Assembly: GCA_028709215.1 (NCBI GenBank)
Contig: JAQVXI010000003.1
Coordinates: 16,949 to 80,948 of the forward strand
Length of the DNA stretch: 64,000 nucleotides
Reading direction: 5' to 3'
DNA from: Bacteroidales bacterium
Lineage (GTDB): Bacteria; Bacteroidota; Bacteroidia; Bacteroidales; UBA1402
Part shown: piece after piece, positions 1 through 64,000 of the stretch
Position numbering within the stretch: position 1 is the first letter of the stretch
Layout: every line of letters starts with the position of its first letter
Made by a program: the position numbers and the translations under genes
The notes under the pieces: model-generated
What the model was told of the DNA's origin: nothing
The model's input: the letters and a program-made list of their open reading frames with translations, nothing else
The model's database searches: none

Positions 1-207
1 ACACATTCTTCCAATTCACGAGCGCCAGCGAGTGACACATTAAAAAACGGAACGTTTTTTACACATTCTTCCCATTCACGAGCGCCAGCGAGTGACACAT
101 TAAAAAACGGAACGTTTTTTACACATTCTTCCCATTCACGAGCGCCAGCGAGTGACACATTAAAAAACGGAACGTTTTTTACACATTCTTCCCATTCACT
201 AGCGACA
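1..207. repeat. Tandem array of 60-base units with an internal hairpin
   Basis: Three complete 60-base units (1-60, 61-120, 121-180) follow each other without spacers. Units 2 and 3 are identical and unit 1 differs at one base (position 13). A fourth unit starts at 181 and degenerates after about 20-25 bases. Each unit ends with a perfect 8-bp inverted repeat (AAAAAACG, loop GAA, CGTTTTTT), which would look like a weak intrinsic terminator from either strand. The array touches the window edge, so more units may lie upstream. The repeat contains no open frame of note. Confidence 0.95.
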
Positions 208-215
208 TATAAAAA

Positions 216-253
216 ACAACTAAGATTTTAGTTGGAACTAAAGAATTAGTTGT
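216..253. promoter_or_regulatory. Nested palindromic operator, likely for the BlaI/MecI-type repressor
   Basis: Four alternating half-sites are visible: ACAACTAA (216-223), TTTAGTT (227-233), AACTAAA (236-242) and TTAGTTGT (246-253). The inner pair makes a perfect palindrome with a 2-base spacer and the outer pair a perfect 8-base inverted repeat around the same centre. BlaI/MecI repressors are known to bind such dyads as dimers and to repress their own operon. The element overlaps the promoter of the repressor gene, as expected for autoregulation. Binding is inferred. Confidence 0.7.
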
Positions 254-260
254 ATATTTG
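231..260 (+). promoter_or_regulatory. Promoter of the blaI/blaR1-like operon
   Basis: A -7 element TATATTTG (253-260) matches the Bacteroidota consensus TAnnTTTG. A TTG lies at 232-234, 18 bases upstream, as a -33 element. The predicted transcript starts about 17-20 bases before the ATG at 284. Both promoter elements are covered by the palindromic operator. Confidence 0.65.
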
Positions 261-283
261 CCGCAGCACACAACAACATAACC

Positions 284-655
284 ATGGAAAAAGAACTGAC
301 CCGAGTAGAACTTCAACTAATGAACATTCTATGGGATAAGAAAAAAGCCTTTGTCAACGACATCCTCGAGGAGCTTCCGGAACCCAAGCCGGCATACAAC
401 ACCATATCCACTTTTATGCGCATACTCGTAAATAAAGGCTTCGTTCAGTACACCACAAAAGGAAAAAGCCACGAGTACCATCCCAGCATAAGCAGAGAGC
501 AGTACCTAGACTTCTTTATGAACGGAATCAAAGAATCCTTTTTTAGCGGATCGTTTCATTCCATGATTTCTTTTTTTGCCAAAAAAGAATCGATGTCCCA
601 AAAAGAAATCGACCAACTGATGCAGATGTTACACGAAAATAAGCAAACTCCATGA
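284..655 (+). CDS. BlaI/MecI/CopY-family transcriptional repressor
   Basis: This 123-residue protein has the size and layout of BlaI/MecI repressors: an N-terminal winged helix (residues about 5-75, with the family-typical start LTRVELQLMNILWD and the segment YNTISTFMRILVNKGFV that forms the recognition helix and wing) and a short helical C-terminal dimerisation tail. Family members repress an operon encoding themselves and a membrane metalloprotease, and are inactivated by proteolysis when the sensor detects a signal. It overlaps the protease gene by four bases (ATGA), and its promoter carries a matching dyad, so the pair is a self-contained regulatory module. The targets beyond autoregulation are not evident from this window. 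A role in beta-lactam response is possible but not shown. Confidence 0.93.
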   Translation: MEKELTRVELQLMNILWDKKKAFVNDILEELPEPKPAYNTISTFMRILVNKGFVQYTTKGKSHEYHPSISREQYLDFFMNGIKESFFSGSFHSMISFFAKKESMSQKEIDQLMQMLHENKQTP

Positions 656-2538
656 TTCTTCTTAAATTCGTTTTGGCCTCTGCCGTTTTATGGGGGTTAT
701 ATCATGCATTCATCAAGAAACACGCAAGTTATAACCAATCCAGGGGCTATCTTATCGGTCTTTGCTTCATCAGCCTACTCATCAGTGTAACCCGAATCCC
801 AATCGGTACACCCGAGCCTAATATTCTTTGGGAAGAATCGGCCAACACCATTGGTCAAACAACGACACCATTGGTGGTCAAAAGCATTTCAACGCCGGTT
901 TCTCATACACCCAACCTACTCGATGCGACAAAACAAGTAGCAAACATCAACTATCCGACTCCAAAATTGCGGGAGATCGTGTTTGTCGTATACCTACTCG
1001 TATTTTTGCTCTTGTGTAGTAGACTTATTTACCAATACTTTTGGATACGGAGAATCGAGCGCAACACCAATAAAATACAGGAAAATGGAATCGGCATCGT
1101 TCGACATAAAAACATTCGAAGTCCGTTTTCGTTTGGAAGATCCATTTTTCTACCCGAACGATTGTCGGAAGAACGTTATCAAATCGTGGTTCAACACGAA
1201 GCGTGGCACATACACCACAAACATTTTATCGATGTTTTCATTCAGGAAATACTCACCTGTCTATTTTGGTTCAATCCCATTCAATGGATCATCCACAAAG
1301 ACCTTCGTAGCATTCACGAATATCAGGCAGACAGAAGTACGTTAAACAATCAAACGGATTTATATCAATACCAAACCATCATTCTCGAAGAAGTCATGGG
1401 ATCGCACATACGACTCGCCAATGGTTTCAACCAATCTTTTACCAAAAAACGCTTTTTACAAATGAAAAAACAAGAACCCAAACCCATGTCGGGCAAACAA
1501 AAAGGAATGCTCGCAATCCTCCTCTCGTGTATTTTTGCCGTATTCTGCTTTGTTCCCGGGCAAAGTCAGGAAATCACGATTGAAAAGATCGGTAACCTTC
1601 AGCTGGGCAACACAGTCAGCAACGAACAAGTATCCCTGTTGTTGGATTCGTTGGTCAAATCAGCAGACTCCCTGCTTCCTGTACTCAAAAAACTGGGGGA
1701 TGCAGAAAGCATTGAAGCGGGTGAAGACCTTGAAGAATTCTTCGACAAGATGGATCTGAAAGTAAACAATAAAACCATTCCAAAAGAAGAAATATTGAAG
1801 GAGATGCAAGGTGCGTTGAAACCGGAAGATTTTAAGCAAATGGAACGCTACATGCATCAGATTAAGATTGACCTCAACAATGGAACCGCTCAACCTCAGA
1901 TGGATTCCCTCAACGCAAATGCCCTTGAATTGGTCAAGAACTTTGCCGGATTGAACCTTGTACAAAAAATGGCTCCCATTATCCTAGAAAAAATGTTTGC
2001 CACGATGACAGAAACGGTCTTACCAAACAGCATCACTCAAACAAGCAAACGTGTTCAAACAAGCAAAGAAGAAGCGCCGAGGTTTGTAAACCCATATGCA
2101 AAACTAACCAAAAATCAAGTTGAATGGAGTAACGAACCCTTCGGAGAGATCTCTGTCGCATCCATTGAGCGTACTTCAGAGGAAACCATTGTCAAACTGA
2201 ATATTCCGGTATATGCCAATCAATGGATCCGTTTCAGCAACGGTTTTCAACTCATCGATCAGAAAAAAGGAGACCGATACATGATTCGAAGGGTCGAAAA
2301 TTTACCGTTTAACACGGAAATCTTCTTCCAAGATGTCAATCAACAAATGTTGATTGCTACGCTGATTTTCCCACCCATCAAACGAAGAACAAAAATAATC
2401 GACATCGTGGAGGTTCTGAATCCGAAGAAAGAAGCAATCGAAGGCAACATCGGCTGGTCCTTTCGGAACATTGAAGTCTCTGACTACAAACCCGGAGCCA
2501 CTCGAAAAAATGCAAAATCAGTAGAAGTCTACTATTAA
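652..2538 (+). CDS. BlaR1-like M56 family membrane metallopeptidase (sensor)
   Basis: The 628-residue protein starts with membrane helices (about 1-50 and 105-130) and carries the zinc protease motif HEAWH with His182, Glu183 and His186, preceded by the family-typical stretch SPFSFGRSIFLP. Another helix lies near residues 283-303. The remaining 320 or so residues are predicted periplasmic. In known BlaR1/MecR1 sensors this part is a penicillin-binding domain. Here I see no SxxK or KTG arrangement of such a domain, so the ligand is probably something else. On signal, the protease is expected to lead to loss of the partner repressor encoded immediately upstream. The start overlaps the repressor stop, suggesting translational coupling. 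The gene ends just before a strong palindromic terminator. Confidence 0.9.
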   Translation: MILLKFVLASAVLWGLYHAFIKKHASYNQSRGYLIGLCFISLLISVTRIPIGTPEPNILWEESANTIGQTTTPLVVKSISTPVSHTPNLLDATKQVANINYPTPKLREIVFVVYLLVFLLLCSRLIYQYFWIRRIERNTNKIQENGIGIVRHKNIRSPFSFGRSIFLPERLSEERYQIVVQHEAWHIHHKHFIDVFIQEILTCLFWFNPIQWIIHKDLRSIHEYQADRSTLNNQTDLYQYQTIILEEVMGSHIRLANGFNQSFTKKRFLQMKKQEPKPMSGKQKGMLAILLSCIFAVFCFVPGQSQEITIEKIGNLQLGNTVSNEQVSLLLDSLVKSADSLLPVLKKLGDAESIEAGEDLEEFFDKMDLKVNNKTIPKEEILKEMQGALKPEDFKQMERYMHQIKIDLNNGTAQPQMDSLNANALELVKNFAGLNLVQKMAPIILEKMFATMTETVLPNSITQTSKRVQTSKEEAPRFVNPYAKLTKNQVEWSNEPFGEISVASIERTSEETIVKLNIPVYANQWIRFSNGFQLIDQKKGDRYMIRRVENLPFNTEIFFQDVNQQMLIATLIFPPIKRRTKIIDIVEVLNPKKEAIEGNIGWSFRNIEVSDYKPGATRKNAKSVEVYY

Positions 2539-2546
2539 CTTGAAAC

Positions 2547-2568
2547 GGGCGTGTCGTACGACACGCCC
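2547..2568. terminator. Bidirectional terminator hairpin between convergent operons
   Basis: A perfect 22-base palindrome (GGGCGTGTCGT and its complement) sits between the convergent ends of the protease gene and the last SusD gene. It is followed on the plus strand by ATTTCTTT. The U-tract is weak, so termination may be only partly intrinsic. Confidence 0.75.
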
Positions 2569-2582
2569 ATTTCTTTAAAGAA

Positions 2583-4496
2583 CTACCATTGTGGATTTTG
2601 TAACAACTTGGGATTAATTTTAATTTGATCCGAAGGGATAGGCTGTAAATAGTTTTTCATCGAGAATTTTCTATTGGAAGCCTGCTCTGTGATTAATGCT
2701 CCCGCCTTAGTAGCAACGATTCCTGAATAAGAGGAAATCGGGACATCCGTTTGGGTGATTGTTGCTGAACTGTAAGAAGAGGCATTGTATACCGGGCTGC
2801 TCGTGTTCGGATTAACAAAGGTCTTATATTCCGTTGGAGTACCCAAATAATCAATATACAAACCACATACCGGTTTGTTACCCAGCTCTTCATCGGCAAT
2901 ACCCCAACGACACAAATCGCTGATCCGATGTCCTTCACCATGCAATTCCAATGCGCGTTCACGTCGAATCTCTCCAAGCAGTGTTAAATCAGCATACGGA
3001 GCAATCAATGCATTGGTTAATCGGGCAACACCGGCACGAGTACGTACATGGTTGATGGAATAATCCAAATCTACATCTGAAATAACTCCACTGCCCAATT
3101 CACAGACCGCTTCCGCGTAAATCAAGTAAATCTCAGCCAAACGAATGTGCATATAATCCGCAGATTCTTCGTTATCACTTCGTTGGTTGCTTTCTGTTCC
3201 AAATTTACGACTGGTATAGCCTCCATTTCCGGTTAAGTTTGGATAATATTGATACGTCGCACCCGCAAGTGAAGTTATATCCGTTGAGTAATTTGCACCC
3301 GTGTTGTATTTGAGATAGCCCCAATACCAATTTCCGGGCTTATGAACCAATGCAGTTAAGCGATGATCTCGATTTTCAAATTCTGAAGTCATGGTCGAAT
3401 ACCCTTGAAACTGAGATGAGTGCTGAATAGGAAGCCCATCGGTACACAGATACATATCCATCAGTTTTCGAGTCACACCAGCCGGTTTGGTATGCGTCAG
3501 GTTGGTACCCCCTTTTCTATAAGTATAATCGTAGACGCTTCTAAAGATGGCTTCGTGGTTACTCGACTTGGTTAGCCCGTTCGGATTGGATTGAGCATCT
3601 TCCAAATTAAACAAATAAAAGCAACTTGTATTCTTATACATCGCTTTATTGGCTACAGCATCGCTGCTCACTTCATCAACGCCGTTCCAAAGTGAGAATT
3701 GTGCGTCATCAATAATCTCCTTTGCAAGATTTTTGGCCATCGTCAAATATTCGTTCGCTTTAAGGGCATCATATCTGGCTGTTCCTGCACCGATTGTTGT
3801 TCCATCACCATCGGTCGACGTACCGTTGTACTTTTCCCAAGTCCCTTCGTACAAACACACACGTGCTTTGAAGGCTTTAGCAGCCTCTAAGGTGACTTTT
3901 CCATTATTACCGGTTGAAGCTTTCGTCACATTTGCCCGGTCCAACTTTGCTATGGCGCTATCCAAATCAAGAACAATTTGTTCGACGACTTGATAGCGAG
4001 AAGCACGAGGGCCCCAAACAACATCCGAATTGGTTTGGGTGACCGTGTTGGCAATTGGAACACCACCAAAACGTTTCAACAGAAAGAAATGCTGCCAAGC
4101 ACGAAAGAACAAAGCCTGTCCGGTAGGTCCTTCAATACTGGCTTTGTCTTCAAAAACCTCGGCCTTTGACAAATAGACATTAATATGCCTCAACCAACTG
4201 TAGGCCTGATTCCAATAGGCATCGGCAGAAGGAACCGTGTTGATCCCACTTCCCAACGCGTCTTGAATGGAGTTGATGTCTGAACCATAATCAAAACTGA
4301 TGGGATAGGTTGTATTCCCATTCCAGGCATACACACAGGTATGTAGATAGTCTGCATTCGCCTGAAATTGCGACGCATTTTTAAAATAGGTAGATTCACT
4401 CAAATAGGCCTCCGGTGTTTTATCCAGGAATCCTTCCTGGCAGCTGTACAAGGACGCAGCGACAAGTACGACCGAATATATTTTTTTTAACTTCAT
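2583..4496 (-). CDS. SusD/RagB-family outer-membrane glycan-binding lipoprotein (third pair)
   Basis: This 637-residue protein has a lipoprotein signal ending in SLYSC with the lipid cysteine at about residue 19, followed by the acidic start of mature SusD proteins (QEGFLDKTPEAYLSESTYF). The C-terminal third contains the family signature ADYMHIRLAEIYLIYAEAV and ends with the usual LQPIPSDQIKINP..QNPQW segment. SusD proteins sit as a lid on the SusC transporter at the cell surface and bind the glycan before import. It follows its SusC partner after 27 bases and is the last gene of the 30-kb minus-strand run. At 637 residues it is larger than most SusD proteins, which suggests extra surface loops. 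The glycan bound is unknown. Confidence 0.96.
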   Translation of the reverse strand: MKLKKIYSVVLVAASLYSCQEGFLDKTPEAYLSESTYFKNASQFQANADYLHTCVYAWNGNTTYPISFDYGSDINSIQDALGSGINTVPSADAYWNQAYSWLRHINVYLSKAEVFEDKASIEGPTGQALFFRAWQHFFLLKRFGGVPIANTVTQTNSDVVWGPRASRYQVVEQIVLDLDSAIAKLDRANVTKASTGNNGKVTLEAAKAFKARVCLYEGTWEKYNGTSTDGDGTTIGAGTARYDALKANEYLTMAKNLAKEIIDDAQFSLWNGVDEVSSDAVANKAMYKNTSCFYLFNLEDAQSNPNGLTKSSNHEAIFRSVYDYTYRKGGTNLTHTKPAGVTRKLMDMYLCTDGLPIQHSSQFQGYSTMTSEFENRDHRLTALVHKPGNWYWGYLKYNTGANYSTDITSLAGATYQYYPNLTGNGGYTSRKFGTESNQRSDNEESADYMHIRLAEIYLIYAEAVCELGSGVISDVDLDYSINHVRTRAGVARLTNALIAPYADLTLLGEIRRERALELHGEGHRISDLCRWGIADEELGNKPVCGLYIDYLGTPTEYKTFVNPNTSSPVYNASSYSSATITQTDVPISSYSGIVATKAGALITEQASNRKFSMKNYLQPIPSDQIKINPKLLQNPQW

Positions 4497-4523
4497 AGTT
4501 GTAAGATTTTAAGTGGAATGAAT

Positions 4524-7500
4524 TTAGAAACGAACATCTACGCCCAAGGATACCGTGCGTGCAAAAACATCAACATTGCCTTGACCAGTTTTTGTGTTGC
4601 TTTCCGGATCAAATCCGTCTTTGACATTGTGAAACTCAAACAAGTTGTCACCGGACATCCAAACACGTGCATTAGAGATACCGATTTTATTGATCAGCGT
4701 TGTAGGCAACGTATATCCCAACACAATATTTTTCATTCGCAAATAGGATACATTGGTCACATTGAGATCATTAACCCAGGCATAGTTCCAATTGTTTCGC
4801 TGTCCATTTCGTGTCATAACAGGATAGGCAGCATTGGGATTTTCGACCGTCCAGGTGTTTCCCAAAAATGTGCGGTTTTGATTGGTCCAACCCCAGCGGA
4901 ATGGAGCAGACATTTGGTCAGTACGTACGATATTTTGCTGTCCCACACCCTGAAGGAAGAACGTTAGATCGAAACTTTTATACGATGCTCCTACGTTAAA
5001 TCCCATCGTATAATGCGGATTGGCATCTCCAAGATAGTCCAAATCATCCGTTGTGATTTTTCCGTCCTGACTCAAATCGACTTTTCTAACACAACCGGGA
5101 ATCAAGCGATTGACCGTTCCACTGGGAGGGATGATGGATCCTGCTCCTCCGACGGCGGTATAATAATCGGTCACCTCTTGTTCGTTTTGAAGATATCCAT
5201 CCGTACGATACACATAAATCGAATTGATGGGCTTGCCTTCGATGATTGCATTCACTCCCGGATTATAGACGGTTTTTCCAGGATAACTGGTCACTTCCGT
5301 TCGTGCATCCGAAAGAGAGGCTCCCACGTAATAGGATAGATCGGAGGTGATTTTATCCCTCCAATTCAGCTCAAGTTCAAAACCTTTTGCGGTAAAGTTA
5401 CCGTCGTTCGTTTGAGGAGCGGTTGCACCAAGCACCGATGGATATACGACATTAATGAGCATTCCTTTGTTCTGACGAACGAAGTAATCAAAAGCGCCGG
5501 ACAAGCGATTGTTCAAAAAAGCATAATCGACACCAAAGTTGCTGGTTGCAACTCGTTCCCATGTGCGATCCCGGCTGGTCATTGCAGCAACGTACGCAGT
5601 CGAGGACTGAGCCGGCGAACTTCCAAAAACGGTTGTTCCCAACGTGATGTTAGAGATATAATCGTAGTTACCGATACCGGACAAAGAACCGGTTTCTCCA
5701 TAAGAGGCACGAATCTTTAAATTATCAAAGACATTCCAATTGTTTATCAGATCAAACTGAGTCAACCGAACGCCTGCTGAGAATCCAACAAAGTCCGCCC
5801 ATCTGTTTTCAGGAGCTAGCTTGGATGAACCATCACGACGATAGATGGCTTCTAACAAATAGGTTTCGTTGTAATCGTAATTCAATTTTGCCAAATAGGA
5901 AATCATACTCCAAGACCAAGCGTTCCCGGAGTTGTCATCATAGGCAGCATCACCGGTATTGATTGCATTCAGATGATCATCAAGCATGTACGAACGTTTG
6001 CCATACAGATCATGAAAATTCTCTTCTTCAGCCGTAACACCTCCCAATAAAGCCAATGTATTCAGACCCATTTTTCTGTTGTAGTTTGCAAACAAACCAT
6101 AGGTAGAATATACGTTGTTTGCGTAAGTGTAAGCTACGGATGTTCCACTCAAAGGTGTTTGGTAAAAAATATTATTGGGTTTCTGTGTTTCTCCGTCCCA
6201 ATCATACATGGTTATTGTAGTGGCACGAACCATCCGATAGCCATCGCGTTCCTTGACGTTGGCATTTGCTGTAATGGTGAGTCCTTTTAAGGCGTCAACC
6301 ATTCCCATGTCAAGGGTCACTTTACCACCCAGTCGAAATAAGCGCTCTGTATTATCCGTTCGACCGCCTTCTTTCATCTTAGCCAAAAGGTTGTTGGATC
6401 CAAAAGCATCATAAAACTGCCCCTTCTCGTTGTACATTGGAAAGATGAAAAAATCCTGAATGCCATGCCCCACCCCATTGGTTGGAGTGCTGACTAAACG
6501 CTTATCGTACGAAAGATTTAACTCCGCTTTGATCCATTTGTTTACATCGTAGTCCACATTGGTTCGAAAGTTCATTTTTTCCGTTCCGTCGTATACAAAT
6601 TTGACCAAAGATCGATCCTTGGCAAATCCGATGGAAGATAACACGCGAACCTTATCCGATCCTCCGGAAACAGTGACGTTGTGATCCTGCCCCCATGTGT
6701 TGCCATATACAAAATCAAACTGATTGGAGTACTCATCACGAGGATCCAGATATAACTTACCATCTTCTCTCCAGGTAGGCAAACCTTGTGCCAACGTATT
6801 GTACACATCTCCTGTAAACAGCCACCAGTTATTGAGCGAACCGGACGCAACGGCATCGTTTTTATTGGCCTCTACGTTCATTTGTGCCCACTCCTGACCG
6901 GAAGCAACCGGAAAACGATTGCCCACAATATTCTGATGCACACTACCGGTGTAACTTACCTGGACTTTTTCTGCTTTTCCCCGTTTTGTTGTGACCAAAA
7001 TAACCCCACCGGCAGCACGAGTTCCATAAATGGAGGCTGCTGCGTCTTTCAAAACAGATACGTTATCAATATCTTTGGGATTAATTTGAGACAACTCCCA
7101 CTGATAGGCTTCGATTCCATCAATAATAATCATTGGATTCACAGCATTGACCGATACGCCGCCGCGTAAGGTAATCGACGTGTTTTCATTGCCGGGACGC
7201 GAGGACGTACGTGTAATGGTCAAGCCGGGGATCGTCCCTTGCAAAGCGGTAGCCACGTTGGTAGACGCTTTGCCTCTCAGTACATTATCTCCACGTACTT
7301 GTGCCACCGCGCCTGTCACCGTTGTCTTCTTTTGTGTGCCGTAGCCCACAACGACAACTTCATCCAACAATTCAACGTCTTCCAGCAATTGAATTTCAAG
7401 AAAACTTCGATTTCCGACCGAAACCTCTTGCGTGATGTAACCCAGATACGAGACAAGCAAAACCTGAGTAGGCCTGGCTTGAATACTAAAAGCTCCCGCC

Positions 7501-7697
7501 AAATTGGTTACAGTACCGGTAGAGGTACCCTTGACTTGGATACTGGCACCAATAATCGGTTCACCCGAGGTATCGACGACTTTACCGGAAAGGGTAGCCT
7601 GTGCAAAAGAATGCAACGAAACCACCATAAACAACAACATCAAAGAGCTCCTGAAGACATTGACTCTTTGATGAAAAGAACCCAACAGTTTTTTCAT
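4524..7697 (-). CDS. SusC/RagA-family TonB-dependent transporter (third pair)
   Basis: The 1057-residue protein has a signal peptide (about 1-32), a carboxypeptidase-regulatory-like domain (about 35-110, GKVVDTSGEPIIGASIQVKG), the SusC-typical box DEVVVVGYGTQKK, a plug domain (about 125-245, containing the motif IDNVSVLKDAAASIYGTRAAGG) and a 22-strand barrel ending in a terminal phenylalanine, as needed for outer-membrane insertion. It imports oligosaccharides with energy from TonB. It precedes its SusD partner. It starts 71 bases after the GH28-like gene on the same strand. That gap holds a GTATATATAC palindrome but no clear TAnnTTTG promoter, so read-through from the upstream genes is likely. 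Confidence 0.97.
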   Translation of the reverse strand: MKKLLGSFHQRVNVFRSSLMLLFMVVSLHSFAQATLSGKVVDTSGEPIIGASIQVKGTSTGTVTNLAGAFSIQARPTQVLLVSYLGYITQEVSVGNRSFLEIQLLEDVELLDEVVVVGYGTQKKTTVTGAVAQVRGDNVLRGKASTNVATALQGTIPGLTITRTSSRPGNENTSITLRGGVSVNAVNPMIIIDGIEAYQWELSQINPKDIDNVSVLKDAAASIYGTRAAGGVILVTTKRGKAEKVQVSYTGSVHQNIVGNRFPVASGQEWAQMNVEANKNDAVASGSLNNWWLFTGDVYNTLAQGLPTWREDGKLYLDPRDEYSNQFDFVYGNTWGQDHNVTVSGGSDKVRVLSSIGFAKDRSLVKFVYDGTEKMNFRTNVDYDVNKWIKAELNLSYDKRLVSTPTNGVGHGIQDFFIFPMYNEKGQFYDAFGSNNLLAKMKEGGRTDNTERLFRLGGKVTLDMGMVDALKGLTITANANVKERDGYRMVRATTITMYDWDGETQKPNNIFYQTPLSGTSVAYTYANNVYSTYGLFANYNRKMGLNTLALLGGVTAEEENFHDLYGKRSYMLDDHLNAINTGDAAYDDNSGNAWSWSMISYLAKLNYDYNETYLLEAIYRRDGSSKLAPENRWADFVGFSAGVRLTQFDLINNWNVFDNLKIRASYGETGSLSGIGNYDYISNITLGTTVFGSSPAQSSTAYVAAMTSRDRTWERVATSNFGVDYAFLNNRLSGAFDYFVRQNKGMLINVVYPSVLGATAPQTNDGNFTAKGFELELNWRDKITSDLSYYVGASLSDARTEVTSYPGKTVYNPGVNAIIEGKPINSIYVYRTDGYLQNEQEVTDYYTAVGGAGSIIPPSGTVNRLIPGCVRKVDLSQDGKITTDDLDYLGDANPHYTMGFNVGASYKSFDLTFFLQGVGQQNIVRTDQMSAPFRWGWTNQNRTFLGNTWTVENPNAAYPVMTRNGQRNNWNYAWVNDLNVTNVSYLRMKNIVLGYTLPTTLINKIGISNARVWMSGDNLFEFHNVKDGFDPESNTKTGQGNVDVFARTVSLGVDVRF

Positions 7698-7768
7698 GAT
7701 TAAAAGGTTTAAGATTTAAAGTCTTTTGTATATATACGAACATAAACCCAATACCCCCCATCTGAAAT

Positions 7769-9199
7769 TTATTCTTTTTTTGCGTTTATTATGAATTTTA
7801 CATTTTCTACGTGCTCGCCGATATAAAAGCGTGCCATGTCGCCGGTTTTAAACCAAGCGGGCTTGTTGGGCATGTCGTCATAAATCGGTTCGCCGTTGAT
7901 GATCAGATTTTCAAACACAATGTTCTTCACTTTGCGTTCGCTGTTGTAACCGGAAAGAATGGAAAGCTCCGCATTCGATCCATTGTAGGTGATGTTTTTG
8001 AAATAGATATCCTCAATCCCACGACCGGGAGCGGTACAATACTTTTCGTTGTAAAAAATACGAAGATTGACCAATTGGCCTTGGCGGAAATCCTCAATTC
8101 GAATATCCTCAAACCGAACGTTTCGAATCAAATTGTTGTCACCCGCATTGATGGCCAGGCAACCTTGATAATCCACTTGAACTTCCTTGTGGTCGAGTAT
8201 GTCGATGTTGCGATACACGACGTCTTCAATCACCTCCGGGTTATCTGTGTTTCCGTGAATCCCAATAAAGATGGGGTGTGCCACGTCTGCCCAAAGGGTT
8301 GAGTTTTGCATGAGAATGTTTTTGCAACCGCCCACAAATCCCTTGCGGGTAGCATATACGGTGGTACAATCATCGGAGTTGCGACAAAAAACACGATCAA
8401 AAAGCACATGATTGCTGGCAAAGACATTCAGCCCATCTCCCCAGCCATAATAGCTGATGCTTTTCACATTGCGTAAGGTTACTGAGTCAGAACCACCTGT
8501 AGCACATTGGGTGAAAAACAAGCCTTCAACAGAGACATTCCGAGAATTGGCAATGTGTATACCCATCTTAACCGTATGTTCGATCATTCCACGACCCACA
8601 ACGTGTACATCGCGTACGTTATGGATCAATAGCTGACCGCGTAAAATGGCACTACCATCGACATAAACGGTTTTTCCGGAAGGTATCTCGATTTTATTTT
8701 CCGCAAATTCATGCATTCCCGGGCCAAAATAGATCACGTTGGGATCGTTTTTGTCGGGAACCTGCTTCAAGATTGGGTTGGCAAAAAGATGCAAATTGTG
8801 AAAAATGTCACCATTAACCTCGATGGACAGGTTTGATGGCTCAGACAAAACAAATCGAAGTTCATTGCCTTGAATACGGGGTTGGATCCCATACGACAAG
8901 GGGCGAATACGGGCATCGTTGATGCGGCCCTTGTTGTGGGTAATCCACACTTCAACGTTCCCTTCAAAGTCAAAAAAAGCCATGGAAGACGCTTCCACAA
9001 CGTGTTTGATCCCACGCACCTCATCGACTTTAACCAAATGGGATGGGATTTCTTTCCAATCTTGACCCAATGTACGCACCTTGACCGTAAAGTCGTTGTT
9101 TAACAGTGCTCCCTGCGGTGCCGGATACGTTACCAATTGCGCAGACGCGAAAATCGATCGCATACAGAAAAGCAGTCCAAACCAAGTCTTCTTATTCAT
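7769..9199 (-). CDS. Secreted right-handed beta-helix glycoside hydrolase, GH28/GH49-like (copy 1)
   Basis: I place the start at the ATG ending at 9199 (MNKKTWFGLL), which gives a normal signal peptide; the longer frame from 9223 adds eight residues inside the preceding gene. The mature protein has an N-terminal beta-sandwich (about 20-150, with EVNGDIFHNLHLFANP) followed by a parallel beta-helix. Catalytic candidates are Asp in WGDGLNV (about residue 254) and the Asp pair in NSDDC (about 276), the spacing and pairing seen in clan GH-N enzymes (GH28 polygalacturonases, GH49 dextranases). It probably cleaves a uronic-acid or related backbone. A paralogue with the same layout lies two genes upstream (10528-11922). 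Its start overlaps the stop of the beta-helix lipoprotein gene in ATGAATAA, so the two are translationally coupled. Confidence 0.85.
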   Translation of the reverse strand: MNKKTWFGLLFCMRSIFASAQLVTYPAPQGALLNNDFTVKVRTLGQDWKEIPSHLVKVDEVRGIKHVVEASSMAFFDFEGNVEVWITHNKGRINDARIRPLSYGIQPRIQGNELRFVLSEPSNLSIEVNGDIFHNLHLFANPILKQVPDKNDPNVIYFGPGMHEFAENKIEIPSGKTVYVDGSAILRGQLLIHNVRDVHVVGRGMIEHTVKMGIHIANSRNVSVEGLFFTQCATGGSDSVTLRNVKSISYYGWGDGLNVFASNHVLFDRVFCRNSDDCTTVYATRKGFVGGCKNILMQNSTLWADVAHPIFIGIHGNTDNPEVIEDVVYRNIDILDHKEVQVDYQGCLAINAGDNNLIRNVRFEDIRIEDFRQGQLVNLRIFYNEKYCTAPGRGIEDIYFKNITYNGSNAELSILSGYNSERKVKNIVFENLIINGEPIYDDMPNKPAWFKTGDMARFYIGEHVENVKFIINAKKE

Positions 9200-10508
9200 A
9201 TCTAATTTCTGAGGTGGATTCAATCACACAATCGACTGCTTGGGCACCCATAACAACGGGCATCGTGGTCTCGTTGATCAGGTGCAACTTCGTACAGGCA
9301 GCTTCTCCATAGGGAGACATGGATTCACCGTGTTCCGGATGCGTATAGCCGATTAAAATGGGAAGACTTTGCGTTCTATTTTTTTGTTCAAAAGCGTTCA
9401 AAACAACGCGGTTGTTGTGCCCTTGTACGGTCATCAACGAATGCACCAGACGATCCGATTCGCTGGCCACCAAACTCAATTCGACTTCAACATTGCTTCC
9501 TTCCAAAAACAACAACGGACCATAATTGGCATCACCTTTACAGTTGATCATCACGGCACCGTCGTTGACCCAATAGGCGCGTTCGGTACCAATGGTTGTA
9601 CAGTTTTCCAATCGTACTCCCCCCTTGGTGCGCAACTCAAAACCGCCTCGGGTATTCTTTGCCGTACAGTTTAGGAACGTGATGTTTTTATTGTCTGAAT
9701 TATACGTACGAAAACCGTCTTCACACAACGACTTCATGTAACCGGGTGTCACGACGTACCGACCTTCCCGATTGGGAGTCCAGGTTCGAAATTGCACATC
9801 AAAGGCAGGTCCCTGTTCCTCTTTTAGAATGGCATCCGTCGATCGCAGCTCACCTTCTACGTAACAATCTTCAAACGTAACATTGCTTGCGCTTTTTTGA
9901 ATAAAAAAACCATGTCCAAACGAACGCATAAACAACTTGACATTTTTGACCGTTGTTTCATCTCCATTGACCAGAAAGCCACTGTGTTTCTGATGGCGAA
10001 TGACATCCGGACCACCTTTGCCAAATAGATCCCCGTACCCATACGGGAAAGAGCCTTGAACGTGCAACGTAAAATCAGAGATCGTGTTGCCTTTTCCTTC
10101 CACACAAAAGGCAGCCCCACCGGGAGAGGTTTCCTGACCGATGTGCACAATCGTCAAACCCTTGATCACATTGGAATCGCCCAAAACACGAATTTCATTG
10201 GTATGAATCGGGTGTTTCAGCAATTTACGCAGTCTGGTGTCCACTTCCAAGGTTACTCCCTCTAAGTCGATCTCGTTGTTGCTTCCTCTAAAGTATACAT
10301 AGGAATAATCCTTGCGCTCCAATTTGTGTGCAATCGAATCCTCATTTAAATAATCAATCAAACGATACGTTCCAGGCAATAACTTAATTGCATTGCCGCT
10401 TTGATTGGCATAGTAATCCAATTCGGCCAAGGTAGAAACTTCCTTCACAGCGCTTGAACAAGCAAACAGAAGGAATGCTGTCATTGAAATCAAAAGTATT
10501 TTTTTCAT
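9192..10508 (-). CDS. Right-handed beta-helix lipoprotein, polysaccharide-lyase-like
   Basis: The start is the ATG ending at 10508 (MKKILLISMTAFLLFACSS), which gives a lipoprotein signal with the cysteine at about residue 17; the frame extends 32 residues further upstream but into the neighbouring gene. The 438-residue product consists of repeated short beta-strands typical of a parallel beta-helix (many N..I.N/V.G turns such as GNTISDFTLHVQG and NITFLNCTAKN). The opening LAELDYYANQSGNAIKLLPGTYRL resembles the start of PL6-type and related helix proteins. I cannot assign catalytic residues with confidence. It lies between two GH28-like paralogues, so it probably acts on or binds the same polysaccharide. 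The lack of acidic residues after the cysteine hints at a periplasmic rather than surface location. Confidence 0.75.
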   Translation of the reverse strand: MKKILLISMTAFLLFACSSAVKEVSTLAELDYYANQSGNAIKLLPGTYRLIDYLNEDSIAHKLERKDYSYVYFRGSNNEIDLEGVTLEVDTRLRKLLKHPIHTNEIRVLGDSNVIKGLTIVHIGQETSPGGAAFCVEGKGNTISDFTLHVQGSFPYGYGDLFGKGGPDVIRHQKHSGFLVNGDETTVKNVKLFMRSFGHGFFIQKSASNVTFEDCYVEGELRSTDAILKEEQGPAFDVQFRTWTPNREGRYVVTPGYMKSLCEDGFRTYNSDNKNITFLNCTAKNTRGGFELRTKGGVRLENCTTIGTERAYWVNDGAVMINCKGDANYGPLLFLEGSNVEVELSLVASESDRLVHSLMTVQGHNNRVVLNAFEQKNRTQSLPILIGYTHPEHGESMSPYGEAACTKLHLINETTMPVVMGAQAVDCVIESTSEIRYE

Positions 10509-10527
10509 CGTCTTTGGGTATTCGAAA

Positions 10528-11922
10528 TTATTTAAATTGGATTCCATGTACAAAGTCACCCACTTGGATGTTTGCATCCTTGGCCGATCGAACGGTTTTC
10601 CCATTGATCGTCACGTCATCAAATTGGATGTTCTCAATCTTTCGATCCGCGTCAAAACCGTGCAGCACCGAAGGATTGGCAGAATGGCCCGTATACCGGA
10701 TGTTCTTGAACCGTACGTTTTGAATGCCACGCCCCGGAGCATTGCTGTACTTTTTGTCTTCCAACACACGGAGGTTAAATAGTTGCCCCTCCTGGAAATC
10801 TTCTACACGTATGTCTTCAAACGTAACATTGCGTACCAAGTTGTGATCGCTCGGACAAATGGACATACATCCCTGACTGATGCGATCATCCTCGTCGTGT
10901 TCCAAAATATCGATATTGGTGAAAAGCAGATGCTGAATGGTGTCTCCGCCGCCGACAGCATCCCCATGCAAACCGATGTTGATCGGGTGTGCAATGTCTG
11001 CCCAAAGCGTTGAATTTTTCACGATATAATTGCTGGCGTTTCCATAAAACTGCCAACGATGTCCGTAAATGGCAATGCAATCGTCCGAATTTCGCATGAA
11101 TACACCATCAATCAGCACATCGGAACACGACATCAGGTCGATGCCGTCACTCCATCCCTGATTGCTAAACGACTTGATGTTTCGTATGCTTAAGTTGGTG
11201 GTTTCACCCCCATAGATGGTGTAATGTTTGGGATTTATAAAAATGGGACCGTCTATCCGTACGTTGTTGGAATGACGCACTTCCACGCCTCTTTCCGGTT
11301 GAAAGACAATGCCATGGCCAATAATGTTCACATCATGGGCTGAATCAACCATCAATTTGGCCTTGATTACGGCACCGCCGTGTATAAAGGCTGTTTTTCC
11401 GGATGGAATGCGAAACACATCGCCCGGTTGATCGTCCGGCTTGTGTACTCCCGGACCAAAATAAATCACATTGGGATCCTCGGGATCCGGTTCATCAGAC
11501 ATGATTTCATTGGCAAAAATGTGAAGATTTTGCAGCCGGTCTCCATTTACCTCAAAAGATAATTTGCGCGGTTGATCCAATGTAAAGGTTGCAACGGAGC
11601 CGTTAACGATCGGAATAATTTGATAAGAAAGTGGACGAACCTGAACGGAATGAACCCATCCGTTATTCTTTTTTACTTGTACTTCGACTTTTCCCGAAAA
11701 GTCAAACGAGACCATTGATGCCGATTGTTTGGTATCCATATCGACTTCTACGTTGTATTCATAGAGATCTTTCCACTCCCCACCGGGAACGCGCACTTTT
11801 ACGGTAAAATCATCGTTGTGCGCCGAATAAAACATTTCTCTCGGCACTTCGTATGTAATCAATTCCTGAGCAGCAGAAACAAAGGATATAAACGTGAGAA
11901 ACAAACTGATTTTATATTTCAT
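10528..11922 (-). CDS. Secreted right-handed beta-helix glycoside hydrolase, GH28/GH49-like (copy 2)
   Basis: This 464-residue protein has a signal peptide (about 1-18), an N-terminal beta-sandwich containing EVNGDRLQNLHIFAN and a parallel beta-helix. The catalytic candidates are Asp in WSDGIDL (about residue 258) and the Asp pair in NSDDCIAIYGHR (about 281). The layout matches copy 1 at 7769-9199, and many blocks are shared (DDFTVKVR, RPLSY, NVIYFGPG, IPSGKT, NSTLWADIAHP), so the two are paralogues. The helix turns differ enough that they may cut different linkages or work as an endo/exo pair. It starts three bases after the stop of the lyase/GH43 gene, inside the same operon. Confidence 0.87.
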   Translation of the reverse strand: MKYKISLFLTFISFVSAAQELITYEVPREMFYSAHNDDFTVKVRVPGGEWKDLYEYNVEVDMDTKQSASMVSFDFSGKVEVQVKKNNGWVHSVQVRPLSYQIIPIVNGSVATFTLDQPRKLSFEVNGDRLQNLHIFANEIMSDEPDPEDPNVIYFGPGVHKPDDQPGDVFRIPSGKTAFIHGGAVIKAKLMVDSAHDVNIIGHGIVFQPERGVEVRHSNNVRIDGPIFINPKHYTIYGGETTNLSIRNIKSFSNQGWSDGIDLMSCSDVLIDGVFMRNSDDCIAIYGHRWQFYGNASNYIVKNSTLWADIAHPINIGLHGDAVGGGDTIQHLLFTNIDILEHDEDDRISQGCMSICPSDHNLVRNVTFEDIRVEDFQEGQLFNLRVLEDKKYSNAPGRGIQNVRFKNIRYTGHSANPSVLHGFDADRKIENIQFDDVTINGKTVRSAKDANIQVGDFVHGIQFK

Positions 11923-11925
11923 GGC

Positions 11926-14811
11926 TTATGGAGTTATCGGTAAAATGTGTCCTTCTTGATCAAAATCCAATGGGGCAAGACAGAGCTGCCTAAGCACGTA
12001 ACTTTCTTCTTGAGGAAAGATGCGATGATAAAGCATGTAATGCTGATTTTTGTGCATGAACACGCAATGATGCCCGGGACCATAGGTCGTACGATCGGAA
12101 GATGTTTGAAGTATTGGATTGTTCTTGCCTTTCTCGAAGGGTCCAAAGGGGCTTTTGGCGGTTGCGTAACGAACATTGTACGTATGGTCTATGGCTTTAC
12201 CGTTGGAATACATTAGGTAATACGTCCCATCCTTTTTTAACATCACCGGTCCTTCAAAATAATCCGGAGGTGTGACATCCAAGGGCTCTATCAAAAAATC
12301 GATCATATTGGTATCCAACGATACCATGAAACATTTTCCGTTTACCCAATTCAAGCCGGATCCCCAATATAGGTAGGCCTGGTTGTCGTCATCAATAAAG
12401 CATTCCGCATCAATCATGTGGTAACCCGGAATAAGATTGCCCGGAATCAGTGGTGTATTGTCTGATTTTGCATTTTTCCATGGACCAAGCGGATGCTCCG
12501 CGACTCCGGCCCAAACTTCGTTTCCAACGGAAACGTACATATAAAATTGGCCATTCACTCCTTGTATCACGGAGGGAGCCCATACTTTATCCTTACCGGA
12601 GGTAGGGCTGGTACAAGCCTCTTTGGTCGGCCAATTGATTTGCCTTCGTTCAAACGATTGAAAATCACGGGTTTCAAAAACGGCCAATTCTTCTCCTCCC
12701 CACGGGTCAATGGTTGCATAGATGTAATACACGCCCGCATAAAAAACAATGGATGGATCGGCATAATAACCCTCCAAAATGGGGTTGGATCGTTGTATAC
12801 CCAAATCGTTATGAATAGAGACATGGTCAAAGGTAGCCTCAACGGGTTTGTTGGAATCGCTGGACGCCACAACCAAACCGGCTAGGATAGACGACTCCAT
12901 GGGGATCTCAACACGGTCCACTTCAAACCACTTTTGACCGTTTGAAGATTCAAAAACAGTAAAAACAGCGCCAGTACGCTTGATTCGAAACCAAGCGGGT
13001 AGCCATGTATAGGTGTTGCCCAAGGTGGACGACATCGAAACACCGTTTTCAAGCCTGTAGCCCATGCGGGCAAATCGCCCTCCGACCTCTCCCAACGTCA
13101 TGCTCACAGCAGGTGAACCGGGATCCAGTGAGGAGCGCAACATAATACCAACCTTCGAGAGCGGTCCGGAAACATCGCTGATTCGACCCGTGATCTCAAA
13201 ATCGCCACTCGCTTGAGTAAAGCAGAACGAAGCATTGTCTTTGTTTCCACCAATCTGCGTTCCATTACCGGTAACATGATACGTTGAGCCGGCGACATCC
13301 GCAAACGCAGCCTTTCCGGCGTTTCCGGATCCAATCTGCGCCATGTTCCAACCCATCGGCAATGCAGTTGTACGTTTAGGCGTGGCCTGAGTCACCTCAG
13401 AAAAAACGCCGGCACCGGATTGGTTTTGTGCAGCAACCCGATAATAATAGGTTGTGCCATTCGAAGCTGTTTTATCCGTGTATTCTGCAAGGGTCAGATC
13501 ATCCCAGGAAGCGAGGGTTGTAAAGTCTCCTTCTTTACGAATGGATCGCTGAATGATATACCCGGTAGTGGTATAATCGACGGGAGGCTGCCAGCTCAAA
13601 AAAACACGTCCTACACCGGCAGTCGCTTTCAGTGTTTTGGGCTGACCGGGGGTCGGGTGTGGGGGCACGCTGCTCGCTTCTAAGGCAAAGGTGAGCGACC
13701 CGTAACCAAAATGATCTTTGCTTCCACGTTCCGGCCGAATGAGTTCAGCCATACGTTGTACATTGGGTGCCTTTTCCCCCATGCGTACGACGTAATGGTT
13801 GTACAACAGTTCCCAAACCGGACGGTCGTCCAACCGACCTCGCCCGTTGATGGCGGGCCATTTGTGATTGGCAGGCTGACAGTTGTTGTAAAATTCAAAG
13901 GGAACATCCTGCATCATATTGTATTTTGCGGTATATTCCGCTCCGGCAAGGAGGCGATTGTTGTCGTAACCAAACAGATCCACGCCCTGATTCCAGGCTA
14001 TTTGACACGCTGTACCCAAGAGTCCAACGCCCAATTGACCGTGTTCCTGATCGCGGCCGCTTTCTTGCCACTGACCCAGATTCCCATCGTGTACATGATA
14101 CACGGCGTGTTTGATACTCCCTGTACCTTTGCCATGCTTAAAGTATTCGACTCCCTCATCAAAGATGGCTTGGTTGTCGCACAAAACCCCAATGGCAAGC
14201 AAGGCGGTGATGTTGTTTGCATCCCAATTCGCCCAATAATAATCCACACAGGCACCGTTGTGATGGACCAAAAAATCGTGACATACCGGATAAAAATATT
14301 CCACCATCATGTGCTGAAACGCACGAAAATCGTTGGTTTTCCAACCGTCGTAGATCCGCATAATTTCAGCAGCCATTGCCATCTCTGAGATACCGATTCC
14401 ACCCAAGCCGACGATATCCGTATTCCCTTTTGACGGGATTCGATGAACAACAGACGAATAGTCATTAAGAATCCGTATGGCACACTGAGCGTGACGATCA
14501 TCACCGGAGATGTACCAACGGATTGCATTCAAATAAGCCGCATGGGCATCTCTCGACAGTACCTGTCGAGCATTCATATCTTCCTTGGGAGAGGCCTTGT
14601 AATCGCTTTGAGCCAAAGGATCCCTGATCAACAGATTCCAACCGTCAATCCACGGCTGTGCAGCTTCGGCAACTTTGGTCTTCATCCGATCCAAATCTGC
14701 TTGCGTGTGCAAACCTCCCGGGTGAATAAAATTGCCCGATGTTTTTGCTTGCAGCGTAACGCAAAACAAAAGCAGAATTATACCAATGGAAAGACCCTTC
14801 TTAGGCATCAT
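11926..14811 (-). CDS. Four-domain enzyme: alginate-lyase-like, FN3, jelly-roll and GH43
   Basis: I choose the ATG ending at 14811 (MMPKKGLSIG) because the frame from 14847 would run into the upstream gene. The 961-residue product has a signal peptide, then an alpha/alpha-toroid alginate-lyase-like domain (about 25-380, with YYWANWDANN and WQESGRDQEHGQLGVG), a fibronectin type III domain (about 385-475), a concanavalin-like jelly-roll (about 490-675, GIMLRSSLDPGSP) and a GH43 five-bladed propeller (about 680-961). The GH43 triad is visible: Asp in YYADPS (about 684), Asp in DAECF (about 801) and Glu in FEGPVML (about 851). It therefore looks bifunctional: a uronate lyase plus an arabinofuranosidase or xylosidase. 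The fold of the first domain is shared by several lyase families, so alginate is not implied as the substrate. It starts 16 bases after the unknown protein's stop. Confidence 0.86.
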   Translation of the reverse strand: MMPKKGLSIGIILLLFCVTLQAKTSGNFIHPGGLHTQADLDRMKTKVAEAAQPWIDGWNLLIRDPLAQSDYKASPKEDMNARQVLSRDAHAAYLNAIRWYISGDDRHAQCAIRILNDYSSVVHRIPSKGNTDIVGLGGIGISEMAMAAEIMRIYDGWKTNDFRAFQHMMVEYFYPVCHDFLVHHNGACVDYYWANWDANNITALLAIGVLCDNQAIFDEGVEYFKHGKGTGSIKHAVYHVHDGNLGQWQESGRDQEHGQLGVGLLGTACQIAWNQGVDLFGYDNNRLLAGAEYTAKYNMMQDVPFEFYNNCQPANHKWPAINGRGRLDDRPVWELLYNHYVVRMGEKAPNVQRMAELIRPERGSKDHFGYGSLTFALEASSVPPHPTPGQPKTLKATAGVGRVFLSWQPPVDYTTTGYIIQRSIRKEGDFTTLASWDDLTLAEYTDKTASNGTTYYYRVAAQNQSGAGVFSEVTQATPKRTTALPMGWNMAQIGSGNAGKAAFADVAGSTYHVTGNGTQIGGNKDNASFCFTQASGDFEITGRISDVSGPLSKVGIMLRSSLDPGSPAVSMTLGEVGGRFARMGYRLENGVSMSSTLGNTYTWLPAWFRIKRTGAVFTVFESSNGQKWFEVDRVEIPMESSILAGLVVASSDSNKPVEATFDHVSIHNDLGIQRSNPILEGYYADPSIVFYAGVYYIYATIDPWGGEELAVFETRDFQSFERRQINWPTKEACTSPTSGKDKVWAPSVIQGVNGQFYMYVSVGNEVWAGVAEHPLGPWKNAKSDNTPLIPGNLIPGYHMIDAECFIDDDNQAYLYWGSGLNWVNGKCFMVSLDTNMIDFLIEPLDVTPPDYFEGPVMLKKDGTYYLMYSNGKAIDHTYNVRYATAKSPFGPFEKGKNNPILQTSSDRTTYGPGHHCVFMHKNQHYMLYHRIFPQEESYVLRQLCLAPLDFDQEGHILPITP

Positions 14812-14827
14812 CGTTTTAGGTTTTTTA

Positions 14828-17092
14828 TTAATCTGTTTCAAGAACAATTACAATGGTGGACATGGGGAGAACCTGTACTTCCTTTGATGAAACCTCGGTT
14901 TCCGAAGGATTACCATTGAGAATGGTATACTCTTTTGTGGGTACAGTCAACGTGTACGTTTGATCACTTGAATGGTTCATACCAATGAGATACCTTCCGT
15001 AACGCATTTCATAAAACAATGCCTTTCCGGCAAAAATATTCTCATCACCTTGTTTGTACCGTACACCATCCGGTATGCGAGCAATGGGAAGCACTTCACC
15101 TGCATGCGCCGATTGAATCCCCTTATACCATTCACGACTGCCATTAAAGCCCAAATTCACCCAATTTGGACGTGTATATCTCATCCCGCTGTCGTCTATA
15201 ATCGTACGAATACATACGTTGGAAACATGTTCTGTCTGAGGAGTAATAAAATGCACCTTAGCCAGATTATTCACGGCATTACGGGCACGCCAATAAAGCG
15301 ACGCATACAGAATCTCATCGCCGTTTTTAATCGCTACAACTCCATTCTCTTCATCAGAAAAGACCACATCCGGTCCGTCTAAAGTCATAGGCATACGAAA
15401 CGTACGAACCGGTTGCTTCATGATCCGATCGTACTCATCGGGAATATGAATCAACGAACGTGTACCTCTCATTCCTCCAACCGTCAATTTCTCCCGAATC
15501 ATTGGAAAAAATTGTTCCTCACGAATCATTTGTTGTACCATCCCGACTGCACGAGGATCTAAGGTATTCGCGGCCGTCATCAATGGAGTCGCATCCCATG
15601 CAGTACCGCGATCACAATAGGCAACATCACCTGGATAGTGGCCACCATCCCGCCAACCCACAACGGCTTCAATTCGCATGACTGCATTCCCTTCGTGATC
15701 AACACCCGGATGTCTAAAATAACTTCGTGCCTCCATCATCTTCAATAATTGCTCCCGAATCTGTAGGTCACCACTGTTGGGAATTCCTGTTACGCAGGTT
15801 GAACGATAAATATCGTTGACCCAATCAAGCACTTCACCGTAGTAGCCTACATAACCAAGTTCTTTAGTCAATCCTTTGGCTGTTAATTGCCAATAATCCG
15901 TACCCAATGGAAATGCATCAAGAATGCCCGACCAAGGGGCCAATCCTACACTTTCATGCAAGTATCGAAGCATCGTATATTCCGGATAGGCTTTTGTCGG
16001 CTCCAAGAGCATCACCGCTTTATTGACATCATACATAAACAAATCAATAATCATGCTTTGATTGGTATACTGTCTGCGATGGTGTATGCTATAATCCAAA
16101 CCTGCCTGCAACAGATCCGTCCATTTGTTTATTCGTTCCTCAGTCAACTGATCGCCCCATTTATCCCATAATAGCCGAATGGCACGTGCTATGGGCCCCA
16201 CCTGCAACCAATCCGTATTGTAGACCGTATTATCCTGATAAATAAACGTGGGATTATCAACAAAACGCTCATAATAAGCATCTATTGAAGCGGCGATGAG
16301 AGGAACTACCTGATCGTTTTCAAACGCATTCGTCCAACTGACGGTGGATGCTTCAGCAAGCGTCCACATCTCCAACTGCGATAAAACATCTTTGTTGAGT
16401 AAAACACTCATATCTCGATTAACACGCGATTTGAGGGCTACAAACGAATCTTCCGTCGTTGCAGCGCGAACTTTATACACCGGTGTTTTGCCCTGTACTT
16501 CCTTTCTACCAGGAGCCAAGTAGGATTCAATATGTGTATACGCTTTATAAAAGCCTATGGTCGGTTTCGTCATGGGCTGCTGGTAACGTTCAAACGTTGA
16601 TCCATATCCCCACATGGGGCCATACGAACGCAATTCCAATTGAACGACCGATTTGCCTTTTGTATACTTCAATGGCAAGGGCAAGGTCACATAATAAAAA
16701 CGGCCCAAAAGGGGTGCATTCCCGTTTCCCAACGTTACATAATCAATATCACCTAAATGTCGATACCCGACCTGCATCCCTTCAATGAAAAGCATGGTTA
16801 GATTCTTGTCCGACTCAGAACCGAAACAACGTACCGTGAAATAATTCTGATGAATTGGATCCACTTTCATCCGAAAGGACATCGTTCCTCCCTCCCAATG
16901 ATCTTCCACAGGCGGCAGCATGCGACGCGCCGTTGATTGCATTCCACCAATATACGATTCGGTACGTACACCAACAAAATCGTGTCTGCTTTCACTTTTT
17001 GTGGAGCCAAAGACCAGTTCATCCCGGACATTTTGTCCATGAAGACTCGTCACAATAAGGACGGAGAGAAAAGATATCAACAATTTTTTCAT
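14828..17092 (-). CDS. Large secreted protein of unknown family, lyase-like architecture
   Basis: I do not recognise a named family. The 754-residue protein has a clear signal peptide (about 1-20, ending in SLHGQ), an N-terminal region rich in beta-strands (about 40-190, GTMSFRMKVD to QLELRSYGPMWGYG), a long helical middle (about 225-560) and a C-terminal beta-sandwich (about 570-754) ending in VLPMSTIVIVLE. Helical toroid followed by beta-sandwich is the layout of several polysaccharide lyase families. Conserved-looking polar clusters that could be catalytic are HHRRQYTNQSM, GWRDGGHYPGD and DRGTAWDATPLM in the helical part. It sits between SusD and the lyase/GH43 gene with 17-base or shorter gaps, so a role in depolymerising the same glycan is likely but unproved. 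A non-enzymatic binding role is possible. Confidence 0.6.
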   Translation of the reverse strand: MKKLLISFLSVLIVTSLHGQNVRDELVFGSTKSESRHDFVGVRTESYIGGMQSTARRMLPPVEDHWEGGTMSFRMKVDPIHQNYFTVRCFGSESDKNLTMLFIEGMQVGYRHLGDIDYVTLGNGNAPLLGRFYYVTLPLPLKYTKGKSVVQLELRSYGPMWGYGSTFERYQQPMTKPTIGFYKAYTHIESYLAPGRKEVQGKTPVYKVRAATTEDSFVALKSRVNRDMSVLLNKDVLSQLEMWTLAEASTVSWTNAFENDQVVPLIAASIDAYYERFVDNPTFIYQDNTVYNTDWLQVGPIARAIRLLWDKWGDQLTEERINKWTDLLQAGLDYSIHHRRQYTNQSMIIDLFMYDVNKAVMLLEPTKAYPEYTMLRYLHESVGLAPWSGILDAFPLGTDYWQLTAKGLTKELGYVGYYGEVLDWVNDIYRSTCVTGIPNSGDLQIREQLLKMMEARSYFRHPGVDHEGNAVMRIEAVVGWRDGGHYPGDVAYCDRGTAWDATPLMTAANTLDPRAVGMVQQMIREEQFFPMIREKLTVGGMRGTRSLIHIPDEYDRIMKQPVRTFRMPMTLDGPDVVFSDEENGVVAIKNGDEILYASLYWRARNAVNNLAKVHFITPQTEHVSNVCIRTIIDDSGMRYTRPNWVNLGFNGSREWYKGIQSAHAGEVLPIARIPDGVRYKQGDENIFAGKALFYEMRYGRYLIGMNHSSDQTYTLTVPTKEYTILNGNPSETEVSSKEVQVLPMSTIVIVLETD

Positions 17093-17109
17093 AGATGTAC
17101 GTTTATTTG

Positions 17110-18747
17110 TTATTCTTGATGTGGCAGGAACCAGTTATCAGGATTACTCAAGAGACCAAAGACCTTGCTACGCAATCCAACGTCAAACTTAGAGGACACT
17201 TGGTTTGCCAGATACAGCGGATCTCTGCGTTTGGCAACGCGCATTAAGTCCGTAAATCGACCACCTTCAAAAGCCGTTTCCAAGGCCAATTCGGTCACAA
17301 TCTGATCTTCTACCCACTGAAGTGTATCAACCCCTGCCTCTATCGAATAACTTTTAAAAAACTTGAGTGTGCCACAACCCCTGCTATGCATCCCAATGTT
17401 CGAAGTAAATCGATCGATGCTCAGATTCTGTTGACCAAACTCCATATAATAAGGCACTCCAGTGCTGTCCGGTGTGTATTCTGAGGCTGGTACATAGAGA
17501 GGATTGTTTAACACTTCGGGGGTCAATCCATATTTTAGAACGGCAAACGCCATTTGATGTGCTCCCATACGATTGATTGCTTCCGCGTAGCGCAGATAAA
17601 CCGTACTGGAACGACAGAGGATATTGAAATTCTCAATGTTTTTGAATTTTGTCACGTACGAATACTGCGCATCGGTCAAACCGTCCGAAACCAATTTTGT
17701 TTCATACGAACCGTATGCGCCGCGCAAGTCGCCCGGCTTGGAGACCGTTGCATCGTAAGCATAGGTTTGATTTTCCCAATACTGGATGGCAACCGGAGTA
17801 GGACGTAGTACGTAATTCTCTTGAAACATATCGGGGAGCATGGTTGCATTGCCGGATGTTTCCGTTGTGTACGGAATGATTGAAATCATTTCGTTGTAGG
17901 TCGCCAAATTTCCAAAAATACGGGTCCAATTACGGGTCGAAACGTTGGTAAACGTAGGGCCGTTCCATGCGTTTGTAAGATTCAATACGGTAAGACGCTG
18001 ATTGTAGATCAATTCATAATACATCTGAGCGGCCAACGAGTATTCCTGCTTCCATAAATAAAGTTCACCCAGTACAAATCGTATGGGCATAAACAATTGC
18101 TTTGAGTTAAAGCTACCGATATTGCCGTAATCGGGCATCTGCTCCGGTTCATCCCAGGCAGCGGGCAAAAGCGGTGTCAAATCTTGAATCAACACATCCA
18201 ATAAGGCAGCTTGATTGAGCGTATCTGCCTCCACGACATCCCATGCATCCAAAACTGGTTGTGTATAATAATAGACTTCTCCATACAAATTACTCAATTG
18301 CAAATAAGCCCAAGCTCGAATGGTTTTCGCCTGTGCGTACTCATAGGTTAGTACCCTGCGCTGATCCACAACCAGACTGGTATCTATGGTTTGAATCAAA
18401 TAATTGCAATTATTGATTAACGCATACAAATCGCGTTCCATATGATAGGGATTCGCTGCATCGACTTCAAACTGGTACACATCCCTCAGTTCTTGCGAGG
18501 ACTGCTCGGTGACTTCCAGCAAGTCGCCCCTCAGTTCACTCAAAATCACGTATCGGTCACCCACTTGTTGAACGTTTTGTAGTATGCCCAGCATGGCATA
18601 AAACGCGGCACGTTGTGTATCAATGGCATCATCCTCAACCTTGACCAAACCGTTGGATTCCGTCTCAAAAAAGTCGGTGCATGATGCGCTCATTAAAGCC
18701 AGTGTCACACCCAATATATATCGAATCGCTTTTTTCATCGCTCTCAT
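17110..18747 (-). CDS. SusD/RagB-family glycan-binding lipoprotein (second pair)
   Basis: The start is taken as the ATG ending at 18747 (MRAMKKAIRY); the frame opens nine bases earlier at a TTG, and another ATG at 18738 is also possible. The lipoprotein signal ends in LMSASC, followed by TDFFETES. The helical part contains QAKTIRAWAYLQLSNLYGEVYYYTQP, the tetratricopeptide-like core of SusD proteins, and the C-terminal portion has STVYLRYAEAINRMG. The length is about 545 residues, normal for the family. It follows the divergent SusC (18758-21916) by ten bases and is co-transcribed with FAS1 lipoproteins upstream. It is expected at the outer leaflet of the outer membrane as the lid of that transporter. 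Confidence 0.93.
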   Translation of the reverse strand: MRAMKKAIRYILGVTLALMSASCTDFFETESNGLVKVEDDAIDTQRAAFYAMLGILQNVQQVGDRYVILSELRGDLLEVTEQSSQELRDVYQFEVDAANPYHMERDLYALINNCNYLIQTIDTSLVVDQRRVLTYEYAQAKTIRAWAYLQLSNLYGEVYYYTQPVLDAWDVVEADTLNQAALLDVLIQDLTPLLPAAWDEPEQMPDYGNIGSFNSKQLFMPIRFVLGELYLWKQEYSLAAQMYYELIYNQRLTVLNLTNAWNGPTFTNVSTRNWTRIFGNLATYNEMISIIPYTTETSGNATMLPDMFQENYVLRPTPVAIQYWENQTYAYDATVSKPGDLRGAYGSYETKLVSDGLTDAQYSYVTKFKNIENFNILCRSSTVYLRYAEAINRMGAHQMAFAVLKYGLTPEVLNNPLYVPASEYTPDSTGVPYYMEFGQQNLSIDRFTSNIGMHSRGCGTLKFFKSYSIEAGVDTLQWVEDQIVTELALETAFEGGRFTDLMRVAKRRDPLYLANQVSSKFDVGLRSKVFGLLSNPDNWFLPHQE

Positions 18748-18757
18748 TTTTTTCAAA

Positions 18758-21700
18758 CTACAGATTTAACTTAACGCCCAACGAAAAACTTCTTCCGGCT
18801 GATAACAAGCCGTTGTCAATACCTTGGTAGATTACAGAACCACTCACAGACGTTTCCGGATCGCTGCCCAGGTATCGGGACCAAGTGTAAATATCTGAAC
18901 AGGCCGCCCACACCGATGCACCTTGTAGGAACGAAGCCGTGATAGGCAACTGATAGTGCAAACGAATGTTCTTTAATTTCATATACGAACCATCTTCGAT
19001 CCAACGATCAGAGAAACGACTGTTTCCCAACGGATCTCCGTATACCGCTCTGGGCACATCCGTCACCTGACCCTCGTAACGCCAGCGATTGTTGACTGCG
19101 GCCGTTTGGTTGTGCAAAGCGGACATACTCTCTAAAGTTCTTCGCTGGTAATTGTATACATCGTTCCCTAAGGAATACGTACACAAAATTTCCATGCTCC
19201 ACGCCCCCAGTTGGAAGGTATTGCTCAAAGTGCCATAGACGTCCGGATTGGGATTGCCTATAATGGTACGGTCATTTTCATCAATTACGGTCTCTCCATC
19301 AAGACTGGTTTTCCCATCCCCCTGGTCGACAAAATGTACATCACCGGCAGCAAAACGACTGTACGTTCCGTTTAGGTTTTGCTTCACCAAACCAGCCGCT
19401 TCGGCTTCTTCAGAAGAAGCAAATACCCCCTTCGTTTTGTATCCGTAGAATACGGATGCCGGTTGTCCAACGGCGGTCAGAAGCTCGGCATCGTAAGCCT
19501 CGGTAACATAGTCACCGTTGGGTAATTCCAAAATCTCATTCTTGTAATGTCCAACGTTTAAGCCAGCATTCCATTTAAACCGTTCTCCGTTGTATGCAAT
19601 CAACTGCAAACCAAACTCATACCCCTTGTTGCTAAGCGATCCTGCATTGGTCAAATAACGATCCAGTCCGGATAAAAGCGGGGCTCGTTGGAAGGTCAGC
19701 AAATCACGCGTCACATGCTTATATACATCCACTTGAAGAACCATTCGTCCATCCCAAAAACCGACATCCACGCCCGAATTCCATTTGCTGGTTGTTTCCC
19801 ATTTCAAGCGTTGATTGGCAAGATTTCCAACCTCTTTGCCAATGGCATTACCCAGATACGTAACGGGAGAAAGATACCCGTAGCGTGCAATGCCGGACAA
19901 GTCATCATTTCCGCTCAAACCGACCGAAGATCGAAAGCGAAGCAATTCCACCTCCTGAGTAAGCTGCGGCAGCGATTGTTTCAAATCCAACATCAGTCCA
20001 ACCGAAGGGAAAAACCCCCAGTTCCCTCCCAACAAAGAGACCGATCCTGAGGAGGCCTCGCCAAACCGCGAGGAAGCATCGGTCGTTAGAGCGGACCAAA
20101 GATTGACCCACCGATCGTACACATATGTTACTTGACCATATAAGGATGCCGTATTCCATTTTTCAAGCGCGCCGTCGGTTTCAATAAAATCCAAACCGGT
20201 CGTCAGGTTAAACAAGTTGTTTCCGCCCGTGTTATGCCCTATCCCGACCGAATAGTCGTATCGATTGGCAAACACCCGAAATCCCATGGATCCCTGCAAG
20301 CTGTGGAGGCGGTCAAACTGCTTTTCAAACGAAACGTAGGTATCGTTGAATAAGGAGCTTTGTAATGCCGTTTGATCTTTGACCGTATTGTACGAGGTTC
20401 CTTTCCCTTCGATATACACCGGAGAAACACCATCCATTGGAGAAAAATAATGCTCTTTCAGGTTATCAATATAAAAACTAAACCGAGAGGACAAGGTCCA
20501 ATTTGGATGGAAGTCCCATTCGGGGGTAACCCCAATTCCAAATCGATATTGATTGTGTTGCCCCCGAGCGTATTCCTGCAAATACAAAGGGTTGGAAACC
20601 CCAAAATCATCCACAATTTCCAAGTTGTTTGTCAAGCCCTTTCCATCCGTAGTATACGCATAGCCCAACAAAAAAGGCGATTTAATCTGCGCAATGTAAC
20701 TGGGGGATGTGCGTTCGTTTACGCCATCGTCACGCAACTCCCGCTCTACCTGAGTAAAATAAATATCGGAGGCGACGCGTACCCGATCCAACAAATCAAT
20801 ATCGGAATTGATGCGCGCATTCAATCGTGAAAAATCGGTTCCAACCACCGTTCCGGTAGCTTGTGTATATCCGACAGAAATCGCATACCTAGCCATGTCG
20901 TCTCCTCCCTGCACACGCAAGCCATAACGTTGTGTGTTTCCGTTTTGAAAAACGAGTTCATTCCAATCCGTATTGTTATGGTATCGTTTATAATCCACGC
21001 CATTGGGATCCAAATCAAGATAGCCCTCAAACTCGCTGGAAAGCGCACTGGCTTCCGGACTTCCCTTCAACAATTCACTGATGTAAATTCGGTAGTCCTC
21101 GGCATCCAATACACTTGGAATGCGGGGTTGTTGCGACATTCCCAAAACCATGTCAAAATCAATTTTTGTTGCTTTCTCTCGTCCACGGTTGGTTTTGATG
21201 GAAAGGACTCCATTTGCCCCTTTGCTGCCATACAACGAACGGGCATCGCGAATAATTTCGACGGACTCGATGTCGTTTACGTCCAAACTCGTCAATGCAC
21301 TGAGCTGTATTCCATCATGTATGGAATACTTTCCGGCCGGTTGATCCCAAATCACCTCATCAACCACCAACAAGGGTTGCGCATTGGCATTCAACGATTG
21401 ATACCCACGAATAAACATATTTGAACCTACGGCCGAAGTAGCACTCCTGCGAATGCTTCGTACCGATCCGGACATGCGCAAACCAATTTCATCGTCCAGA
21501 ACCAACGCATCGGAGCGTTTAAACAGATCGTTTCGCTCTCGAATAGAAACGAAGAAATCTTCAAACAATCGGATTTCCAACGGTTCACGAAGGCGCTTGG
21601 TGTGAATTTCGACCATACGATCCACAAAACCATCCATGGAAACACGCAAGCTCGTACGGATACCCATCGGAACGGAGAGTGAGAATGAACCCTGCTCGTC

Positions 21701-21916
21701 CGTCAACACCGATCGTTCTTCAAACCAAACAGAGGCACCCAGCACCCCTTTGCCGGTTGCGGCATGGATGACAACGCCAGTTACCTGTACGTCGTCCTGA
21801 TTTTCTACCCGTGTTGTGTCTACGTAAGTATCCTTTTGGGACGCATCCTGCGCCCAAACGCTTGAACCCATACGTAGCACAATGGATAATGCGACTATTT
21901 TTGCTATCTTATTCAT
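18758..21916 (-). CDS. SusC-family TonB-dependent transporter, divergent (second pair)
   Basis: The 1052-residue protein has a signal peptide (about 1-23), a carboxypeptidase-regulatory-like domain (about 45-120, GVVIHAATGKGVLGASVWF), a plug domain (about 145-250, with DVNDIESVEIIRDARSLYGSKGANG) and a barrel. Three features set it apart from its neighbours: the usual VVVGYG box between the first two domains is replaced by a charged segment, the plug has VVDEV instead of the common VIDGV, and the barrel ends in leucine rather than phenylalanine. It still looks intact and functional. Its ATG overlaps the stop of the FAS1 lipoprotein gene in ATGAATAA, which suggests equal production of transporter and FAS1 partner. 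Confidence 0.93.
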   Translation of the reverse strand: MNKIAKIVALSIVLRMGSSVWAQDASQKDTYVDTTRVENQDDVQVTGVVIHAATGKGVLGASVWFEERSVLTDEQGSFSLSVPMGIRTSLRVSMDGFVDRMVEIHTKRLREPLEIRLFEDFFVSIRERNDLFKRSDALVLDDEIGLRMSGSVRSIRRSATSAVGSNMFIRGYQSLNANAQPLLVVDEVIWDQPAGKYSIHDGIQLSALTSLDVNDIESVEIIRDARSLYGSKGANGVLSIKTNRGREKATKIDFDMVLGMSQQPRIPSVLDAEDYRIYISELLKGSPEASALSSEFEGYLDLDPNGVDYKRYHNNTDWNELVFQNGNTQRYGLRVQGGDDMARYAISVGYTQATGTVVGTDFSRLNARINSDIDLLDRVRVASDIYFTQVERELRDDGVNERTSPSYIAQIKSPFLLGYAYTTDGKGLTNNLEIVDDFGVSNPLYLQEYARGQHNQYRFGIGVTPEWDFHPNWTLSSRFSFYIDNLKEHYFSPMDGVSPVYIEGKGTSYNTVKDQTALQSSLFNDTYVSFEKQFDRLHSLQGSMGFRVFANRYDYSVGIGHNTGGNNLFNLTTGLDFIETDGALEKWNTASLYGQVTYVYDRWVNLWSALTTDASSRFGEASSGSVSLLGGNWGFFPSVGLMLDLKQSLPQLTQEVELLRFRSSVGLSGNDDLSGIARYGYLSPVTYLGNAIGKEVGNLANQRLKWETTSKWNSGVDVGFWDGRMVLQVDVYKHVTRDLLTFQRAPLLSGLDRYLTNAGSLSNKGYEFGLQLIAYNGERFKWNAGLNVGHYKNEILELPNGDYVTEAYDAELLTAVGQPASVFYGYKTKGVFASSEEAEAAGLVKQNLNGTYSRFAAGDVHFVDQGDGKTSLDGETVIDENDRTIIGNPNPDVYGTLSNTFQLGAWSMEILCTYSLGNDVYNYQRRTLESMSALHNQTAAVNNRWRYEGQVTDVPRAVYGDPLGNSRFSDRWIEDGSYMKLKNIRLHYQLPITASFLQGASVWAACSDIYTWSRYLGSDPETSVSGSVIYQGIDNGLLSAGRSFSLGVKLNL

Positions 21917-23573
21917 TCGATTCCTTGGTTACAGGTTCAAATAAAATGTAATCTATTCTCATTGTTCGATTGTATACTGCCGTTTCAGCGGCTCTTACAT
22001 TGGTCATGATGCGGATTTTTACGTTGACCGTCTGTTTATCCGTTTCACTGAAAGGCGAGGTCGTATAATTCGCAAAAGGAAATGTAAAGTTTTTTGCGAC
22101 CAAAAAACGCGTCATTCCCCGACCGTTTGTAATAAAATCCACTCCATCCATCGAACGAATGGCTGCGTCTTCTTTCATACTCCCATCCGCATGTACGTAA
22201 TTCAGGTAAAACTGCAATTTCGTTACTTCCTCTGCTGCCAACGAATCATAGGCTTGTGGGGGAGCACAAACCACGTAAATGTTGTAGGTTGCAGCCAGCA
22301 CGTTCGGTATATCAAACGACACCTGAGGCTGAAAAAGCGCGTTCGTACTGGTCGGATTGACTTCCAAATACGATAAGCCGGAAACCGAATCGACAAATAC
22401 GGTTTCGACCGCTGATCGATTGACAATCGATGCATAGTTAAACGCACGTCCACTTTGTTGCTCTGCTTCAACCAATATGGGTTTATGCCAGGATTCAATG
22501 GGTTTATGCAGCAGTTTATCGACAAGATAGTACCGTCCGTTACTGGCCTCCACCGGACTGCTGGACTCAAACAAATACGAGGGATGATGGAACACGTTTC
22601 CGCTACTCGAAAACAGCGAATCGCCATCTACCTGATTGACATCAAAAACCTTTCTAAAAACCAGGTCTTGCACAAGAACCTCTTTGGTATGTGCACGTGC
22701 TATGGAATCGGCGATTGCATCCTCTGTCTGATAGGTTCTACGAACAATAATGGAAGAAGTGGATGAGTTGTCGGCAACCAAACGGCCAAAGGTTTTAAAA
22801 TAAGGTTCAATCCGGGAATAGGCCTCAACCCAGGCATTGTTTTTTGGAACAATCATGGTATAGATGCTGTCTTCCAAATAGACAAAACCAAAACGTCTCG
22901 CCCAATCGTTTCGATAATCAAACACGGAGTCGTAGACCGTTTGACCGTATTTGTTTTTTCCGATGGGTGTACTCCAGGTTGGCATAAACGTATACGTATC
23001 AAAACCGGAAAGATAGGAATACAGCGAATCCGTATCCGGACCTCCGGCAGTTCGTTCCCACAGGTTGTATAAGAATGGAGCCAACGCATCCATCGGATAA
23101 ATGATCGCATTTTTTGCGGGAATCCCCTTTTGCATAAAATCAATTCCTGCAAAACGCAGGGCTGAACCCTGACGTTCAAACCAGTGATATTTACCATTCA
23201 GCATTTGAATGCGCATACTGGCCGTATCCACCAAATCGTTTCTTCCATAAACAAACCGAGAAACATGATTCTTTATCAGTTGCTTTACTGTATGCTCATC
23301 GAGTGTATAGTTTGATAACGCCTGGTCCGTAGGAGCCCAGATGGTAAACGTTTGAGCACTCTGAAGCACGGAATCCATACCGGTCGCTTCCAATAGCGCA
23401 CAAAACTTGGTAAAATGCCCATCCTGACGCAAAACTTCCATCGCATTTTGTTGTGATTCCGTGGTCGTTTTCCCGTAATGTTCCTCCCACAGCTGATCCT
23501 GACAGGAAAAAAGGAGCGGTAGTCCCATCAAGACGCTGAACATCCATCGTTTATTCATTTTTTTCATATCCAT
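21909..23573 (-). CDS. FAS1 (fasciclin) domain lipoprotein, 554 residues
   Basis: A lipoprotein signal ends in LLFSC (cysteine at about residue 25). Two fasciclin-type domains follow; their H1-like motifs are FTIWAPTDQALSNY (about residue 80) and YTMIVPKNNAWVEAY (about 240), and the second closes with GRYYLVDKLLHKP. The last 190 residues (about 365-554) look like a beta-sandwich (PILVEAEQQSGRAFNYASI) that may bind carbohydrate. FAS1 domains are adhesion modules in many organisms. The gene begins with a TAATG junction to the upstream SusD and overlaps the downstream SusC by eight bases, so it is embedded between two SusCD pairs. I infer a surface glycan-binding role like SusE/SusF, but no such function is shown by the sequence. 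Confidence 0.85.
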   Translation of the reverse strand: MDMKKMNKRWMFSVLMGLPLLFSCQDQLWEEHYGKTTTESQQNAMEVLRQDGHFTKFCALLEATGMDSVLQSAQTFTIWAPTDQALSNYTLDEHTVKQLIKNHVSRFVYGRNDLVDTASMRIQMLNGKYHWFERQGSALRFAGIDFMQKGIPAKNAIIYPMDALAPFLYNLWERTAGGPDTDSLYSYLSGFDTYTFMPTWSTPIGKNKYGQTVYDSVFDYRNDWARRFGFVYLEDSIYTMIVPKNNAWVEAYSRIEPYFKTFGRLVADNSSTSSIIVRRTYQTEDAIADSIARAHTKEVLVQDLVFRKVFDVNQVDGDSLFSSSGNVFHHPSYLFESSSPVEASNGRYYLVDKLLHKPIESWHKPILVEAEQQSGRAFNYASIVNRSAVETVFVDSVSGLSYLEVNPTSTNALFQPQVSFDIPNVLAATYNIYVVCAPPQAYDSLAAEEVTKLQFYLNYVHADGSMKEDAAIRSMDGVDFITNGRGMTRFLVAKNFTFPFANYTTSPFSETDKQTVNVKIRIMTNVRAAETAVYNRTMRIDYILFEPVTKESNE

Positions 23574-25168
23574 TAATCTTCTTGTGAACGGTAAAATTCG
23601 TTTTGCTTCAATTCGGGATTGATGATCATTTGATCCTGATGTATGGGCAAATACCAGGCACCCAAATGGATCATTTTATTTTTGATCAAGGTTACGTCCG
23701 TATCGTATTTCTTCTCAATGTAATCCCATGTAGCAACGGTGCTGCCTTCTCGTCTGACCTTTCTTAACAAATCAAACCAACGCTTGCCTTCAAATAAAAA
23801 TTCCCTTCTTCTTTCTTCCAATACCAACTTCTGTACATCGGCGATGCTTGCATAGTCTGAGTAAACCAACGAATCCTTTACCTCCACGCCACTGGTGCAA
23901 GCTCTTTTGTATACAACGTTGACCAATTGCAGAACATGCTTCATCTCCTCATCCGATTGAGCGCGATGCGCGAGTGCTTCGGCTTTCATGAGGTATGCAT
24001 CGGACAATCGGTAAAAGATCCAATTCGCCTGATTGTTGGAGGCCCGATACGTATACGTTCCTCCGACAAAACTATTGCTGGGCGATTGCCCTTCGTACTT
24101 GAATACGTTGCCGGTCGAAGCTTCGATGTAATCTTTCCCCCGATAGTCGTAGTCTTCCTGATCTCCCGTCAAATGCAGATTGAAAAGACCCGGGACCAAG
24201 CTGTGGGCTTTTAGCTTTGGATTATTCCCTTTGTTCGGATTCCCGTAAATGGTCGATGTTGCGTTGTTTGGCTTCCCATTGGACGTAAAAACCAACTCAA
24301 AGATGCTTTCGGAGGAAACGCCGGAGTAAAAAACCTGTCCATAGTGTTCGTTGCCCGGGTGCATTTCCCACAGGGCAAATTCATCGGTCAATATGGCATC
24401 ACACAACACACTACAACTGTCGTAAGCTACTGTAGAAACGGCGGGGTTGTTTTGCTCGTTTATGGCCGCCTTCCACAAATAAATATCCGCCATTAAGGCA
24501 CGCACGGCATTCTTTGTGATTCTGCCTCTGTTATCCTGATCCGTTCCCCAATTGGTGGGAGCATATTCCAAGGCCTGTTTTAAATCACCCAGTAAGCGAT
24601 CGACGACAACAGCTTCTTTCGTTTGTGGGATGTTGTAATCCATGGCATCGTTGCTGCTGGATTGGGTTGTATACGGGATATCTCCAAAAGTTCTCAATAA
24701 ATAGAAATAAGCCAAGGAACGTAGGGTTAAGGCTTCCGACAAAAAGGCCTGTAACTCGTCTTCTCGAAAATTGTTATCCAGCTCCAAGACCTCGGGGGCA
24801 CGTTCGATGACACGATTACAAACATTGATTACTTCGTAAAAACCATCCCAACGGGTGAGTGAATTAGAGGATAAAATATTTGCCTCCATCAATTGCTTCT
24901 CGTCCGTTCCGGCTGCAGTTCCGGCAACCACGTTGTCCGAACGCATTTCACCCCACCACACAATGCGTTGCAGCACATCGTCTTCCTGCATCAAACGATA
25001 ACAGGACATGACCACCGATTCAACCTGAGAACGGTTTTTCCAGAAATCTTCTTCAACGGTGCGATCCTCAGGCAATAGGGTCAACCAGTCATCACAAGAC
25101 CCAAACAGCAATGGACTCAAACATCCAACAAGAACGAACGCTATTTTTTGTATGTACTTCATATGCAT
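23573..25168 (-). CDS. SusD/RagB-family glycan-binding lipoprotein (first pair)
   Basis: The 531-residue protein has a lipoprotein signal ending in LLFGSC and the acidic mature start DDWLTLLPEDRTVEEDFWKN, typical of SusD. The tetratricopeptide-like core contains LSEALTLRSLAYFYLLRTFGDIPY, and the C-terminal part has VLEERRREFLFEGKRWFDLLR, both strong family signatures. It follows its SusC partner by nine bases, and its stop codon shares a base with the next ATG (TAATG), coupling it to the FAS1 lipoprotein gene. The acidic residues after the cysteine fit the surface export signals described for Bacteroidota lipoproteins. Confidence 0.97.
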   Translation of the reverse strand: MHMKYIQKIAFVLVGCLSPLLFGSCDDWLTLLPEDRTVEEDFWKNRSQVESVVMSCYRLMQEDDVLQRIVWWGEMRSDNVVAGTAAGTDEKQLMEANILSSNSLTRWDGFYEVINVCNRVIERAPEVLELDNNFREDELQAFLSEALTLRSLAYFYLLRTFGDIPYTTQSSSNDAMDYNIPQTKEAVVVDRLLGDLKQALEYAPTNWGTDQDNRGRITKNAVRALMADIYLWKAAINEQNNPAVSTVAYDSCSVLCDAILTDEFALWEMHPGNEHYGQVFYSGVSSESIFELVFTSNGKPNNATSTIYGNPNKGNNPKLKAHSLVPGLFNLHLTGDQEDYDYRGKDYIEASTGNVFKYEGQSPSNSFVGGTYTYRASNNQANWIFYRLSDAYLMKAEALAHRAQSDEEMKHVLQLVNVVYKRACTSGVEVKDSLVYSDYASIADVQKLVLEERRREFLFEGKRWFDLLRKVRREGSTVATWDYIEKKYDTDVTLIKNKMIHLGAWYLPIHQDQMIINPELKQNEFYRSQED

Positions 25169-25177
25169 ATATTTGTA

Positions 25178-28100
25178 TCAAAAAGTCATGGATAGTCCCA
25201 CCGTCCAGTCTTTGGATCGGGGTGTTCTTGAATTGTCGTAAGCAACCCCCGTCAATCCAGAGGTGGATACTTCCGGATCCGTACCGGAATAGCGGGTCAA
25301 AATCAACAGATTATTCATGGTCAGGTAGCCGTTGGCTGACTTAAAACCAAAGGGTTTTACATACTTGGCAGGGATTCCATAACGAACCGTCACATATTTT
25401 AATCTCAAAAAAGAACCGTCTTCTACGTAACGATCACTACCCAGCCAATTGTATGCCTGTTGGTATACGGCTCTGGGGACATCGGTCACGTCTCCTTCCT
25501 TTCTCCATCGCCAATTGACACTGGTCGTTTGATTGTTGTCCTGATACATGTTTTCAGCATTCATGCGTGCACGGTTGACAATTTTATTCCCATAGCGGTA
25601 ATTGCTGAAAACAATCAGAGAGAGACCTTTGTATCGTGCCGTAAAACCAAAGCCGCCTTCGACTTTCGGGTTGGAATTACCCAAATAAACTACGTCGTAT
25701 TCATCGATCGAACCATCGTGGTTGATGTCTTCGTAAATGGCATCTCCCCCCTTAAACGCATACTTCGTGTTCTTATACCGATAATACATACGTTTGGGTT
25801 TGCCTTCATAGTCGGTTAGAATATTACCATCGACATCGTAAGCAATGGGTGCTGTTTTCCCTGAATTGAATGCCTTTTCGTAATTTTCATAGCTGTAAGA
25901 ATACACCCCTTTATAACGGAATCCGTAAATAGAACCATTGGAATTATCAGGTTGAATGCGACTTAAATAAACCCCGTTTCCTATGGAATTGGCTGCATCG
26001 TTGTACTGTTCCATGATGCTCTCATCAATGCTGACCAGCGTATTTCGGTTGTTTCCAATGTTTACGTTAAAGTCCATTGAGAAATCACCCGATTTGACCA
26101 AACGATTGGCTTCAAACTCCAACTCGTATCCCTCGTTGCGCATAGAACCCACATTTTTATAACTCAATGTAGCAAAACCGGATGTGGGTGAAATCTTGAA
26201 ATTAGACCACAACATATCGTTGGTTAGATTGTTGTAGGCATCCAGTTTTAATCGCAAATCGGCATCCCACAATTCCAGATCAATCCCGACGTTGTAACCT
26301 TCGGTACGCTCCCAACGAAGATTGGTCAATTGGATTTGTGTGGGATAAACTGCCGGCCGACCCAGGTAACCGTATTCATCCGGGCTGTACGTACTGTATT
26401 GCGAGTAATTGGCTGAGGGTTGTTGCCCGGTCACACCCCAGCCCGGACGAACGGCCAGTAACGTAACGATGTCGGCCCAATCTTCCATAAAGGCTTCGTC
26501 TGAAAGAATCCATTTGCCGGACAAAGAAGGGAATACCCCCCAGCGTTGATCTTTTCCAAACTTGGTACTTCCATCCACACGCATCGATCCGGATAAGATG
26601 TACTTCCCGGCATAACTGTAATGAAAGAAACCGGTTAGTCCCAAGGATCGTTGACTGGACATGCTGTTGCTTAAACTGCTCAAATAGCCCGTCGATGTGG
26701 CTGACGTGTACGAACTACCCGGATGTCCATACGATTGTATGTTCTGACTGAAACTCTTGGAAGAACTTGTTTGCAATACAAACGAAGACAAAAGGTTGTG
26801 ATGATCACCAAACGAACCTTTGTACTCCAATTTGTTTTCTGTTTGAACCGTCAGCTTTTCCGATCCTCCTTTGGTACTGACATTCACATCCTTATGGTCC
26901 CAATTGTAATTGGATACCTCAGAAGGCAAAAAGCGGTGGGTATTCATGTTGTTTTTATCCAACGATACATAACCCGAGTATCTCAAATAGAGGACATCCG
27001 GATCCGTGATGTAGTACTGCAATCGAACGGTTGGAACCACACGATAAGCCGATTCTTCGTTTTTGGCAAGATAGGCCAGCGCAACGGGGTTAAACAAATC
27101 GCGCTGTGAGGCATTTAGGTTTGACGTTTGTAGAATATTGTAATAGAATGGTGTATTGTTGCCTGCTTCATCCTGACGATAGATGCTGACGTTGGGCATT
27201 TTTCGGTATGCGATATCCAACAGATCCGAGTAATTCTTTTGGTTTTTATAATAGGTAAACTGAAATTCTGAGGTCACCTGCAATCGAGTGGATATGTTGT
27301 AATCCAGTTGAGAGCGATTGGTGATGCGATTGTACAACTGACCGATGTTTGTACCCTGCTGCGTTACGTATCCCCCGGATACACTAAACGAGGCACGTTC
27401 TCCTCCCCCGCTGATGCTGATGGAGTGATCGTGTGTCCAACCTTTTTGGGTGACCGCATCCATCCAGTTGGTGTTATTGTTAAACTGTTCGTATTCAGAC
27501 CACAGAGGATTGTAATTATATTCCTCACGATTGTATTGCTCGTAGGTTTCGTTTGCACCCAATGTTCGATTGAAGTAGGCTTGTTTCATCAACATTGTGT
27601 AATCGTCACCATTCAGCATGTTCATGCCTGCGGGTTGCGTCTTCTCTGTAAATTTGTAAGCATAGCGCACAATCGGCTTCCCTCTCGAACCACGTTTGGT
27701 CGTAATCTTAATGACTCCGTTGGCTCCTCGGGATCCATATATGGCACAGGAGGCAGCATCCTTCAATACATCAATGGATTCGATGTCACTGACATTGACT
27801 GTAAGCATGTCTGCAAACTGTTCGTCTGTTGCCGTCGAAAAATCAATTCCATCCACTTCCCCACTGAATATGATATCGTTTAGCACGATCAATGGATTCG
27901 CATTACCGGATAGGGTCGTTGTTCCGCGAATACGCATTTGAGATCCGGCACCCGGAGCACCGGAGGTACTCACGATGTCCAGACCCGGGATGCGACCTTG
28001 CAACAAATCCTCTGCAGAAGGGGCTGAAATGCCTTCGATGTTCTCACCCAGTTTTAAATGGCTGATGGAAGTCGAGAGTTCGCGTCTTGGCACCAAAGCA

Positions 28101-28474
28101 ATCCCTGTATTCTGGGTAGCTTGCGCAACAACGGTAGCTTCCGTCAAAATCTGGGCATCTTCAATCATTTCTACCAACAAGCGTTTGCCGATTTCGATGT
28201 TTGCATCGTAGGGTTTGAAGCCCATGTATTGAAAACGCAAACGGTTTCGATCGTTCTTAATGGTTAGCGCAAATTCTCCATCCATGTTTGAGATAGTACC
28301 GCTGACCAGACGATTGTTTGCATCAATCTCTGAGATGTTTACGCCGATCATTTCAAAACCGGTCGCTTTTTCGATGACCTTTCCTGTCACAATTTTTGAT
28401 TGAGCCGCCAACGTACCGACCCATAACAAAAGAAAACCTGTGACTGCTATTCTTATTTTCATATCGATGTTCAT
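25178..28474 (-). CDS. SusC/RagA-family TonB-dependent transporter (first pair)
   Basis: The 1098-residue protein has a signal peptide (about 1-25; an ATG four codons later is an alternative start), a carboxypeptidase-regulatory-like domain (about 28-105), a plug domain (about 135-265, with LLQGRIPGLDIVSTSG and IESIDVLKDAASCAIYGSRGANG) and a long barrel ending in phenylalanine. It lacks an N-terminal STN domain, so it is not the type that signals to FecR/FecI systems. It lies 12 bases after a four-domain FAS1 lipoprotein gene and nine bases before its SusD partner, giving the order FAS1-FAS1-SusC-SusD-FAS1. Confidence 0.97.
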   Translation of the reverse strand: MNIDMKIRIAVTGFLLLWVGTLAAQSKIVTGKVIEKATGFEMIGVNISEIDANNRLVSGTISNMDGEFALTIKNDRNRLRFQYMGFKPYDANIEIGKRLLVEMIEDAQILTEATVVAQATQNTGIALVPRRELSTSISHLKLGENIEGISAPSAEDLLQGRIPGLDIVSTSGAPGAGSQMRIRGTTTLSGNANPLIVLNDIIFSGEVDGIDFSTATDEQFADMLTVNVSDIESIDVLKDAASCAIYGSRGANGVIKITTKRGSRGKPIVRYAYKFTEKTQPAGMNMLNGDDYTMLMKQAYFNRTLGANETYEQYNREEYNYNPLWSEYEQFNNNTNWMDAVTQKGWTHDHSISISGGGERASFSVSGGYVTQQGTNIGQLYNRITNRSQLDYNISTRLQVTSEFQFTYYKNQKNYSDLLDIAYRKMPNVSIYRQDEAGNNTPFYYNILQTSNLNASQRDLFNPVALAYLAKNEESAYRVVPTVRLQYYITDPDVLYLRYSGYVSLDKNNMNTHRFLPSEVSNYNWDHKDVNVSTKGGSEKLTVQTENKLEYKGSFGDHHNLLSSFVLQTSSSKSFSQNIQSYGHPGSSYTSATSTGYLSSLSNSMSSQRSLGLTGFFHYSYAGKYILSGSMRVDGSTKFGKDQRWGVFPSLSGKWILSDEAFMEDWADIVTLLAVRPGWGVTGQQPSANYSQYSTYSPDEYGYLGRPAVYPTQIQLTNLRWERTEGYNVGIDLELWDADLRLKLDAYNNLTNDMLWSNFKISPTSGFATLSYKNVGSMRNEGYELEFEANRLVKSGDFSMDFNVNIGNNRNTLVSIDESIMEQYNDAANSIGNGVYLSRIQPDNSNGSIYGFRYKGVYSYSYENYEKAFNSGKTAPIAYDVDGNILTDYEGKPKRMYYRYKNTKYAFKGGDAIYEDINHDGSIDEYDVVYLGNSNPKVEGGFGFTARYKGLSLIVFSNYRYGNKIVNRARMNAENMYQDNNQTTSVNWRWRKEGDVTDVPRAVYQQAYNWLGSDRYVEDGSFLRLKYVTVRYGIPAKYVKPFGFKSANGYLTMNNLLILTRYSGTDPEVSTSGLTGVAYDNSRTPRSKDWTVGLSMTF

Positions 28475-28486
28475 TTGCTACCTGTA

Positions 28487-31024
28487 TTATTCAAAGCGTA
28501 GTACGTCTTCAATTTGATGCAAAACTCCATAAGAGTATGTTTCAATCTTATTGGCTGCAGTAGTATTGGATGCATTTACTACAATATCACGAGCCATCAG
28601 ATTGTACAAATCGTCGGATGTCAACACACGAACCGTTTGTCGTTCTGACATCGGTTTTTGAGCGTTGTAATAATCAGTCAAAACAATGGACGAACCATCC
28701 TGTTTTACGTAAATGGGGAAAAACTTATTGGTTGACTCATTCAAGGTTGCAGACAGATACGGCTCGCCATTGACCTCATTGCCTTTGAGGCATACGGCAT
28801 AGTCTTGAAAATGATAGCGAATAAACCGTTTGAGTTTCGATCTCAACGAGTCCGCCTTTTCAACAATGCTAATACCGGCGGCTTCTTCTTCGGGCGTCAG
28901 TGTCACGTTATTTATTGCGTCCAAACTGGGCATCAGACCTTCATCCCAGGCTTTTTGAATGGCAGCATTGGTCGGTACATAGATGGTATAATGGAATTGA
29001 TTGAGAAAGTCAATTTTATAATCCAGTGCACGCGTGGTACTTGTAGGGCTGGCAATAAAAAGCCCCATTTCGTTGCATATGTCGTAAAAGAGCTTGAATT
29101 TATCGTCCACGCTTCCGGCTACCGATGCACCCGCATGACGGGCCAACGTTTGATAAATGGAGGTTCGAGAGGGCTGTGCGATGCCGTTGATGTAATACGT
29201 AAAGCCATTGGTTTTCTCGTATACTTTTGTTACCTGCAGGGCTTGATCGTTGCCGGCACCTTGTACGGCAGTAATCGCATTGCCTTCCCAAAACAAACGT
29301 AAGGGAGCAAAGCCTTTTGTAATGTACCACTCCTGACCAGGGACCACATCACCCACCAGTGTTTGTTGATTGAGTATATCCGTCAAGCGACTCGTCAACT
29401 GACCGGATGTACCTCCACTGTTGTTAATTCCTATCGAGTCGCCCGTAGCCAAACTATACAACGTAGCTTGAATGGCGCTGTTCGCATTCAGATAAAAATC
29501 CCACGTTGCTCTTCGAGAAGTTGCATGTCCCATCGACACCGGATCGATGTAGTCTTTCATGTATTCATCCGGAGTTACAAAAAAGTGAAACGTACTTTTT
29601 AAGGAACGTAGGTAATATTGAAACTGACAATACGTATCTCCCATGGCCATGTTGAGTATTTTCATGCCTTGATCGATTTTGACCGGTCCCATGACCGAAC
29701 GGTAATCCAACGGAGGCAACACCTTATTGATGGTGTAAACCAAACCGTTTCTGCCAACAAAGCTGGATACGATGTTTTCTTTTTCGATCTCCATCTCATA
29801 ACCGGCCTCATCTTTGATGGTTTCAAATTGGCTGGGTAAGGATGCTATGAAAGAGGCTTTTTGATGATTGGCAACAAAGTCTGCAGCGATGTTGTCAGGC
29901 ACTTTTGACCAATCCCCATCAAAAGCAACATACAAATCGTACCCTTCAGATGATGGATCTTCGTTAAAATAGTCTTGCATGGCTTCATTATTGGGGACAA
30001 ACATGGCCGCCATGTCCATCTCAAATGCATTTTGATTGGTGGTGTTTGCCGAAGCAGCGTACAGATTCCAACCTGGGTCGTAATACAACAAACCCGGAGC
30101 GGCTTTGCCATTCAGATCCGTCGTCAGCGATCGACCCGTTTTCATCAAATCCCGATTAAAATACCTCAATTGATATACTTTTGTACCATCGGGGTCGGTA
30201 TCAAACAACATGGGTTGACAAAAACGATCCATCAATTGATTGAAGGTATTCAAATCCGGATTTCTCCGGATGTATTCGGCCATATTGTCTGGAGGGAACA
30301 ACAGACTACCCAATTCATGTAAGTAACCGTTTTTGCAGGTAATGTCCTTATGAATGATTTTGCTTCCAAAAACATAGGCATCCTCCTCTCCGGGTTTGAT
30401 GCCGGTAATGATTTGCATATCGTCGTCCGTAATTTTTTTAGCCTGCCGCACCTCAGGAAAAAACTGCACCATTGTCCATTGGGTTGCATCCATAAACATG
30501 GGCACCGTTTGATCCATAAACTCCGAAAAATAGGCATTTTTGGGCATTTCCTCATAGGCAACCAGGGGAATGGTGTCCGTAATATCCATCATGGTGGTTC
30601 GCCGAAAGAGAATTCCGCCTTTATCACTGTAACTCAACCGCTCAATCAACTGGGCATTACTCACCATACTGGATCGCAAAAGAAGCAACTTCATGGATAA
30701 GGGCATTTCTTCGTAAGAAGTAATGCCAGCCCGCCTGCCCGCATCCGAAGAAAAATACCGTTCAAAAGTAGAATCGGCTGAAAAGAACAGGGTATTACTG
30801 CCCGTTTTTTGCATGGTTTCCGTATACCCACAATCGTCTATTAATTGTACATAATAGTTGCAATCGCCGCGGTCTTTTAAATAGTTATAAATATTGTCTC
30901 CCAACCAATCCGGTTTTTGGTCTTCCAAGTAGGAAAAATGATCCTCACAGGCAAATAGTGTCAGAAGTAGCACCATCACTGCCGTCCACTTCCTAAAAAA
31001 TAATATAATCCCTTTATGTGTCAT
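28487..31024 (-). CDS. FAS1 (fasciclin) domain lipoprotein with four repeats, 845 residues
   Basis: A lipoprotein signal ends in LLTLFAC, followed by the acidic stretch EDHFSYLEDQ that fits surface export. Four fasciclin-type repeats can be recognised from their H1-like motifs: LFFSADSTFERYF (about residue 84), MFVPNNEAMQDYF (about 343), FFVTPDEYMKDYI (about 484) and IYVPTNAAIQKAW (about 684); H2-like ends include NGLVYTINKVLPP and YGVLHQIEDVL. A protein this long could reach well beyond the cell surface. It is the second gene of the minus-strand run, 12 bases from both neighbours. Its ligand is unknown. Both glycan capture and attachment to a surface are plausible. Confidence 0.85.
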   Translation of the reverse strand: MTHKGIILFFRKWTAVMVLLLTLFACEDHFSYLEDQKPDWLGDNIYNYLKDRGDCNYYVQLIDDCGYTETMQKTGSNTLFFSADSTFERYFSSDAGRRAGITSYEEMPLSMKLLLLRSSMVSNAQLIERLSYSDKGGILFRRTTMMDITDTIPLVAYEEMPKNAYFSEFMDQTVPMFMDATQWTMVQFFPEVRQAKKITDDDMQIITGIKPGEEDAYVFGSKIIHKDITCKNGYLHELGSLLFPPDNMAEYIRRNPDLNTFNQLMDRFCQPMLFDTDPDGTKVYQLRYFNRDLMKTGRSLTTDLNGKAAPGLLYYDPGWNLYAASANTTNQNAFEMDMAAMFVPNNEAMQDYFNEDPSSEGYDLYVAFDGDWSKVPDNIAADFVANHQKASFIASLPSQFETIKDEAGYEMEIEKENIVSSFVGRNGLVYTINKVLPPLDYRSVMGPVKIDQGMKILNMAMGDTYCQFQYYLRSLKSTFHFFVTPDEYMKDYIDPVSMGHATSRRATWDFYLNANSAIQATLYSLATGDSIGINNSGGTSGQLTSRLTDILNQQTLVGDVVPGQEWYITKGFAPLRLFWEGNAITAVQGAGNDQALQVTKVYEKTNGFTYYINGIAQPSRTSIYQTLARHAGASVAGSVDDKFKLFYDICNEMGLFIASPTSTTRALDYKIDFLNQFHYTIYVPTNAAIQKAWDEGLMPSLDAINNVTLTPEEEAAGISIVEKADSLRSKLKRFIRYHFQDYAVCLKGNEVNGEPYLSATLNESTNKFFPIYVKQDGSSIVLTDYYNAQKPMSERQTVRVLTSDDLYNLMARDIVVNASNTTAANKIETYSYGVLHQIEDVLRFE

Positions 31025-31036
31025 CGTTCTATCGTA

Positions 31037-33007
31037 TTAATGTTGGTCTTCCTCGTTCAACAAATCGACCGGCATGAACTCGATGTAGTCGAACAAACAA
31101 TTCCCGGAAAGCATTTGAACAAATCTCAACGAATGCGTCGTATTCTCAGTAAACGTATAGGTGCCTAGAATATATCTTAAGTCCAACGCTGAATTCCGGG
31201 CAGTACCAAAGTAATGACCGTAATCGTTGCGCCAGTTGGTACCGACATACGAATCGGGTGCCTTCATAAAGTTGCGATTTCGAATACTTTTGTCGTTCTC
31301 AAAGCCATAGGGATCTTCTGTATTATAGGGGGCATTTCGAGCCAACTGTGCACCGTTGTAGTTCTCTATCATGTAGTAATCCTGCTGCCATCCAATATCA
31401 CCGGACAAAGCAGACAAACGCATATCAACAGGAATGCCACAGGGTTGATCATCAAAATAGATTTGTGTAATACCACGAGATCCCGGACTTACATGATAAC
31501 CAAATCGCACCTCGTACTTACCCGCAGGAATAGGGCCAATCTTAAACGTTACATCAAAAAATCCATTTCCTTCCAATTCATCCCCGTATAAATAATGGTG
31601 TACGTTGGCTGCGTGATAAACCATATATACCGATGGACGCTCTTCTTTGAATTCCAAATTTTCACAATATCCTTCCGGAATGTACCGATGCCACTGGTTG
31701 TATTTATTGCCAAAAGCAATTACATCGTTGGTAATCAACTCGGGCAAAAAAGTACGCAATTCCATGCGCAACCTTCGGTGTAGAACCTGATATTCCACAT
31801 AGTCGTCGTAGGCCATCAGACGATTCAGTGTATGTACGATCCCGTTTTGACAATCCTTGTTGCTTTCTGCATGAATAAAACGGATCACATCGTTGCTATT
31901 TGCCAAGCCCGGTTCCACAAAGGGGTTGCGTGTGGTGTTGATGAGGTTGCCTTTTTGACATTGGATCAAAGTACCCGGAGCCAGAGTAGGCCAGTATTGT
32001 TCAATCGTATATTTTCCATCGTAACAGATGTCTTCTTTTCGCCCAAACCAATCGTGTTCGGAGACATACCCGTAGGTTGTCACAAAAATATCGGTGGTTA
32101 CAAATGCGGGAATAAAATGGTAGGCGACAAAGTGATTGAGGCTATTCTGTGGGTCTCTTTCGTCATCCACGTCTGATTTCCCCAACTTTCCATACACCTC
32201 TTTGGCATAGGCACGCATGTCATCCAAATCTTCAATCCCGTGCAGGGCTAATATGGAATCGGTTTCCAACAAGGCCGTCCATCCGTATTTTTTGGAGTCC
32301 GGATACTTGTCCCGTTGAGACATGGGTGCCCCGTTGGGAAGCGTTTTGGGCTGAACGTAGGATTCGTCTTCGATCAGTAGCATTTTATCCCACAAGCCTG
32401 TCGCCTTAAGCGCCTCTGCATACAGCGTATATTGCCCATCGGACTCAATCAGTTCCGGAAGCAGGTCATCGTTGCCTTTTAGAACTTGGTCAATCACGTG
32501 TACAATTCCGTTGACCATTTCAAGGTCACCGTCTACAATGTTGACTGTTTCGTTGATGTGCCACTGAAGATTTTCAAAGTTTGTATACAAATACCGTCCA
32601 ACCATATTCTTTGTCGGAATGGCTCCAACCTGAAAATCGTAGGTATTGTATGCTTTGGATGCATTGGTTTCTCCATCAATGAAATGGTAGTAAATCAATT
32701 TCTTTAGCTCCTTCATCGACAAGGTGTCCGGATCAAGTGGAGCCGTCTCATAGTACTCAAACAGGGCATCATTGGTCGGTAAAAACAAGGTATACTTACC
32801 ATATGACTTCAACAAATTGTACACATCGGCCTGCTTCATCAACCTGGAAAACTCCGAAAATTGCTCCGTATTGTTATCCAGATAATTCGAGATCATTTGA
32901 CCCTCAAAGGTTGTATAGGCATCCCCAACGTCGTCTGAGTCTACACACGATGTCCATAGAAAAAGGCAGATGAAGAAGCCCCCTATCAAAAAGAATTGTT
33001 GTTTCAT
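31037..33007 (-). CDS. FAS1 (fasciclin) domain lipoprotein, first gene of the PUL run
   Basis: The lipoprotein signal ends in FLWTSC, followed by VDSDDVGDA, an acidic surface-export-like stretch. The first FAS1 domain has LFLPTNDALFEYYE (about residue 77) and ends with NGIVHVIDQVL. The second has YGWTALLETDSILALHGI (about 245) and ends with NGIVHTLNRLMAYDD (about 390). The C-terminal part (about 460-640) is a predicted beta-sandwich (VTFKIGPIPAGKYEVRFGYH) resembling carbohydrate-binding modules. Being first in the 30-kb run, its upstream region 33008-33091 should hold the promoter, but I see no good TAnnTTTG element there. Confidence 0.86.
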   Translation of the reverse strand: MKQQFFLIGGFFICLFLWTSCVDSDDVGDAYTTFEGQMISNYLDNNTEQFSEFSRLMKQADVYNLLKSYGKYTLFLPTNDALFEYYETAPLDPDTLSMKELKKLIYYHFIDGETNASKAYNTYDFQVGAIPTKNMVGRYLYTNFENLQWHINETVNIVDGDLEMVNGIVHVIDQVLKGNDDLLPELIESDGQYTLYAEALKATGLWDKMLLIEDESYVQPKTLPNGAPMSQRDKYPDSKKYGWTALLETDSILALHGIEDLDDMRAYAKEVYGKLGKSDVDDERDPQNSLNHFVAYHFIPAFVTTDIFVTTYGYVSEHDWFGRKEDICYDGKYTIEQYWPTLAPGTLIQCQKGNLINTTRNPFVEPGLANSNDVIRFIHAESNKDCQNGIVHTLNRLMAYDDYVEYQVLHRRLRMELRTFLPELITNDVIAFGNKYNQWHRYIPEGYCENLEFKEERPSVYMVYHAANVHHYLYGDELEGNGFFDVTFKIGPIPAGKYEVRFGYHVSPGSRGITQIYFDDQPCGIPVDMRLSALSGDIGWQQDYYMIENYNGAQLARNAPYNTEDPYGFENDKSIRNRNFMKAPDSYVGTNWRNDYGHYFGTARNSALDLRYILGTYTFTENTTHSLRFVQMLSGNCLFDYIEFMPVDLLNEEDQH

Positions 33008-33091
33008 ACCAAATAAGAATGAGTTTGGGCATTTGCTAACTTAAATACGAATCTGCACAAAAAAATCCTACCCTCAAAAGTTTATAAACAC

Positions 33092-33114
33092 AAAAAAAGG
33101 AGGCCGAAGCCTCC
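33092..33114 (-). terminator. Intrinsic terminator with UUCG loop after the discoidin-repeat gene
   Basis: On the minus strand the sequence reads GGAGGC-TTCG-GCCTCC followed by seven T residues. This is a 6-bp GC-rich stem closed by the very stable UUCG tetraloop, then a U-tract, located 22 bases after the stop of the 33136-36975 gene. It separates that gene from the PUL run. Confidence 0.92.
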
Positions 33115-33135
33115 TCTTAACTGGATTAGACCGTT

Positions 33136-36100
33136 TTATGGGATCATATATTTCTTCACACGTATACGTCCATCCTCAAGAATGCTCTTTTCCAGATACA
33201 TACCTTGCTCAGGAACACCATTCAAACGCAGCCCATTCAGGTTGTAATAGGAACGTTGTACTACGGCAGCATCGGAATCGATGCGAACGATTGGATTGGA
33301 AACGATCTCACCGGAAGATAGTAAATAACCTTCGATCTCGATTTCAGTCAATCCCCAGTTACTCCACTCGCTTAAGCGAATATAACGAACTTTCCCAACT
33401 TCACCCGATTCGATTGTAAAGAAAGTTCCGCTTACATCGGCAACCCAGGTTCCTTTTCCCAACTTTTGCTTCAGTACTAGGGTTTCGTTTTCTGTAATGC
33501 CATTGTAAATATAGTCACCCTCTTTACCGGGAACTATGCCGGCAATATCAAACCAGGTTTCTTCAACCGGACCGTTGGAACAGTCTCCCACGGAAGCCAC
33601 TTGAATGTGTTCATTGGCAGACAATGCATGCAATTTAATTTTGCTGATATAGGCTCCAGCAGGACCAAAATCATACAAAAGATTACTGCCTCCACCCATG
33701 GTTTCGGTTTTGATAAAGTTGCTATCTTGCCAAGCCAGTATTTTTCCGTTATCACCGGTGTTTCGATCACCGCCGGTTTTACCAAAGGTCATTGCAGTAA
33801 TGCTGTCAACACTGGGTACTTTTGCCGCTGACGGCAACTGCAATTTGGCGAATCGTTTTTCTCCAAAGATTTCAACTTCAGAAATATTCAGATTATTGGA
33901 CCAATTGTAGAATGCAACGTATCTCCAAGTGCCTGGGTTCACAACCGAATAGCTTCCGTTTGACCAGTTGTTAAAACCGACAGCAACACCGTTCTGAACA
34001 CTGCCATTCGTTCTCAGAATATCTTTCTTCGTTGCACTATTCCACGGCTCTGTAAAGTTTGCGGTTGAGCAATCGCCCATTACGGAGGCAAACTCGTTGG
34101 TTTGCATGACCACGCCATTATTGTAGACTTTAATCGAATCGATTTGAGCACCACGTTCGCCAAAATCATACACCAGAAAGTTCTTTGTGTTCAAATTGAG
34201 TGCCTGTGATACATCTCCATCGGTTGCCATAACGACTTTCTGAGAGAAATTTGCAGTTACATCTGCTACACTTTGATTGTACACGCGAACGACCGCCATC
34301 ATCGAATCCTTCAAGTTAATAGGAAGCGGTGTTTTGTAGTAGTTCAACAACAACTCCGACACCGGCAAACTCGATGCAGCATCTTTTGCTTGCAATACGA
34401 TGTATTTCACAGAATCCTTTTGGGTATTGGTAAACGTAACCAATCGATTGTTTGCATCGTTGGCAACCTTGCCGCTGAAGCCGGTTTTTCCGGCAATCAC
34501 GGCCGTGTTCCAAACAACGTTACCAACAGTCAAATTGGATAAGTCCAACGTTTCCTGACCCACAAAATAAACGTGGGTTTGATCAAGCGCTGCCGTGGAA
34601 GAATAATGAACCTTTAACTCGTTGAATGCAGCAGCATCACCTTCCAACTTCAAAACCAAAAACTCAGAACCCGACAAATCAACGGCTACATCTTTATTCG
34701 TATCCACAAGCTTTGCCAATTCGGCTTGTTTTGCATTGGAGATATCGGATTGTGAAGCATCGTAGATGGACAACGACGTTTCAAGTTCCATCTGAATCAA
34801 CTCTCTCGGATCTACATAGGGTTCCGGTTCCGGCTGAGGCGTTTCCGGCAAGCTTGCCATTATCGCCGCCAAATCGGCTGAAGCAATGGAATCTTCGGGA
34901 ATGGCTGCCAACGAAGCAAACGGTTTGATCCAATCCAAGACCAAAGCTCCTTTGCAACTGTACATATTACCCGCACTGATGTACTGTGCAGCGTATCCAA
35001 TTTGACCGACGGTAAACCCGCAATCGGTGAGTTTCCAATAATAAACATCACCTTTGCGACCGGCTACATTCGCCAGAGTCAATGCAGGTTCAACAGCACC
35101 TTTCTTTATGAAGTAGCCCAAACTGAAGAGGCTCAAATCCATGCTATCGGGATTTGTTACCGCCATTTTAATCCCAATATACGGTGTATAGTAGGGGTTC
35201 ACGTACTCAATGTAGACCGAATCACGAATCTGATTGATGGGATCCGGACTAGCCAAATTGGCGTATTGTCCACTCTCACGACAGATACCAATACCGTAAT
35301 TTACATCACTGGTAAAGTCTGGTTGTAAGGGTGTCAGCGTCATGGTATCTGCTCGTTCGTAGTAAGTATCGTTGATGGACAAAACCATATAGCCCTTATC
35401 TCCCACCGTTTCTTGTGCGACACGGGTATACATACGCCATTTATTCAAACGCCAACCGTCTACAATGTTTCCACTGTGGTTGCCAAATTTTTCAAAGTTG
35501 GTCGTTGCAGGATCGTTAAATTGCCATCCCGTCCAGTTGATGGACGTATCGTCGTTCGAGCCGTCGTAGTTTCCTGCCTCCAAGGTAAACAGATAGGCAT
35601 TGATTTCTTCAAAGCTTTCGTAGCTTGGGAAGGTCGTAACCGTCGACAGGTTCTCTCCATCAATGTAATAAAAGTGAGAACCGGCTTTCATGTCATAAAG
35701 ACCCATTCCGGCATCTTCGGAATAATAACGTTGCGTAAACACGATTTGAGCCGTATTGGACGTGGTCACCTGAGCATTATCCACCAACATCAGGGTCGAT
35801 CCGGTTTGAATCACCGTTCCGTTCACGTTTGACAACTTATACGACTGCTGACCATTGAGTATGCCCGCTTTGGCAATCGAAAAATTGGAAGCCATGGAAG
35901 GATCGGTTACTTTCAAGGCATAACCCGTATAACCTCCAACGGTTGTTTGTTCGCTGGCTAAGGCCAAACCATAGGATCCATCAGGCGTAATGAGTTTGCA
36001 ATAGAACTCGTCTTCACCCAACACATACGTAATGGAACTCATAAACGATTCGGTTGCGGCTTTCAGCGTATTGACGGCTGCATCCACCGTAACCGCGGTC

Positions 36101-36975
36101 GTATCGCTTCCGTTCAATACCGTTTTTGCATCCGTGATCGCAGTCTGGAGTACCGCTACAGCAGACGCATCGGACAAGGCAAAATCCGCAGCATACACTT
36201 CTGCTTCTCCGACGGAATAAGCCAAATTGATTTGAGCATCGTTGAGTGTATTGTCTGCCAGTTTGACACCCCACATCTCAACTTCTGCCGGGAAGTATGT
36301 ATTTGACCAATCAAAAACGGCCACATAACGGTACTTTTCGTGTTCTTCCGCTTGCAGGGTATAGTAACCGGGGGCGTTGTATGAAGAATCCACGGTACCG
36401 GTTACCCATTTGTTTTCCGTTACCTTAAAACTATGTAAATCCGGTTTTTGGGCAGTACCGTTGGTGCGGAAAAAGTCAAATTTTTTATTTTGAAAATCCA
36501 AACCGATTTGGGCTGCATTCACCTTGAAGTCTGCGGTATCGGTAGCTCCATACAATGCGCCGAACACAGTCGTCATCTGATGATTCTCGTTTCTCTTGGT
36601 CCAATAAAAACCGGAATTGGAAACCCGAATTTTTTTTAACGAAACGCCTTTTTCTCCAAAGTCATAAATGACAAAACTCTGCGCCGAAAATTTTCCAAAG
36701 GTCGACAGATCACCATCGTTGACAAAAGGAAGCTGATTGTTGATCTTTGTAACAATGGAATCGGATCCATCGTGGGCTCCACCCACAATGACAAACTCAC
36801 TCGCTTGCTCGTACTTGTTTGCCCGGTAATAATACACTTGGCAAACACTGGTGTCCGTTAGATTCAACTTAAAAGACTGCAGTGGATCCGAAGCCGCTTG
36901 CAGTAGGGTTGGCAACGAACACAGCAGCCAGATTAGGGCTACCATTTTAGTTGAGAAGATTTTTTTCATAGCCAA
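33136..36975 (-). CDS. Giant secreted protein with three discoidin-like repeats and FIVAR-like helix
   Basis: The 1279-residue protein has a signal peptide (about 1-27; an ATG two codons later is an alternative start). Three related modules share the signposts YDFGxxG and W-S-N..E-V/I-E..G: about residues 35-240 (YDFGEKG near 105), 885-1060 (YDFGERG near 935) and 1065-1225 (YDFGPAG near 1102). They look like F5/8-type C (discoidin) carbohydrate-binding domains. A helical FIVAR-like segment lies at about 242-308. The last 50 residues (YYNLNGLRLNG..GMYLEKS..RVKKYMIP) resemble C-terminal sorting tails of Bacteroidota secreted proteins. I see no catalytic domain; the middle (about 310-880) is unassigned. 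It precedes the PUL on the same strand but has its own terminator. Confidence 0.75.
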   Translation of the reverse strand: MAMKKIFSTKMVALIWLLCSLPTLLQAASDPLQSFKLNLTDTSVCQVYYYRANKYEQASEFVIVGGAHDGSDSIVTKINNQLPFVNDGDLSTFGKFSAQSFVIYDFGEKGVSLKKIRVSNSGFYWTKRNENHQMTTVFGALYGATDTADFKVNAAQIGLDFQNKKFDFFRTNGTAQKPDLHSFKVTENKWVTGTVDSSYNAPGYYTLQAEEHEKYRYVAVFDWSNTYFPAEVEMWGVKLADNTLNDAQINLAYSVGEAEVYAADFALSDASAVAVLQTAITDAKTVLNGSDTTAVTVDAAVNTLKAATESFMSSITYVLGEDEFYCKLITPDGSYGLALASEQTTVGGYTGYALKVTDPSMASNFSIAKAGILNGQQSYKLSNVNGTVIQTGSTLMLVDNAQVTTSNTAQIVFTQRYYSEDAGMGLYDMKAGSHFYYIDGENLSTVTTFPSYESFEEINAYLFTLEAGNYDGSNDDTSINWTGWQFNDPATTNFEKFGNHSGNIVDGWRLNKWRMYTRVAQETVGDKGYMVLSINDTYYERADTMTLTPLQPDFTSDVNYGIGICRESGQYANLASPDPINQIRDSVYIEYVNPYYTPYIGIKMAVTNPDSMDLSLFSLGYFIKKGAVEPALTLANVAGRKGDVYYWKLTDCGFTVGQIGYAAQYISAGNMYSCKGALVLDWIKPFASLAAIPEDSIASADLAAIMASLPETPQPEPEPYVDPRELIQMELETSLSIYDASQSDISNAKQAELAKLVDTNKDVAVDLSGSEFLVLKLEGDAAAFNELKVHYSSTAALDQTHVYFVGQETLDLSNLTVGNVVWNTAVIAGKTGFSGKVANDANNRLVTFTNTQKDSVKYIVLQAKDAASSLPVSELLLNYYKTPLPINLKDSMMAVVRVYNQSVADVTANFSQKVVMATDGDVSQALNLNTKNFLVYDFGERGAQIDSIKVYNNGVVMQTNEFASVMGDCSTANFTEPWNSATKKDILRTNGSVQNGVAVGFNNWSNGSYSVVNPGTWRYVAFYNWSNNLNISEVEIFGEKRFAKLQLPSAAKVPSVDSITAMTFGKTGGDRNTGDNGKILAWQDSNFIKTETMGGGSNLLYDFGPAGAYISKIKLHALSANEHIQVASVGDCSNGPVEETWFDIAGIVPGKEGDYIYNGITENETLVLKQKLGKGTWVADVSGTFFTIESGEVGKVRYIRLSEWSNWGLTEIEIEGYLLSSGEIVSNPIVRIDSDAAVVQRSYYNLNGLRLNGVPEQGMYLEKSILEDGRIRVKKYMIP

Positions 36976-37091
36976 ATAGATTTAATAAAACAATTATAAA
37001 TTTCATCACGACGTATTTTTCCCTCGTACAGATAATACGAAGGAGTCGATCGAAACCCTACCCATTCCAAGCGAAAATAAACAAAATAATG

Positions 37092-37099
37092 TACTTTTG
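37092..37099 (+). promoter_or_regulatory. -7 promoter element of the acyltransferase gene
   Basis: TACTTTTG matches TAnnTTTG and ends eight bases before the ATG at 37107. Transcription would start at or just before that ATG, so the mRNA is nearly leaderless. No clear -33 element is visible. The element shows that the earlier ATG at 37089 cannot be the start. Confidence 0.55.
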
Positions 37100-37106
37100 C
37101 CCTGAA

Positions 37107-37988
37107 ATGAACCATACCATTGAAATAATACGTCTGGTAGCCGTCGTGCTCATCACCTTTACCCACACTCGTCACAACCTCGAGAGTGGTCCGGTGTACG
37201 TATTATTGGAAGAGGTCCCAAAATATGGCACCTTGTTGCTGTCCATCATTTCCGGCTATTTGTTCTGGACCCGATCCCGCAAAGAGCCCAACTTGTTTGA
37301 GAAGAAAGTCAAAAGCCTGGCCATACCTTATCTGCTGGCAAATGCTTCGGTGTTACTCCTTGTTGTGCTAATTTATTTACTGCTGGGCTTCAACTATTTG
37401 AACCGGCTTGGCATGGATTATCAATTGCTGACTGAAGGACTTTTCGCTTTTAACGGGCCTCCCATCAATCCTCCAACCTACTTCGTGCGCGATATCTTTA
37501 TTGTATTTATTTGGATGGACGTCCTGTTCAACAAACGGTGGAAGTTGTTACTTCTACTGATTCCCTTTCTGTTTTTTGGAAAGATGCTTTTAAGGTACGA
37601 CATCCTTGCGCTTTTCATCCTGGGCATGTTGTTGGGACTGCAAACCGACAAGAAACACAGTCGAACCATCACGGCACTGTTGCTGCTCCTTTCTCTTGCC
37701 AGCGTGATTTGGTTTCCGGCATGGAGCAAATATCCCCTTGCTGCGTTTCTATTTACCTTTCTCATGTCCTTCAACCTGCGCTTTCGCAAAACAGGTGGAT
37801 TCACCTATCTTTTGCATTTGTACCATTCTCCGGTAATGGTGATGAGTTATCCCCTATTGGCACGCTTTGTACACCATCCCATACTCAATCTAAGTCTGCA
37901 GTTGATGCTTGCTTTTCTGTTCGCCGGACTCTTGTATCGGGCAAGCCGTCGCTGGAATTCGCTCAAAATCTTGTCCGGAGGTCGATAA
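37107..37988 (+). CDS. Acyltransferase 3-family membrane protein
   Basis: I start at the ATG at 37107 (MNHTIEIIRLVAVVLITFTHTRH) because the in-frame ATG at 37089 lies before the promoter's -7 element. The product is about 293 residues with eight to ten predicted membrane helices. The N-terminal IIRLVAVVLITFTHTRHN contains the His that is characteristic of acyltransferase-3 proteins (OafA/WecH/YrhL type), which acetylate or succinylate surface polysaccharides or other cell-envelope molecules using acyl-CoA. The protein is shorter than average for the family (about 340) and the substrate is unknown. It is divergent from the discoidin-repeat gene. Confidence 0.8.
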   Translation: MNHTIEIIRLVAVVLITFTHTRHNLESGPVYVLLEEVPKYGTLLLSIISGYLFWTRSRKEPNLFEKKVKSLAIPYLLANASVLLLVVLIYLLLGFNYLNRLGMDYQLLTEGLFAFNGPPINPPTYFVRDIFIVFIWMDVLFNKRWKLLLLLIPFLFFGKMLLRYDILALFILGMLLGLQTDKKHSRTITALLLLLSLASVIWFPAWSKYPLAAFLFTFLMSFNLRFRKTGGFTYLLHLYHSPVMVMSYPLLARFVHHPILNLSLQLMLAFLFAGLLYRASRRWNSLKILSGGR

Positions 37989-38003
37989 AATGTTGTATAT
38001 TTG
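37971..38003 (+). promoter_or_regulatory. Promoter of the CDGSH protein gene
   Basis: TATATTTG at 37996-38003 matches the -7 consensus; a TTG at 37971-37973, 22 bases upstream, may be the -33 element. It overlaps the end of the acyltransferase gene and gives a leader of about 28 bases before the ATG at 38037. Confidence 0.6.
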
Positions 38004-38036
38004 GTAGAACATTATTCACCTTAAATCTGGAATTGT

Positions 38037-38234
38037 ATGAGTCAGGAAAATCAAGCTGTAAGCATTAAAGTTTTAAAAGGTGCCCCGTATTTGGTCAAAG
38101 GTCCCATCACGCTCATTCATACGGATGGACGCGAAGAAGTGATGGAAAGTGCACACCTTTGCCGTTGCGGTGCGAGTGGCAAGAAACCGTTTTGCGATGG
38201 AACACATGCCAAAATCGGTTTTGAAAAAGAATAA
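38037..38234 (+). CDS. CDGSH iron-sulfur domain protein
   Basis: The 65-residue protein carries the complete CDGSH motif CRCGASGKKPFCDGTH near the C terminus. The three cysteines and the histidine of this motif bind a redox-active 2Fe-2S cluster in mitoNEET-like proteins. There is no signal peptide or membrane anchor, so it should be a soluble cytoplasmic protein, unlike the anchored eukaryotic members. The function of small bacterial CDGSH proteins is poorly known; electron or cluster transfer is the usual suggestion. It has its own promoter and stands alone. Confidence 0.95.
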   Translation: MSQENQAVSIKVLKGAPYLVKGPITLIHTDGREEVMESAHLCRCGASGKKPFCDGTHAKIGFEKE

Positions 38235-38265
38235 GCGGAAGGCTGGTTCGATCCACCGGAAATCG

Positions 38266-38303
38266 TATTTTTGCAACCGGGAGGCAACAATTGCCTCCCG
38301 GTT
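38266..38303 (+). promoter_or_regulatory. -7 element plus 13-bp hairpin at the start of the TerB/J-domain transcript
   Basis: TATTTTTG (38266-38273) fits TAnnTTTG. Directly after it is a perfect 13-bp inverted repeat, AACCGGGAGGCAA (38275-38287) and its complement (38291-38303), with a CAA loop. The hairpin may terminate the CDGSH transcript (it is followed by ACTTTTA), or form the 5' end of the downstream mRNA, or do both. Confidence 0.6.
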
Positions 38304-38323
38304 ACTTTTATTAACTGAAAACT

Positions 38324-39082
38324 ATGAGTGCAATTAAATGGATTGGCGGCATCCTGGGATGGTCCATGGGGGGCTTTATCGGAGGCATATTGGGTTTTGG
38401 ATTTGGTTCCTTGCTCGAGAATGCCATGAGCGGACAATACGCCCATCAAGACAACAATGCCAACACAAGAAGATCCACATACGATCGAAGAACAGCCACC
38501 CAACCGGGAGATTTTGGAGTAAGTCTATTGCTTCTCTCAGCGGCCGTTATGAAATCGGATCAACGCATACTGAAATCAGAATTGGATTACGTAAAGAAAT
38601 TCTTCCTGAACCAGTTTGGTCAAGCAAAAGCCGAAGAATACATCCGAATGTTGCGCGAGCTTTTAAAAAAGGAGTACGATGTTCGGGCGGTCTGCGTGCA
38701 GATTCGTCAATACATGGATCATGCATCGCGCTTACAGCTTATGCATTATCTTTTTGGTCTTGCGCTGAGTGACGGACAAGCACCGGATACCGAAATCAAC
38801 TTAATTCGAAACATCGCTCAATGGTTGGGCATTTCTTCTGTAGACCTGGATTCCATTCAAGCCATGTTTATCAAAACCAACGAGAGCGCCTACAAAATCT
38901 TGGAGATCACACCCGATGCCAGTGACGAAGCACTAAAGTCTGCATACAAACGCATGGCGCTCAAATATCACCCGGATCGGGTAAGCCATTTGGGCGAGGA
39001 TGTACAAAAAGCCGCCAACGAAAAATTTAAGGAAGTCAATCAAGCGTACGAAAGCATAAAAAAAAGTCGCGGATTGCGTTGA
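38324..39082 (+). CDS. TerB-like and J-domain protein (DjlA-like co-chaperone)
   Basis: The 252-residue protein begins with a glycine-rich hydrophobic segment (about 5-30, GGILGWSMGGFIGGILGFGFG) that may insert in the membrane. A helical TerB-like domain covers about 65-175. A C-terminal J domain (about 188-250) has the HPD tripeptide in KYHPDRV, the site that activates the DnaK ATPase. The layout matches E. coli DjlA, a membrane-bound DnaK co-chaperone, although the N-terminal segment is short of a classic helix because of its glycine content. It ends one base after the putative -33 element of the trp promoter, so the two transcription units abut. Confidence 0.9.
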   Translation: MSAIKWIGGILGWSMGGFIGGILGFGFGSLLENAMSGQYAHQDNNANTRRSTYDRRTATQPGDFGVSLLLLSAAVMKSDQRILKSELDYVKKFFLNQFGQAKAEEYIRMLRELLKKEYDVRAVCVQIRQYMDHASRLQLMHYLFGLALSDGQAPDTEINLIRNIAQWLGISSVDLDSIQAMFIKTNESAYKILEITPDASDEALKSAYKRMALKYHPDRVSHLGEDVQKAANEKFKEVNQAYESIKKSRGLR

Positions 39083-39106
39083 TTTTAAAAAAAATTGATA
39101 CATTTG
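39079..39106 (+). promoter_or_regulatory. trp operon promoter
   Basis: TACATTTG (39099-39106) matches TAnnTTTG. TTG triplets at 39079-39081 and 39074-39076 are candidate -33 elements (17 or 22 bases away); the first overlaps the stop codon of the J-domain gene. Transcription would start near 39112, about 19 bases before the leader peptide ATG. Confidence 0.7.
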
Positions 39107-39130
39107 CAGCATCGAAACATTCGAATCATT

Positions 39131-39190
39131 ATGAGAACATTCTTGTGCACAAATTGGTGGTGGCTCTGTAAACTTCAACAAAAATGGTGA
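39131..39190 (+). CDS. trpL: trp operon leader peptide (attenuation sensor)
   Basis: A 19-codon reading frame (39131-39190, stop TGA) contains three consecutive Trp codons (codons 9-11, 39155-39163) and a fourth just before the stop. Four Trp in 19 residues, directly before the trp operon and a terminator, is the hallmark of ribosome-mediated attenuation known from E. coli trpL. When charged tRNA-Trp is scarce the ribosome should stall on codons 9-11. That leaves TTCAACA (39174-39180) free to pair with TGTTGAA (39234-39240) and block the terminator. When Trp is plentiful the ribosome runs to the stop and covers that sequence. Confidence 0.92.
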   Translation: MRTFLCTNWWWLCKLQQKW

Positions 39191-39262
39191 GGTAGAGAAC
39201 CCGTGTACACAAAACAAATGAATACGAAAGGTCTGTTGAACTCACAACAGGCCTTTTTTTTT
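39174..39262 (+). terminator. trp attenuator: antiterminator and intrinsic terminator
   Basis: The terminator stem is AGGTCTGTTG (39229-39238), a six-base loop and CAACAGGCCT (39245-39254) with one G-U pair, followed by nine T residues. The upstream segment TTCAACA (39174-39180), inside the leader reading frame, is complementary to TGTTGAA (39234-39240) in the left arm of that stem. The two structures exclude each other. The run ends 20 bases before the trpB ATG. Confidence 0.9.
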
Positions 39263-39281
39263 GCAATTAAACCACTCAAAT

Positions 39282-40454
39282 ATGTATCAAGTCAACGAAA
39301 ACGGATATTTTGGCGAATTTGGCGGCGCCTATATTCCGGAAATTTTATTCAGCAACGTCGAAACGCTCAAAAATCAATATCGGGCCATTTTGGAAGATCC
39401 TTCGTTTCAACAAGAGGTCGATCAATTGCTGGCCGATTACGTGGGAAGACCCTCTCCTTTATACCACGCAAAAAGACTGTCTGAACATTATGGATGTCAA
39501 ATCTACCTGAAACGCGAAGACCTCAACCACACCGGTGCGCATAAAATCAACAACACCATCGGTCAAATCGTTCTGGCAAAACGTTTGGGCAAAACCCGTA
39601 TCATCGCTGAGACGGGTGCCGGACAACACGGCGTTGCAACGGCTACAGTCTGTGCCTTGATGAACATGGAATGCATCGTGTATATGGGAAAGACCGATGT
39701 GGAACGTCAGGAGCTCAACGTGCAAAAGATGCGCATGCTGGGAGCCAGCGTTTATCCGGTGACTTCCGGCAATCAGACCCTGAAGGATGCAACCAACGAA
39801 GCCATGAGAGACTGGTGCAGTCATCCGGTTGATACATTCTACATCATTGGCAGCACCGTCGGTCCACACCCCTATCCGGACATGGTGGAACGTTTTCAAT
39901 CGGTGATCAGTCGTGAAATGAAGGAACAGCTGCAAACAAAACTGGGGCGAAATTATCCGGATTATATCCTTGCCTGCATCGGTGGCGGCAGCAACGCAGC
40001 CGGTGCATTCCACCACTATCTGGATGAACCACGCACGCAACTCATCGCCATTGAAGCGGCCGGTAAAGGAACGGACACGGACGAAACGGCTGCCTCTATT
40101 TTACTGGGGCGTTTGGGCATCCTGCACGGATCCAAATCGCTCATTATGCAAACAGAAGATGGTCAAATCATCGAACCCTATTCCATTTCAGCCGGGCTGG
40201 ACTATCCGGGCGTCGGGCCCTTGCATGCCCATCTGGCCAGAACCGGTCGATCGACGGTTTTGGCTGCAACCGACGCGGAAGCATTGACAGCAGCCATGGA
40301 ACTAACCCGAATGGAAGGCATCATCCCCGCACTGGAAAGTGCCCACGCCTTAGCCGGATTATCAAAAATAACCTTCAAGCCGGAAGACGTCGTTGTTGTG
40401 AATCTATCCGGAAGAGGCGATAAAGATATGGACACTTACCTTCGTTACATTTAA
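39282..40454 (+). CDS. trpB: Tryptophan synthase beta chain
   Basis: I use the ATG at 39282 ([20 protein letters not shown]); the frame extends upstream only to a TTG inside the attenuator U-tract. The 390-residue product has the PLP-binding lysine in HTGAHKINN (Lys88) and the phosphate-binding glycine-serine loop GGGSNAAG. It joins indole and serine to tryptophan in complex with TrpA, encoded at the end of the same operon. Being the first gene, directly behind the attenuator, follows the Bacteroides-type order B-E-G-D-C-F-A. The length and motifs are normal for the trpB1 type. Confidence 0.98.
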
Positions 40455-40466
40455 TACACACACATC

Positions 40467-41879
40467 ATGCTTTACCCCATCAAAACCATAACCCGCAAAC
40501 AATTGGCCGATCTACAGACACCGGTCAGCATGTATCTGAAATTGCGTGACATTCATCCGAACTCAGCACTCCTGGAAAGTTCCGATTACCACGGAGGTGA
40601 AAATAGTCACTCCTACATTGGCTTCAAACCCATAGCCCGATTTACGCTTCAAAACAAGTGCATTACAGAAGCATACCCGGATGGAAAAAAGACGATACAA
40701 CACGTTGGAGCAGATCAATATGTTCCCGATTTGTTTCAACAGTTTGTTCAATCGTTTCCCGTGACGGAAACGGAGGGGATACCGGCCCCCATCAATGGTC
40801 TGTTTGGATACACCGGCTTTGAAGCCGTACAGTATTTTGAATCGGTACCCATCTCGGAAACCGAAGCGAAACCCACCGATATACCCGATATTCAATACGT
40901 TCTCTATCAGTTTATCATCTGCATCAACCACCACAAAAACGAAATGATTCTGGTGGAAAACCTGCCTCAGGGACAACAAAGTGAAATGGACGAACTGTTG
41001 GCTTTGTTGGACAATCGAAATTTTGCCTCGTACGATTTCTCGTTGGTAGGCCCGGAAACCTCCGACATAACCGACGAACGTTTTATGGAAATGGTGACTC
41101 AAGGCAAAAAGCACTGCTATCGGGGGGATACCTTTCAGATCGTTCTTTCCAGACGCTTTTCACAAGGCTTTGAAGGGGATGATTTTAAAGCGTATCGCAC
41201 CCTTCGTTCCATCAACCCCTCTCCCTATTTGTTCTATTTTGATTTCGGATCGTTTCGGATTTTTGGTTCTTCACCCGAAGCACACTTGGTCGTACGAAAA
41301 AACAAGGCCTACATTGACCCCATTGCCGGCACGTTCCGACGCACAGGTGATGACGAGAAAGATTTGCAATTGGCGGAGCAATTGCGCAGAGATCCCAAAG
41401 AGAATGCGGAACACGTCATGTTGGTCGATCTGGCACGGAACGATTTGAGTCGAAACACCAAAAACGTCAAATTGGAAATTTTTAAAGAAATCCAATATTA
41501 TTCACACGTTTTGCACATGGTTTCAAGAGTTTCCGGTGAATTGTATGAAAACAGTCATGTGTTCAAGTTATTTGCCGATACCTTTCCGGCGGGCACCTTG
41601 TCCGGCGCACCCAAAGTAAAAGCACTCCAACTGATCCATTCCATCGAACAACAAAACCGTGGGTTTTACGGCGGTTGCATTGGTTACATTGGTCTGAATG
41701 GCGACTTCAATCAAGCCATCACCATTCGATCCTTTCTAAGCAAAGACAATCGGCTCTACTATCAGGCAGGTGCCGGCATTGTGGCCAAATCGGACGAAGC
41801 CAGTGAATTACAAGAAGTGAATAACAAGCTTGCTGCCTTAAAAATGGCCTTGGATGCAGCAAGCAACTTAAAAAATTGA
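40467..41879 (+). CDS. trpE: Anthranilate synthase component I
   Basis: The 470-residue protein converts chorismate to anthranilate, using ammonia supplied by TrpG. The N-terminal regulatory motif LLES followed by S (SALLESSDYHGGENSHSYIG) is the site where tryptophan binds for feedback inhibition, so the enzyme should be Trp-sensitive. The C-terminal chorismate-binding domain (about 190-465) includes VDLARNDLSRN and PAGTLSGAPKVKALQLI, the active-site and Mg-binding segments. It starts 12 bases after trpB and ends four bases before trpG. A second, shorter member of the family, PabB, is encoded at 54632. Confidence 0.98.
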   Translation: MLYPIKTITRKQLADLQTPVSMYLKLRDIHPNSALLESSDYHGGENSHSYIGFKPIARFTLQNKCITEAYPDGKKTIQHVGADQYVPDLFQQFVQSFPVTETEGIPAPINGLFGYTGFEAVQYFESVPISETEAKPTDIPDIQYVLYQFIICINHHKNEMILVENLPQGQQSEMDELLALLDNRNFASYDFSLVGPETSDITDERFMEMVTQGKKHCYRGDTFQIVLSRRFSQGFEGDDFKAYRTLRSINPSPYLFYFDFGSFRIFGSSPEAHLVVRKNKAYIDPIAGTFRRTGDDEKDLQLAEQLRRDPKENAEHVMLVDLARNDLSRNTKNVKLEIFKEIQYYSHVLHMVSRVSGELYENSHVFKLFADTFPAGTLSGAPKVKALQLIHSIEQQNRGFYGGCIGYIGLNGDFNQAITIRSFLSKDNRLYYQAGAGIVAKSDEASELQEVNNKLAALKMALDAASNLKN

Positions 41880-41883
41880 TTGT

Positions 41884-42477
41884 ATGAAACTATTGGTCTT
41901 TGATAACTACGATTCCTTCACGTACAACTTGGTTCATCTTCTAAAAGAATTGACCAACGCCGAAATCGATGTGGTACGAAACGATAAAATCGCGTTGGAG
42001 GATATAGAACAATACGATAAAATTGTGCTTTCACCCGGTCCGGGTCTGCCATCCGAGTCCGGGCTGCTACTCGACCTGATCCGAGCCTATGCCGACCACA
42101 AATCCATTTTGGGTGTTTGTTTGGGGCAACAAGCCATTGCTGAAGCCTTTGGCGGTTCGCTCATCAATCTTACGGAAGTGCATCACGGACTCTCCGAACC
42201 CATTACCGTATGCGGTGATGAACTGCTATTTGAAGGGCTTCCAAAAACCTTCGATGTGGGTCGGTATCACTCTTGGGTTGTCGATCCAATACACTTGCCG
42301 GAATGTCTAAAAGTAACTTCCGTCGATCCGGAGGGACAAATCATGTCACTCAGACACAAGCAATTTGACGTTTGCGGCGTTCAGTTTCACCCCGAATCCG
42401 TCTTAACACCCTACGGAAGACAGATGCTTGAAAACTGGTTATATCTCGATACGAATCAACAAAAGGAAACAAAATGA
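41884..42477 (+). CDS. trpG: Anthranilate synthase component II (glutamine amidotransferase)
   Basis: The 197-residue class I amidotransferase shows the triad: Cys in GVCLGQQ and His-Glu in QFHPES. It releases ammonia from glutamine and channels it to TrpE. It is a single-domain protein, not fused to TrpD as in enterobacteria, and overlaps trpD by four bases (ATGA). No separate pabA was found near pabB/pabC in this window, so this subunit may also serve PabB, as is known for the amphibolic subunit in Bacillus subtilis; that is inference. Confidence 0.97.
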   Translation: MKLLVFDNYDSFTYNLVHLLKELTNAEIDVVRNDKIALEDIEQYDKIVLSPGPGLPSESGLLLDLIRAYADHKSILGVCLGQQAIAEAFGGSLINLTEVHHGLSEPITVCGDELLFEGLPKTFDVGRYHSWVVDPIHLPECLKVTSVDPEGQIMSLRHKQFDVCGVQFHPESVLTPYGRQMLENWLYLDTNQQKETK

Positions 42478-43469
42478 AACACATACTAAACCGACTCTTC
42501 GAACATCAATACCTGACTTCTGAAGAGGCCTCCGACATTATGTTAAACATTGGTGCCGGAAAATACGACCCCAATCAAATCGCAGCTTTCATCAGTGTCT
42601 TTCTGATGCGCAGCATATCCGTCGATGAATTGGCCGGATTTCAACAAGCCCTGTTGGCACAATGCAAACCGGTCGACTTGAGTGAATTTGATCCCATCGA
42701 TATCGTTGGAACGGGTGGAGACGAAAAGAACACGTTTAATATCTCCACGTTAAGCTGTTTTGTGTTGGCAGGAGCCGGGTATAAGGTCTGCAAACATGGT
42801 AACTACGGAGCCACATCGATCTCCGGATCTTCCAACGCAATGGAGCAACACGGTGTTCGCTTTACCGATCAAGTCGATCGCTTAAAACAATCCATCGAGC
42901 AAAGCAACATCGCCTATTTACATGCTCCCTTATTCAATCCGGCAATGAAAACCGTGGCTCCGGTGCGCAAATCCTTGGGTGTACGTACGTTTTTCAATTT
43001 ACTGGGTCCCTTGGTCAACCCGGCACGTCCCAAACATCAATGTTTGGGTGTGTACAATCTAAAGATGGCACGCTTGTATGAATATACCTATCAAAAAACA
43101 GGCATCCAATTTGCGATCATTCACAGTCTGGATGGGTACGACGAACTGTCTTTGACCGGCGACATGAAAATTGTACGCAATTTGGGACAGGAATTGATCA
43201 AACCCGAAGACCTTGGTTTGCCTCGCATTCAAGCCGATGAGCTCATTGGGGGAAACACCGTTCAGGAAGCCTCCGAGCTCTTCGATCGAGTGCTGGAGAA
43301 CCGTTGTACCGAAGCTCAAAAGAATGTAGTTTTAGCCAATTCTGCGGTAGCCATACAGGTCGTCAATACGCATTTGACGTTTGCCGAAGCGATGGACCAG
43401 GCTCGCTACTCGCTGGAAAGCGGACGTGCGCTTCAAATGTTTAAAACCTTTCTGAAAATCAACTCGTAA
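42474..43469 (+). CDS. trpD: Anthranilate phosphoribosyltransferase
   Basis: The 331-residue enzyme transfers the phosphoribosyl group of PRPP to anthranilate. The PRPP-binding motif GTGGDEKNTFNIST and the segment KHGNYGATSISGSSNAMEQHG, with KHGN and the following Ser/Gly loop, are complete. It overlaps trpG by four bases and is separated from trpC by one base. Length is normal for an unfused TrpD. Confidence 0.97.
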   Translation: MKHILNRLFEHQYLTSEEASDIMLNIGAGKYDPNQIAAFISVFLMRSISVDELAGFQQALLAQCKPVDLSEFDPIDIVGTGGDEKNTFNISTLSCFVLAGAGYKVCKHGNYGATSISGSSNAMEQHGVRFTDQVDRLKQSIEQSNIAYLHAPLFNPAMKTVAPVRKSLGVRTFFNLLGPLVNPARPKHQCLGVYNLKMARLYEYTYQKTGIQFAIIHSLDGYDELSLTGDMKIVRNLGQELIKPEDLGLPRIQADELIGGNTVQEASELFDRVLENRCTEAQKNVVLANSAVAIQVVNTHLTFAEAMDQARYSLESGRALQMFKTFLKINS

Positions 43470-43470
43470 C

Positions 43471-44253
43471 ATGAAAAATACGATTCTTGACACCATATTG
43501 GAACAAAAAAGACGTGAGGTCGCTGCACGAAAAGAAGCCGTTCCCATGGAGCACTTGCTTCAACTCAGCAGCCGTCTACCCGAAGGTCGATCGCTGAAAG
43601 AAGCGCTTGCACAATCATCCACCGGTATTATTTCTGAGTTCAAACGCAAATCGCCTTCGAAAGGCTTCATTTACGAAGCGGCACCCGTTGAGGAAGTCGT
43701 TCAATCCTATCAACAAGCCGGTTGTACAGGCATCTCTGTGTTGACCGACTTTGATTTTTTTGGAGGCAGCATGCGTGACTTTAAACAAGCCAGAGCAGCC
43801 GTAGATTGCCCCATCCTACGCAAGGATTTTATGATTGACCCCTACCAGATTTACGAATCCAAAGTGATGGGAGCCGATGTCATCCTATTGATTGCATCTG
43901 CCTTGAGCTTGGATGAAGCATACGATTTGGGGGAACTTGCCCATGCACTGCATATGGAAGTATTATTGGAAGTGCATAACAAGGAGGAACTCGAGTACAT
44001 CAGTCGTTTTACCGACATGGTGGGAGTCAACAACCGCAACCTTAAAACGTTCGAAACACGGATTGAGACGTCGCTCGATTTGGCAGAATTCATCCCCGAT
44101 CATCTGTTGAAGGTTTCAGAAAGTGGCCTGAGTGAAGCCTCAACCCTCCATACCTTGCGAAAAGCAGGATACAGTGGTTTCCTAATGGGAGAACAGTTTA
44201 TGAAAACCCATCAACCCGGAAAAGCCCTTAAAGAACTGCTGGATGCGCTATGA
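43471..44253 (+). CDS. trpC: Indole-3-glycerol phosphate synthase
   Basis: The 260-residue TIM-barrel enzyme closes the indole ring. The family motif EFKRKSPSKGFI with the catalytic lysine, the segment PILRKDFMIDPYQIYES with a second catalytic lysine, and VGVNNRNL followed by VSESG are all present. It overlaps trpF by four bases (ATGA). It is a separate protein rather than a TrpC-TrpF fusion. Confidence 0.98.
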   Translation: MKNTILDTILEQKRREVAARKEAVPMEHLLQLSSRLPEGRSLKEALAQSSTGIISEFKRKSPSKGFIYEAAPVEEVVQSYQQAGCTGISVLTDFDFFGGSMRDFKQARAAVDCPILRKDFMIDPYQIYESKVMGADVILLIASALSLDEAYDLGELAHALHMEVLLEVHNKEELEYISRFTDMVGVNNRNLKTFETRIETSLDLAEFIPDHLLKVSESGLSEASTLHTLRKAGYSGFLMGEQFMKTHQPGKALKELLDAL

Positions 44254-44900
44254 AAAAGAATGCGATGCAACTAAAAATATGTGGAATGCGTGATCCGGAG
44301 AACTGCCTGGCAGTCGCCGAGCTGCATCCCACCTATATGGGCTTTATTTTTTATCCGCCATCTCCACGTTTTGTTTCTCACATACCCATCCGTTTGATCG
44401 AACAACTGAAAACAAGAAACATCAGACCCGTTGCCGTATTTGTAAACGAATCTGTGACACACATGCTGAAGGTCGTGCAAACCTATGGGATCCCAACGGT
44501 GCAACTCCACGGACAGGAAACGCCGAATGTATGCAAGCAACTCACGGATGAGGGATTGGAAGTCTTCAAAGCTTTCTCAATCGCTTCCAGTGGCGATTTC
44601 CAACCGACCCATGCCTACGAAGGCTACTGCAGCCGATACATCTTTGACACAAAAACGAGTCAATACGGAGGTTCCGGGAAAACCTTTGACTGGTCTTTGC
44701 TGAAAGAATACACAGGAACTACGCCTTTTTTACTGAGCGGAGGTATTGGCTTGGAAGAAGCATCCGCGCTGCTTCAACTGGTTCATCCCAAACTTATTGG
44801 ATTTGACGTAAACAGCCGCTTCGAGTGGTCTCCCGGCATAAAAAATAAGGAACAACTACACACGTTTATTCAAACGATTCAAAAACAACACGACATATGA
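44250..44900 (+). CDS. trpF: Phosphoribosylanthranilate isomerase
   Basis: The 216-residue TIM-barrel isomerase has the catalytic cysteine in LKICGMRDPENC, the phosphate-binding SGGIGLEEA and the near-C-terminal FDVNSRFEWSPGIKN. The last motif has Arg where many homologues have Gly or Ser after DVNS, which is a mild departure. An ATG five codons downstream is an alternative start (MQLKICGM). It overlaps both trpC and trpA by four bases, so the last three genes are tightly coupled. Confidence 0.96.
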   Translation: MKKNAMQLKICGMRDPENCLAVAELHPTYMGFIFYPPSPRFVSHIPIRLIEQLKTRNIRPVAVFVNESVTHMLKVVQTYGIPTVQLHGQETPNVCKQLTDEGLEVFKAFSIASSGDFQPTHAYEGYCSRYIFDTKTSQYGGSGKTFDWSLLKEYTGTTPFLLSGGIGLEEASALLQLVHPKLIGFDVNSRFEWSPGIKNKEQLHTFIQTIQKQHDI

Positions 44901-45676
44901 AAACGCGTATTCAACAACTCTTTGAAAACAAGCATTCAAACATTACTTCTGTCTACTACACAGCCGGATTTCCACAGCCGGATGCAACCCGCCCCATTCT
45001 TAAGGCCTTGCAGGATAAAGGCATTGATCTGGTAGAAATCGGTATCCCCTTTTCCGACCCGATGGCCGACGGGCCGGTTATTCAAGCCAGTAGCCATCAA
45101 GCCATTTCAGAAGGCATGAACTTAAAGAAACTGTTCGAACAACTGGAGGGGATGCGAACGGAAATACACATTCCCGTCATTCTGATGGGTTACGTCAACG
45201 TCATCATGCAATTTGGCATCGAGGCCTTTTGCAAAGCTTGTACGCAGGTGGGTGTGGACGGTGTCATACTTCCCGACTTACCCATGCACGATTATCTTGA
45301 AGCCTACAAACCCATCATGGATGCGTATGGCCTATCCATGGTATTGCTGATCACACCGGAAACCTCTACCGAACGCATTCTGGAAATTGACAAAAATACC
45401 GACAGTTTTATCTACATGGTCTCGTCCGCTGCTACGACAGGTGCTCAAACCGCCTTTGATGCAAAAAAGCAAGATTATTTCCAACGCATTCATGCGATGA
45501 ATCTGAAAAATCCCTGCTTGATCGGATTTGGCATCTCAAACAAAGCGACCTACGATGCGGCTTGCAAGAATGCTCAAGGAGCCATCATCGGAAGCCGATT
45601 TATTACCTGCCTCCGTCAACACCCAAACGATTATGCACAAGCGGTAGACGCATTGCTCAAACAACTCCAGCAATAG
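44897..45676 (+). CDS. trpA: Tryptophan synthase alpha chain
   Basis: The 259-residue TIM-barrel cleaves indole-3-glycerol phosphate to indole and passes it to TrpB. The catalytic Glu in LVEIGIPFSDPMADGP and Asp in GVDGVILPDLP are both present, and GFGISNKATYDAA and GSRFITC bind the phosphate. It is the last gene of the operon. Its end is followed by a short hairpin and the convergent GH51-like gene. Confidence 0.98.
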   Translation: MKTRIQQLFENKHSNITSVYYTAGFPQPDATRPILKALQDKGIDLVEIGIPFSDPMADGPVIQASSHQAISEGMNLKKLFEQLEGMRTEIHIPVILMGYVNVIMQFGIEAFCKACTQVGVDGVILPDLPMHDYLEAYKPIMDAYGLSMVLLITPETSTERILEIDKNTDSFIYMVSSAATTGAQTAFDAKKQDYFQRIHAMNLKNPCLIGFGISNKATYDAACKNAQGAIIGSRFITCLRQHPNDYAQAVDALLKQLQQ

Positions 45677-45689
45677 GATGGTGAGAGGA

Positions 45690-45713
45690 AGCGTTGGTCC
45701 AAACGCCAACGCT
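45690..45713. terminator. Hairpin between the trp operon and the GH51-like gene
   Basis: AGCGTTGG (45690-45697) pairs with CCAACGCT (45706-45713) across an eight-base loop in the 48 bases between the convergent genes. There is no U-tract on either strand, so it is a weak or Rho-assisted terminator at best. Confidence 0.5.
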
Positions 45714-45724
45714 ACCTACTCCCG

Positions 45725-48328
45725 CTATTTCTTCTTAAAACGCAGTACGGTAAAGGAATAGGCCGGAATTTGTAGAGAGGATGTTGCATCCAAGGTTATG
45801 ATCTCTTCCTTTGCTGCAGCCTTACGATCGTTGGGTTCTCCTTGCAGACGTGTACACATGACCTGATACGAAGCCGAAGGCAGCAACGAAGTCAAATCCA
45901 ATTTCACATGAGCCTCCACCGGTAAAGCGTGCACCAGTTTGACGATCACATCGCCTGTTTCTGCATCTTCAACCACAGAGCAGCCAAAACGCTTTTGAAT
46001 CCCCTCCCGCTGGTCCGAAAGCTGGATGCGTTGGTGATAATAGATACTCCCGGCATTTTGTCCGAACATTTTTTGAACGTAGTAGCCAACCGTCGGCAAA
46101 ACTTCTGAATTGTCGAAGTAAATGAGGTCCGGATTCCAATTGGTACGTCGGTTCTTGGCCAACATGGGTGCATACGAAGTCATCCGCACCACATCGGCAT
46201 TTCGTTCAATGTGAGTCAAATACAACGCCTCAGACAAGGCAGTCTCCATGTTGTTGTGTCTGCCCGGAACGTGCGCAGCGTATTCGCCCAAATAGACCTT
46301 TGGCTTGGAGCGGTCGTATCGATCGTAATAATCACCGTTGTGAATAAACCATCCGGGAGCCACATAGTAGTGTTCATCCACCATGGGAACACCCAGTTCC
46401 GTTGCAAATTTCCAGCCTTCCGAATAATCCGACCCTTCAAAGAAAGGACCCACCGTGCCAATGACCGTTATTTCCGGATACTTTTCAACAACAGCGTTGT
46501 AAATCATCTCAAAACGTTCCTTAAACACTTCCGAGATCAAATCCTCGTTCCCAATACCAATATATTTTAAGTGAAACGGTTCGGGATGACCGGCTTCCGC
46601 GCGCAATCGACCCCACGTCGTGTTGCGATCTCCGTTTGCCCATTCAATCAAATTGAGTACCTCTTGTACATAATCGTGCATATCACACATAGGAATGCCC
46701 CCTTGCTGTCCGGCTCCTCCGCACGAGGAGTTTTGACAAGGCACACCGGCAGGCAAGACAGGCACAGGTTCCGCACCCAGATCTTCACAAAACTGAAAGT
46801 ATTCATAATAACCCAAGCCCATGGACTGATGATAATTCCATATATTGCGTTGTGGCACGCGAGCTTCCAAGGGTCCAAGGGTCTGATCCCATCGATACAT
46901 GTTGTGAAGACCGTCACCGTGGGCCACACAACCACCCGGGAAACGCACAAATCGAGGCTGCATCGCCTCAATCACTTCTGCCAAATCCTTTCGGAGTCCA
47001 TTCTTGCGTCCCTTGTACGTATCCTTTGGAAACAAAGAAATCATATCCAAATGCAACACACCGCTTCCTTCGAAATACAGCTCCAAAGTCGACTGATGAT
47101 CCGTGCCTTTGCTTTTTAAGGCAACAGTCGATGTTCCCCATTGAGTTTTCGGGCGATTGATGTTCGCATCGGCAAGCACACGACCGTCTGAAGCAATCAA
47201 ACGGGCACGAAGGCTTCCCTTGAAACCTTGAAGCGAACGATAAAACAGACTCAGATTGTATATTTCCCCCGCTCGCACAACGATCCCATCGTAACCATCG
47301 TTCAAAAGACTTCCCTTTTCTTGTATGTGCACGACAGCATAGTGGGGGTTGTTTGCATGAATGGGATGTACGGAGTCGATGGTAAACAGGTTATTCTCTC
47401 CCCTTATTGTCCAGGAATGTGTCGCATTCCATTTGGGATCTCTTCCGTTTTTATCGGATGGCTTGTATTCAAATCCACGATTTTCAATCAACTCCGCATA
47501 CAAACCACCATCGGCAGCGTAACTGATGTCTTCAAAAAAGGCCCCGATCAACAGGTCACTCATGGGAACGGATTGATCTCGAACAGCGGCTACCTGAATA
47601 TCCAGCGGCTTCAAATTGGGAAAACGCTGCAAATCCTCCGAAGCACGCTCAGCCCATAACTGGTTACGCTTTTCCTGAAGAAGCTGAAAATCCATCAAAC
47701 CTTGTAATTCTTTCCAGGAGACCCGATGCTTGGTTCCCGCATACGAATCCAAGCCAACCGGTTGAATCAACCGTTCGTTTGCGACCGCGCCGACTACGAT
47801 TTTTGATGCGGGTGAAAAGTGTTTAAAATCAGAGGTCCTGGATTGATACAGTGTTTCGATCCCGTCTTTTACCTGCTTCCATGCAAACACATAGTCGTTC
47901 TCAATTTTTGATATCGTAGGCGACAAGCATACCTCGGTAGAAAGCGTATAGTATTCTTGTGGCTTCCATAGGGTAAGATTGGTTGAAGTGGCGTGGGCAA
48001 TCACGCCATCGTATTCATTCAGTTGCCATACACAATGCCACAAACCGGAAGATTCTCGATACAAATAGGGTAAAATCATTCGTTTTTCGACACCCCACGC
48101 TCCGTAATCACTTCCTAAAAATCGATGGTTGGAACCAATGGTCTGCCAACGATCGCCATCCAAACTCCAGGCCAGATGCAGACCATCCCGGCCACTGTTT
48201 TGACCCGTTGAAAACGCAAAAATAAAGGCGGAATCGGGTTCGTTGGCAACAATACCCACAAAAGGCACACTCAGCAAAAAGACAAGAACCAACAACGTAC
48301 CCAATAAAGAATCGAAGTGTTTTTTCAT
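45725..48328 (-). CDS. GH51-like alpha-L-arabinofuranosidase with N-terminal partial GH43-like domain
   Basis: The 867-residue protein has an N-terminal signal or anchor (about 1-28). Residues about 32-230 resemble blades of a GH43/GH32-type propeller (GLHLAWSLDGDRWQTIG, VIAHATSTNLTLWKP), but are too short for a full five-bladed domain. The GH51 part follows: a carbohydrate-binding insertion (about 320-460), then a TIM barrel with the acid/base Glu in YIGIGNED (about 593) and the nucleophile Glu in VYLGEYA (about 681), and a C-terminal beta-domain. GH51 enzymes release arabinose from arabinan or arabinoxylan. It has an excellent promoter of its own. Confidence 0.9.
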   Translation of the reverse strand: MKKHFDSLLGTLLVLVFLLSVPFVGIVANEPDSAFIFAFSTGQNSGRDGLHLAWSLDGDRWQTIGSNHRFLGSDYGAWGVEKRMILPYLYRESSGLWHCVWQLNEYDGVIAHATSTNLTLWKPQEYYTLSTEVCLSPTISKIENDYVFAWKQVKDGIETLYQSRTSDFKHFSPASKIVVGAVANERLIQPVGLDSYAGTKHRVSWKELQGLMDFQLLQEKRNQLWAERASEDLQRFPNLKPLDIQVAAVRDQSVPMSDLLIGAFFEDISYAADGGLYAELIENRGFEYKPSDKNGRDPKWNATHSWTIRGENNLFTIDSVHPIHANNPHYAVVHIQEKGSLLNDGYDGIVVRAGEIYNLSLFYRSLQGFKGSLRARLIASDGRVLADANINRPKTQWGTSTVALKSKGTDHQSTLELYFEGSGVLHLDMISLFPKDTYKGRKNGLRKDLAEVIEAMQPRFVRFPGGCVAHGDGLHNMYRWDQTLGPLEARVPQRNIWNYHQSMGLGYYEYFQFCEDLGAEPVPVLPAGVPCQNSSCGGAGQQGGIPMCDMHDYVQEVLNLIEWANGDRNTTWGRLRAEAGHPEPFHLKYIGIGNEDLISEVFKERFEMIYNAVVEKYPEITVIGTVGPFFEGSDYSEGWKFATELGVPMVDEHYYVAPGWFIHNGDYYDRYDRSKPKVYLGEYAAHVPGRHNNMETALSEALYLTHIERNADVVRMTSYAPMLAKNRRTNWNPDLIYFDNSEVLPTVGYYVQKMFGQNAGSIYYHQRIQLSDQREGIQKRFGCSVVEDAETGDVIVKLVHALPVEAHVKLDLTSLLPSASYQVMCTRLQGEPNDRKAAAKEEIITLDATSSLQIPAYSFTVLRFKKK

Positions 48329-48345
48329 GAAATTTGAATTTGTGT

Positions 48346-48378
48346 CAAATATACACTTTCTTCCTTATTGTACAAAAA
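48346..48378 (-). promoter_or_regulatory. Consensus promoter of the GH51-like gene
   Basis: On the minus strand TTTTTG (48378-48373), a 19-base spacer and TATATTTG (48353-48346) match the Bacteroidota consensus TTTG-N19-TAnnTTTG exactly. The predicted leader is about 12 bases long before the ATG at 48328. Confidence 0.88.
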
Positions 48379-48386
48379 GACGTCAA

Positions 48387-48902
48387 TCAAATGCAAGCGG
48401 CAATGTAACTGCGCACATGGTTTCTGCCCATTAATAAATGTTTTTCTACGGTTCTTGGACTAATTTGAAGGTTTTCTGCCATCTCGCGATACGAGTAATC
48501 ACCATGCATACTTAACTGGTATACTTTTTTCCTTTGTGCCGGTAGCTGATCGATGGCCTTTTGTTCCAACACAAGCAACTCGTTGTACGCAACACAATCC
48601 TCCGTTGTACAAGAAAGTTCCTCACTTTCATCCAACACATTCTTACACACCTCCAGCTTTTTAAAGAAACGTCGATTGTAATCGATGCAAAGATTACGGG
48701 CAATCGTAAAGATTAAGTATTGTACGGTTTCCTGACGAAGCATCTGCCCCAAACCAACCAATTTGATGAAAACATCCTGCGTCAGATCTTCGGCTTCAAA
48801 ATTCTGAACCAATCGTTTTGTAAAGTAGCCGAGCACTGCTGGACGGTAGGTTTGGTACGCATCTGCAATAATTGAATCACATGTGTTTTGTTCTGTTCTC
48901 AT
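48387..48902 (-). CDS. ECF sigma-70 factor (orphan, FecI-like)
   Basis: I start at the ATG ending at 48902 because the in-frame ATG at 48941 lies inside the promoter's -7 element. The 171-residue protein has sigma region 2 (about 15-80, NFEAEDLTQDVFIKLV) and region 4 (about 110-165, LPAQRKKVYQLSMHGDYSYREMAENLQISPRTVEKHLLMGR). It is typical of the expanded Bacteroidota ECF set that usually pairs with a FecR anti-sigma and a SusC carrying an STN domain. Neither partner is next to it: the neighbours are GH51-like and the hybrid two-component gene. It may be controlled by expression level alone. Confidence 0.9.
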   Translation of the reverse strand: MRTEQNTCDSIIADAYQTYRPAVLGYFTKRLVQNFEAEDLTQDVFIKLVGLGQMLRQETVQYLIFTIARNLCIDYNRRFFKKLEVCKNVLDESEELSCTTEDCVAYNELLVLEQKAIDQLPAQRKKVYQLSMHGDYSYREMAENLQISPRTVEKHLLMGRNHVRSYIAACI

Positions 48903-48938
48903 GGCGAGGTCTTTTTTCTGTGCATTCTTGATATAGCA

Positions 48939-48946
48939 CAAAAGTA
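48939..48946 (-). promoter_or_regulatory. -7 promoter element of the orphan ECF gene
   Basis: TACTTTTG on the minus strand (48946-48939) matches TAnnTTTG, 37 bases before the chosen ATG. No clear -33 element is seen. It lies downstream of an inverted repeat at 48981-49025 that might bind a regulator. Confidence 0.5.
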
Positions 48947-49082
48947 GACCCCAAATAGCCGTTAAACCCGATATTTTGTATCACATGTCAACCCGTTTTG
49001 TCACAAGATGCTGTACAACATGTGAAGGGTATAAAATGTATCAAAAGGGGATCAAATGTAACATAACACCGCAGAAGCATGC

Positions 49083-52000
49083 TTAATTCGCATTCGTATC
49101 GATCGGATTGTCGGCATATTGTGAGGGAGACAGACCAAACGCCTCTTTAAAATACTTCCGGAAATACTTGGGATTATTAAAACCGACCATATAGGTTACA
49201 TCATTGACCGACATCTTTCCATCCCGCAACAACTGAGCAGCCCGCTTCAACCGCATCAATCGCATGAACTCAATGGGGGATTTTCCGGTAATCGCTACCA
49301 GTTTGCGATACAAGTGGCCACGGGACATCCCCAACTCCGAAGCCAACTCATCTACCGAAAATTCGGTATCGGACATGTGGTCCTCAATCAACTTCAAAGC
49401 ATCTTTGATCAACTTTTCATCCAACGTATTGACGGTGATGGCAGAAGGTTCCACATCAATGGTTTTCTGAAACAGTTTTTGCCGTTCCTCCTGATGCTCT
49501 ACAAGCGATGCGATGCGAAGCAATAGTAAATCCAGATGGAATGGTTTTGTTAAATAGTAATCGGCACCCACTTCGTAACCACTTAATTTGTATTCATCGG
49601 CAGAACGTGCCGTCAGGATAATGACCGGAATATGGGAGGTTCGCAAATCGGCCTTCAACATCTTACACAACTCCAAACCATCCCTTTTGGGCATCATCAA
49701 ATCACTCACAATTAGGTCCGGTTGCTTATCTACGGCAAAATCAAACGCCTCCATTCCGTCCCGCGCTTCAATAATCTGATAATGATGTGCCAACTGCTCT
49801 TTAAGAAACAAACGAAACTCTTCGTTGTCTTCCACCAGCAGCAAGCGTTTTAATGCACTGCCCATCGCCGGATGCAGTTTTTCGTCCACCACCTCTTGGC
49901 TGTGTTGTTCATTGTTGGTATTCAGCAACATTTCTTCCGATGCAAGATTCATGGGAATACGAACGGTAAACACGGTCCCCTTTCCAAGCACACTCTCAAC
50001 ACGAACCTCACCCTGATGCAATTTAACGTATTCACGTACCAAATGCAAACCAATACCACTCCCTTGCTGATCGGATGCATCCTTGTGCTTGGACTGGTAA
50101 AACCGCTCAAAGATAAAGGGCAAATCCTCGGGGTCTATCCCCATACCACTATCACTGAAGCGCATCATCAAATCTCCGATTTCCGAATCCGATCCATTTT
50201 CCTTCCAAAGCTCGATACGAATAAAACCCGATTCACTCGTGTACTTCAACGCATTTGACAGAATGTTGTTGAAGATCTTCTGCATCTTATCTTTGTCAAA
50301 CGCCATGATTGCAGACTTTTCGGGTGTCTCAAAATACAAATAAATATTGCGCAACCGGGCAGATTCCGTAAACTCACTGCATACAATGTGGGCAAACTCC
50401 ACCATATCTCCTTGAGCAAGAAGCAAGTGTTCTCCAGAAACCTCAATCTTTCGAAAATCCAACAACTGATTTACCAAAGAGAGTAGTGTCTGAGCATTGC
50501 GTTGTATGGGAGCCAATTGCTGACGAAGTCCATGGACATCCAGCGGTATGGTATGCCCCAGATTGCGAATCAAATTATCCAAGGGTGTCATAATCAACGT
50601 CAATGGAGTACGGAATTCATGACTGATGTTGGTGAAAAATTGGAATTTCATCTGATCCAACTCCTCCTTTTGTCGTCCACGCTCTTTTAATGTGTCTTCT
50701 TCCAGACGTCTTTGATGCCTTATTCTAAGGAAACGCACAAATAACACCAGTGATGTCATCAGAAGGATCAAATAGAAAACATTGGCATACAAGGATTTCC
50801 AAAAAGGCGGGCTGATTTGAATCATCAATTGGGTATACGCATCCCCCCATTCCGCACCAATATTGCTTGCCTGCAGATAGAAGGTATAGGTTCCGGGGTT
50901 TAAATCCGTGTAGGCTGCACGTCCTCTCTTTGATCTCAGCTCAACCCAATTTTCGTCAACCCCTTCCAAACGATATCGATATACGGTTTGCGCCGGCTCC
51001 AGGTAATTAAGCGCCGAAAAATCCAGTGCGATAAAATTCTCGTTGTATTTGAGCTTTAAGCGTTGAATTTTATTGATGGCTTCCGACAATAGCACGCGAC
51101 CATTGTACTTCTGATTCAGCATTACCGGCTTATTAAAAAGACTCAATTCCGTAATTACCGGATTTACATCGGCCTCAAACACTCGAACCGTTTCCGGGAA
51201 GAAATAATTAAATCCGGCAAAACCACCGAAGTACAAACGACCGTCAGAAGCCTTCAAATGTGCATGAAAATTGAAGGAATTTCCTTGAAGGCCGTCATAA
51301 TCCGTAAAATTCACAAAATGCGTGCGATAATACTGTCCTACAAGCTCCACTTCCAGTTTAGACAGACCCTTATACGTACTGATCCAAAGGATGCCCTTTG
51401 AGTCTTCCTCAATCGCCTGTACGCAATTGTTGGGCAATCCGTCTTCCACATGTAAGATTCGAAACCGATCCCGTCGCATATCATACATACACAAACCATC
51501 CTGCGTACAGACCCAGAGTAAACCCCGTGAATCCACATAGGCATTGTTAATCTGTGCCAAATTGGATGAGATGGACAAAAGTTTGGAATCATTAAAAACA
51601 AACCGATTGGTGGAGGCATCCAATTTGAAAAAGCCTTTGGTTGAACAAAAAAGGATATCACCATTAGGCATTTCACACATACTCGGAATGTGTTTGTGCG
51701 TAACCATCTCAGGGTAACGGTCTATGAGGCGTTCAAAATGTCCATTATCCGGATTAAACAAACCCACGCCAAAATTGATGGGTGCTACCCACATACGTTG
51801 TTTCGAATCGATCAACACCGAACGGATGTTGGATTCCGGAATCGTGCTGGGCTCCTGAGGATCCGGTTTGAAGACTCGTACGGCACCTTTGTCGTAACAA
51901 ATGAGTCCATGATACAACGTAGCGATCCACAATCTGTTGTTCGAATCAATCTGACTTTGAATCATCACATTGTACCCGTCTTTTGAATCGAGGTTTAAAG

Positions 52001-53222
52001 ACGGCATCGATTCATACTGACCGTTTTTCGAATCAAAAAGATAACCACCATCCACCGTCCCAACAAAAATTCGACCATCCTGAAACTCCGAAAAACATTT
52101 GACATTTTTATACGGACCGGTTGGTCCCAGTGTCGTCGAAGCAATGCGTTGTTGAGCAAACTTATTCAAACCCGGATGATAATAGCATACACCCGAAAAG
52201 GTGGTTCCCATCCATACACCACCATCCCGATCCATAAAAATTGAGGAGATATCGCTGCGAATGGATTGGTCGTAACCCAACGTGATTGTGGGATGATGTT
52301 CAATGGCTCGGTTTTCCTGATGGATGACAAAAAAACCCTCTTGCCCGGTTCCAACCCATACATTGCCATAAAGATCCATTTCCATACAGGTAAATAGGTT
52401 GTAATTATCTGCATATTCAGGAAAAAGATCGGTCCATTCTTTGGTCGTCGTCTCAAAATACAAGACGCCTTTGTCGTGCTGAACAAACAAATTGCCTTTG
52501 TCATCTGCGCGCACCGTCATACGCACGGAACCCAAACGACGACTAAAATCATTCAAATTTCGCCCCAACAGATAATCATCCTCAAAAACAATGTTCTTCG
52601 TTTCCATATCAAAACAGAGCAACATTCCGGCATCCGTCAAGATCCAAGCATTCTGATCTATAAGTGTCAAACACTGAACATAGCCTTGCTGCATCCAGTA
52701 TCGATTCGATCCATCCAAAACACGAATCCACTCCCCGGAGACTTCCTCCTGATAATACAAACTTTCTGCATCCGTACGGATCCAGTAACGCTTTTGTTCG
52801 TCAATAAAAACCATTCGGACGGCATCGTGAAATCCCATTTCCTGAAAAAAGCCTTGAACATTGGGCAAAAAGGATTCTGTTTTTGGATCAAAAATCGCCA
52901 GATTCTCGTTATTTGTAGCAAAGATTAAACCCGTAGGATTGCTGGCATAATGGATGTTGGTATTGGTCGTAAGATCGGACCGCAAGTCACTGGGCTGATG
53001 AAAATGACGAAACGAAACGCCATCATAGCGGTTCATAAAAGCCTCTGTACGAAACCATAAGAAACCTTCCGCGTCCTTAAAAATCGCATATACTTTGTTG
53101 TCAGATAAGCCGTCTTGTACATCCATCTGACGAAAGACGTACGACTCGGCAAGGGCCATTCGACTTGATATCAACATACAAGCCAGACACGTCAAGAAAC
53201 GGAGAGAGAAGATTGTGTGCAT
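49083..53222 (-). CDS. Hybrid two-component system regulator (sensor, kinase, receiver, AraC)
   Basis: The 1379-residue single-protein regulator has a signal peptide (about 1-26), a periplasmic sensor made of repeated propeller blades (about 30-700, with repeats such as DGLSDNKVYAIFKDAEGFLWFRT) and a Y_Y_Y domain (about 715-800). A membrane helix lies at about 808-830. The cytoplasmic part has HisKA with the phospho-acceptor His in NISHEFRTPL (about 866), an ATPase domain, a receiver with Asp in DLMMPK (about 1176) and an AraC-type DNA-binding domain (about 1290-1376). Such proteins sense oligosaccharides in the periplasm and activate PUL genes. It lies between GH51 and GH88 genes, about 16 kb from the large PUL, which it may control. 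Confidence 0.97.
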   Translation of the reverse strand: MHTIFSLRFLTCLACMLISSRMALAESYVFRQMDVQDGLSDNKVYAIFKDAEGFLWFRTEAFMNRYDGVSFRHFHQPSDLRSDLTTNTNIHYASNPTGLIFATNNENLAIFDPKTESFLPNVQGFFQEMGFHDAVRMVFIDEQKRYWIRTDAESLYYQEEVSGEWIRVLDGSNRYWMQQGYVQCLTLIDQNAWILTDAGMLLCFDMETKNIVFEDDYLLGRNLNDFSRRLGSVRMTVRADDKGNLFVQHDKGVLYFETTTKEWTDLFPEYADNYNLFTCMEMDLYGNVWVGTGQEGFFVIHQENRAIEHHPTITLGYDQSIRSDISSIFMDRDGGVWMGTTFSGVCYYHPGLNKFAQQRIASTTLGPTGPYKNVKCFSEFQDGRIFVGTVDGGYLFDSKNGQYESMPSLNLDSKDGYNVMIQSQIDSNNRLWIATLYHGLICYDKGAVRVFKPDPQEPSTIPESNIRSVLIDSKQRMWVAPINFGVGLFNPDNGHFERLIDRYPEMVTHKHIPSMCEMPNGDILFCSTKGFFKLDASTNRFVFNDSKLLSISSNLAQINNAYVDSRGLLWVCTQDGLCMYDMRRDRFRILHVEDGLPNNCVQAIEEDSKGILWISTYKGLSKLEVELVGQYYRTHFVNFTDYDGLQGNSFNFHAHLKASDGRLYFGGFAGFNYFFPETVRVFEADVNPVITELSLFNKPVMLNQKYNGRVLLSEAINKIQRLKLKYNENFIALDFSALNYLEPAQTVYRYRLEGVDENWVELRSKRGRAAYTDLNPGTYTFYLQASNIGAEWGDAYTQLMIQISPPFWKSLYANVFYLILLMTSLVLFVRFLRIRHQRRLEEDTLKERGRQKEELDQMKFQFFTNISHEFRTPLTLIMTPLDNLIRNLGHTIPLDVHGLRQQLAPIQRNAQTLLSLVNQLLDFRKIEVSGEHLLLAQGDMVEFAHIVCSEFTESARLRNIYLYFETPEKSAIMAFDKDKMQKIFNNILSNALKYTSESGFIRIELWKENGSDSEIGDLMMRFSDSGMGIDPEDLPFIFERFYQSKHKDASDQQGSGIGLHLVREYVKLHQGEVRVESVLGKGTVFTVRIPMNLASEEMLLNTNNEQHSQEVVDEKLHPAMGSALKRLLLVEDNEEFRLFLKEQLAHHYQIIEARDGMEAFDFAVDKQPDLIVSDLMMPKRDGLELCKMLKADLRTSHIPVIILTARSADEYKLSGYEVGADYYLTKPFHLDLLLLRIASLVEHQEERQKLFQKTIDVEPSAITVNTLDEKLIKDALKLIEDHMSDTEFSVDELASELGMSRGHLYRKLVAITGKSPIEFMRLMRLKRAAQLLRDGKMSVNDVTYMVGFNNPKYFRKYFKEAFGLSPSQYADNPIDTNAN

Positions 53223-53241
53223 GTTGAAGGTACTAGATCAG

Positions 53242-53271
53242 CAAAGATAAAAAAAAGAACAGCTCAACCAA
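53242..53271 (-). promoter_or_regulatory. Promoter of the hybrid two-component gene
   Basis: On the minus strand TTG (53271-53269), a 19-base spacer and TATCTTTG (53249-53242) match the consensus. The ATG is about 14 bases after the predicted start. The -33 element lies in the loop of the upstream gene's terminator. Confidence 0.75.
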
Positions 53272-53288
53272 CAAGGACAGAGCTGTTC
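53249..53288 (-). terminator. Intrinsic terminator of the GH88 gene
   Basis: A perfect 9-bp stem, GAACAGCTC/GAGCTGTTC (53257-53265 and 53280-53288), is followed on the minus strand by eight T residues. It begins ten bases after the stop of the GH88 gene. Confidence 0.9.
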
Positions 53289-53297
53289 ATTTTGCGA

Positions 53298-54503
53298 TCA
53301 TTGAATCGCATTTCGATAACGCAATAAAGCTTCTATGTAATAATAATCCGCGTAAATGATGGACGCATCCACTTCTGACGCTCCGGGTTTATGACCGGTC
53401 GAATGTTTTAAAAACGATGTATTCTCCGTACCACTTTGATAGGGTCCCCTGCTCAGTGAACGCAGCATGCGCTCTGCAGCCTCAAAATACGCTTTAGCCT
53501 GCTTTTGTTCGGGAACAAGCTTAGACAATTCAATCAAAGCAGAAGCTGTTATGGCGGCAGCAGACGCATCTCTGGGAGCCTGAGGAATCAACGGATCGTC
53601 AAAATCCCAATAAGGCACGTAATCTTCAGGCAATCGATCCAGATAAGCTTTTGCTACTTTTTGTACAAAATCCAGATATTTCGGATCCTGGGTTTCACGG
53701 TACATAACCGTATACCCGTAAATAGCCCAAGCCTGACCCCTAGCCCACATACTGTTATCCGAATACCCCTGATGCGTAACGCCTTTGATAAACCGACCGT
53801 TGGACGTATCGTACACAGCAACATGGTAACAAGTGTGATCCGGTCGAAAATGGTATTGCATGGTTTTATCGGCATGATTTTTGGCAATTTCAATCAAGTT
53901 CGGATCCCCTCCGTGATTGGCGGCCCAAAACATCATTTCCAGATTGATCATATTGTCAATAATCGTATTGTGAGGCCACCCGTTGTTGGCCACTTCACGA
54001 GGCCAGGACAACATCGTACCAACAACCGGATTATACAAATCCATCAAAAGATGTGCCGACTTTATAATCACCTCTTTGTAAGCCGGATCCTGGGTCAAAC
54101 GAAACCCATTTCCAAAACTACAAAACATAAGAAATCCCAGGTCGTGATCATAAACGGGCCCATCCGCAATAGAAGCCAGGCTATTTGTGTAATTACGGGC
54201 TTGTTCAAGAATTGCACTGTCTTGTGCATACTCATAGGTATACCACAAAACACCAGGCCAAAAACCGGCACACCATTCCTCAATCGCAACGGGACGGAGA
54301 TTCCAATGTTGCTCTCCGCTTAAGATATTACGGGGAACCCTTGTATAATCGTACGGTTTTAATTGATTCAAACTCCGTCCGACCTGCGTCACACAATAAT
54401 CCAATGACTTATCGACGTCAAAAGCAGGTGATTTCTGGCAACTCAACAGCAAACAAACTCCCAATATGCCAATACAGCATTGCTTCCACTTATTTTTATT
54501 CAT
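53298..54503 (-). CDS. GH88 unsaturated glucuronyl hydrolase (lipoprotein)
   Basis: The 401-residue protein has a lipoprotein signal ending in LLLSC (cysteine at 22). The alpha/alpha-barrel contains the two key aspartates of GH88 in the expected contexts, Asp121 in YDHDLGF and Asp183 in IIDNMINLEMMFWA, plus GYSDNSMWARGQAWAIYGY. GH88 enzymes remove the unsaturated uronic acid that polysaccharide lyases leave at the non-reducing end. This links it logically to the lyase-like enzymes of the large PUL. GH105 is a related alternative, but the sequence context favours GH88. It has its own terminator and no recognised promoter in the 128-base gap upstream. Confidence 0.93.
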   Translation of the reverse strand: MNKNKWKQCCIGILGVCLLLSCQKSPAFDVDKSLDYCVTQVGRSLNQLKPYDYTRVPRNILSGEQHWNLRPVAIEEWCAGFWPGVLWYTYEYAQDSAILEQARNYTNSLASIADGPVYDHDLGFLMFCSFGNGFRLTQDPAYKEVIIKSAHLLMDLYNPVVGTMLSWPREVANNGWPHNTIIDNMINLEMMFWAANHGGDPNLIEIAKNHADKTMQYHFRPDHTCYHVAVYDTSNGRFIKGVTHQGYSDNSMWARGQAWAIYGYTVMYRETQDPKYLDFVQKVAKAYLDRLPEDYVPYWDFDDPLIPQAPRDASAAAITASALIELSKLVPEQKQAKAYFEAAERMLRSLSRGPYQSGTENTSFLKHSTGHKPGASEVDASIIYADYYYIEALLRYRNAIQ

Positions 54504-54607
54504 ATACCTTAGAGATTCGTTTTAACACAATCGCATAAAAAGAACGACCTTTCTAGACTATATACGTTTGAAAACAAATTCTCCCTAATCGCAAAGGACA
54601 ATATTTT

Positions 54608-54615
54608 TATCTTTG
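54608..54615 (+). promoter_or_regulatory. -7 promoter element of pabB
   Basis: TATCTTTG matches TAnnTTTG. Transcription would start near 54621, about 11 bases before the TTG start codon at 54632. No TTG was found at the -33 position. Confidence 0.6.
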
Positions 54616-54631
54616 TACAAAAAAAATTGCG

Positions 54632-55639
54632 TTGCAAACGTCGGAAGCCATATTTGACTACATGAATCGTTGGGGAGCCCTTCGAAGACCCTTTTTCTTT
54701 ATGCTTGATTTTGAAGCAAAAAGAGGAGAAATCCTGCCTATATCGGAACTTGCTGCCCATTCCATTTTTGCCGATTTCAGTGGATCGGACGCGTTTCAAT
54801 CCAATTGGCTGAAAACAAATCAACTGGGGCCCACATACATACCCTCCTCCATCCCGGTTACACTTAAGGCCTTTCCAATGGACATCGAAGCCTACCGAAG
54901 TCAATTCGAAGCCGTTCAAGACGTCCTAAAACAGGGCGACAGCTTTTTACTGAACTTAACGTGTGAAACGCCCATCAACATCAACCGTTCCTTAGAAGAA
55001 ATCTTCATACAAGCTCGAAGCAAATATAAATTGCTCTACAAAAAACAATTTGTGTCCACTTCTCCGGAAACATTTATCCAAATCAAGGAAGGCGTCATTC
55101 ATACCCATCCCATGAAGGGCACCTTACCTGCTGATTATCCCAATGCGGAACAAACCCTACTCGCTGATGTCAAAGAAAAAGCCGAACACAGCACCATCGT
55201 AGATTTGCTGCGAAATGATTTGAGTCGGGTTGCACACGATGTTCAAGTAAAACGATTTCGATACATCGAAACACTTGAGACGCATCAAGGCGGACTACTT
55301 CAAACAAGTTCTCACATCACTGGCACACTACCGGAAAATTACCAAAATGAGCTGGGAGACCTTCTGAAACAACTACTTCCGGCTGGATCCATCAGTGGAG
55401 CACCAAAGAAAAAAACCGTTCAGCACATCAAACAAATAGAAACGCATGCACGCGGCTTCTACACCGGTATTATGGGGATCTTTGACGGCAACAACCTAGA
55501 CACAACAGTCCTGATTCGCATGATCGTACAGACCCAAACGGGTCTTGTCTACAAAAGCGGGGGAGGCATTACCGCCCTGAGTCAATTGGAAGAAGAGTAC
55601 AACGAAATGCAACAAAAAATATATGTACCGATTCATTGA
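54632..55639 (+). CDS. pabB: Aminodeoxychorismate synthase component I
   Basis: I accept the TTG at 54632 as the start: a promoter lies just upstream, and the residues before the first ATG (54662) look like the normal family start (EAIFDYMNRWGALRRPFFFMLDFE). The 335-residue protein is the short, catalytic-domain form of PabB. It has the chorismate-binding motifs VDLLRNDLSRVAHDV and PAGSISGAPKKKTVQHI, including the lysine region used for covalent catalysis in PabB. It makes 4-amino-4-deoxychorismate for folate synthesis with ammonia from a glutaminase subunit. It overlaps pabC by 17 bases. Confidence 0.9.
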   Translation: MQTSEAIFDYMNRWGALRRPFFFMLDFEAKRGEILPISELAAHSIFADFSGSDAFQSNWLKTNQLGPTYIPSSIPVTLKAFPMDIEAYRSQFEAVQDVLKQGDSFLLNLTCETPININRSLEEIFIQARSKYKLLYKKQFVSTSPETFIQIKEGVIHTHPMKGTLPADYPNAEQTLLADVKEKAEHSTIVDLLRNDLSRVAHDVQVKRFRYIETLETHQGGLLQTSSHITGTLPENYQNELGDLLKQLLPAGSISGAPKKKTVQHIKQIETHARGFYTGIMGIFDGNNLDTTVLIRMIVQTQTGLVYKSGGGITALSQLEEEYNEMQQKIYVPIH

Positions 55640-56222
55640 AAGTATACGTATCGAACATCGCCAGTTTCAACACTTGGAGCAACACGAATGGCGGTTTCAA
55701 AGGACTCGAAATCACTTTTTTCCTGGTGCGGCAAAACAATCTCTTTGTGAGGCACTCTCGATTCCAAATCACATCTCGGCGGATGTGTACAAGTGTCGCA
55801 TTGTTTATGATCAGACCATTCAACAGATTGAATTCATACCGTACCAACCCAAACGAATTCAAACATTGCATTTGACAGAGGCAAACCATCTTGACTATGC
55901 ATTCAAGTATGAGGATAGACAAGTCTTCCATGATTTACTGAATCGCAAGGCTGGAGCAGATGACATCCTCATTGTACAATACGGATGGATTACCGACACA
56001 TCCTTCTCAAACATCGCTCTTTTTGACGGAGAACGCTGGATTACACCCAAGCGAACGCTTCTCAACGGCACGTCTCGTCAAAGACTCCTCCGATCCGGTC
56101 AGCTGATTGAACAAGACATACACATCAACGAGCTGCATCGTTTTTCACACATGCAACTCGTGAATGCGATGCTTCTCTGGCAAAACAGACCCGAAGCGAC
56201 ACAACCCTTCATTCTTATTTGA
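55623..56222 (+). CDS. pabC: Aminodeoxychorismate lyase (class IV aminotransferase family)
   Basis: The 199-residue PLP protein has the family lysine in YAFKYEDR and the segment GWITDTSFSNIALFDGERWITP, both typical of fold-type IV enzymes. It is short for the family (about 250-290), as is common in Bacteroidota. Its place behind pabB, with a 17-base overlap, supports aminodeoxychorismate lyase, which yields para-aminobenzoate, rather than a branched-chain aminotransferase. Its 3' end overlaps the convergent ROK kinase gene by eight bases, with no terminator between them. Confidence 0.88.
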   Translation: MYRFIESIRIEHRQFQHLEQHEWRFQRTRNHFFPGAAKQSLCEALSIPNHISADVYKCRIVYDQTIQQIEFIPYQPKRIQTLHLTEANHLDYAFKYEDRQVFHDLLNRKAGADDILIVQYGWITDTSFSNIALFDGERWITPKRTLLNGTSRQRLLRSGQLIEQDIHINELHRFSHMQLVNAMLLWQNRPEATQPFILI

Positions 56223-57315
56223 CTGTATCCAGACTTCTTAGGGCAAACGCATAGGCACCAATGGCGATGGCTCGACTGGTCCCCAACGTCGAAAACATAA
56301 CCGGCAAACGTTTGACCGGATCAAAGCTTACCCATTCCGATGTACCCGGTACCGGAATGTGTTTGACCTCCGGCGTCAAAAAGGCCGCTTTTTGGTCGGG
56401 ATCTTCCAAATCAAAGGCCGTCAACTCCAATCGCGGCTTTGGACTGCCGTCCACAAGGTTGATGGTCCCGTTCAACTCGGACATAAGCGCCGGCATGAAA
56501 TAGCGGCGTGCAGCAGCAATGCCACCGCCCAGTACAACCAAGCCATCCAACAGTGTCGAAACCAATGCAATCCCCTCTCCTGCATTCTCTCCAAATGCTT
56601 CAAACGACAAGCGAGCTGCCTGAGCATCTCCATCCAGCGTTCCTTCTGCAATATCATAGATATCCTTGGGGCTTAAGGGTCGTTGATCTCCTGAGGTTTC
56701 CCGATATACACGCTGGATGGCACGTATGGAAACACCTTCCTCCAAAAGAACGGTCCGATGATTCTTATGACGCAATAGCCACAACTCACCGGCAGCACCG
56801 TTGTCTCCCAAATACAGGTCGTTGTTGCGAGCAATGCCTCCTCCAAAACCGGTTCCCAAGGTAAATCCCAAGGTATTGTGGTATCGCTTTGGATTGCCCG
56901 ATGCTTCCAAAAGCCGGTTCAACTCCGGTAAGGCTCCCGCAATGCTTTCACCATAGGCAAACAAATCGCCGTCGTTGTTGATAAACACCGGTAATTGAAA
57001 ATGTGAAGCCAAAAATGGCCCCAACGCCACACCACCTTTGAAGGCTGACATGTTTGGCAAATCCATGATGATGCCATTTTGGTAATCTGCCGGCCCGGGA
57101 AAAGCAAAGCTAATGGCAACAGCCGGCTCAGTCAATTGCTGTTGAACGTGTTGAAAACCGGATATAAGTGTTTCCAGACACCGCTCGAGCTGATCCGCAT
57201 GCGAGGGCAAACAATAGGGTTGCACCTGCTCCTCGTAACCGCTCATGGCTGAAAATACGAAATTGGTTCCTCCGGCATCGAGCGTCATGACGATGCGTTT
57301 ATCGTGTTGATACAT
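56215..57315 (-). CDS. ROK-family sugar kinase
   Basis: The 366-residue protein begins with the ATP-binding DAGGTNFVFSAM and has a second glycine-rich motif, LGFTLGTGFGGGIA, and the ROK-like VVLGGGIAAA. ROK proteins phosphorylate glucose, fructose, mannose or related sugars. The usual zinc motif CxCGxxGC after the catalytic region is absent: at that place the sequence reads ELWLLRHKNHRTVLLEEGVSIRAI with no cysteine. There is no N-terminal DNA-binding domain, so it is a kinase type and not a repressor. It lies five bases after the sugar transporter gene and probably phosphorylates the imported sugar. Confidence 0.88.
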   Translation of the reverse strand: MYQHDKRIVMTLDAGGTNFVFSAMSGYEEQVQPYCLPSHADQLERCLETLISGFQHVQQQLTEPAVAISFAFPGPADYQNGIIMDLPNMSAFKGGVALGPFLASHFQLPVFINNDGDLFAYGESIAGALPELNRLLEASGNPKRYHNTLGFTLGTGFGGGIARNNDLYLGDNGAAGELWLLRHKNHRTVLLEEGVSIRAIQRVYRETSGDQRPLSPKDIYDIAEGTLDGDAQAARLSFEAFGENAGEGIALVSTLLDGLVVLGGGIAAARRYFMPALMSELNGTINLVDGSPKPRLELTAFDLEDPDQKAAFLTPEVKHIPVPGTSEWVSFDPVKRLPVMFSTLGTSRAIAIGAYAFALRSLDTVK

Positions 57316-57320
57316 AAGAT

Positions 57321-58484
57321 TTATTTTGAAGTTTGACGAATACCAAAACCCAGAACAATCAAATACAAGACTGCTGCAGAAATCACCATCAGCGATCCGG
57401 ACTGATTGCCCAACACATTGGCCATTGCCCCCATGATCGGAGGAACCACCGCACCACCAAACACACCTGTAATCATCAAGCCCGAAAGCTCGTTTGCTTT
57501 CTCCGGACGAGCTTGAATGGCTTTTGAATAAATGATTGGGAAAATACTTGAAATGGCATATCCCATCAGCCCGACCCCGATCAAAATACCCGTTTGACTT
57601 TGCGTCATAAACAATCCAATCATAACCGGTATTGTCAGCAGCAAATGAACTTTGTAATACTTCATTTCATGCATTTTTCGCAGTAGAATGGCACCCAAAA
57701 AGGCGCCCGCTGTACGACTTAAAAAATAGACACTGGAGCCGATGCCGGCCGAGGCCGTATCCAAGCCCACACGTTCAATCAATAATTTCGGGGTAACTGT
57801 ATTCATACCGACATCGGTTCCCACCACAAAAACAATCCCTAAAAACAACAACAATATTTGTTTGTCCTTCAGCAAGGCAAACGTAGCTTTCATGGAAGTG
57901 CTGTGTGTAACCGGGGCTTCCGCAGGGATCTTCTTTAATAAGAGCCATAAGGAGCTAAGTACGGTAATACCCGCATAGATCGGAAAAATATACATCCAGT
58001 TGCCCATTTGTGTTGCCGCAGCAGCAGCAATCAACGGGCCCGAAAAAGAAGAGACCGCTTTAACTACCTGCCCAACGGTCAACGAGCTTGTTAGGGCTTC
58101 ACCGCGGACGACATTGGTCAACAAAGGATTGAGAGACACTTGCAAAATCGTGTTCCCGATACCCAACAAAACAAACGCAATGACATAGGCCAGCAGGGAT
58201 TGTGCGAAAAACAGAGGCAAAAACATCCCTATGATGGTAATTAGATTGCTGATCTGTACCGTATTTTTTCGTCCGATTCGATTCATTAAACCGGCAGAGG
58301 GTACAGAAAAAAGCAAAAACCAGAAAAACACCATTGAAGGAATAAAACCGGCGGCCCATTCACTCAACTCAAACCGTTCCTGCATGTATGTCGTTGAAAT
58401 ACCCACGACATCACAAAAACCCATCACAAAAAAACCAAAAAGCACCGGCAATGCAGCTGCCGTATTGGACGACTGTTTATTCAT
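57321..58484 (-). CDS. MFS sugar transporter (FucP/FGHS-like)
   Basis: The 387-residue membrane protein has twelve predicted helices. The early motif LFGFFVMGFCDVVGISTTYMQERFELS and the loop GLMNRIGRKNT are typical of MFS symporters of the fucose/glucose/galactose group. It should move a monosaccharide from periplasm to cytoplasm with protons. It sits between a GH43 lipoprotein gene (17 bases upstream) and a ROK kinase gene, so the order hydrolase, transporter, kinase is a complete uptake path. The sugar cannot be read from the sequence. An arabinose- or xylose-derived substrate would fit GH43, but ROK kinases usually act on hexoses. Confidence 0.88.
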   Translation of the reverse strand: MNKQSSNTAAALPVLFGFFVMGFCDVVGISTTYMQERFELSEWAAGFIPSMVFFWFLLFSVPSAGLMNRIGRKNTVQISNLITIIGMFLPLFFAQSLLAYVIAFVLLGIGNTILQVSLNPLLTNVVRGEALTSSLTVGQVVKAVSSFSGPLIAAAAATQMGNWMYIFPIYAGITVLSSLWLLLKKIPAEAPVTHSTSMKATFALLKDKQILLLFLGIVFVVGTDVGMNTVTPKLLIERVGLDTASAGIGSSVYFLSRTAGAFLGAILLRKMHEMKYYKVHLLLTIPVMIGLFMTQSQTGILIGVGLMGYAISSIFPIIYSKAIQARPEKANELSGLMITGVFGGAVVPPIMGAMANVLGNQSGSLMVISAAVLYLIVLGFGIRQTSK

Positions 58485-58500
58485 ACGTTACATTATTATA

Positions 58501-60192
58501 TTAATCGACTACAAACCAATCCACATCCGCCCATCCTTTTTCCTTACCGGAAATCGATTTGGGTGGGGCAATACAATACAAACCCATTTTTGCGCCAACC
58601 CAACGACCTTTAGACACACGACACACCCTACCGATGGGTGAAAACACGACGTTATCTAAACTGTATGAAAACTGGCAAAGACCGCCGGCCATAAACACAA
58701 CCCGGAGATAGACTTCTTTCTCGAATGCCAACGAAGGAATCTCAAAGCGAGCATCCGGTTGCAAGGGTACCGAAGCGTGTATTACTTCCTGCGTTCCCTC
58801 CATGGCTTGTTGACACGATACGTGTTCCAGCCAAAAAAGTCCCGCTTTAAATTTCAATGAAAGGGCTGCGTAATCGTTACCAAACACAACCAGACCGACA
58901 CGATCTTCACCCTCGCGCGAGCGGAGTTTGACGGCAGTGGTAGCCGTAAACGAATCCGTTGGTATCTTTTGCAACAAGAGGTTGGGTACATCCCACAAAT
59001 TCACGTGATTGGGTGACCAATATTCGGCATACAATCGCAGGTAGCCATTCGACGAAGGAAAGGCCCAACCAACCCTTGGATTGGCATTCCAGGACCATTG
59101 TAAACCCAATTCGGGCGAATCAAATCCATCGCTTTCAACCGGCGTTTCGATGGAATAGACAGCACCAACATCAGGCTTCTTGTGTTGTCGAACCGGCCAA
59201 CCGCAGCCATCACCATCCGAATCAATCCCCATCACCGGCCAACCATCGATCCATTCCACCGGATTGAGATGCAACACCCTTCCCAGATATTCCTTATCTT
59301 GAAAGTGCAAGAACCAGGATTGACCGGCAAGCGTTTCTACCCAAGCTCCCTGGTGTGGCCCATTTATGTCTGTTTCACCCTGAGCAAGTACGGTCTTCAC
59401 CGCATAAGGGCCATAGATGTGCTTTGATCGTGCTACAATCTGCCAACCATATTCTACGCCACCTGCCGGAGCAAACACATAATAGAACCCATCACGTTTG
59501 TACAGCTTTGTTCCTTCCAGCGTATGGTTGCCCTCAACATTTCCATCAACAATCAACACCTCCGGTCCGATTGGATACGCAGCGGTTGCATCCATTTCCT
59601 GAATCACCGCAATACTGTTTATACCGCTTCTGCTGCCAGCAAACGCATGAGACATATATACTTTTCCATCGTCATCCCACAAAATACTCGGATCAATCAA
59701 ACCCTTACCAGCCTTGACCAACTCGGGGCTGGTCCATGGACCAGCCGGATCCGTGGCAGTGACACGAAAAATACCAAAATCTGGATCCCCCCAATAAATA
59801 TAATAGACCGAATTGTGATACTTGATGTTGGGAGCCCAAACCCCACAACCGTGTCTGGGAACAGCATAATGATCCTTTGGCAAGAGTTCCTGAACCCCGT
59901 GACCAATCAGTTTCCAATTGACCAAATCCGTTGAATGCAATATGGGCAAACCCGGAACACTAGTAAAACTGGATGCTGTCATGTAATAATCCCCCCCGTT
60001 CTGACACACGTCCGGATCGGAATAATCGGCATCCAAAATTGGATTTATGTAGGTTCCGTCGCCTTGATCTGACACCCAAACACTTGAAACATAGGCGGTA
60101 TCCACCCCGTCATGCAAACGTTGATTTCCATTTATATTCTTTCCGCAGGCACACAGCAAACAGGCAGAAAATACGACTAGCACATACTTCAT
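58501..60192 (-). CDS. GH43-family lipoprotein (xylosidase/arabinofuranosidase)
   Basis: I prefer the ATG ending at 60192 (MKYVLVVFSACLLCACG), which gives a lipoprotein signal; a start nine codons earlier at 60219 is possible. The N-terminal propeller shows the three GH43 residues: Asp in YSDPDV (about 57), Asp in GLIDPSILWDDDG (about 166) and Glu in LEGTKLYKRDGFYYVF (about 225). A C-terminal beta-sandwich (about 345-563) completes the layout of the two-domain GH43 group that removes xylose or arabinose from oligosaccharides. It heads the hydrolase-transporter-kinase set. I found no convincing promoter in the gap to 60379. Confidence 0.93.
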   Translation of the reverse strand: MKYVLVVFSACLLCACGKNINGNQRLHDGVDTAYVSSVWVSDQGDGTYINPILDADYSDPDVCQNGGDYYMTASSFTSVPGLPILHSTDLVNWKLIGHGVQELLPKDHYAVPRHGCGVWAPNIKYHNSVYYIYWGDPDFGIFRVTATDPAGPWTSPELVKAGKGLIDPSILWDDDGKVYMSHAFAGSRSGINSIAVIQEMDATAAYPIGPEVLIVDGNVEGNHTLEGTKLYKRDGFYYVFAPAGGVEYGWQIVARSKHIYGPYAVKTVLAQGETDINGPHQGAWVETLAGQSWFLHFQDKEYLGRVLHLNPVEWIDGWPVMGIDSDGDGCGWPVRQHKKPDVGAVYSIETPVESDGFDSPELGLQWSWNANPRVGWAFPSSNGYLRLYAEYWSPNHVNLWDVPNLLLQKIPTDSFTATTAVKLRSREGEDRVGLVVFGNDYAALSLKFKAGLFWLEHVSCQQAMEGTQEVIHASVPLQPDARFEIPSLAFEKEVYLRVVFMAGGLCQFSYSLDNVVFSPIGRVCRVSKGRWVGAKMGLYCIAPPKSISGKEKGWADVDWFVVD

Positions 60193-60378
60193 ACGCTCAA
60201 TATCTTGGTTTCTATTCATTTTTTAATACGTTTCAATCGTCCAAATCACCCATTAATGCTAAAATTTAAAGGTGTTTTCTCAAAACATGTTAAATCGACT
60301 TCGTTTCAATTAAACAAACTGACCCAAAACCAATCTATCTAGTAAAGGAGTTAATTAAACCACTTAAAACCTTGCATT

Positions 60379-60849
60379 ATGAAAACAATACACTACATCA
60401 CACTGTCTATCTTGATGTTAGCCACATCCACCACCGTTTTAGCCGATCGCAACAGCAACAGTAGAAGCAACAGAAACGAACGGGCAAAAAAGGAGATCCA
60501 ATACAACAACAAAAAGAAAAACAAACCCAGCTTCAGCCTTCACGTCGATATCAAACCCATTGTGATCAACACCCAAAGGCACAGGAACAGCCGAGCCATT
60601 CATCCGGAAGCCATTGCTGAACAGCAAACACGCAACTTGGACCGCATGCTTCGACTGAGTGACCGACAAGCAAAAAAGATTTATCGGATTCATCTGAACT
60701 TTCTGACACATCCCCACCGCAATCGACATCTGGCACTCGAAAAACGTGAACGACAAGTTTTAAATGTACTCAATCGCAGACAACGAAGCATTTATGTATA
60801 CCACATGCATCAAACGGATGGATTCCATACAGAATATGCCTATTATTAA
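60379..60849 (+). CDS. Small basic secreted protein, Spy/LTxxQ-like
   Basis: The 156-residue protein has a signal peptide (about 1-22, ending in TVLAD), then a very basic, Asn- and Arg-rich linker (about 23-70) and a helical C-terminal part (about 80-145). The segment RMLRLSDRQAKKIYRIHLNF and the later VLNVLNRRQRSIY follow the pattern of periplasmic Spy/CpxP-like proteins (LTxxQ repeats: helix, L-[ST]-x-x-Q, later LNxxQ). I do not recognise a closer family. Like the gene at 60931, it lies just upstream of an ECF sigma operon and may be one of its targets. Confidence 0.7.
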   Translation: MKTIHYITLSILMLATSTTVLADRNSNSRSNRNERAKKEIQYNNKKKNKPSFSLHVDIKPIVINTQRHRNSRAIHPEAIAEQQTRNLDRMLRLSDRQAKKIYRIHLNFLTHPHRNRHLALEKRERQVLNVLNRRQRSIYVYHMHQTDGFHTEYAYY

Positions 60850-60930
60850 AAATTTTCAAGGGATGCTTAAACCTTTGCAACCCAAACGATTCTAAGGAAC
60901 AAATATGTTTCACTATTAATTCTTAAAACA

Positions 60931-61335
60931 ATGAGTAAATTAACCTCTCTATTGGTATGGATCGCTCTATTCGTAGGAACGACGGTGTATGCACAAGGTC
61001 CTCAAGGTGGCAACCGGGCGATGCGCTCTGCCAGTGAACGCGCCAAAATGGAATCAGAAAATCTGAAAGAAGCACTTCAGTTGGCCACAGCACAAACGAG
61101 CGAAGTGTTCAAAATCAGTCTCAAGTTTGCTCAACAAGACTCCGTACGCTTTGCATCCATGCGGGGAGAAGGTCAAAATGTGGATCGTGAAAAAATGATG
61201 CAGGAATTCCGCGAACGAGCCGAAGCCAAAAACACAGAAATTAAGGCCGTGCTTACACCCGAACAACAGAAAGCTTACGATAAGTGGGTTGCAGAACGCG
61301 GCAATCGCATGGGCGGTAACCGTCAACGTCAATAA
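60931..61335 (+). CDS. Small secreted Spy/LTxxQ-like protein
   Basis: The 134-residue protein has a signal peptide (about 1-21, ending in VYAQ) and a helical body with the C-terminal LTPEQQKAYDKW motif that defines the LTxxQ/Spy-like group; Bacteroidota members are often listed as DUF4890. Known Spy proteins are periplasmic chaperones induced by envelope stress. It is encoded 81 bases after a similar small gene and followed by a perfect intrinsic terminator. A role in envelope stress together with the downstream sigma/anti-sigma pair is inference. Confidence 0.8.
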   Translation: MSKLTSLLVWIALFVGTTVYAQGPQGGNRAMRSASERAKMESENLKEALQLATAQTSEVFKISLKFAQQDSVRFASMRGEGQNVDREKMMQEFRERAEAKNTEIKAVLTPEQQKAYDKWVAERGNRMGGNRQRQ

Positions 61336-61339
61336 ATAA

Positions 61340-61389
61340 TTGGAAAAGACGCTTTGTTTTTTAGGGTATTGGTTCAATGCGTCTTCCAA
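61340..61389 (+). other. Structured 3' UTR hairpin
   Basis: TTGGAAAAGACGC (61340-61352) pairs with GCGTCTTCCAA (61379-61389) as an 11-bp stem with a two-base bulge and a 26-base loop. It lies between the stop of the small secreted protein and its terminator. It has no U-tract of its own and no known family was recognised. Confidence 0.5.
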
Positions 61390-61391
61390 CT

Positions 61392-61422
61392 AAAAGCCTC
61401 GGCAATTGCCGAGGCTTTTTTT
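61392..61422 (+). terminator. Strong intrinsic terminator
   Basis: A perfect inverted repeat, AAAAGCCTCGGCAA and its complement (61392-61405 and 61406-61419), ends in a run of seven T residues. The symmetrical A/T flanks make it usable from both strands. Confidence 0.95.
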
Positions 61423-61511
61423 AAATGATCCATTTTACGCACTGGGATTCGAGATTATTTTTTGCTTACTTTGTAGCATATTTGCATCGAAATCATCTAT
61501 ACTTTGTACGA

Positions 61512-62069
61512 ATGCCAGAGCTCGTATCACAGGAACTCAAATGGGTTGAAGAATGCCTCAAAGGAGATCGCCTCGCACAGCGAAAGATCTATGAACACTT
61601 TGCAGGAAAGATGATGAGTGTGTGCCTGCGATACAGCAAAGACAGAGAGACCGCCAAAGACTTGTTACACGATGGTTTTCTGAAAGTCTTCACGCATCTG
61701 GATCGTTTTGAAGGCAAAGGCTCGTTTGAAGGCTGGATACGGCGCATTATGATCAATACGGCACTGGAACATATTCGCAAGCAATCCGACGAAGGCTTTA
61801 ACCAGGACATTGAAACGGCTTGGGGTCTGAACAACGGAGAATTGAATGCACTGGAGAAAATGGAAGCGGATGAAATCATTCAACTGATTCAAAAACTGCC
61901 GGACTCCTATCGATCGGTATTCAATTTATTTGTAGTCGAAGGATATTCACATCGGGAAATTGCAGAAGAAATGCACATAACCGAAAGTTCCTCACGTGTC
62001 TATCTAACTCGGGCAAAACAAATGTTGCACGATTTTTTGATTGAATTGAAATTGGATAATAGAGCATAA
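61512..62069 (+). CDS. ECF sigma-70 factor
   Basis: I start at the ATG at 61512 (MPELVSQELKWVEECL); the in-frame ATG at 61425 lies in the preceding terminator and would add a hydrophobic, unrelated extension. The 185-residue protein has region 2 (about 15-85, DRETAKDLLHDGFLKVF and GSFEGWIRRIMINTALEHIRK) and region 4 (about 120-175, KLPDSYRSVFNLFVVEGYSHREIAEEMHITESSSRVYLTRAK). The next gene starts two bases after its stop and encodes a membrane protein with a C-terminal barrel, its probable anti-sigma factor. The arrangement resembles the sigma/dual-membrane anti-sigma pairs described in Bacteroides thetaiotaomicron. Confidence 0.94.
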   Translation: MPELVSQELKWVEECLKGDRLAQRKIYEHFAGKMMSVCLRYSKDRETAKDLLHDGFLKVFTHLDRFEGKGSFEGWIRRIMINTALEHIRKQSDEGFNQDIETAWGLNNGELNALEKMEADEIIQLIQKLPDSYRSVFNLFVVEGYSHREIAEEMHITESSSRVYLTRAKQMLHDFLIELKLDNRA

Positions 62070-62071
62070 CG

Positions 62072-63424
62072 ATGCATCATCAAAAGGACATAGACCCACT
62101 GCAAAAACGGTTGCAAAATCACGAGACAAATGCTCCTGATTTTAACGACTTGTTTGCGTCAGCCATGCCTGATGACATACAACTGCGTTCCATACTCCGC
62201 TCAAAACTGGCTCAACACAGCACCATTGCTCCTCCGTATGAGGCCTTTCCATTCACATCCGCCACAGTAAACGCACCAACCAAATCACGTTACAGCGTGT
62301 GGTGGCAAATTCCTGTCTCCATCGCAGCCGGGCTCGCTTTATGGTTGATGATTCCTTCCCAGCTGCAAAAGAATGACGGGCTTGAAAGAACAGGTGTTCT
62401 CCAAATGGAATCTCCCTCAACATCGGAGGCGATGACACAAACCATTTCCCGCTCGGCAAATACCCGCACCGCGACCATACAAACCAAAGACATCCACTTA
62501 GCGACCTTAGACGTCACCGAAACGGAAGAATCCAACGCAACACAAACCGATACCACGGATTCAAACCAACCGAATACGCAAACCGGAATGACCAAATTGG
62601 CTGCCGGTCGATTGCATTCCTTGCACGTAAACAAACACAAATACGAAGCAATTTATGCACAGGCAAGCGCTTCCAGGCAATCCAATCGCGGAAAATCCAG
62701 CATAGGCCTCGACCTAACCGGAGGAAGTCGAGTCTTATCGTTTGTCAACAGCAATTCCCTGGACGCAGCACCCATGATAGCCGGTGTAGATCAGGTAGAA
62801 GCCGGACTAAATGCAATCGAAAACCACGATGCCTTAAGTTTGCGTGCTGCCAATTCTTCAAAAAACGAATGGAAAGCCCCACACAATATTCCTGTTGCTG
62901 CGCTCACTTCGTACGAGGCCAGCTACGCCTTGCCCATAAACCTCGGAGTATCGTATGCACTGCCACTAAGCTCACTTTTTGAGTTACAAACGGGATTGCA
63001 ATACAGCTACCTTTCCGGTCGTACAACCGGTATGACGGGCAGCAATCATTTTGAACTGCGGCAAGCCTTGCATTACCTAGGAATTCCAATGAAACTCGCC
63101 TTGCAAGTCCACCACTCAAACCACTTACGATTGTATGTTGCTTTTGGTGGTACAATCGAAAAAGGGCTGGTAGGCACACAGCGATCTACTGTCACACAAG
63201 CCGATGGTACACAATCGGTTTGGCGCAGCAGTCAGGCCATACAAGGTCTTCAGAGTTCTGTCTCCGGACAAATCGGATTGGAATATCGGTTGTCAAAAAA
63301 CACACACGTGTATGCCGAACCCGGGGCGAATTATTTCTTTGATAACGAGCAACCCATTTCCACGCGAACCGTTGAACCGTTCAATTTCAACGTAAGCATT
63401 GGCCTCCGCTATCGCCTCAATTAG
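62072..63424 (+). CDS. Probable dual membrane-spanning anti-sigma factor (inner-membrane helix plus outer-membrane barrel)
   Basis: The 450-residue protein has no signal peptide. The first 70 residues are polar and presumably cytoplasmic. A single hydrophobic helix lies at about 73-96 (WWQIPVSIAAGLALWLMIPS), followed by a long Thr/Ser/Asn-rich linker (about 97-280) and a C-terminal stretch of alternating strands (about 283-450, YALPINLGVSYALPLSSLFELQTGLQYSYL to FNVSIGLRYRLN) that looks like an eight-strand outer-membrane barrel. This layout matches the Dma-type anti-sigma factors reported in B. thetaiotaomicron, which connect the outer membrane with a cytoplasmic sigma factor. It is coupled to the ECF gene by a two-base gap. 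Sigma binding by the N-terminus is inferred. Confidence 0.78.
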   Translation: MHHQKDIDPLQKRLQNHETNAPDFNDLFASAMPDDIQLRSILRSKLAQHSTIAPPYEAFPFTSATVNAPTKSRYSVWWQIPVSIAAGLALWLMIPSQLQKNDGLERTGVLQMESPSTSEAMTQTISRSANTRTATIQTKDIHLATLDVTETEESNATQTDTTDSNQPNTQTGMTKLAAGRLHSLHVNKHKYEAIYAQASASRQSNRGKSSIGLDLTGGSRVLSFVNSNSLDAAPMIAGVDQVEAGLNAIENHDALSLRAANSSKNEWKAPHNIPVAALTSYEASYALPINLGVSYALPLSSLFELQTGLQYSYLSGRTTGMTGSNHFELRQALHYLGIPMKLALQVHHSNHLRLYVAFGGTIEKGLVGTQRSTVTQADGTQSVWRSSQAIQGLQSSVSGQIGLEYRLSKNTHVYAEPGANYFFDNEQPISTRTVEPFNFNVSIGLRYRLN

Positions 63425-63431
63425 CAAATCC

Positions 63432-63462
63432 TGCACATTTTGTATTTTTTTGTGCATTTTTA
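63432..63462 (+). terminator. Probable terminator after the sigma/anti-sigma operon
   Basis: TGCACA (63432-63437) pairs with TGTGCA (63451-63456) over a 13-base T-rich loop and is followed by TTTTTATT, starting eight bases after the stop codon. The stem is short. Confidence 0.5.
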
Positions 63463-63497
63463 TTCCTGGTGCGATGGGATAAATCAAATGGTTCATT

Positions 63498-63528
63498 ACC
63501 TTTGTCGGGTCGTATTTTCTGCGACCCA
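63498..63528 (+). promoter_or_regulatory. -7 promoter element and 5' hairpin of the etfB gene
   Basis: TACCTTTG (63498-63505) matches TAnnTTTG; no clear -33 element is seen. A 6-bp hairpin, GGGTCG (63508-63513) and CGACCC (63523-63528), would lie at the very 5' end of the transcript and could protect it. Confidence 0.55.
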
Positions 63529-63556
63529 TTGAAAAACACTTTTAAACAGAGGATAT

Positions 63557-64000
63557 ATGAATTTAAACATTTTGGTCCTAGCCAAACAGGTGCCCGATAC
63601 CCGAAACGTGGGTAAGGATGCCATGACACCGGAAGGGACTGTGAATCGATCAGCACTTCCGGCCATCTTCAATCCGGAAGACCTAAATGCGCTGGAGCAA
63701 GCACTTCAGCTCAAAGATCGTTACCCATTATCAACCGTAAACGTTTTAACCATGGGGCCTTTTCGGGCTGCTGAAATCGTTCGGGAAGCATTATATAGAG
63801 GCGCAGACGGTGGCATTGTGCTCAGTGATCGTGCCTTTGCAGGATCCGACACGCTTGCAACATCCTATGCGCTGAGTTCTGCCATTCGCAAAATGGGAAA
63901 CATTGACATCATTTTTTGCGGAAGACAGGCCATCGATGGAGATACGGCACAAGTAGGGCCACAAGTGGCTGAAAAGCTCGGTTGGAAGCAAATCACTTAT
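63557..64000 (+). CDS. etfB: Electron transfer flavoprotein, beta subunit (partial, cut by window end)
   Basis: The frame opens at the ATG at 63557 and runs in frame for 148 codons to the window edge without a stop. The start MNLNILVLAKQVPDTRNVG and the later LSDRAFAGSDTLATSYALS and GRQAIDGDTAQVGPQ are signatures of EtfB. With EtfA it forms an FAD-containing carrier that takes electrons from acyl-CoA or other dehydrogenases. About 100 residues are missing from the C terminus; etfA is expected just downstream. Confidence 0.95.
   Translation, partial: MNLNILVLAKQVPDTRNVGKDAMTPEGTVNRSALPAIFNPEDLNALEQALQLKDRYPLSTVNVLTMGPFRAAEIVREALYRGADGGIVLSDRAFAGSDTLATSYALSSAIRKMGNIDIIFCGRQAIDGDTAQVGPQVAEKLGWKQITY

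Follow-up and report, generated by a model that had tools for sequence, protein, structure and literature searches.

A reading frame joining a lyase-like domain to a GH43 domain in a polysaccharide utilisation locus of a Bacteroidales bacterium

The described enzymes closest in fold to the first catalytic-type domain of the protein analysed here are lyases of families PL5, PL17 and PL38. The PL17 enzymes carry a C-terminal beta-sheet domain. For PL5, PMC8829089 holds Tyr246 to be both acid and base, with His192 steadying the intermediate and Arg239 neutralising the carboxylate. For PL38, abstraction of the proton is ascribed to Tyr298 together with His243 in PMC13169297. According to PMC12088678, the alginate lyases of families PL5, PL15, PL17, PL38 and PL39 all conserve the His, and the paper gives Asn at the same position in several GAG lyases. 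With regard to GH43, PMC8939339 lists BT_3662 and BT_3675 as GH43_34 alpha-L-arabinofuranosidases, and places beta-D-galactofuranosidases in GH43_34 as well.

The DNA analysed here (the window) is a stretch of 64,000 nucleotides from a Bacteroidales genome. Positions 14811-11926 of its minus strand form a single open reading frame of 961 residues, with an ATG at 14811, a stop at 11926 and zero internal stops. The features of this gene are as follows.

14746..14811, minus strand: signal peptide, residues 1-22, with no lipobox Cys (read by eye from the sequence)
13657..14748, minus strand: PF05426 (alpha/alpha) toroid, lyase-like domain, residues 22-385 (Pfam, AF2, PDB folds)
14224..14229, minus strand: N195-W196, aligned with PL5 N191-H192 and PL38 N242-H243 (alignment, conservation)
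14041..14055, minus strand: R253...H257, aligned with PL5 R239...Y246 (alignment, conservation)
13366..13656, minus strand: FN3, about residues 386-482 (Pfam below threshold, AF2, fold alignment)
12802..13365, minus strand: DUF1349-like concanavalin-type jelly roll, about residues 483-670 (Pfam below threshold, AF2, folds)
12787..12807, minus strand: fusion junction, residues 669-675 (comparison with the Sunxiuqinia split genes)
11926..12801, minus strand: GH43 domain, residues 671-961 and stop codon, with D685, D801 and E853 (Pfam, PDB relatives, alignment)

The open reading frame listing also holds an upstream start, a TTG at 14847, which would overlap the preceding gene (14828..17092). The signal peptide is followed in order by PF05426 (residues 67-297, E 2.2e-15), fn3 (residues 391-476, E 9.3e-5, 23.0 bits, slightly below the cut-off of 25), the DUF1349-like jelly roll (residues 521-667, E 3.1e-7, 30.7 bits against a cut-off of 32.4) and PF04616 GH43 (residues 675-955, E 4.2e-45, 154.8 bits against a cut-off of 32.2). 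A sequence-only reading of this DNA had described a four-domain fusion at 11926-14811; its coordinates are right, and all four domains were found, by Pfam and, for the FN3 and jelly roll, by AF2. It had also called the chain secreted, which is borne out as far as the signal peptide read by eye; a Pfam scan found no T9SS tail on the window protein, and one was present in two of six relatives scanned (L010, L016). Along positions 11929-14748, G+C is lower in the GH43 part (0.449, third positions 0.454) than in the lyase part (0.495 and 0.519), a gap that is compatible with separate histories.

The AF2 model of residues 22-385 (pLDDT 88.4, pTM 0.91) is a toroid that matches A1-III of PL5 (Z 27.7, rmsd 3.3, 317 residues aligned), Alg17C of PL17 (4nei; Z 26.4, 3.0 A, 293 residues) and the PL38 structure 3nnb (Z 23.7, 3.1 A, 307 residues), as well as dermatan sulfate epimerase 6hzn (Z 21.0, rmsd 3.7, 307 aligned). 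In sequence the distances are large: identity to PL5 is 10%, and the family profile reached E 0.31 against the PL5 chain 1hv6, below significance, and E 0.58 against PL38. The PF05426 model itself matches PL38-type proteins strongly too. The window domain shares the toroid fold and the active-site Asn and Arg with PL5 (A1-III, AlgL), the fold and the Pfam model with the PL38 alginate/glucuronan lyases (3nnb, BoPL38 8bdq), and the toroid fold with the PL17 oligoalginate lyases. Unlike PL5, the window chain adds FN3, jelly roll and GH43 domains, and unlike PL17 it has an FN3 and a DUF1349-type sandwich behind the toroid in place of the PL17-type C-terminal beta-sheet domain. The family ranges over Bacteroidota, Pseudomonas, Burkholderia, Nonomuraea and Acidobacteria; a literature search found no tested activity for any of its members, which counts against the lyase reading. 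A second, distant lyase-like relative (899 aa, 28% identity) lies at L115 1081-6820 (G000 contig 27) and adjoins an 883-aa protein without a Pfam match.

The active site was mapped in an alignment of 20 family rows with a PL5 sequence (L092, an AlgL), PL38 rows, of which L070 was verified by a PDB search and nine others were assigned only from their motif and PF05426 score, and bridging PF05426 groups. This mapping is sequence-based and is not a structural superposition. The PL5 residues Asn191, His192, Arg239 and Tyr246 correspond in it to Asn195, Trp196, Arg253 and His257, and W196 and H257 likewise stand at the His and Tyr positions of the PL38 pair Asn242-His243 and Tyr298, so that neither the His of the PL38 NNH motif nor Tyr298 is kept. 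An hhalign comparison of A1 with AlgL alone (48% probability) gave another, gapped placement of the first motif, in which the Tyr-Trp of both motifs are paired and N195 is left unpaired with the PL5 Asn. The ungapped helix placement was preferred, since the NNH, NNWH, NNWG, NNWD and GNWD groups align gap-free along the helix. The mapping is further supported by family members with the canonical residues: Tyr occupies the H257 position in L039 and L040, and His the W196 position in L050.

Conservation was counted over 46 domains (one truncated) from 41 of the 47 loci related to the fusion protein that were found in a scan of genome contigs; many rows are close Pseudomonas relatives, and the counts overstate independence. 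R253 is kept in 45 of 46, W196 in 44, H257 in 43 and N195 in 38, with E250 and D254 at 45/46 and D197 and E334 at 44/46. Q247, Q249, E250, R253, D254, H257, N338, H339 and Y340 are all near-invariant (43 to 45 of 46). Because W196 and H257 are near-invariant across the family, the Trp/His exchange is a family trait and not decay in the window gene. N195 is replaced by Ser, His or Arg in five Pseudomonas copies (L034, L038, L039, L040, L050), two of which have Tyr for H257 and one His for W196; they form a natural series of active-site variants.

These data bear on the sequence-only reading in several ways. Its lyase-type fold stands on the matches of the model to PL5, PL17 and PL38, and the backbone cleavage that it attached to the fold is something we infer. 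By homology the domain is matched by PF05426, a model that also matches PL38-type proteins; by residues it is neither PL5 nor PL38, and assignment to either was ruled out by the catalytic residues despite the matching fold. Loss of lyase catalytic residues, named there as evidence that would count against a lyase, was found by half, two of the four PL5 residues being replaced by residues that are themselves conserved. Judging from the aligned position and PMC12088678, a Trp in place of the His would not favour alginate as the substrate.

The replaced residues leave room for other chemistry. The domain may be a uronate-glycan hydrolase or C5-epimerase in which E250, D254, D197 or E334 acts with H257, a reading to which the Trp and His at the H192 and Y246 positions, the near-invariance of these four acidic residues and the shared fold of dermatan sulfate epimerase all lend weight. 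It is nevertheless unlikely, as the neutralising Asn and Arg are mostly kept, the best folds are mostly those of lyases, and the GH88 gene of the Sunxiuqinia cluster (see below) suggests unsaturated products. The same replacement of two canonical catalytic residues could mean that the domain is catalytically dead and serves the GH43 in binding or as a scaffold; this is improbable, given the GH43-free copies in many bacteria with near-invariant residues and the 79% identity to Sunxiuqinia.

The FN3 and DUF1349 domains are confirmed as real by the predicted structure, despite their Pfam scores (AF2 model of residues 386-672, pLDDT 90.4, pTM 0.84). The FN3 part aligns with 3f7q (Z 14.3, 1.8 A over 90 residues). 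The jelly roll is a concanavalin-type sandwich with 3mep and 3o12 at Z 21 (3mep Z 21.0), which we take to be DUF1349-type proteins, and it also resembles the C-terminal domain of GH43 beta-xylosidases (Z 17-19) and CBM66 (Z 16). It shares its fold with the DUF1349 and GH43_C2-type sandwiches, at 10-19% identity, and differs from them in preceding the GH43 domain and not following it.

In the GH43 domain, the three catalytic residues that had been claimed as visible are present in the alignment: D685, D801 and E853 are intact as the Asp base, Asp modulator and Glu acid, and the columns hold D in 18/19, D in 18/19 and E in 19/19 relatives. The best solved matches, over the whole domain, were 5msx (E 6.6e-35) and 3qz4 (E 3.6e-25), presumably BT_3662 and BT_3675; a literature search for 5MSX returned no match. 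The window GH43 has the catalytic Asp/Asp/Glu in common with these structures and differs in being joined behind a lyase-like domain. Arabinose-type side chains would be compatible with these closest structures.

The nearest relative of the fusion protein is that of Sunxiuqinia indica (L009), which is collinear with it along the whole chain and split in two adjacent genes. The first encodes a 673-aa lyase, FN3 and jelly roll protein (10001-12022); the second, which starts after a 32-nt gap, encodes a 325-aa GH43 lipoprotein (12055-13032) with its own signal, which ends in a lipobox-like stretch before Cys22. Identity between the window and Sunxiuqinia is 79% for the lyase, 61% for the FN3-jelly roll and 80% for the GH43 part. 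Relative to Sunxiuqinia, the stop, spacer and second signal are all absent at the window junction and the domain borders are kept. A frameshift or misjoining of two genes, the other ground for doubt raised from the sequence, was rejected: no stop interrupts the frame, the junction is missing all three of stop, spacer and signal, and the separate genes of the relative lie in the same order.

Both halves occur alone. Lyase-FN3-jelly roll proteins without GH43 were found at L010-L016, with L017 cut by the contig start, and stand-alone GH43 relatives of 57-62% identity at L066, L067, L123 and L124 (open frames of 316-396 aa). Other tails in the scanned lyase-family members are ricin-type lectins, Ig-like repeats and T9SS signals. 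A same-genus genome (G001) holds a 45% identical lyase-FN3 stretch that is cut by the contig end and is compatible with either a fused or a split gene. When the best 2 to 8 candidates per genome were scored in three overlapping sets of 98, 394 and 392 other genomes, no match running through residues 1-961 was found outside the fusion's own genome, and a literature search found no lyase-GH43 fusion. Since both halves are found alone in other genomes, the fusion is taken to be the derived state; it is probably derived, in-frame and rare. The sequence-only reading had held that the substrate is one where backbone cuts and side-chain removal must be coordinated, which does not follow: Sunxiuqinia carries the same two activities on separate genes, and covalent coupling is therefore dispensable.

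An error of assembly or base calling, with two genes as in Sunxiuqinia at the true locus, is a very improbable origin for the fusion, even though the fusion is seen in one draft genome of 80 contigs only and relatives are split. Such an error would have had to remove a stop, a spacer and a whole signal peptide in frame, more than one base, with domain borders kept and catalytic domains still 79-80% identical to those of Sunxiuqinia.

The fusion gene belongs to a polysaccharide utilisation locus, which also contains two GH28-type genes, a gene for a beta-helix protein, SusC/SusD pairs and an orphan of 754 aa. Genes noted along the window are these.

14828..17092, minus strand: exported protein of 754 aa that falls in no described family, the preceding gene, on the same strand
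10528..11922, minus strand: GH28-type beta-helix enzyme, 464 aa, the next gene (Pfam, sequence comparison)
2583..7697, minus strand: SusD and SusC pair (637 and 1057 aa)
53298..54503, minus strand: GH88 unsaturated glucuronyl hydrolase, closest solved structure 3wiw
58501..60219, minus strand: second GH43 (with GH43_C2)

The GH28-type gene at 10528..11922 is 70% identical to the gene beside the Sunxiuqinia split orthologue, in the same order, and homologues of the SusC/SusD pair at 2583-7697 lie upstream of the lyase gene in L009, L010, L016 and L044. The window GH88 (3wiw, E 3.2e-80; 1vd5, E 2e-59) is 54% identical to the GH88 of the Sunxiuqinia lyase cluster, and the second GH43 is 50% identical to the GH43 of that cluster. 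The window GH88 lies 40 kb from the fusion gene; both it and the second GH43 are past a block of tryptophan-operon type (chorismate-binding and PLP-dependent genes). In L009 and L014 a GH88 gene adjoins the lyase gene or lies close to it; with a profile of the window GH88, GH88 genes were near 2 of 41 domain-bearing loci only. Co-occurrence with GH88 was accordingly dropped as a general proof, and it speaks for the Sunxiuqinia cluster and the window alone, where it supports a pathway yielding unsaturated uronates. In the one Pseudomonas locus examined (L019), the lyase-like gene adjoins the housekeeping genes SurE and glyS, which counts against the lyase reading.

Neither Pfam nor NCBIfam matched the 754-aa protein, and no PDB match to it was credible; its family profile returned only XRCC4 rows from the PDB, along a coiled-coil stretch at E 0.0004 or worse, and these were judged spurious. 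Its relatives comprise a paralogue in the same genome (32%), a protein in G076 beside an orthologous SusC/SusD pair (55%), one on a Sphingobium plasmid with a GH88 about 5 kb away (34%) and others on Halocatena plasmids near sulfatases and a fucosidase (26%). By its sequence relatives and their neighbours, it is a candidate for an undescribed carbohydrate-active family. Elsewhere in the window (21909-36975, minus strand), three fasciclin-domain proteins (554, 845 and 656 aa) are interleaved with more SusC and SusD genes, and after this array comes a protein of 1279 aa with no clear domain.

We consider it rather probable that the locus holds a real gene fusion whose product is an exported two-enzyme chain, combining the cutting of a uronate glycan with the trimming of its side groups. 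The observations that carry this reading are the single open reading frame, the folds of the first three domains, the GH43 catalytic residues, the collinear split genes and the absence of the second signal. The ancestral operon would have held a gene for an exported PF05426 lyase-like enzyme ending in FN3 and jelly roll, with the GH43 encoded separately behind it. Loss in frame of stop, spacer and second signal in the window lineage would then have left one exported chain. Its lyase-like domain would act by beta-elimination on the glycosidic bond adjacent to a uronate. N195 and R253 would neutralise the carboxylate, H257 would stand in for the usual Tyr as acid/base, and the 4,5-unsaturated uronate formed may be removed by the GH88 encoded at 53298-54503. 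The GH43 domain would strip alpha-L-arabinofuranosyl, beta-D-galactofuranosyl or xylosyl groups off the same glycan, with the FN3 and jelly roll as a spacer and possible binding module. Fusion would thereby have moved the GH43 from a lipid anchor to the soluble export route of the lyase. More tentatively, the lyase-like domain may represent an uncharacterised family that performs its uronate chemistry with Trp and His at positions where PL5 and PL38 lyases have His and Tyr, welded in the window to the GH43 that was its operon partner.

The fusion is rare and made of known kinds of parts, and the altered lyase-like active site is the more interesting part. The split genes of Sunxiuqinia and the fused gene of the window form a natural pair with which to ask whether the fusion of a lyase to a debranching hydrolase alters catalysis or only location. 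Should this widespread family prove to be a lyase, the conserved exchange of Tyr for His and of His for Trp would represent one more way to supply acid and base on the PL5-type fold, and a function would be gained for many proteins that are called alginate lyase by profile without evidence.

Follow-up and report, generated by a model that had tools for sequence, protein, structure and literature searches.

The 64,000-nucleotide stretch of Bacteroidales DNA analysed here (the window) carries three FAS1 lipoproteins and two SusCD pairs in one tight array of seven genes on the minus strand. Together these genes probably encode one outer-membrane machine of the utilisome type, which would capture and import a branched, uronate-rich plant polysaccharide, at this locus most likely a pectin, with FAS1A and FAS1C as surface glycan-binding proteins (SGBPs). 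Behind this reading stand the gene content, the conservation of the array as a unit, the co-divergence of its genes, the lipoprotein signals, the FAS1 folds, the CBM-like fold predicted in FAS1C and the asymmetry between SusC1 and SusC2. We infer the substrate and the assembly of the products into a single complex.

Gene array and FAS1 lipoproteins

The genes of the array are listed in order of transcription.

FAS1A: 31037..33007, minus strand, 656 aa; lipoprotein with two FAS1 domains and a C-terminal domain (DUF5108 position)
FAS1B: 28487..31024, minus strand, 845 aa; lipoprotein of four FAS1 domains
SusC1: 25178..28474, minus strand; SusC/RagA TonB-dependent transporter of the class with a TonB-box-like sequence
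SusD1: 23573..25168, minus strand; SusD-like lipoprotein lid
FAS1C: 21909..23573, minus strand, 554 aa; lipoprotein with two FAS1 domains and a predicted C-terminal CBM-like beta-sandwich (BT4167 position)
SusC2: 18758..21916, minus strand; divergent SusC/RagA barrel with no recognisable TonB box
SusD2: 17110..18756, minus strand; divergent SusD-like lipoprotein

Gaps of 12 bases separate FAS1A from FAS1B and FAS1B from SusC1, with 9 bases between SusC1 and SusD1 and a single base between SusC2 and SusD2. SusD1 and FAS1C overlap by 1 base (TAATG), and FAS1C and SusC2 by 8 bases (ATGAATAA). The first-pass annotation had described the order FAS1-FAS1-SusC-SusD-FAS1-SusC-SusD with gaps of 12 bases or less and both of these junctions, and its genes and coordinates hold.

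All three FAS1 proteins matched PF02469 above the cut-off of 22 bits (FAS1A, 77.2 bits, E 1.6e-21; FAS1B, 41.1 bits, E 2.5e-10; FAS1C, 52.4 bits, E 7.9e-14). The folds of FAS1B and FAS1C were assigned from AlphaFold2 models searched with Foldseek, and that of FAS1A by profile only. The FAS1B model (pLDDT 86) contains four repeats and aligns end to end with the four-FAS1 protein TGFBIp/periostin (828 columns, E 7e-23), while the FAS1C model (pLDDT 82) contains two FAS1 domains (E 2e-13 against TGFBIp). An alignment of FAS1A with FAS1C spans both FAS1 domains (hhalign 99.9%). The FAS1 folds were thus recovered in both modelled proteins, and the eight fasciclin domains originally counted are supported as four, two and two. 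FAS1B shares its fold and four-repeat arrangement with TGFBIp, periostin and other four-FAS1 proteins; however, these are eukaryotic matrix proteins with ~12% identity to FAS1B and no transporter partner.

In the FAS1C model, the C-terminus resembles CBM22/MiXBM (Foldseek, E 2.8e-5 to 5.4e-4) and is predicted to be a CBM-like beta-sandwich. As FAS1C ends in such a domain, the FAS1 domains are perhaps not the binding arms that had been proposed at first, and the FAS1 pairs may instead be a spacer or dock. The C-terminal domain is the least conserved part of FAS1C, which fits substrate specificity but fits loss of constraint equally well. Among FAS1A relatives, PF02469 was found in 30/30 and DUF5108 (PF17133) in 9/30; DUF5108 was not detected in the FAS1A of the window; elsewhere in that genome, two modules have it.

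A lipobox cysteine is present in each FAS1 protein of the window, as expected from the lipoprotein signals initially noted in all three. Its contexts (CVDSDD, CEDHF and CQDQL) place acidic residues shortly behind the cysteine in each of the three proteins; the first-pass annotation had noted such residues directly after it in two. Among relatives, Cys21 of FAS1A and Cys26 of FAS1B are invariant lipobox cysteines; overall, the lipobox cysteine was found in 99/101 relatives of FAS1A, 43/45 of FAS1B and 116/116 of FAS1C, and 74-87% of the relatives of the three proteins have an acidic residue at +2 to +5, a surface-lipoprotein signal. By gene neighbourhood and by their signals for lipidation and surface export, the FAS1 proteins match this part of the definition of an SGBP.

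Conservation of the module

The genome of the window (2.6 Mb) contains five such modules, which together hold every FAS1 match of that genome. To sample more widely, 80 loci were chosen by SusC2 sequence alone. SusD2 directly follows SusC2 in all 80, and in the 76 loci where the upstream neighbour could be assessed it was FAS1C every time (76/76). The five copies and this adjacency put the arrangement far beyond chance. The first-pass annotation had named merely sporadic co-occurrence of FAS1 genes with SusCD as one outcome that would refute a composite machine; co-occurrence is not sporadic, and the idea survives.

Complete modules most often have the order FAS1B-SusC1-SusD1-FAS1A-FAS1C-SusC2-SusD2 (91/95), with a median intergenic gap of 14 bases, and this order recurs across Bacteroidales families and in other orders of the class Bacteroidia. 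One locus (L034) was tallied as having FAS1A last solely through an extra FAS1A copy, and the gene seemingly missing from each of L115 and L129 probably reflects ORF picking, in which a long reverse-strand frame was chosen. The window departs from the common order in having FAS1A at the front instead of between SusD1 and FAS1C, and from gene order we take it to be a rearranged copy of the common module. This departure is what might be expected of a chance neighbourhood or recent shuffling, with FAS1 and SusCD functionally unlinked. However, in a genome with nine modules every gene pair co-diverges (r 0.89-0.94, p at most 0.0005), without swapping among all seven genes; this co-divergence, the 76/76 adjacency and the survey as a whole refute that explanation, to which we give practically no credence.

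A probable studied relative and the likely substrate

The RG-I locus of B. thetaiotaomicron, BT4163-BT4169 (PUL BT4145-4183), is very probably a relative that has already been studied. There, BT4167 is reported to bind RG-I and lies between the SusCD pairs BT4164/65 and BT4168/69 (PMC8002723), and a DUF5108 protein is encoded within BT4164-69 (PMC10434189). BT4169 is followed by BT4170, just as the module of a Bacteroides-genus genome (G158, locus L168) has a BT_4170-like RG lyase directly after SusD2. Gene order, annotation and this neighbouring lyase suggest that BT4167 is likely the equivalent of FAS1C, and BT4163 would correspond to FAS1B. The window has the same gene set, but its FAS1A is relocated to the front and lacks a detectable DUF5108, and its enzymes differ (GH28, a GH43-PL chimera and an orphan 754-aa protein). 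The initial statement that no characterised example was known is thus probably wrong, given the match in order, DUF5108 annotation and adjacent lyase. In the literature searched, none of the papers calls the RG-I locus proteins FAS1, and a search for fasciclin or FAS1 with SusC/SusD gave no description of the module.

Two other candidates were rejected. The RG-II locus BT1024-1030, considered as the characterised example, has a BT1026 annotated as DUF4957 (PMC10434189). The HG locus (BT4112) and DUF5123-associated loci were considered as having the same design, and the latter resemble the module in pairing a Bacteroides pectin-type SusC-SusD with a lipoprotein; however, the DUF5123 loci examined have a single SusCD pair and no FAS1, and their SusC1-profile scores are low (322-596, compared to ~800-1800 for module SusC1).

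The genes that follow the array in the window are given below.

Secreted protein of 754 aa, without known family: 14828..17092, minus strand, 17 bases after SusD2
Multidomain enzyme: 11926..14847, minus strand; alginate-lyase-like (PF05426), fn3, DUF1349 and GH43 domains, assigned by Pfam
Enzymes with a right-handed beta-helix: 7769..11922, minus strand; three in number, of which two are GH28 (polygalacturonase-type)

The 754-aa protein has no Pfam or NCBIfam match. Its gene is probably in the same operon as the module, but was rejected as an eighth conserved gene because no relative was found in any module locus examined. The beta-helix enzymes matched PF00295 (the two GH28 enzymes, E 2.9e-8 and 2.8e-13) and PF13229 (E 1.8e-9). 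Overall, the enzymes encoded around the array in the window are of the GH28, GH43, PL-like and GH51 types, and a hybrid two-component sensor is encoded there too. Modules of the genus Bacteroides lie beside RG-I lyases (PL9, PL11), GH105, GH106 and GH2. As flanking enzymes vary between modules, from pectin sets to xylan sets, the substrate cannot be read from the module itself; at the window locus, the flanking enzymes point to pectin as the most likely substrate.

Glycan binding by the proteins of the window is something we infer from the precedent of BT4167 and the CBM-like fold. FAS1 domains are classically adhesive (PMC6032426), and the FAS1 proteins could instead be adhesins for plant cell-wall particles or other cells, co-transcribed with the importer but outside glycan import, a role to which the end-to-end resemblance of FAS1B to TGFBIp and periostin would be suited. 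We regard this as improbable, since the module FAS1 proteins are tied to one SusC class and co-diverge with it, FAS1C has a CBM-like domain, BT4167, its likely homologue, is a reported SGBP for RG-I (PMC8002723), and those FAS1 proteins of Bacteroidales that have no SusCD group apart and are more canonical.

Two SusC classes and a composite importer

Both transporters exceed the TIGR04056 cut-off of 368.25 bits (SusC1, 684.6; SusC2, 516.2), and each belongs to its own class: SusC1 scores 1734 bits against the SusC1-class profile, and SusC2 scores 1544 bits with its class-specific profile versus 426 for SusC1. SusD1 matched PF07980 (E 9.3e-24) and PF14322 (E 2.3e-19). The PF07980 match of SusD2 is weak but above cut-off (E 5.3e-7; 30 vs 23.1 bits), and SusD2 scores 740 bits against its class profile; a lipobox is found in 110/111 SusD1 and 123/123 SusD2 relatives. 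An EVVV-type TonB-box motif is present in 48/111 SusC1 relatives and in 0/126 SusC2 relatives, whose scores equal the shuffled background, while 31/32 comparison SusCs score above it. SusC2 may carry a degenerate TonB box.

In the proposed machine, SusC1/SusD1 would be the TonB-energised importer, and SusC2/SusD2 a second, specialised barrel with its lid. This second pair, which is always co-inherited with the first, would either join SusC1/SusD1 or take in a second class of fragment. FAS1A and FAS1C would be surface glycan-binding lipoproteins in which the lipid-anchored FAS1 pair forms a stalk or dock and a CBM-like C-terminal domain (presumed in FAS1A) grips the glycan, and FAS1B, which has four FAS1 domains but lacks a CBM-like one, may be a scaffold or spacer. 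The starch Sus system (SusC, D, E, F, G) likewise has additional lipoproteins, at the SusE/SusF position, but their folds are unlike those of the module, and it has a single SusCD pair and no FAS1. Unit conservation, co-divergence, surface signals and flanking enzymes support the early suggestion of a composite import machine in which FAS1 proteins take the SusE/SusF role.

A likeness in protein design is seen in the levan and dextran utilisomes (SusCD, SGBP and surface GH), with multidomain lipoprotein SGBPs in which anchored spacer domains precede a glycan-binding domain; the levan protein has two Ig-like domains and a glycan-binding domain (PMC7618045). However, these are homodimers of one SusCD type with one SGBP and one enzyme, whereas in the module the two SusCD pairs are not equivalent, the FAS1 lipoproteins number three and no enzyme is included. 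As known SusCD complexes are homodimeric (PMC7618045), the operon may encode two separate homodimeric utilisomes for different fragments of the same polysaccharide, one formed by SusC1/SusD1, FAS1B and FAS1A and the other by SusC2/SusD2 and FAS1C. This is a serious alternative, though we hold it to be less than an even chance. FAS1C invariably adjoins SusC2, 11 modules in some lineages have lost FAS1A and kept the remaining genes, and single-pair SusC-SusD-FAS1 loci exist (L207, L208, L211 and L216). However, the SusC1 and SusC2 classes were never found apart in loci long enough to tell, the seven genes co-diverge without swapping, and the lack of a detectable TonB box in SusC2 would be odd for a stand-alone importer.

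More tentatively, and in our view rather unlikely, the single machine could be an obligate heterotypic importer, with TonB-boxed SusC1/SusD1 and box-less SusC2/SusD2 held in one asymmetric complex by the FAS1 lipoproteins. If so, SusC2 would not be an energised transporter but would serve passively, as a gate or docking partner, the rule that SusCDs are homodimers of one energised pair would be broken, and FAS1 domains would gain a new role as a scaffold for bacterial glycan import.

Where pectin loci have SusCD pairs in tandem, simple redundancy is the usual explanation. Here, two distinct SusC classes stay linked to each other and to three FAS1 lipoproteins, in about nine copies within one genome; this argues for one integrated machine instead, and we judge the module to be a conserved, under-described variant of the SusCD utilisome. 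To our knowledge, FAS1 domains are widespread and their roles in bacteria mostly unknown. The module makes direct tests possible, both of SusC1/SusC2 heterodimer formation and of the ligand of the FAS1 domains, and an integrated machine of this kind would also attach a function to DUF5108 and to numerous proteins with fasciclin domains from gut and rumen bacteria.

A seven-gene FAS1/SusCD module

The array of fasciclin (FAS1, PF02469) lipoproteins and SusCD pairs reported in the first-pass annotation is real, and lies on the minus strand of the window.

17110-33007, minus strand: array, in transcription order, of FAS1A (656 aa), FAS1B (845 aa), SusC1, SusD1, FAS1C (554 aa), SusC2 and SusD2

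The intergenic gaps of 12 bases or less, the TAATG junction and the ATGAATAA overlap are all present as first described. Each FAS1 protein scores above the PF02469 cut-off, and each has the lipoprotein signal claimed for it; acidic residues come after the lipobox cysteine in all three. Five modules are found in this genome, and every FAS1 match of the genome falls inside one of them.

FAS1 is present in 33 of 148 Bacteroidales genomes, and the loci retrieved are of two kinds, those with FAS1 inside the module and those with FAS1 without SusCD (L054-L062), the latter mostly more canonical. When a species-representative collection was searched using the SusC2 profile only, 80 loci were obtained, and SusD2 follows SusC2 in 80/80. 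FAS1C is the gene upstream of SusC2 in 76/76 loci where that gene is covered, so the pairing of FAS1 genes with SusCD, on which the first-pass proposal depended, is not sporadic. Across 126 loci we see a median gap between module genes of 14 bases and 95 complete modules, 91 of which have the order FAS1B-SusC1-SusD1-FAS1A-FAS1C-SusC2-SusD2; the exact seven-gene order also occurs in all eight high-scoring SusC2 loci from other orders of the class. Among the named hosts are Bacteroides nordii, Paraprevotella clara, Xylanibacter rodentium, Maribellus sediminis and Geofilum rubicundum. One Bacteroidota module (L136) stands under a record titled Roseburia sp., the bin being in all likelihood mislabelled or contaminated.

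In the window module the gene order is permuted, with FAS1A moved to the front. Only here does FAS1A (31037-33007) open the operon; the common order places it between SusD1 and FAS1C. In two further modules a single gene has moved to the last position, FAS1B in L043 and FAS1A in L044. A lineage lacking FAS1A (L086, L094, L098, L099, L102, L105, L109, L130) has a FAS1B of ~1000 aa where nearly complete, as if a domain had been absorbed. L209 has a reduced six-gene form without FAS1C (FAS1B-SusC1-SusD1-FAS1A-SusC2-SusD), and L036 is apparently similar. In L207, L208, L211 and L216, a single SusC-SusD pair is followed by one FAS1 protein of ~480 aa and two genes of ~255 aa; this simple version may represent the module's ancestral form.

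When nine modules of one genome (G098) were compared, divergence ran in parallel for every pair of the seven gene families (r 0.89-0.94, permutation p at most 0.0005), and therefore parts are not swapped between paralogous modules. For the five modules of genome G000, r was 0.73-0.96 for gene-family pairs, with p limited by the small module number.

Domain architecture and surface signals

The eight fasciclin domains first proposed are supported as 2+4+2 (FAS1A, FAS1B, FAS1C) by good AlphaFold2 models of FAS1B (mean pLDDT 86) and FAS1C (mean pLDDT 82) and by profile alignments, which alone give the FAS1A count. FAS1B aligns with the four-FAS1 proteins TGFBIp and periostin across 828 columns (E 7e-23). 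FAS1C comprises two FAS1 domains (TGFBIp match, E 2e-13), both of which align with FAS1A (hhalign 99.9%), and a C-terminal β-sandwich best matched by CBM22 xylan-binding modules and MiXBM (E 2.8e-5 to 5.4e-4), and also by an alginate-binding CBM (9e-4). The C-terminus of the FAS1A profile gives a weak MiXBM match (E 0.0075), and Pfam also finds DUF5108 in 9/30 FAS1A relatives. The FAS1 pairs are slightly more conserved than the C-terminal domain, notably in FAS1C (0.40 and 0.39 vs 0.34), a small difference that is in line with FAS1 domains serving in docking and the tip in specificity.

An acidic residue soon after the lipobox cysteine resembles the surface-export signal of Bacteroidota. The cysteine is found in FAS1A (99/101), FAS1B (43/45) and FAS1C (116/116), with an acidic residue at +2 to +5 in 86/99, 34/43 and 86/116, respectively. 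SusC1 and SusC2 form distinct classes, with profile scores of ~800-1800 for their own class vs ~330-700 for the other. SusC1 retains an EVVVTA-type TonB box (strict motif in 48/111), weaker than that of ordinary SusCs, 31/32 of which score above shuffled background. The motif was found in 0/126 SusC2 proteins, with scores at shuffled background; SusC2 may still carry a degenerate TonB box.

Substrates and a probable relative in the RG-I locus of B. thetaiotaomicron

Beside the window module lie two GH28s, another β-helix protein, a GH43/alginate-lyase-like chimera, a further SusCD pair, a GH51 and a hybrid two-component sensor, and from these flanking enzymes we infer a pectin-type locus. Individual neighbours are as follows.

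2583-7697, same strand: third SusCD pair, of neither SusC1 nor SusC2 class, adjoining three β-helix/GH28 genes
11926-14847: unusual 973-aa chimera (alginate-lyase-like domain, fn3, DUF1349, GH43)
14828-17092: secreted protein of 754 aa, unmatched in Pfam and NCBIfam and without relatives at any module locus; given its position between SusD2 and the chimera, possibly a new enzyme family
33136-36975: weakly FIVAR-like protein of 1279 aa, immediately upstream of the module; none of the other module loci has a relative of it

Elsewhere, modules adjoin RG-I enzymes (PL9, PL11, GH105, GH106, GH2) or glucuronoxylan enzymes (GH115, GH98, GH10, GH43). The design is common to the modules and the substrate differs between them.

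According to a review, B. thetaiotaomicron binds RG-I with the surface glycan-binding protein (SGBP) BT4167, cleaves it with the lyase BT4170, and takes it up through BT4164/BT4165 and BT4168/BT4169 (PMC8002723). In an RNA-seq table, the annotations given for BT4164-69 are SusC, a DUF5108 protein, hypothetical proteins and a TonB receptor (PMC10434189). In the module L168, from a genome of the genus Bacteroides (G158), a BT_4170-like RG lyase directly follows the module (PF16380, 312.6 bits), and no other FAS1A matches DUF5108 as strongly as the one here (403 bits). Taken together, these data indicate that BT4164-4169 very probably correspond to SusC1-SusD1-FAS1A-FAS1C-SusC2-SusD2, with BT4163 as FAS1B and FAS1C as the counterpart of the RG-I-binding SGBP, an assignment drawn from gene order, published annotation and the lyase beside L168. 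The first-pass view that no characterised example is known is thus probably wrong, as one module member has probably already been studied, as the SGBP BT4167.

A proposed composite import machine

Machines of SusCD with SGBPs are already known as such. The literature searched gave no description of SusCD-linked lipoproteins as FAS1 proteins, and both the constancy of the seven-gene unit throughout the class and the non-equivalence of the module's two SusCs are apparently undescribed there. The SGBP of the levan utilisome is built as Ig-Ig-binding domain (PMC7618045), to which the FAS1-FAS1 stalk and C-terminal domain of FAS1A and FAS1C may be likened. In our proposed mechanism, these C-terminal domains, held on the stalk, would most likely catch the polysaccharide, FAS1B would act as a scaffold, SusC1/SusD1 would be the importer, and SusC2/SusD2 would be a specialised partner.
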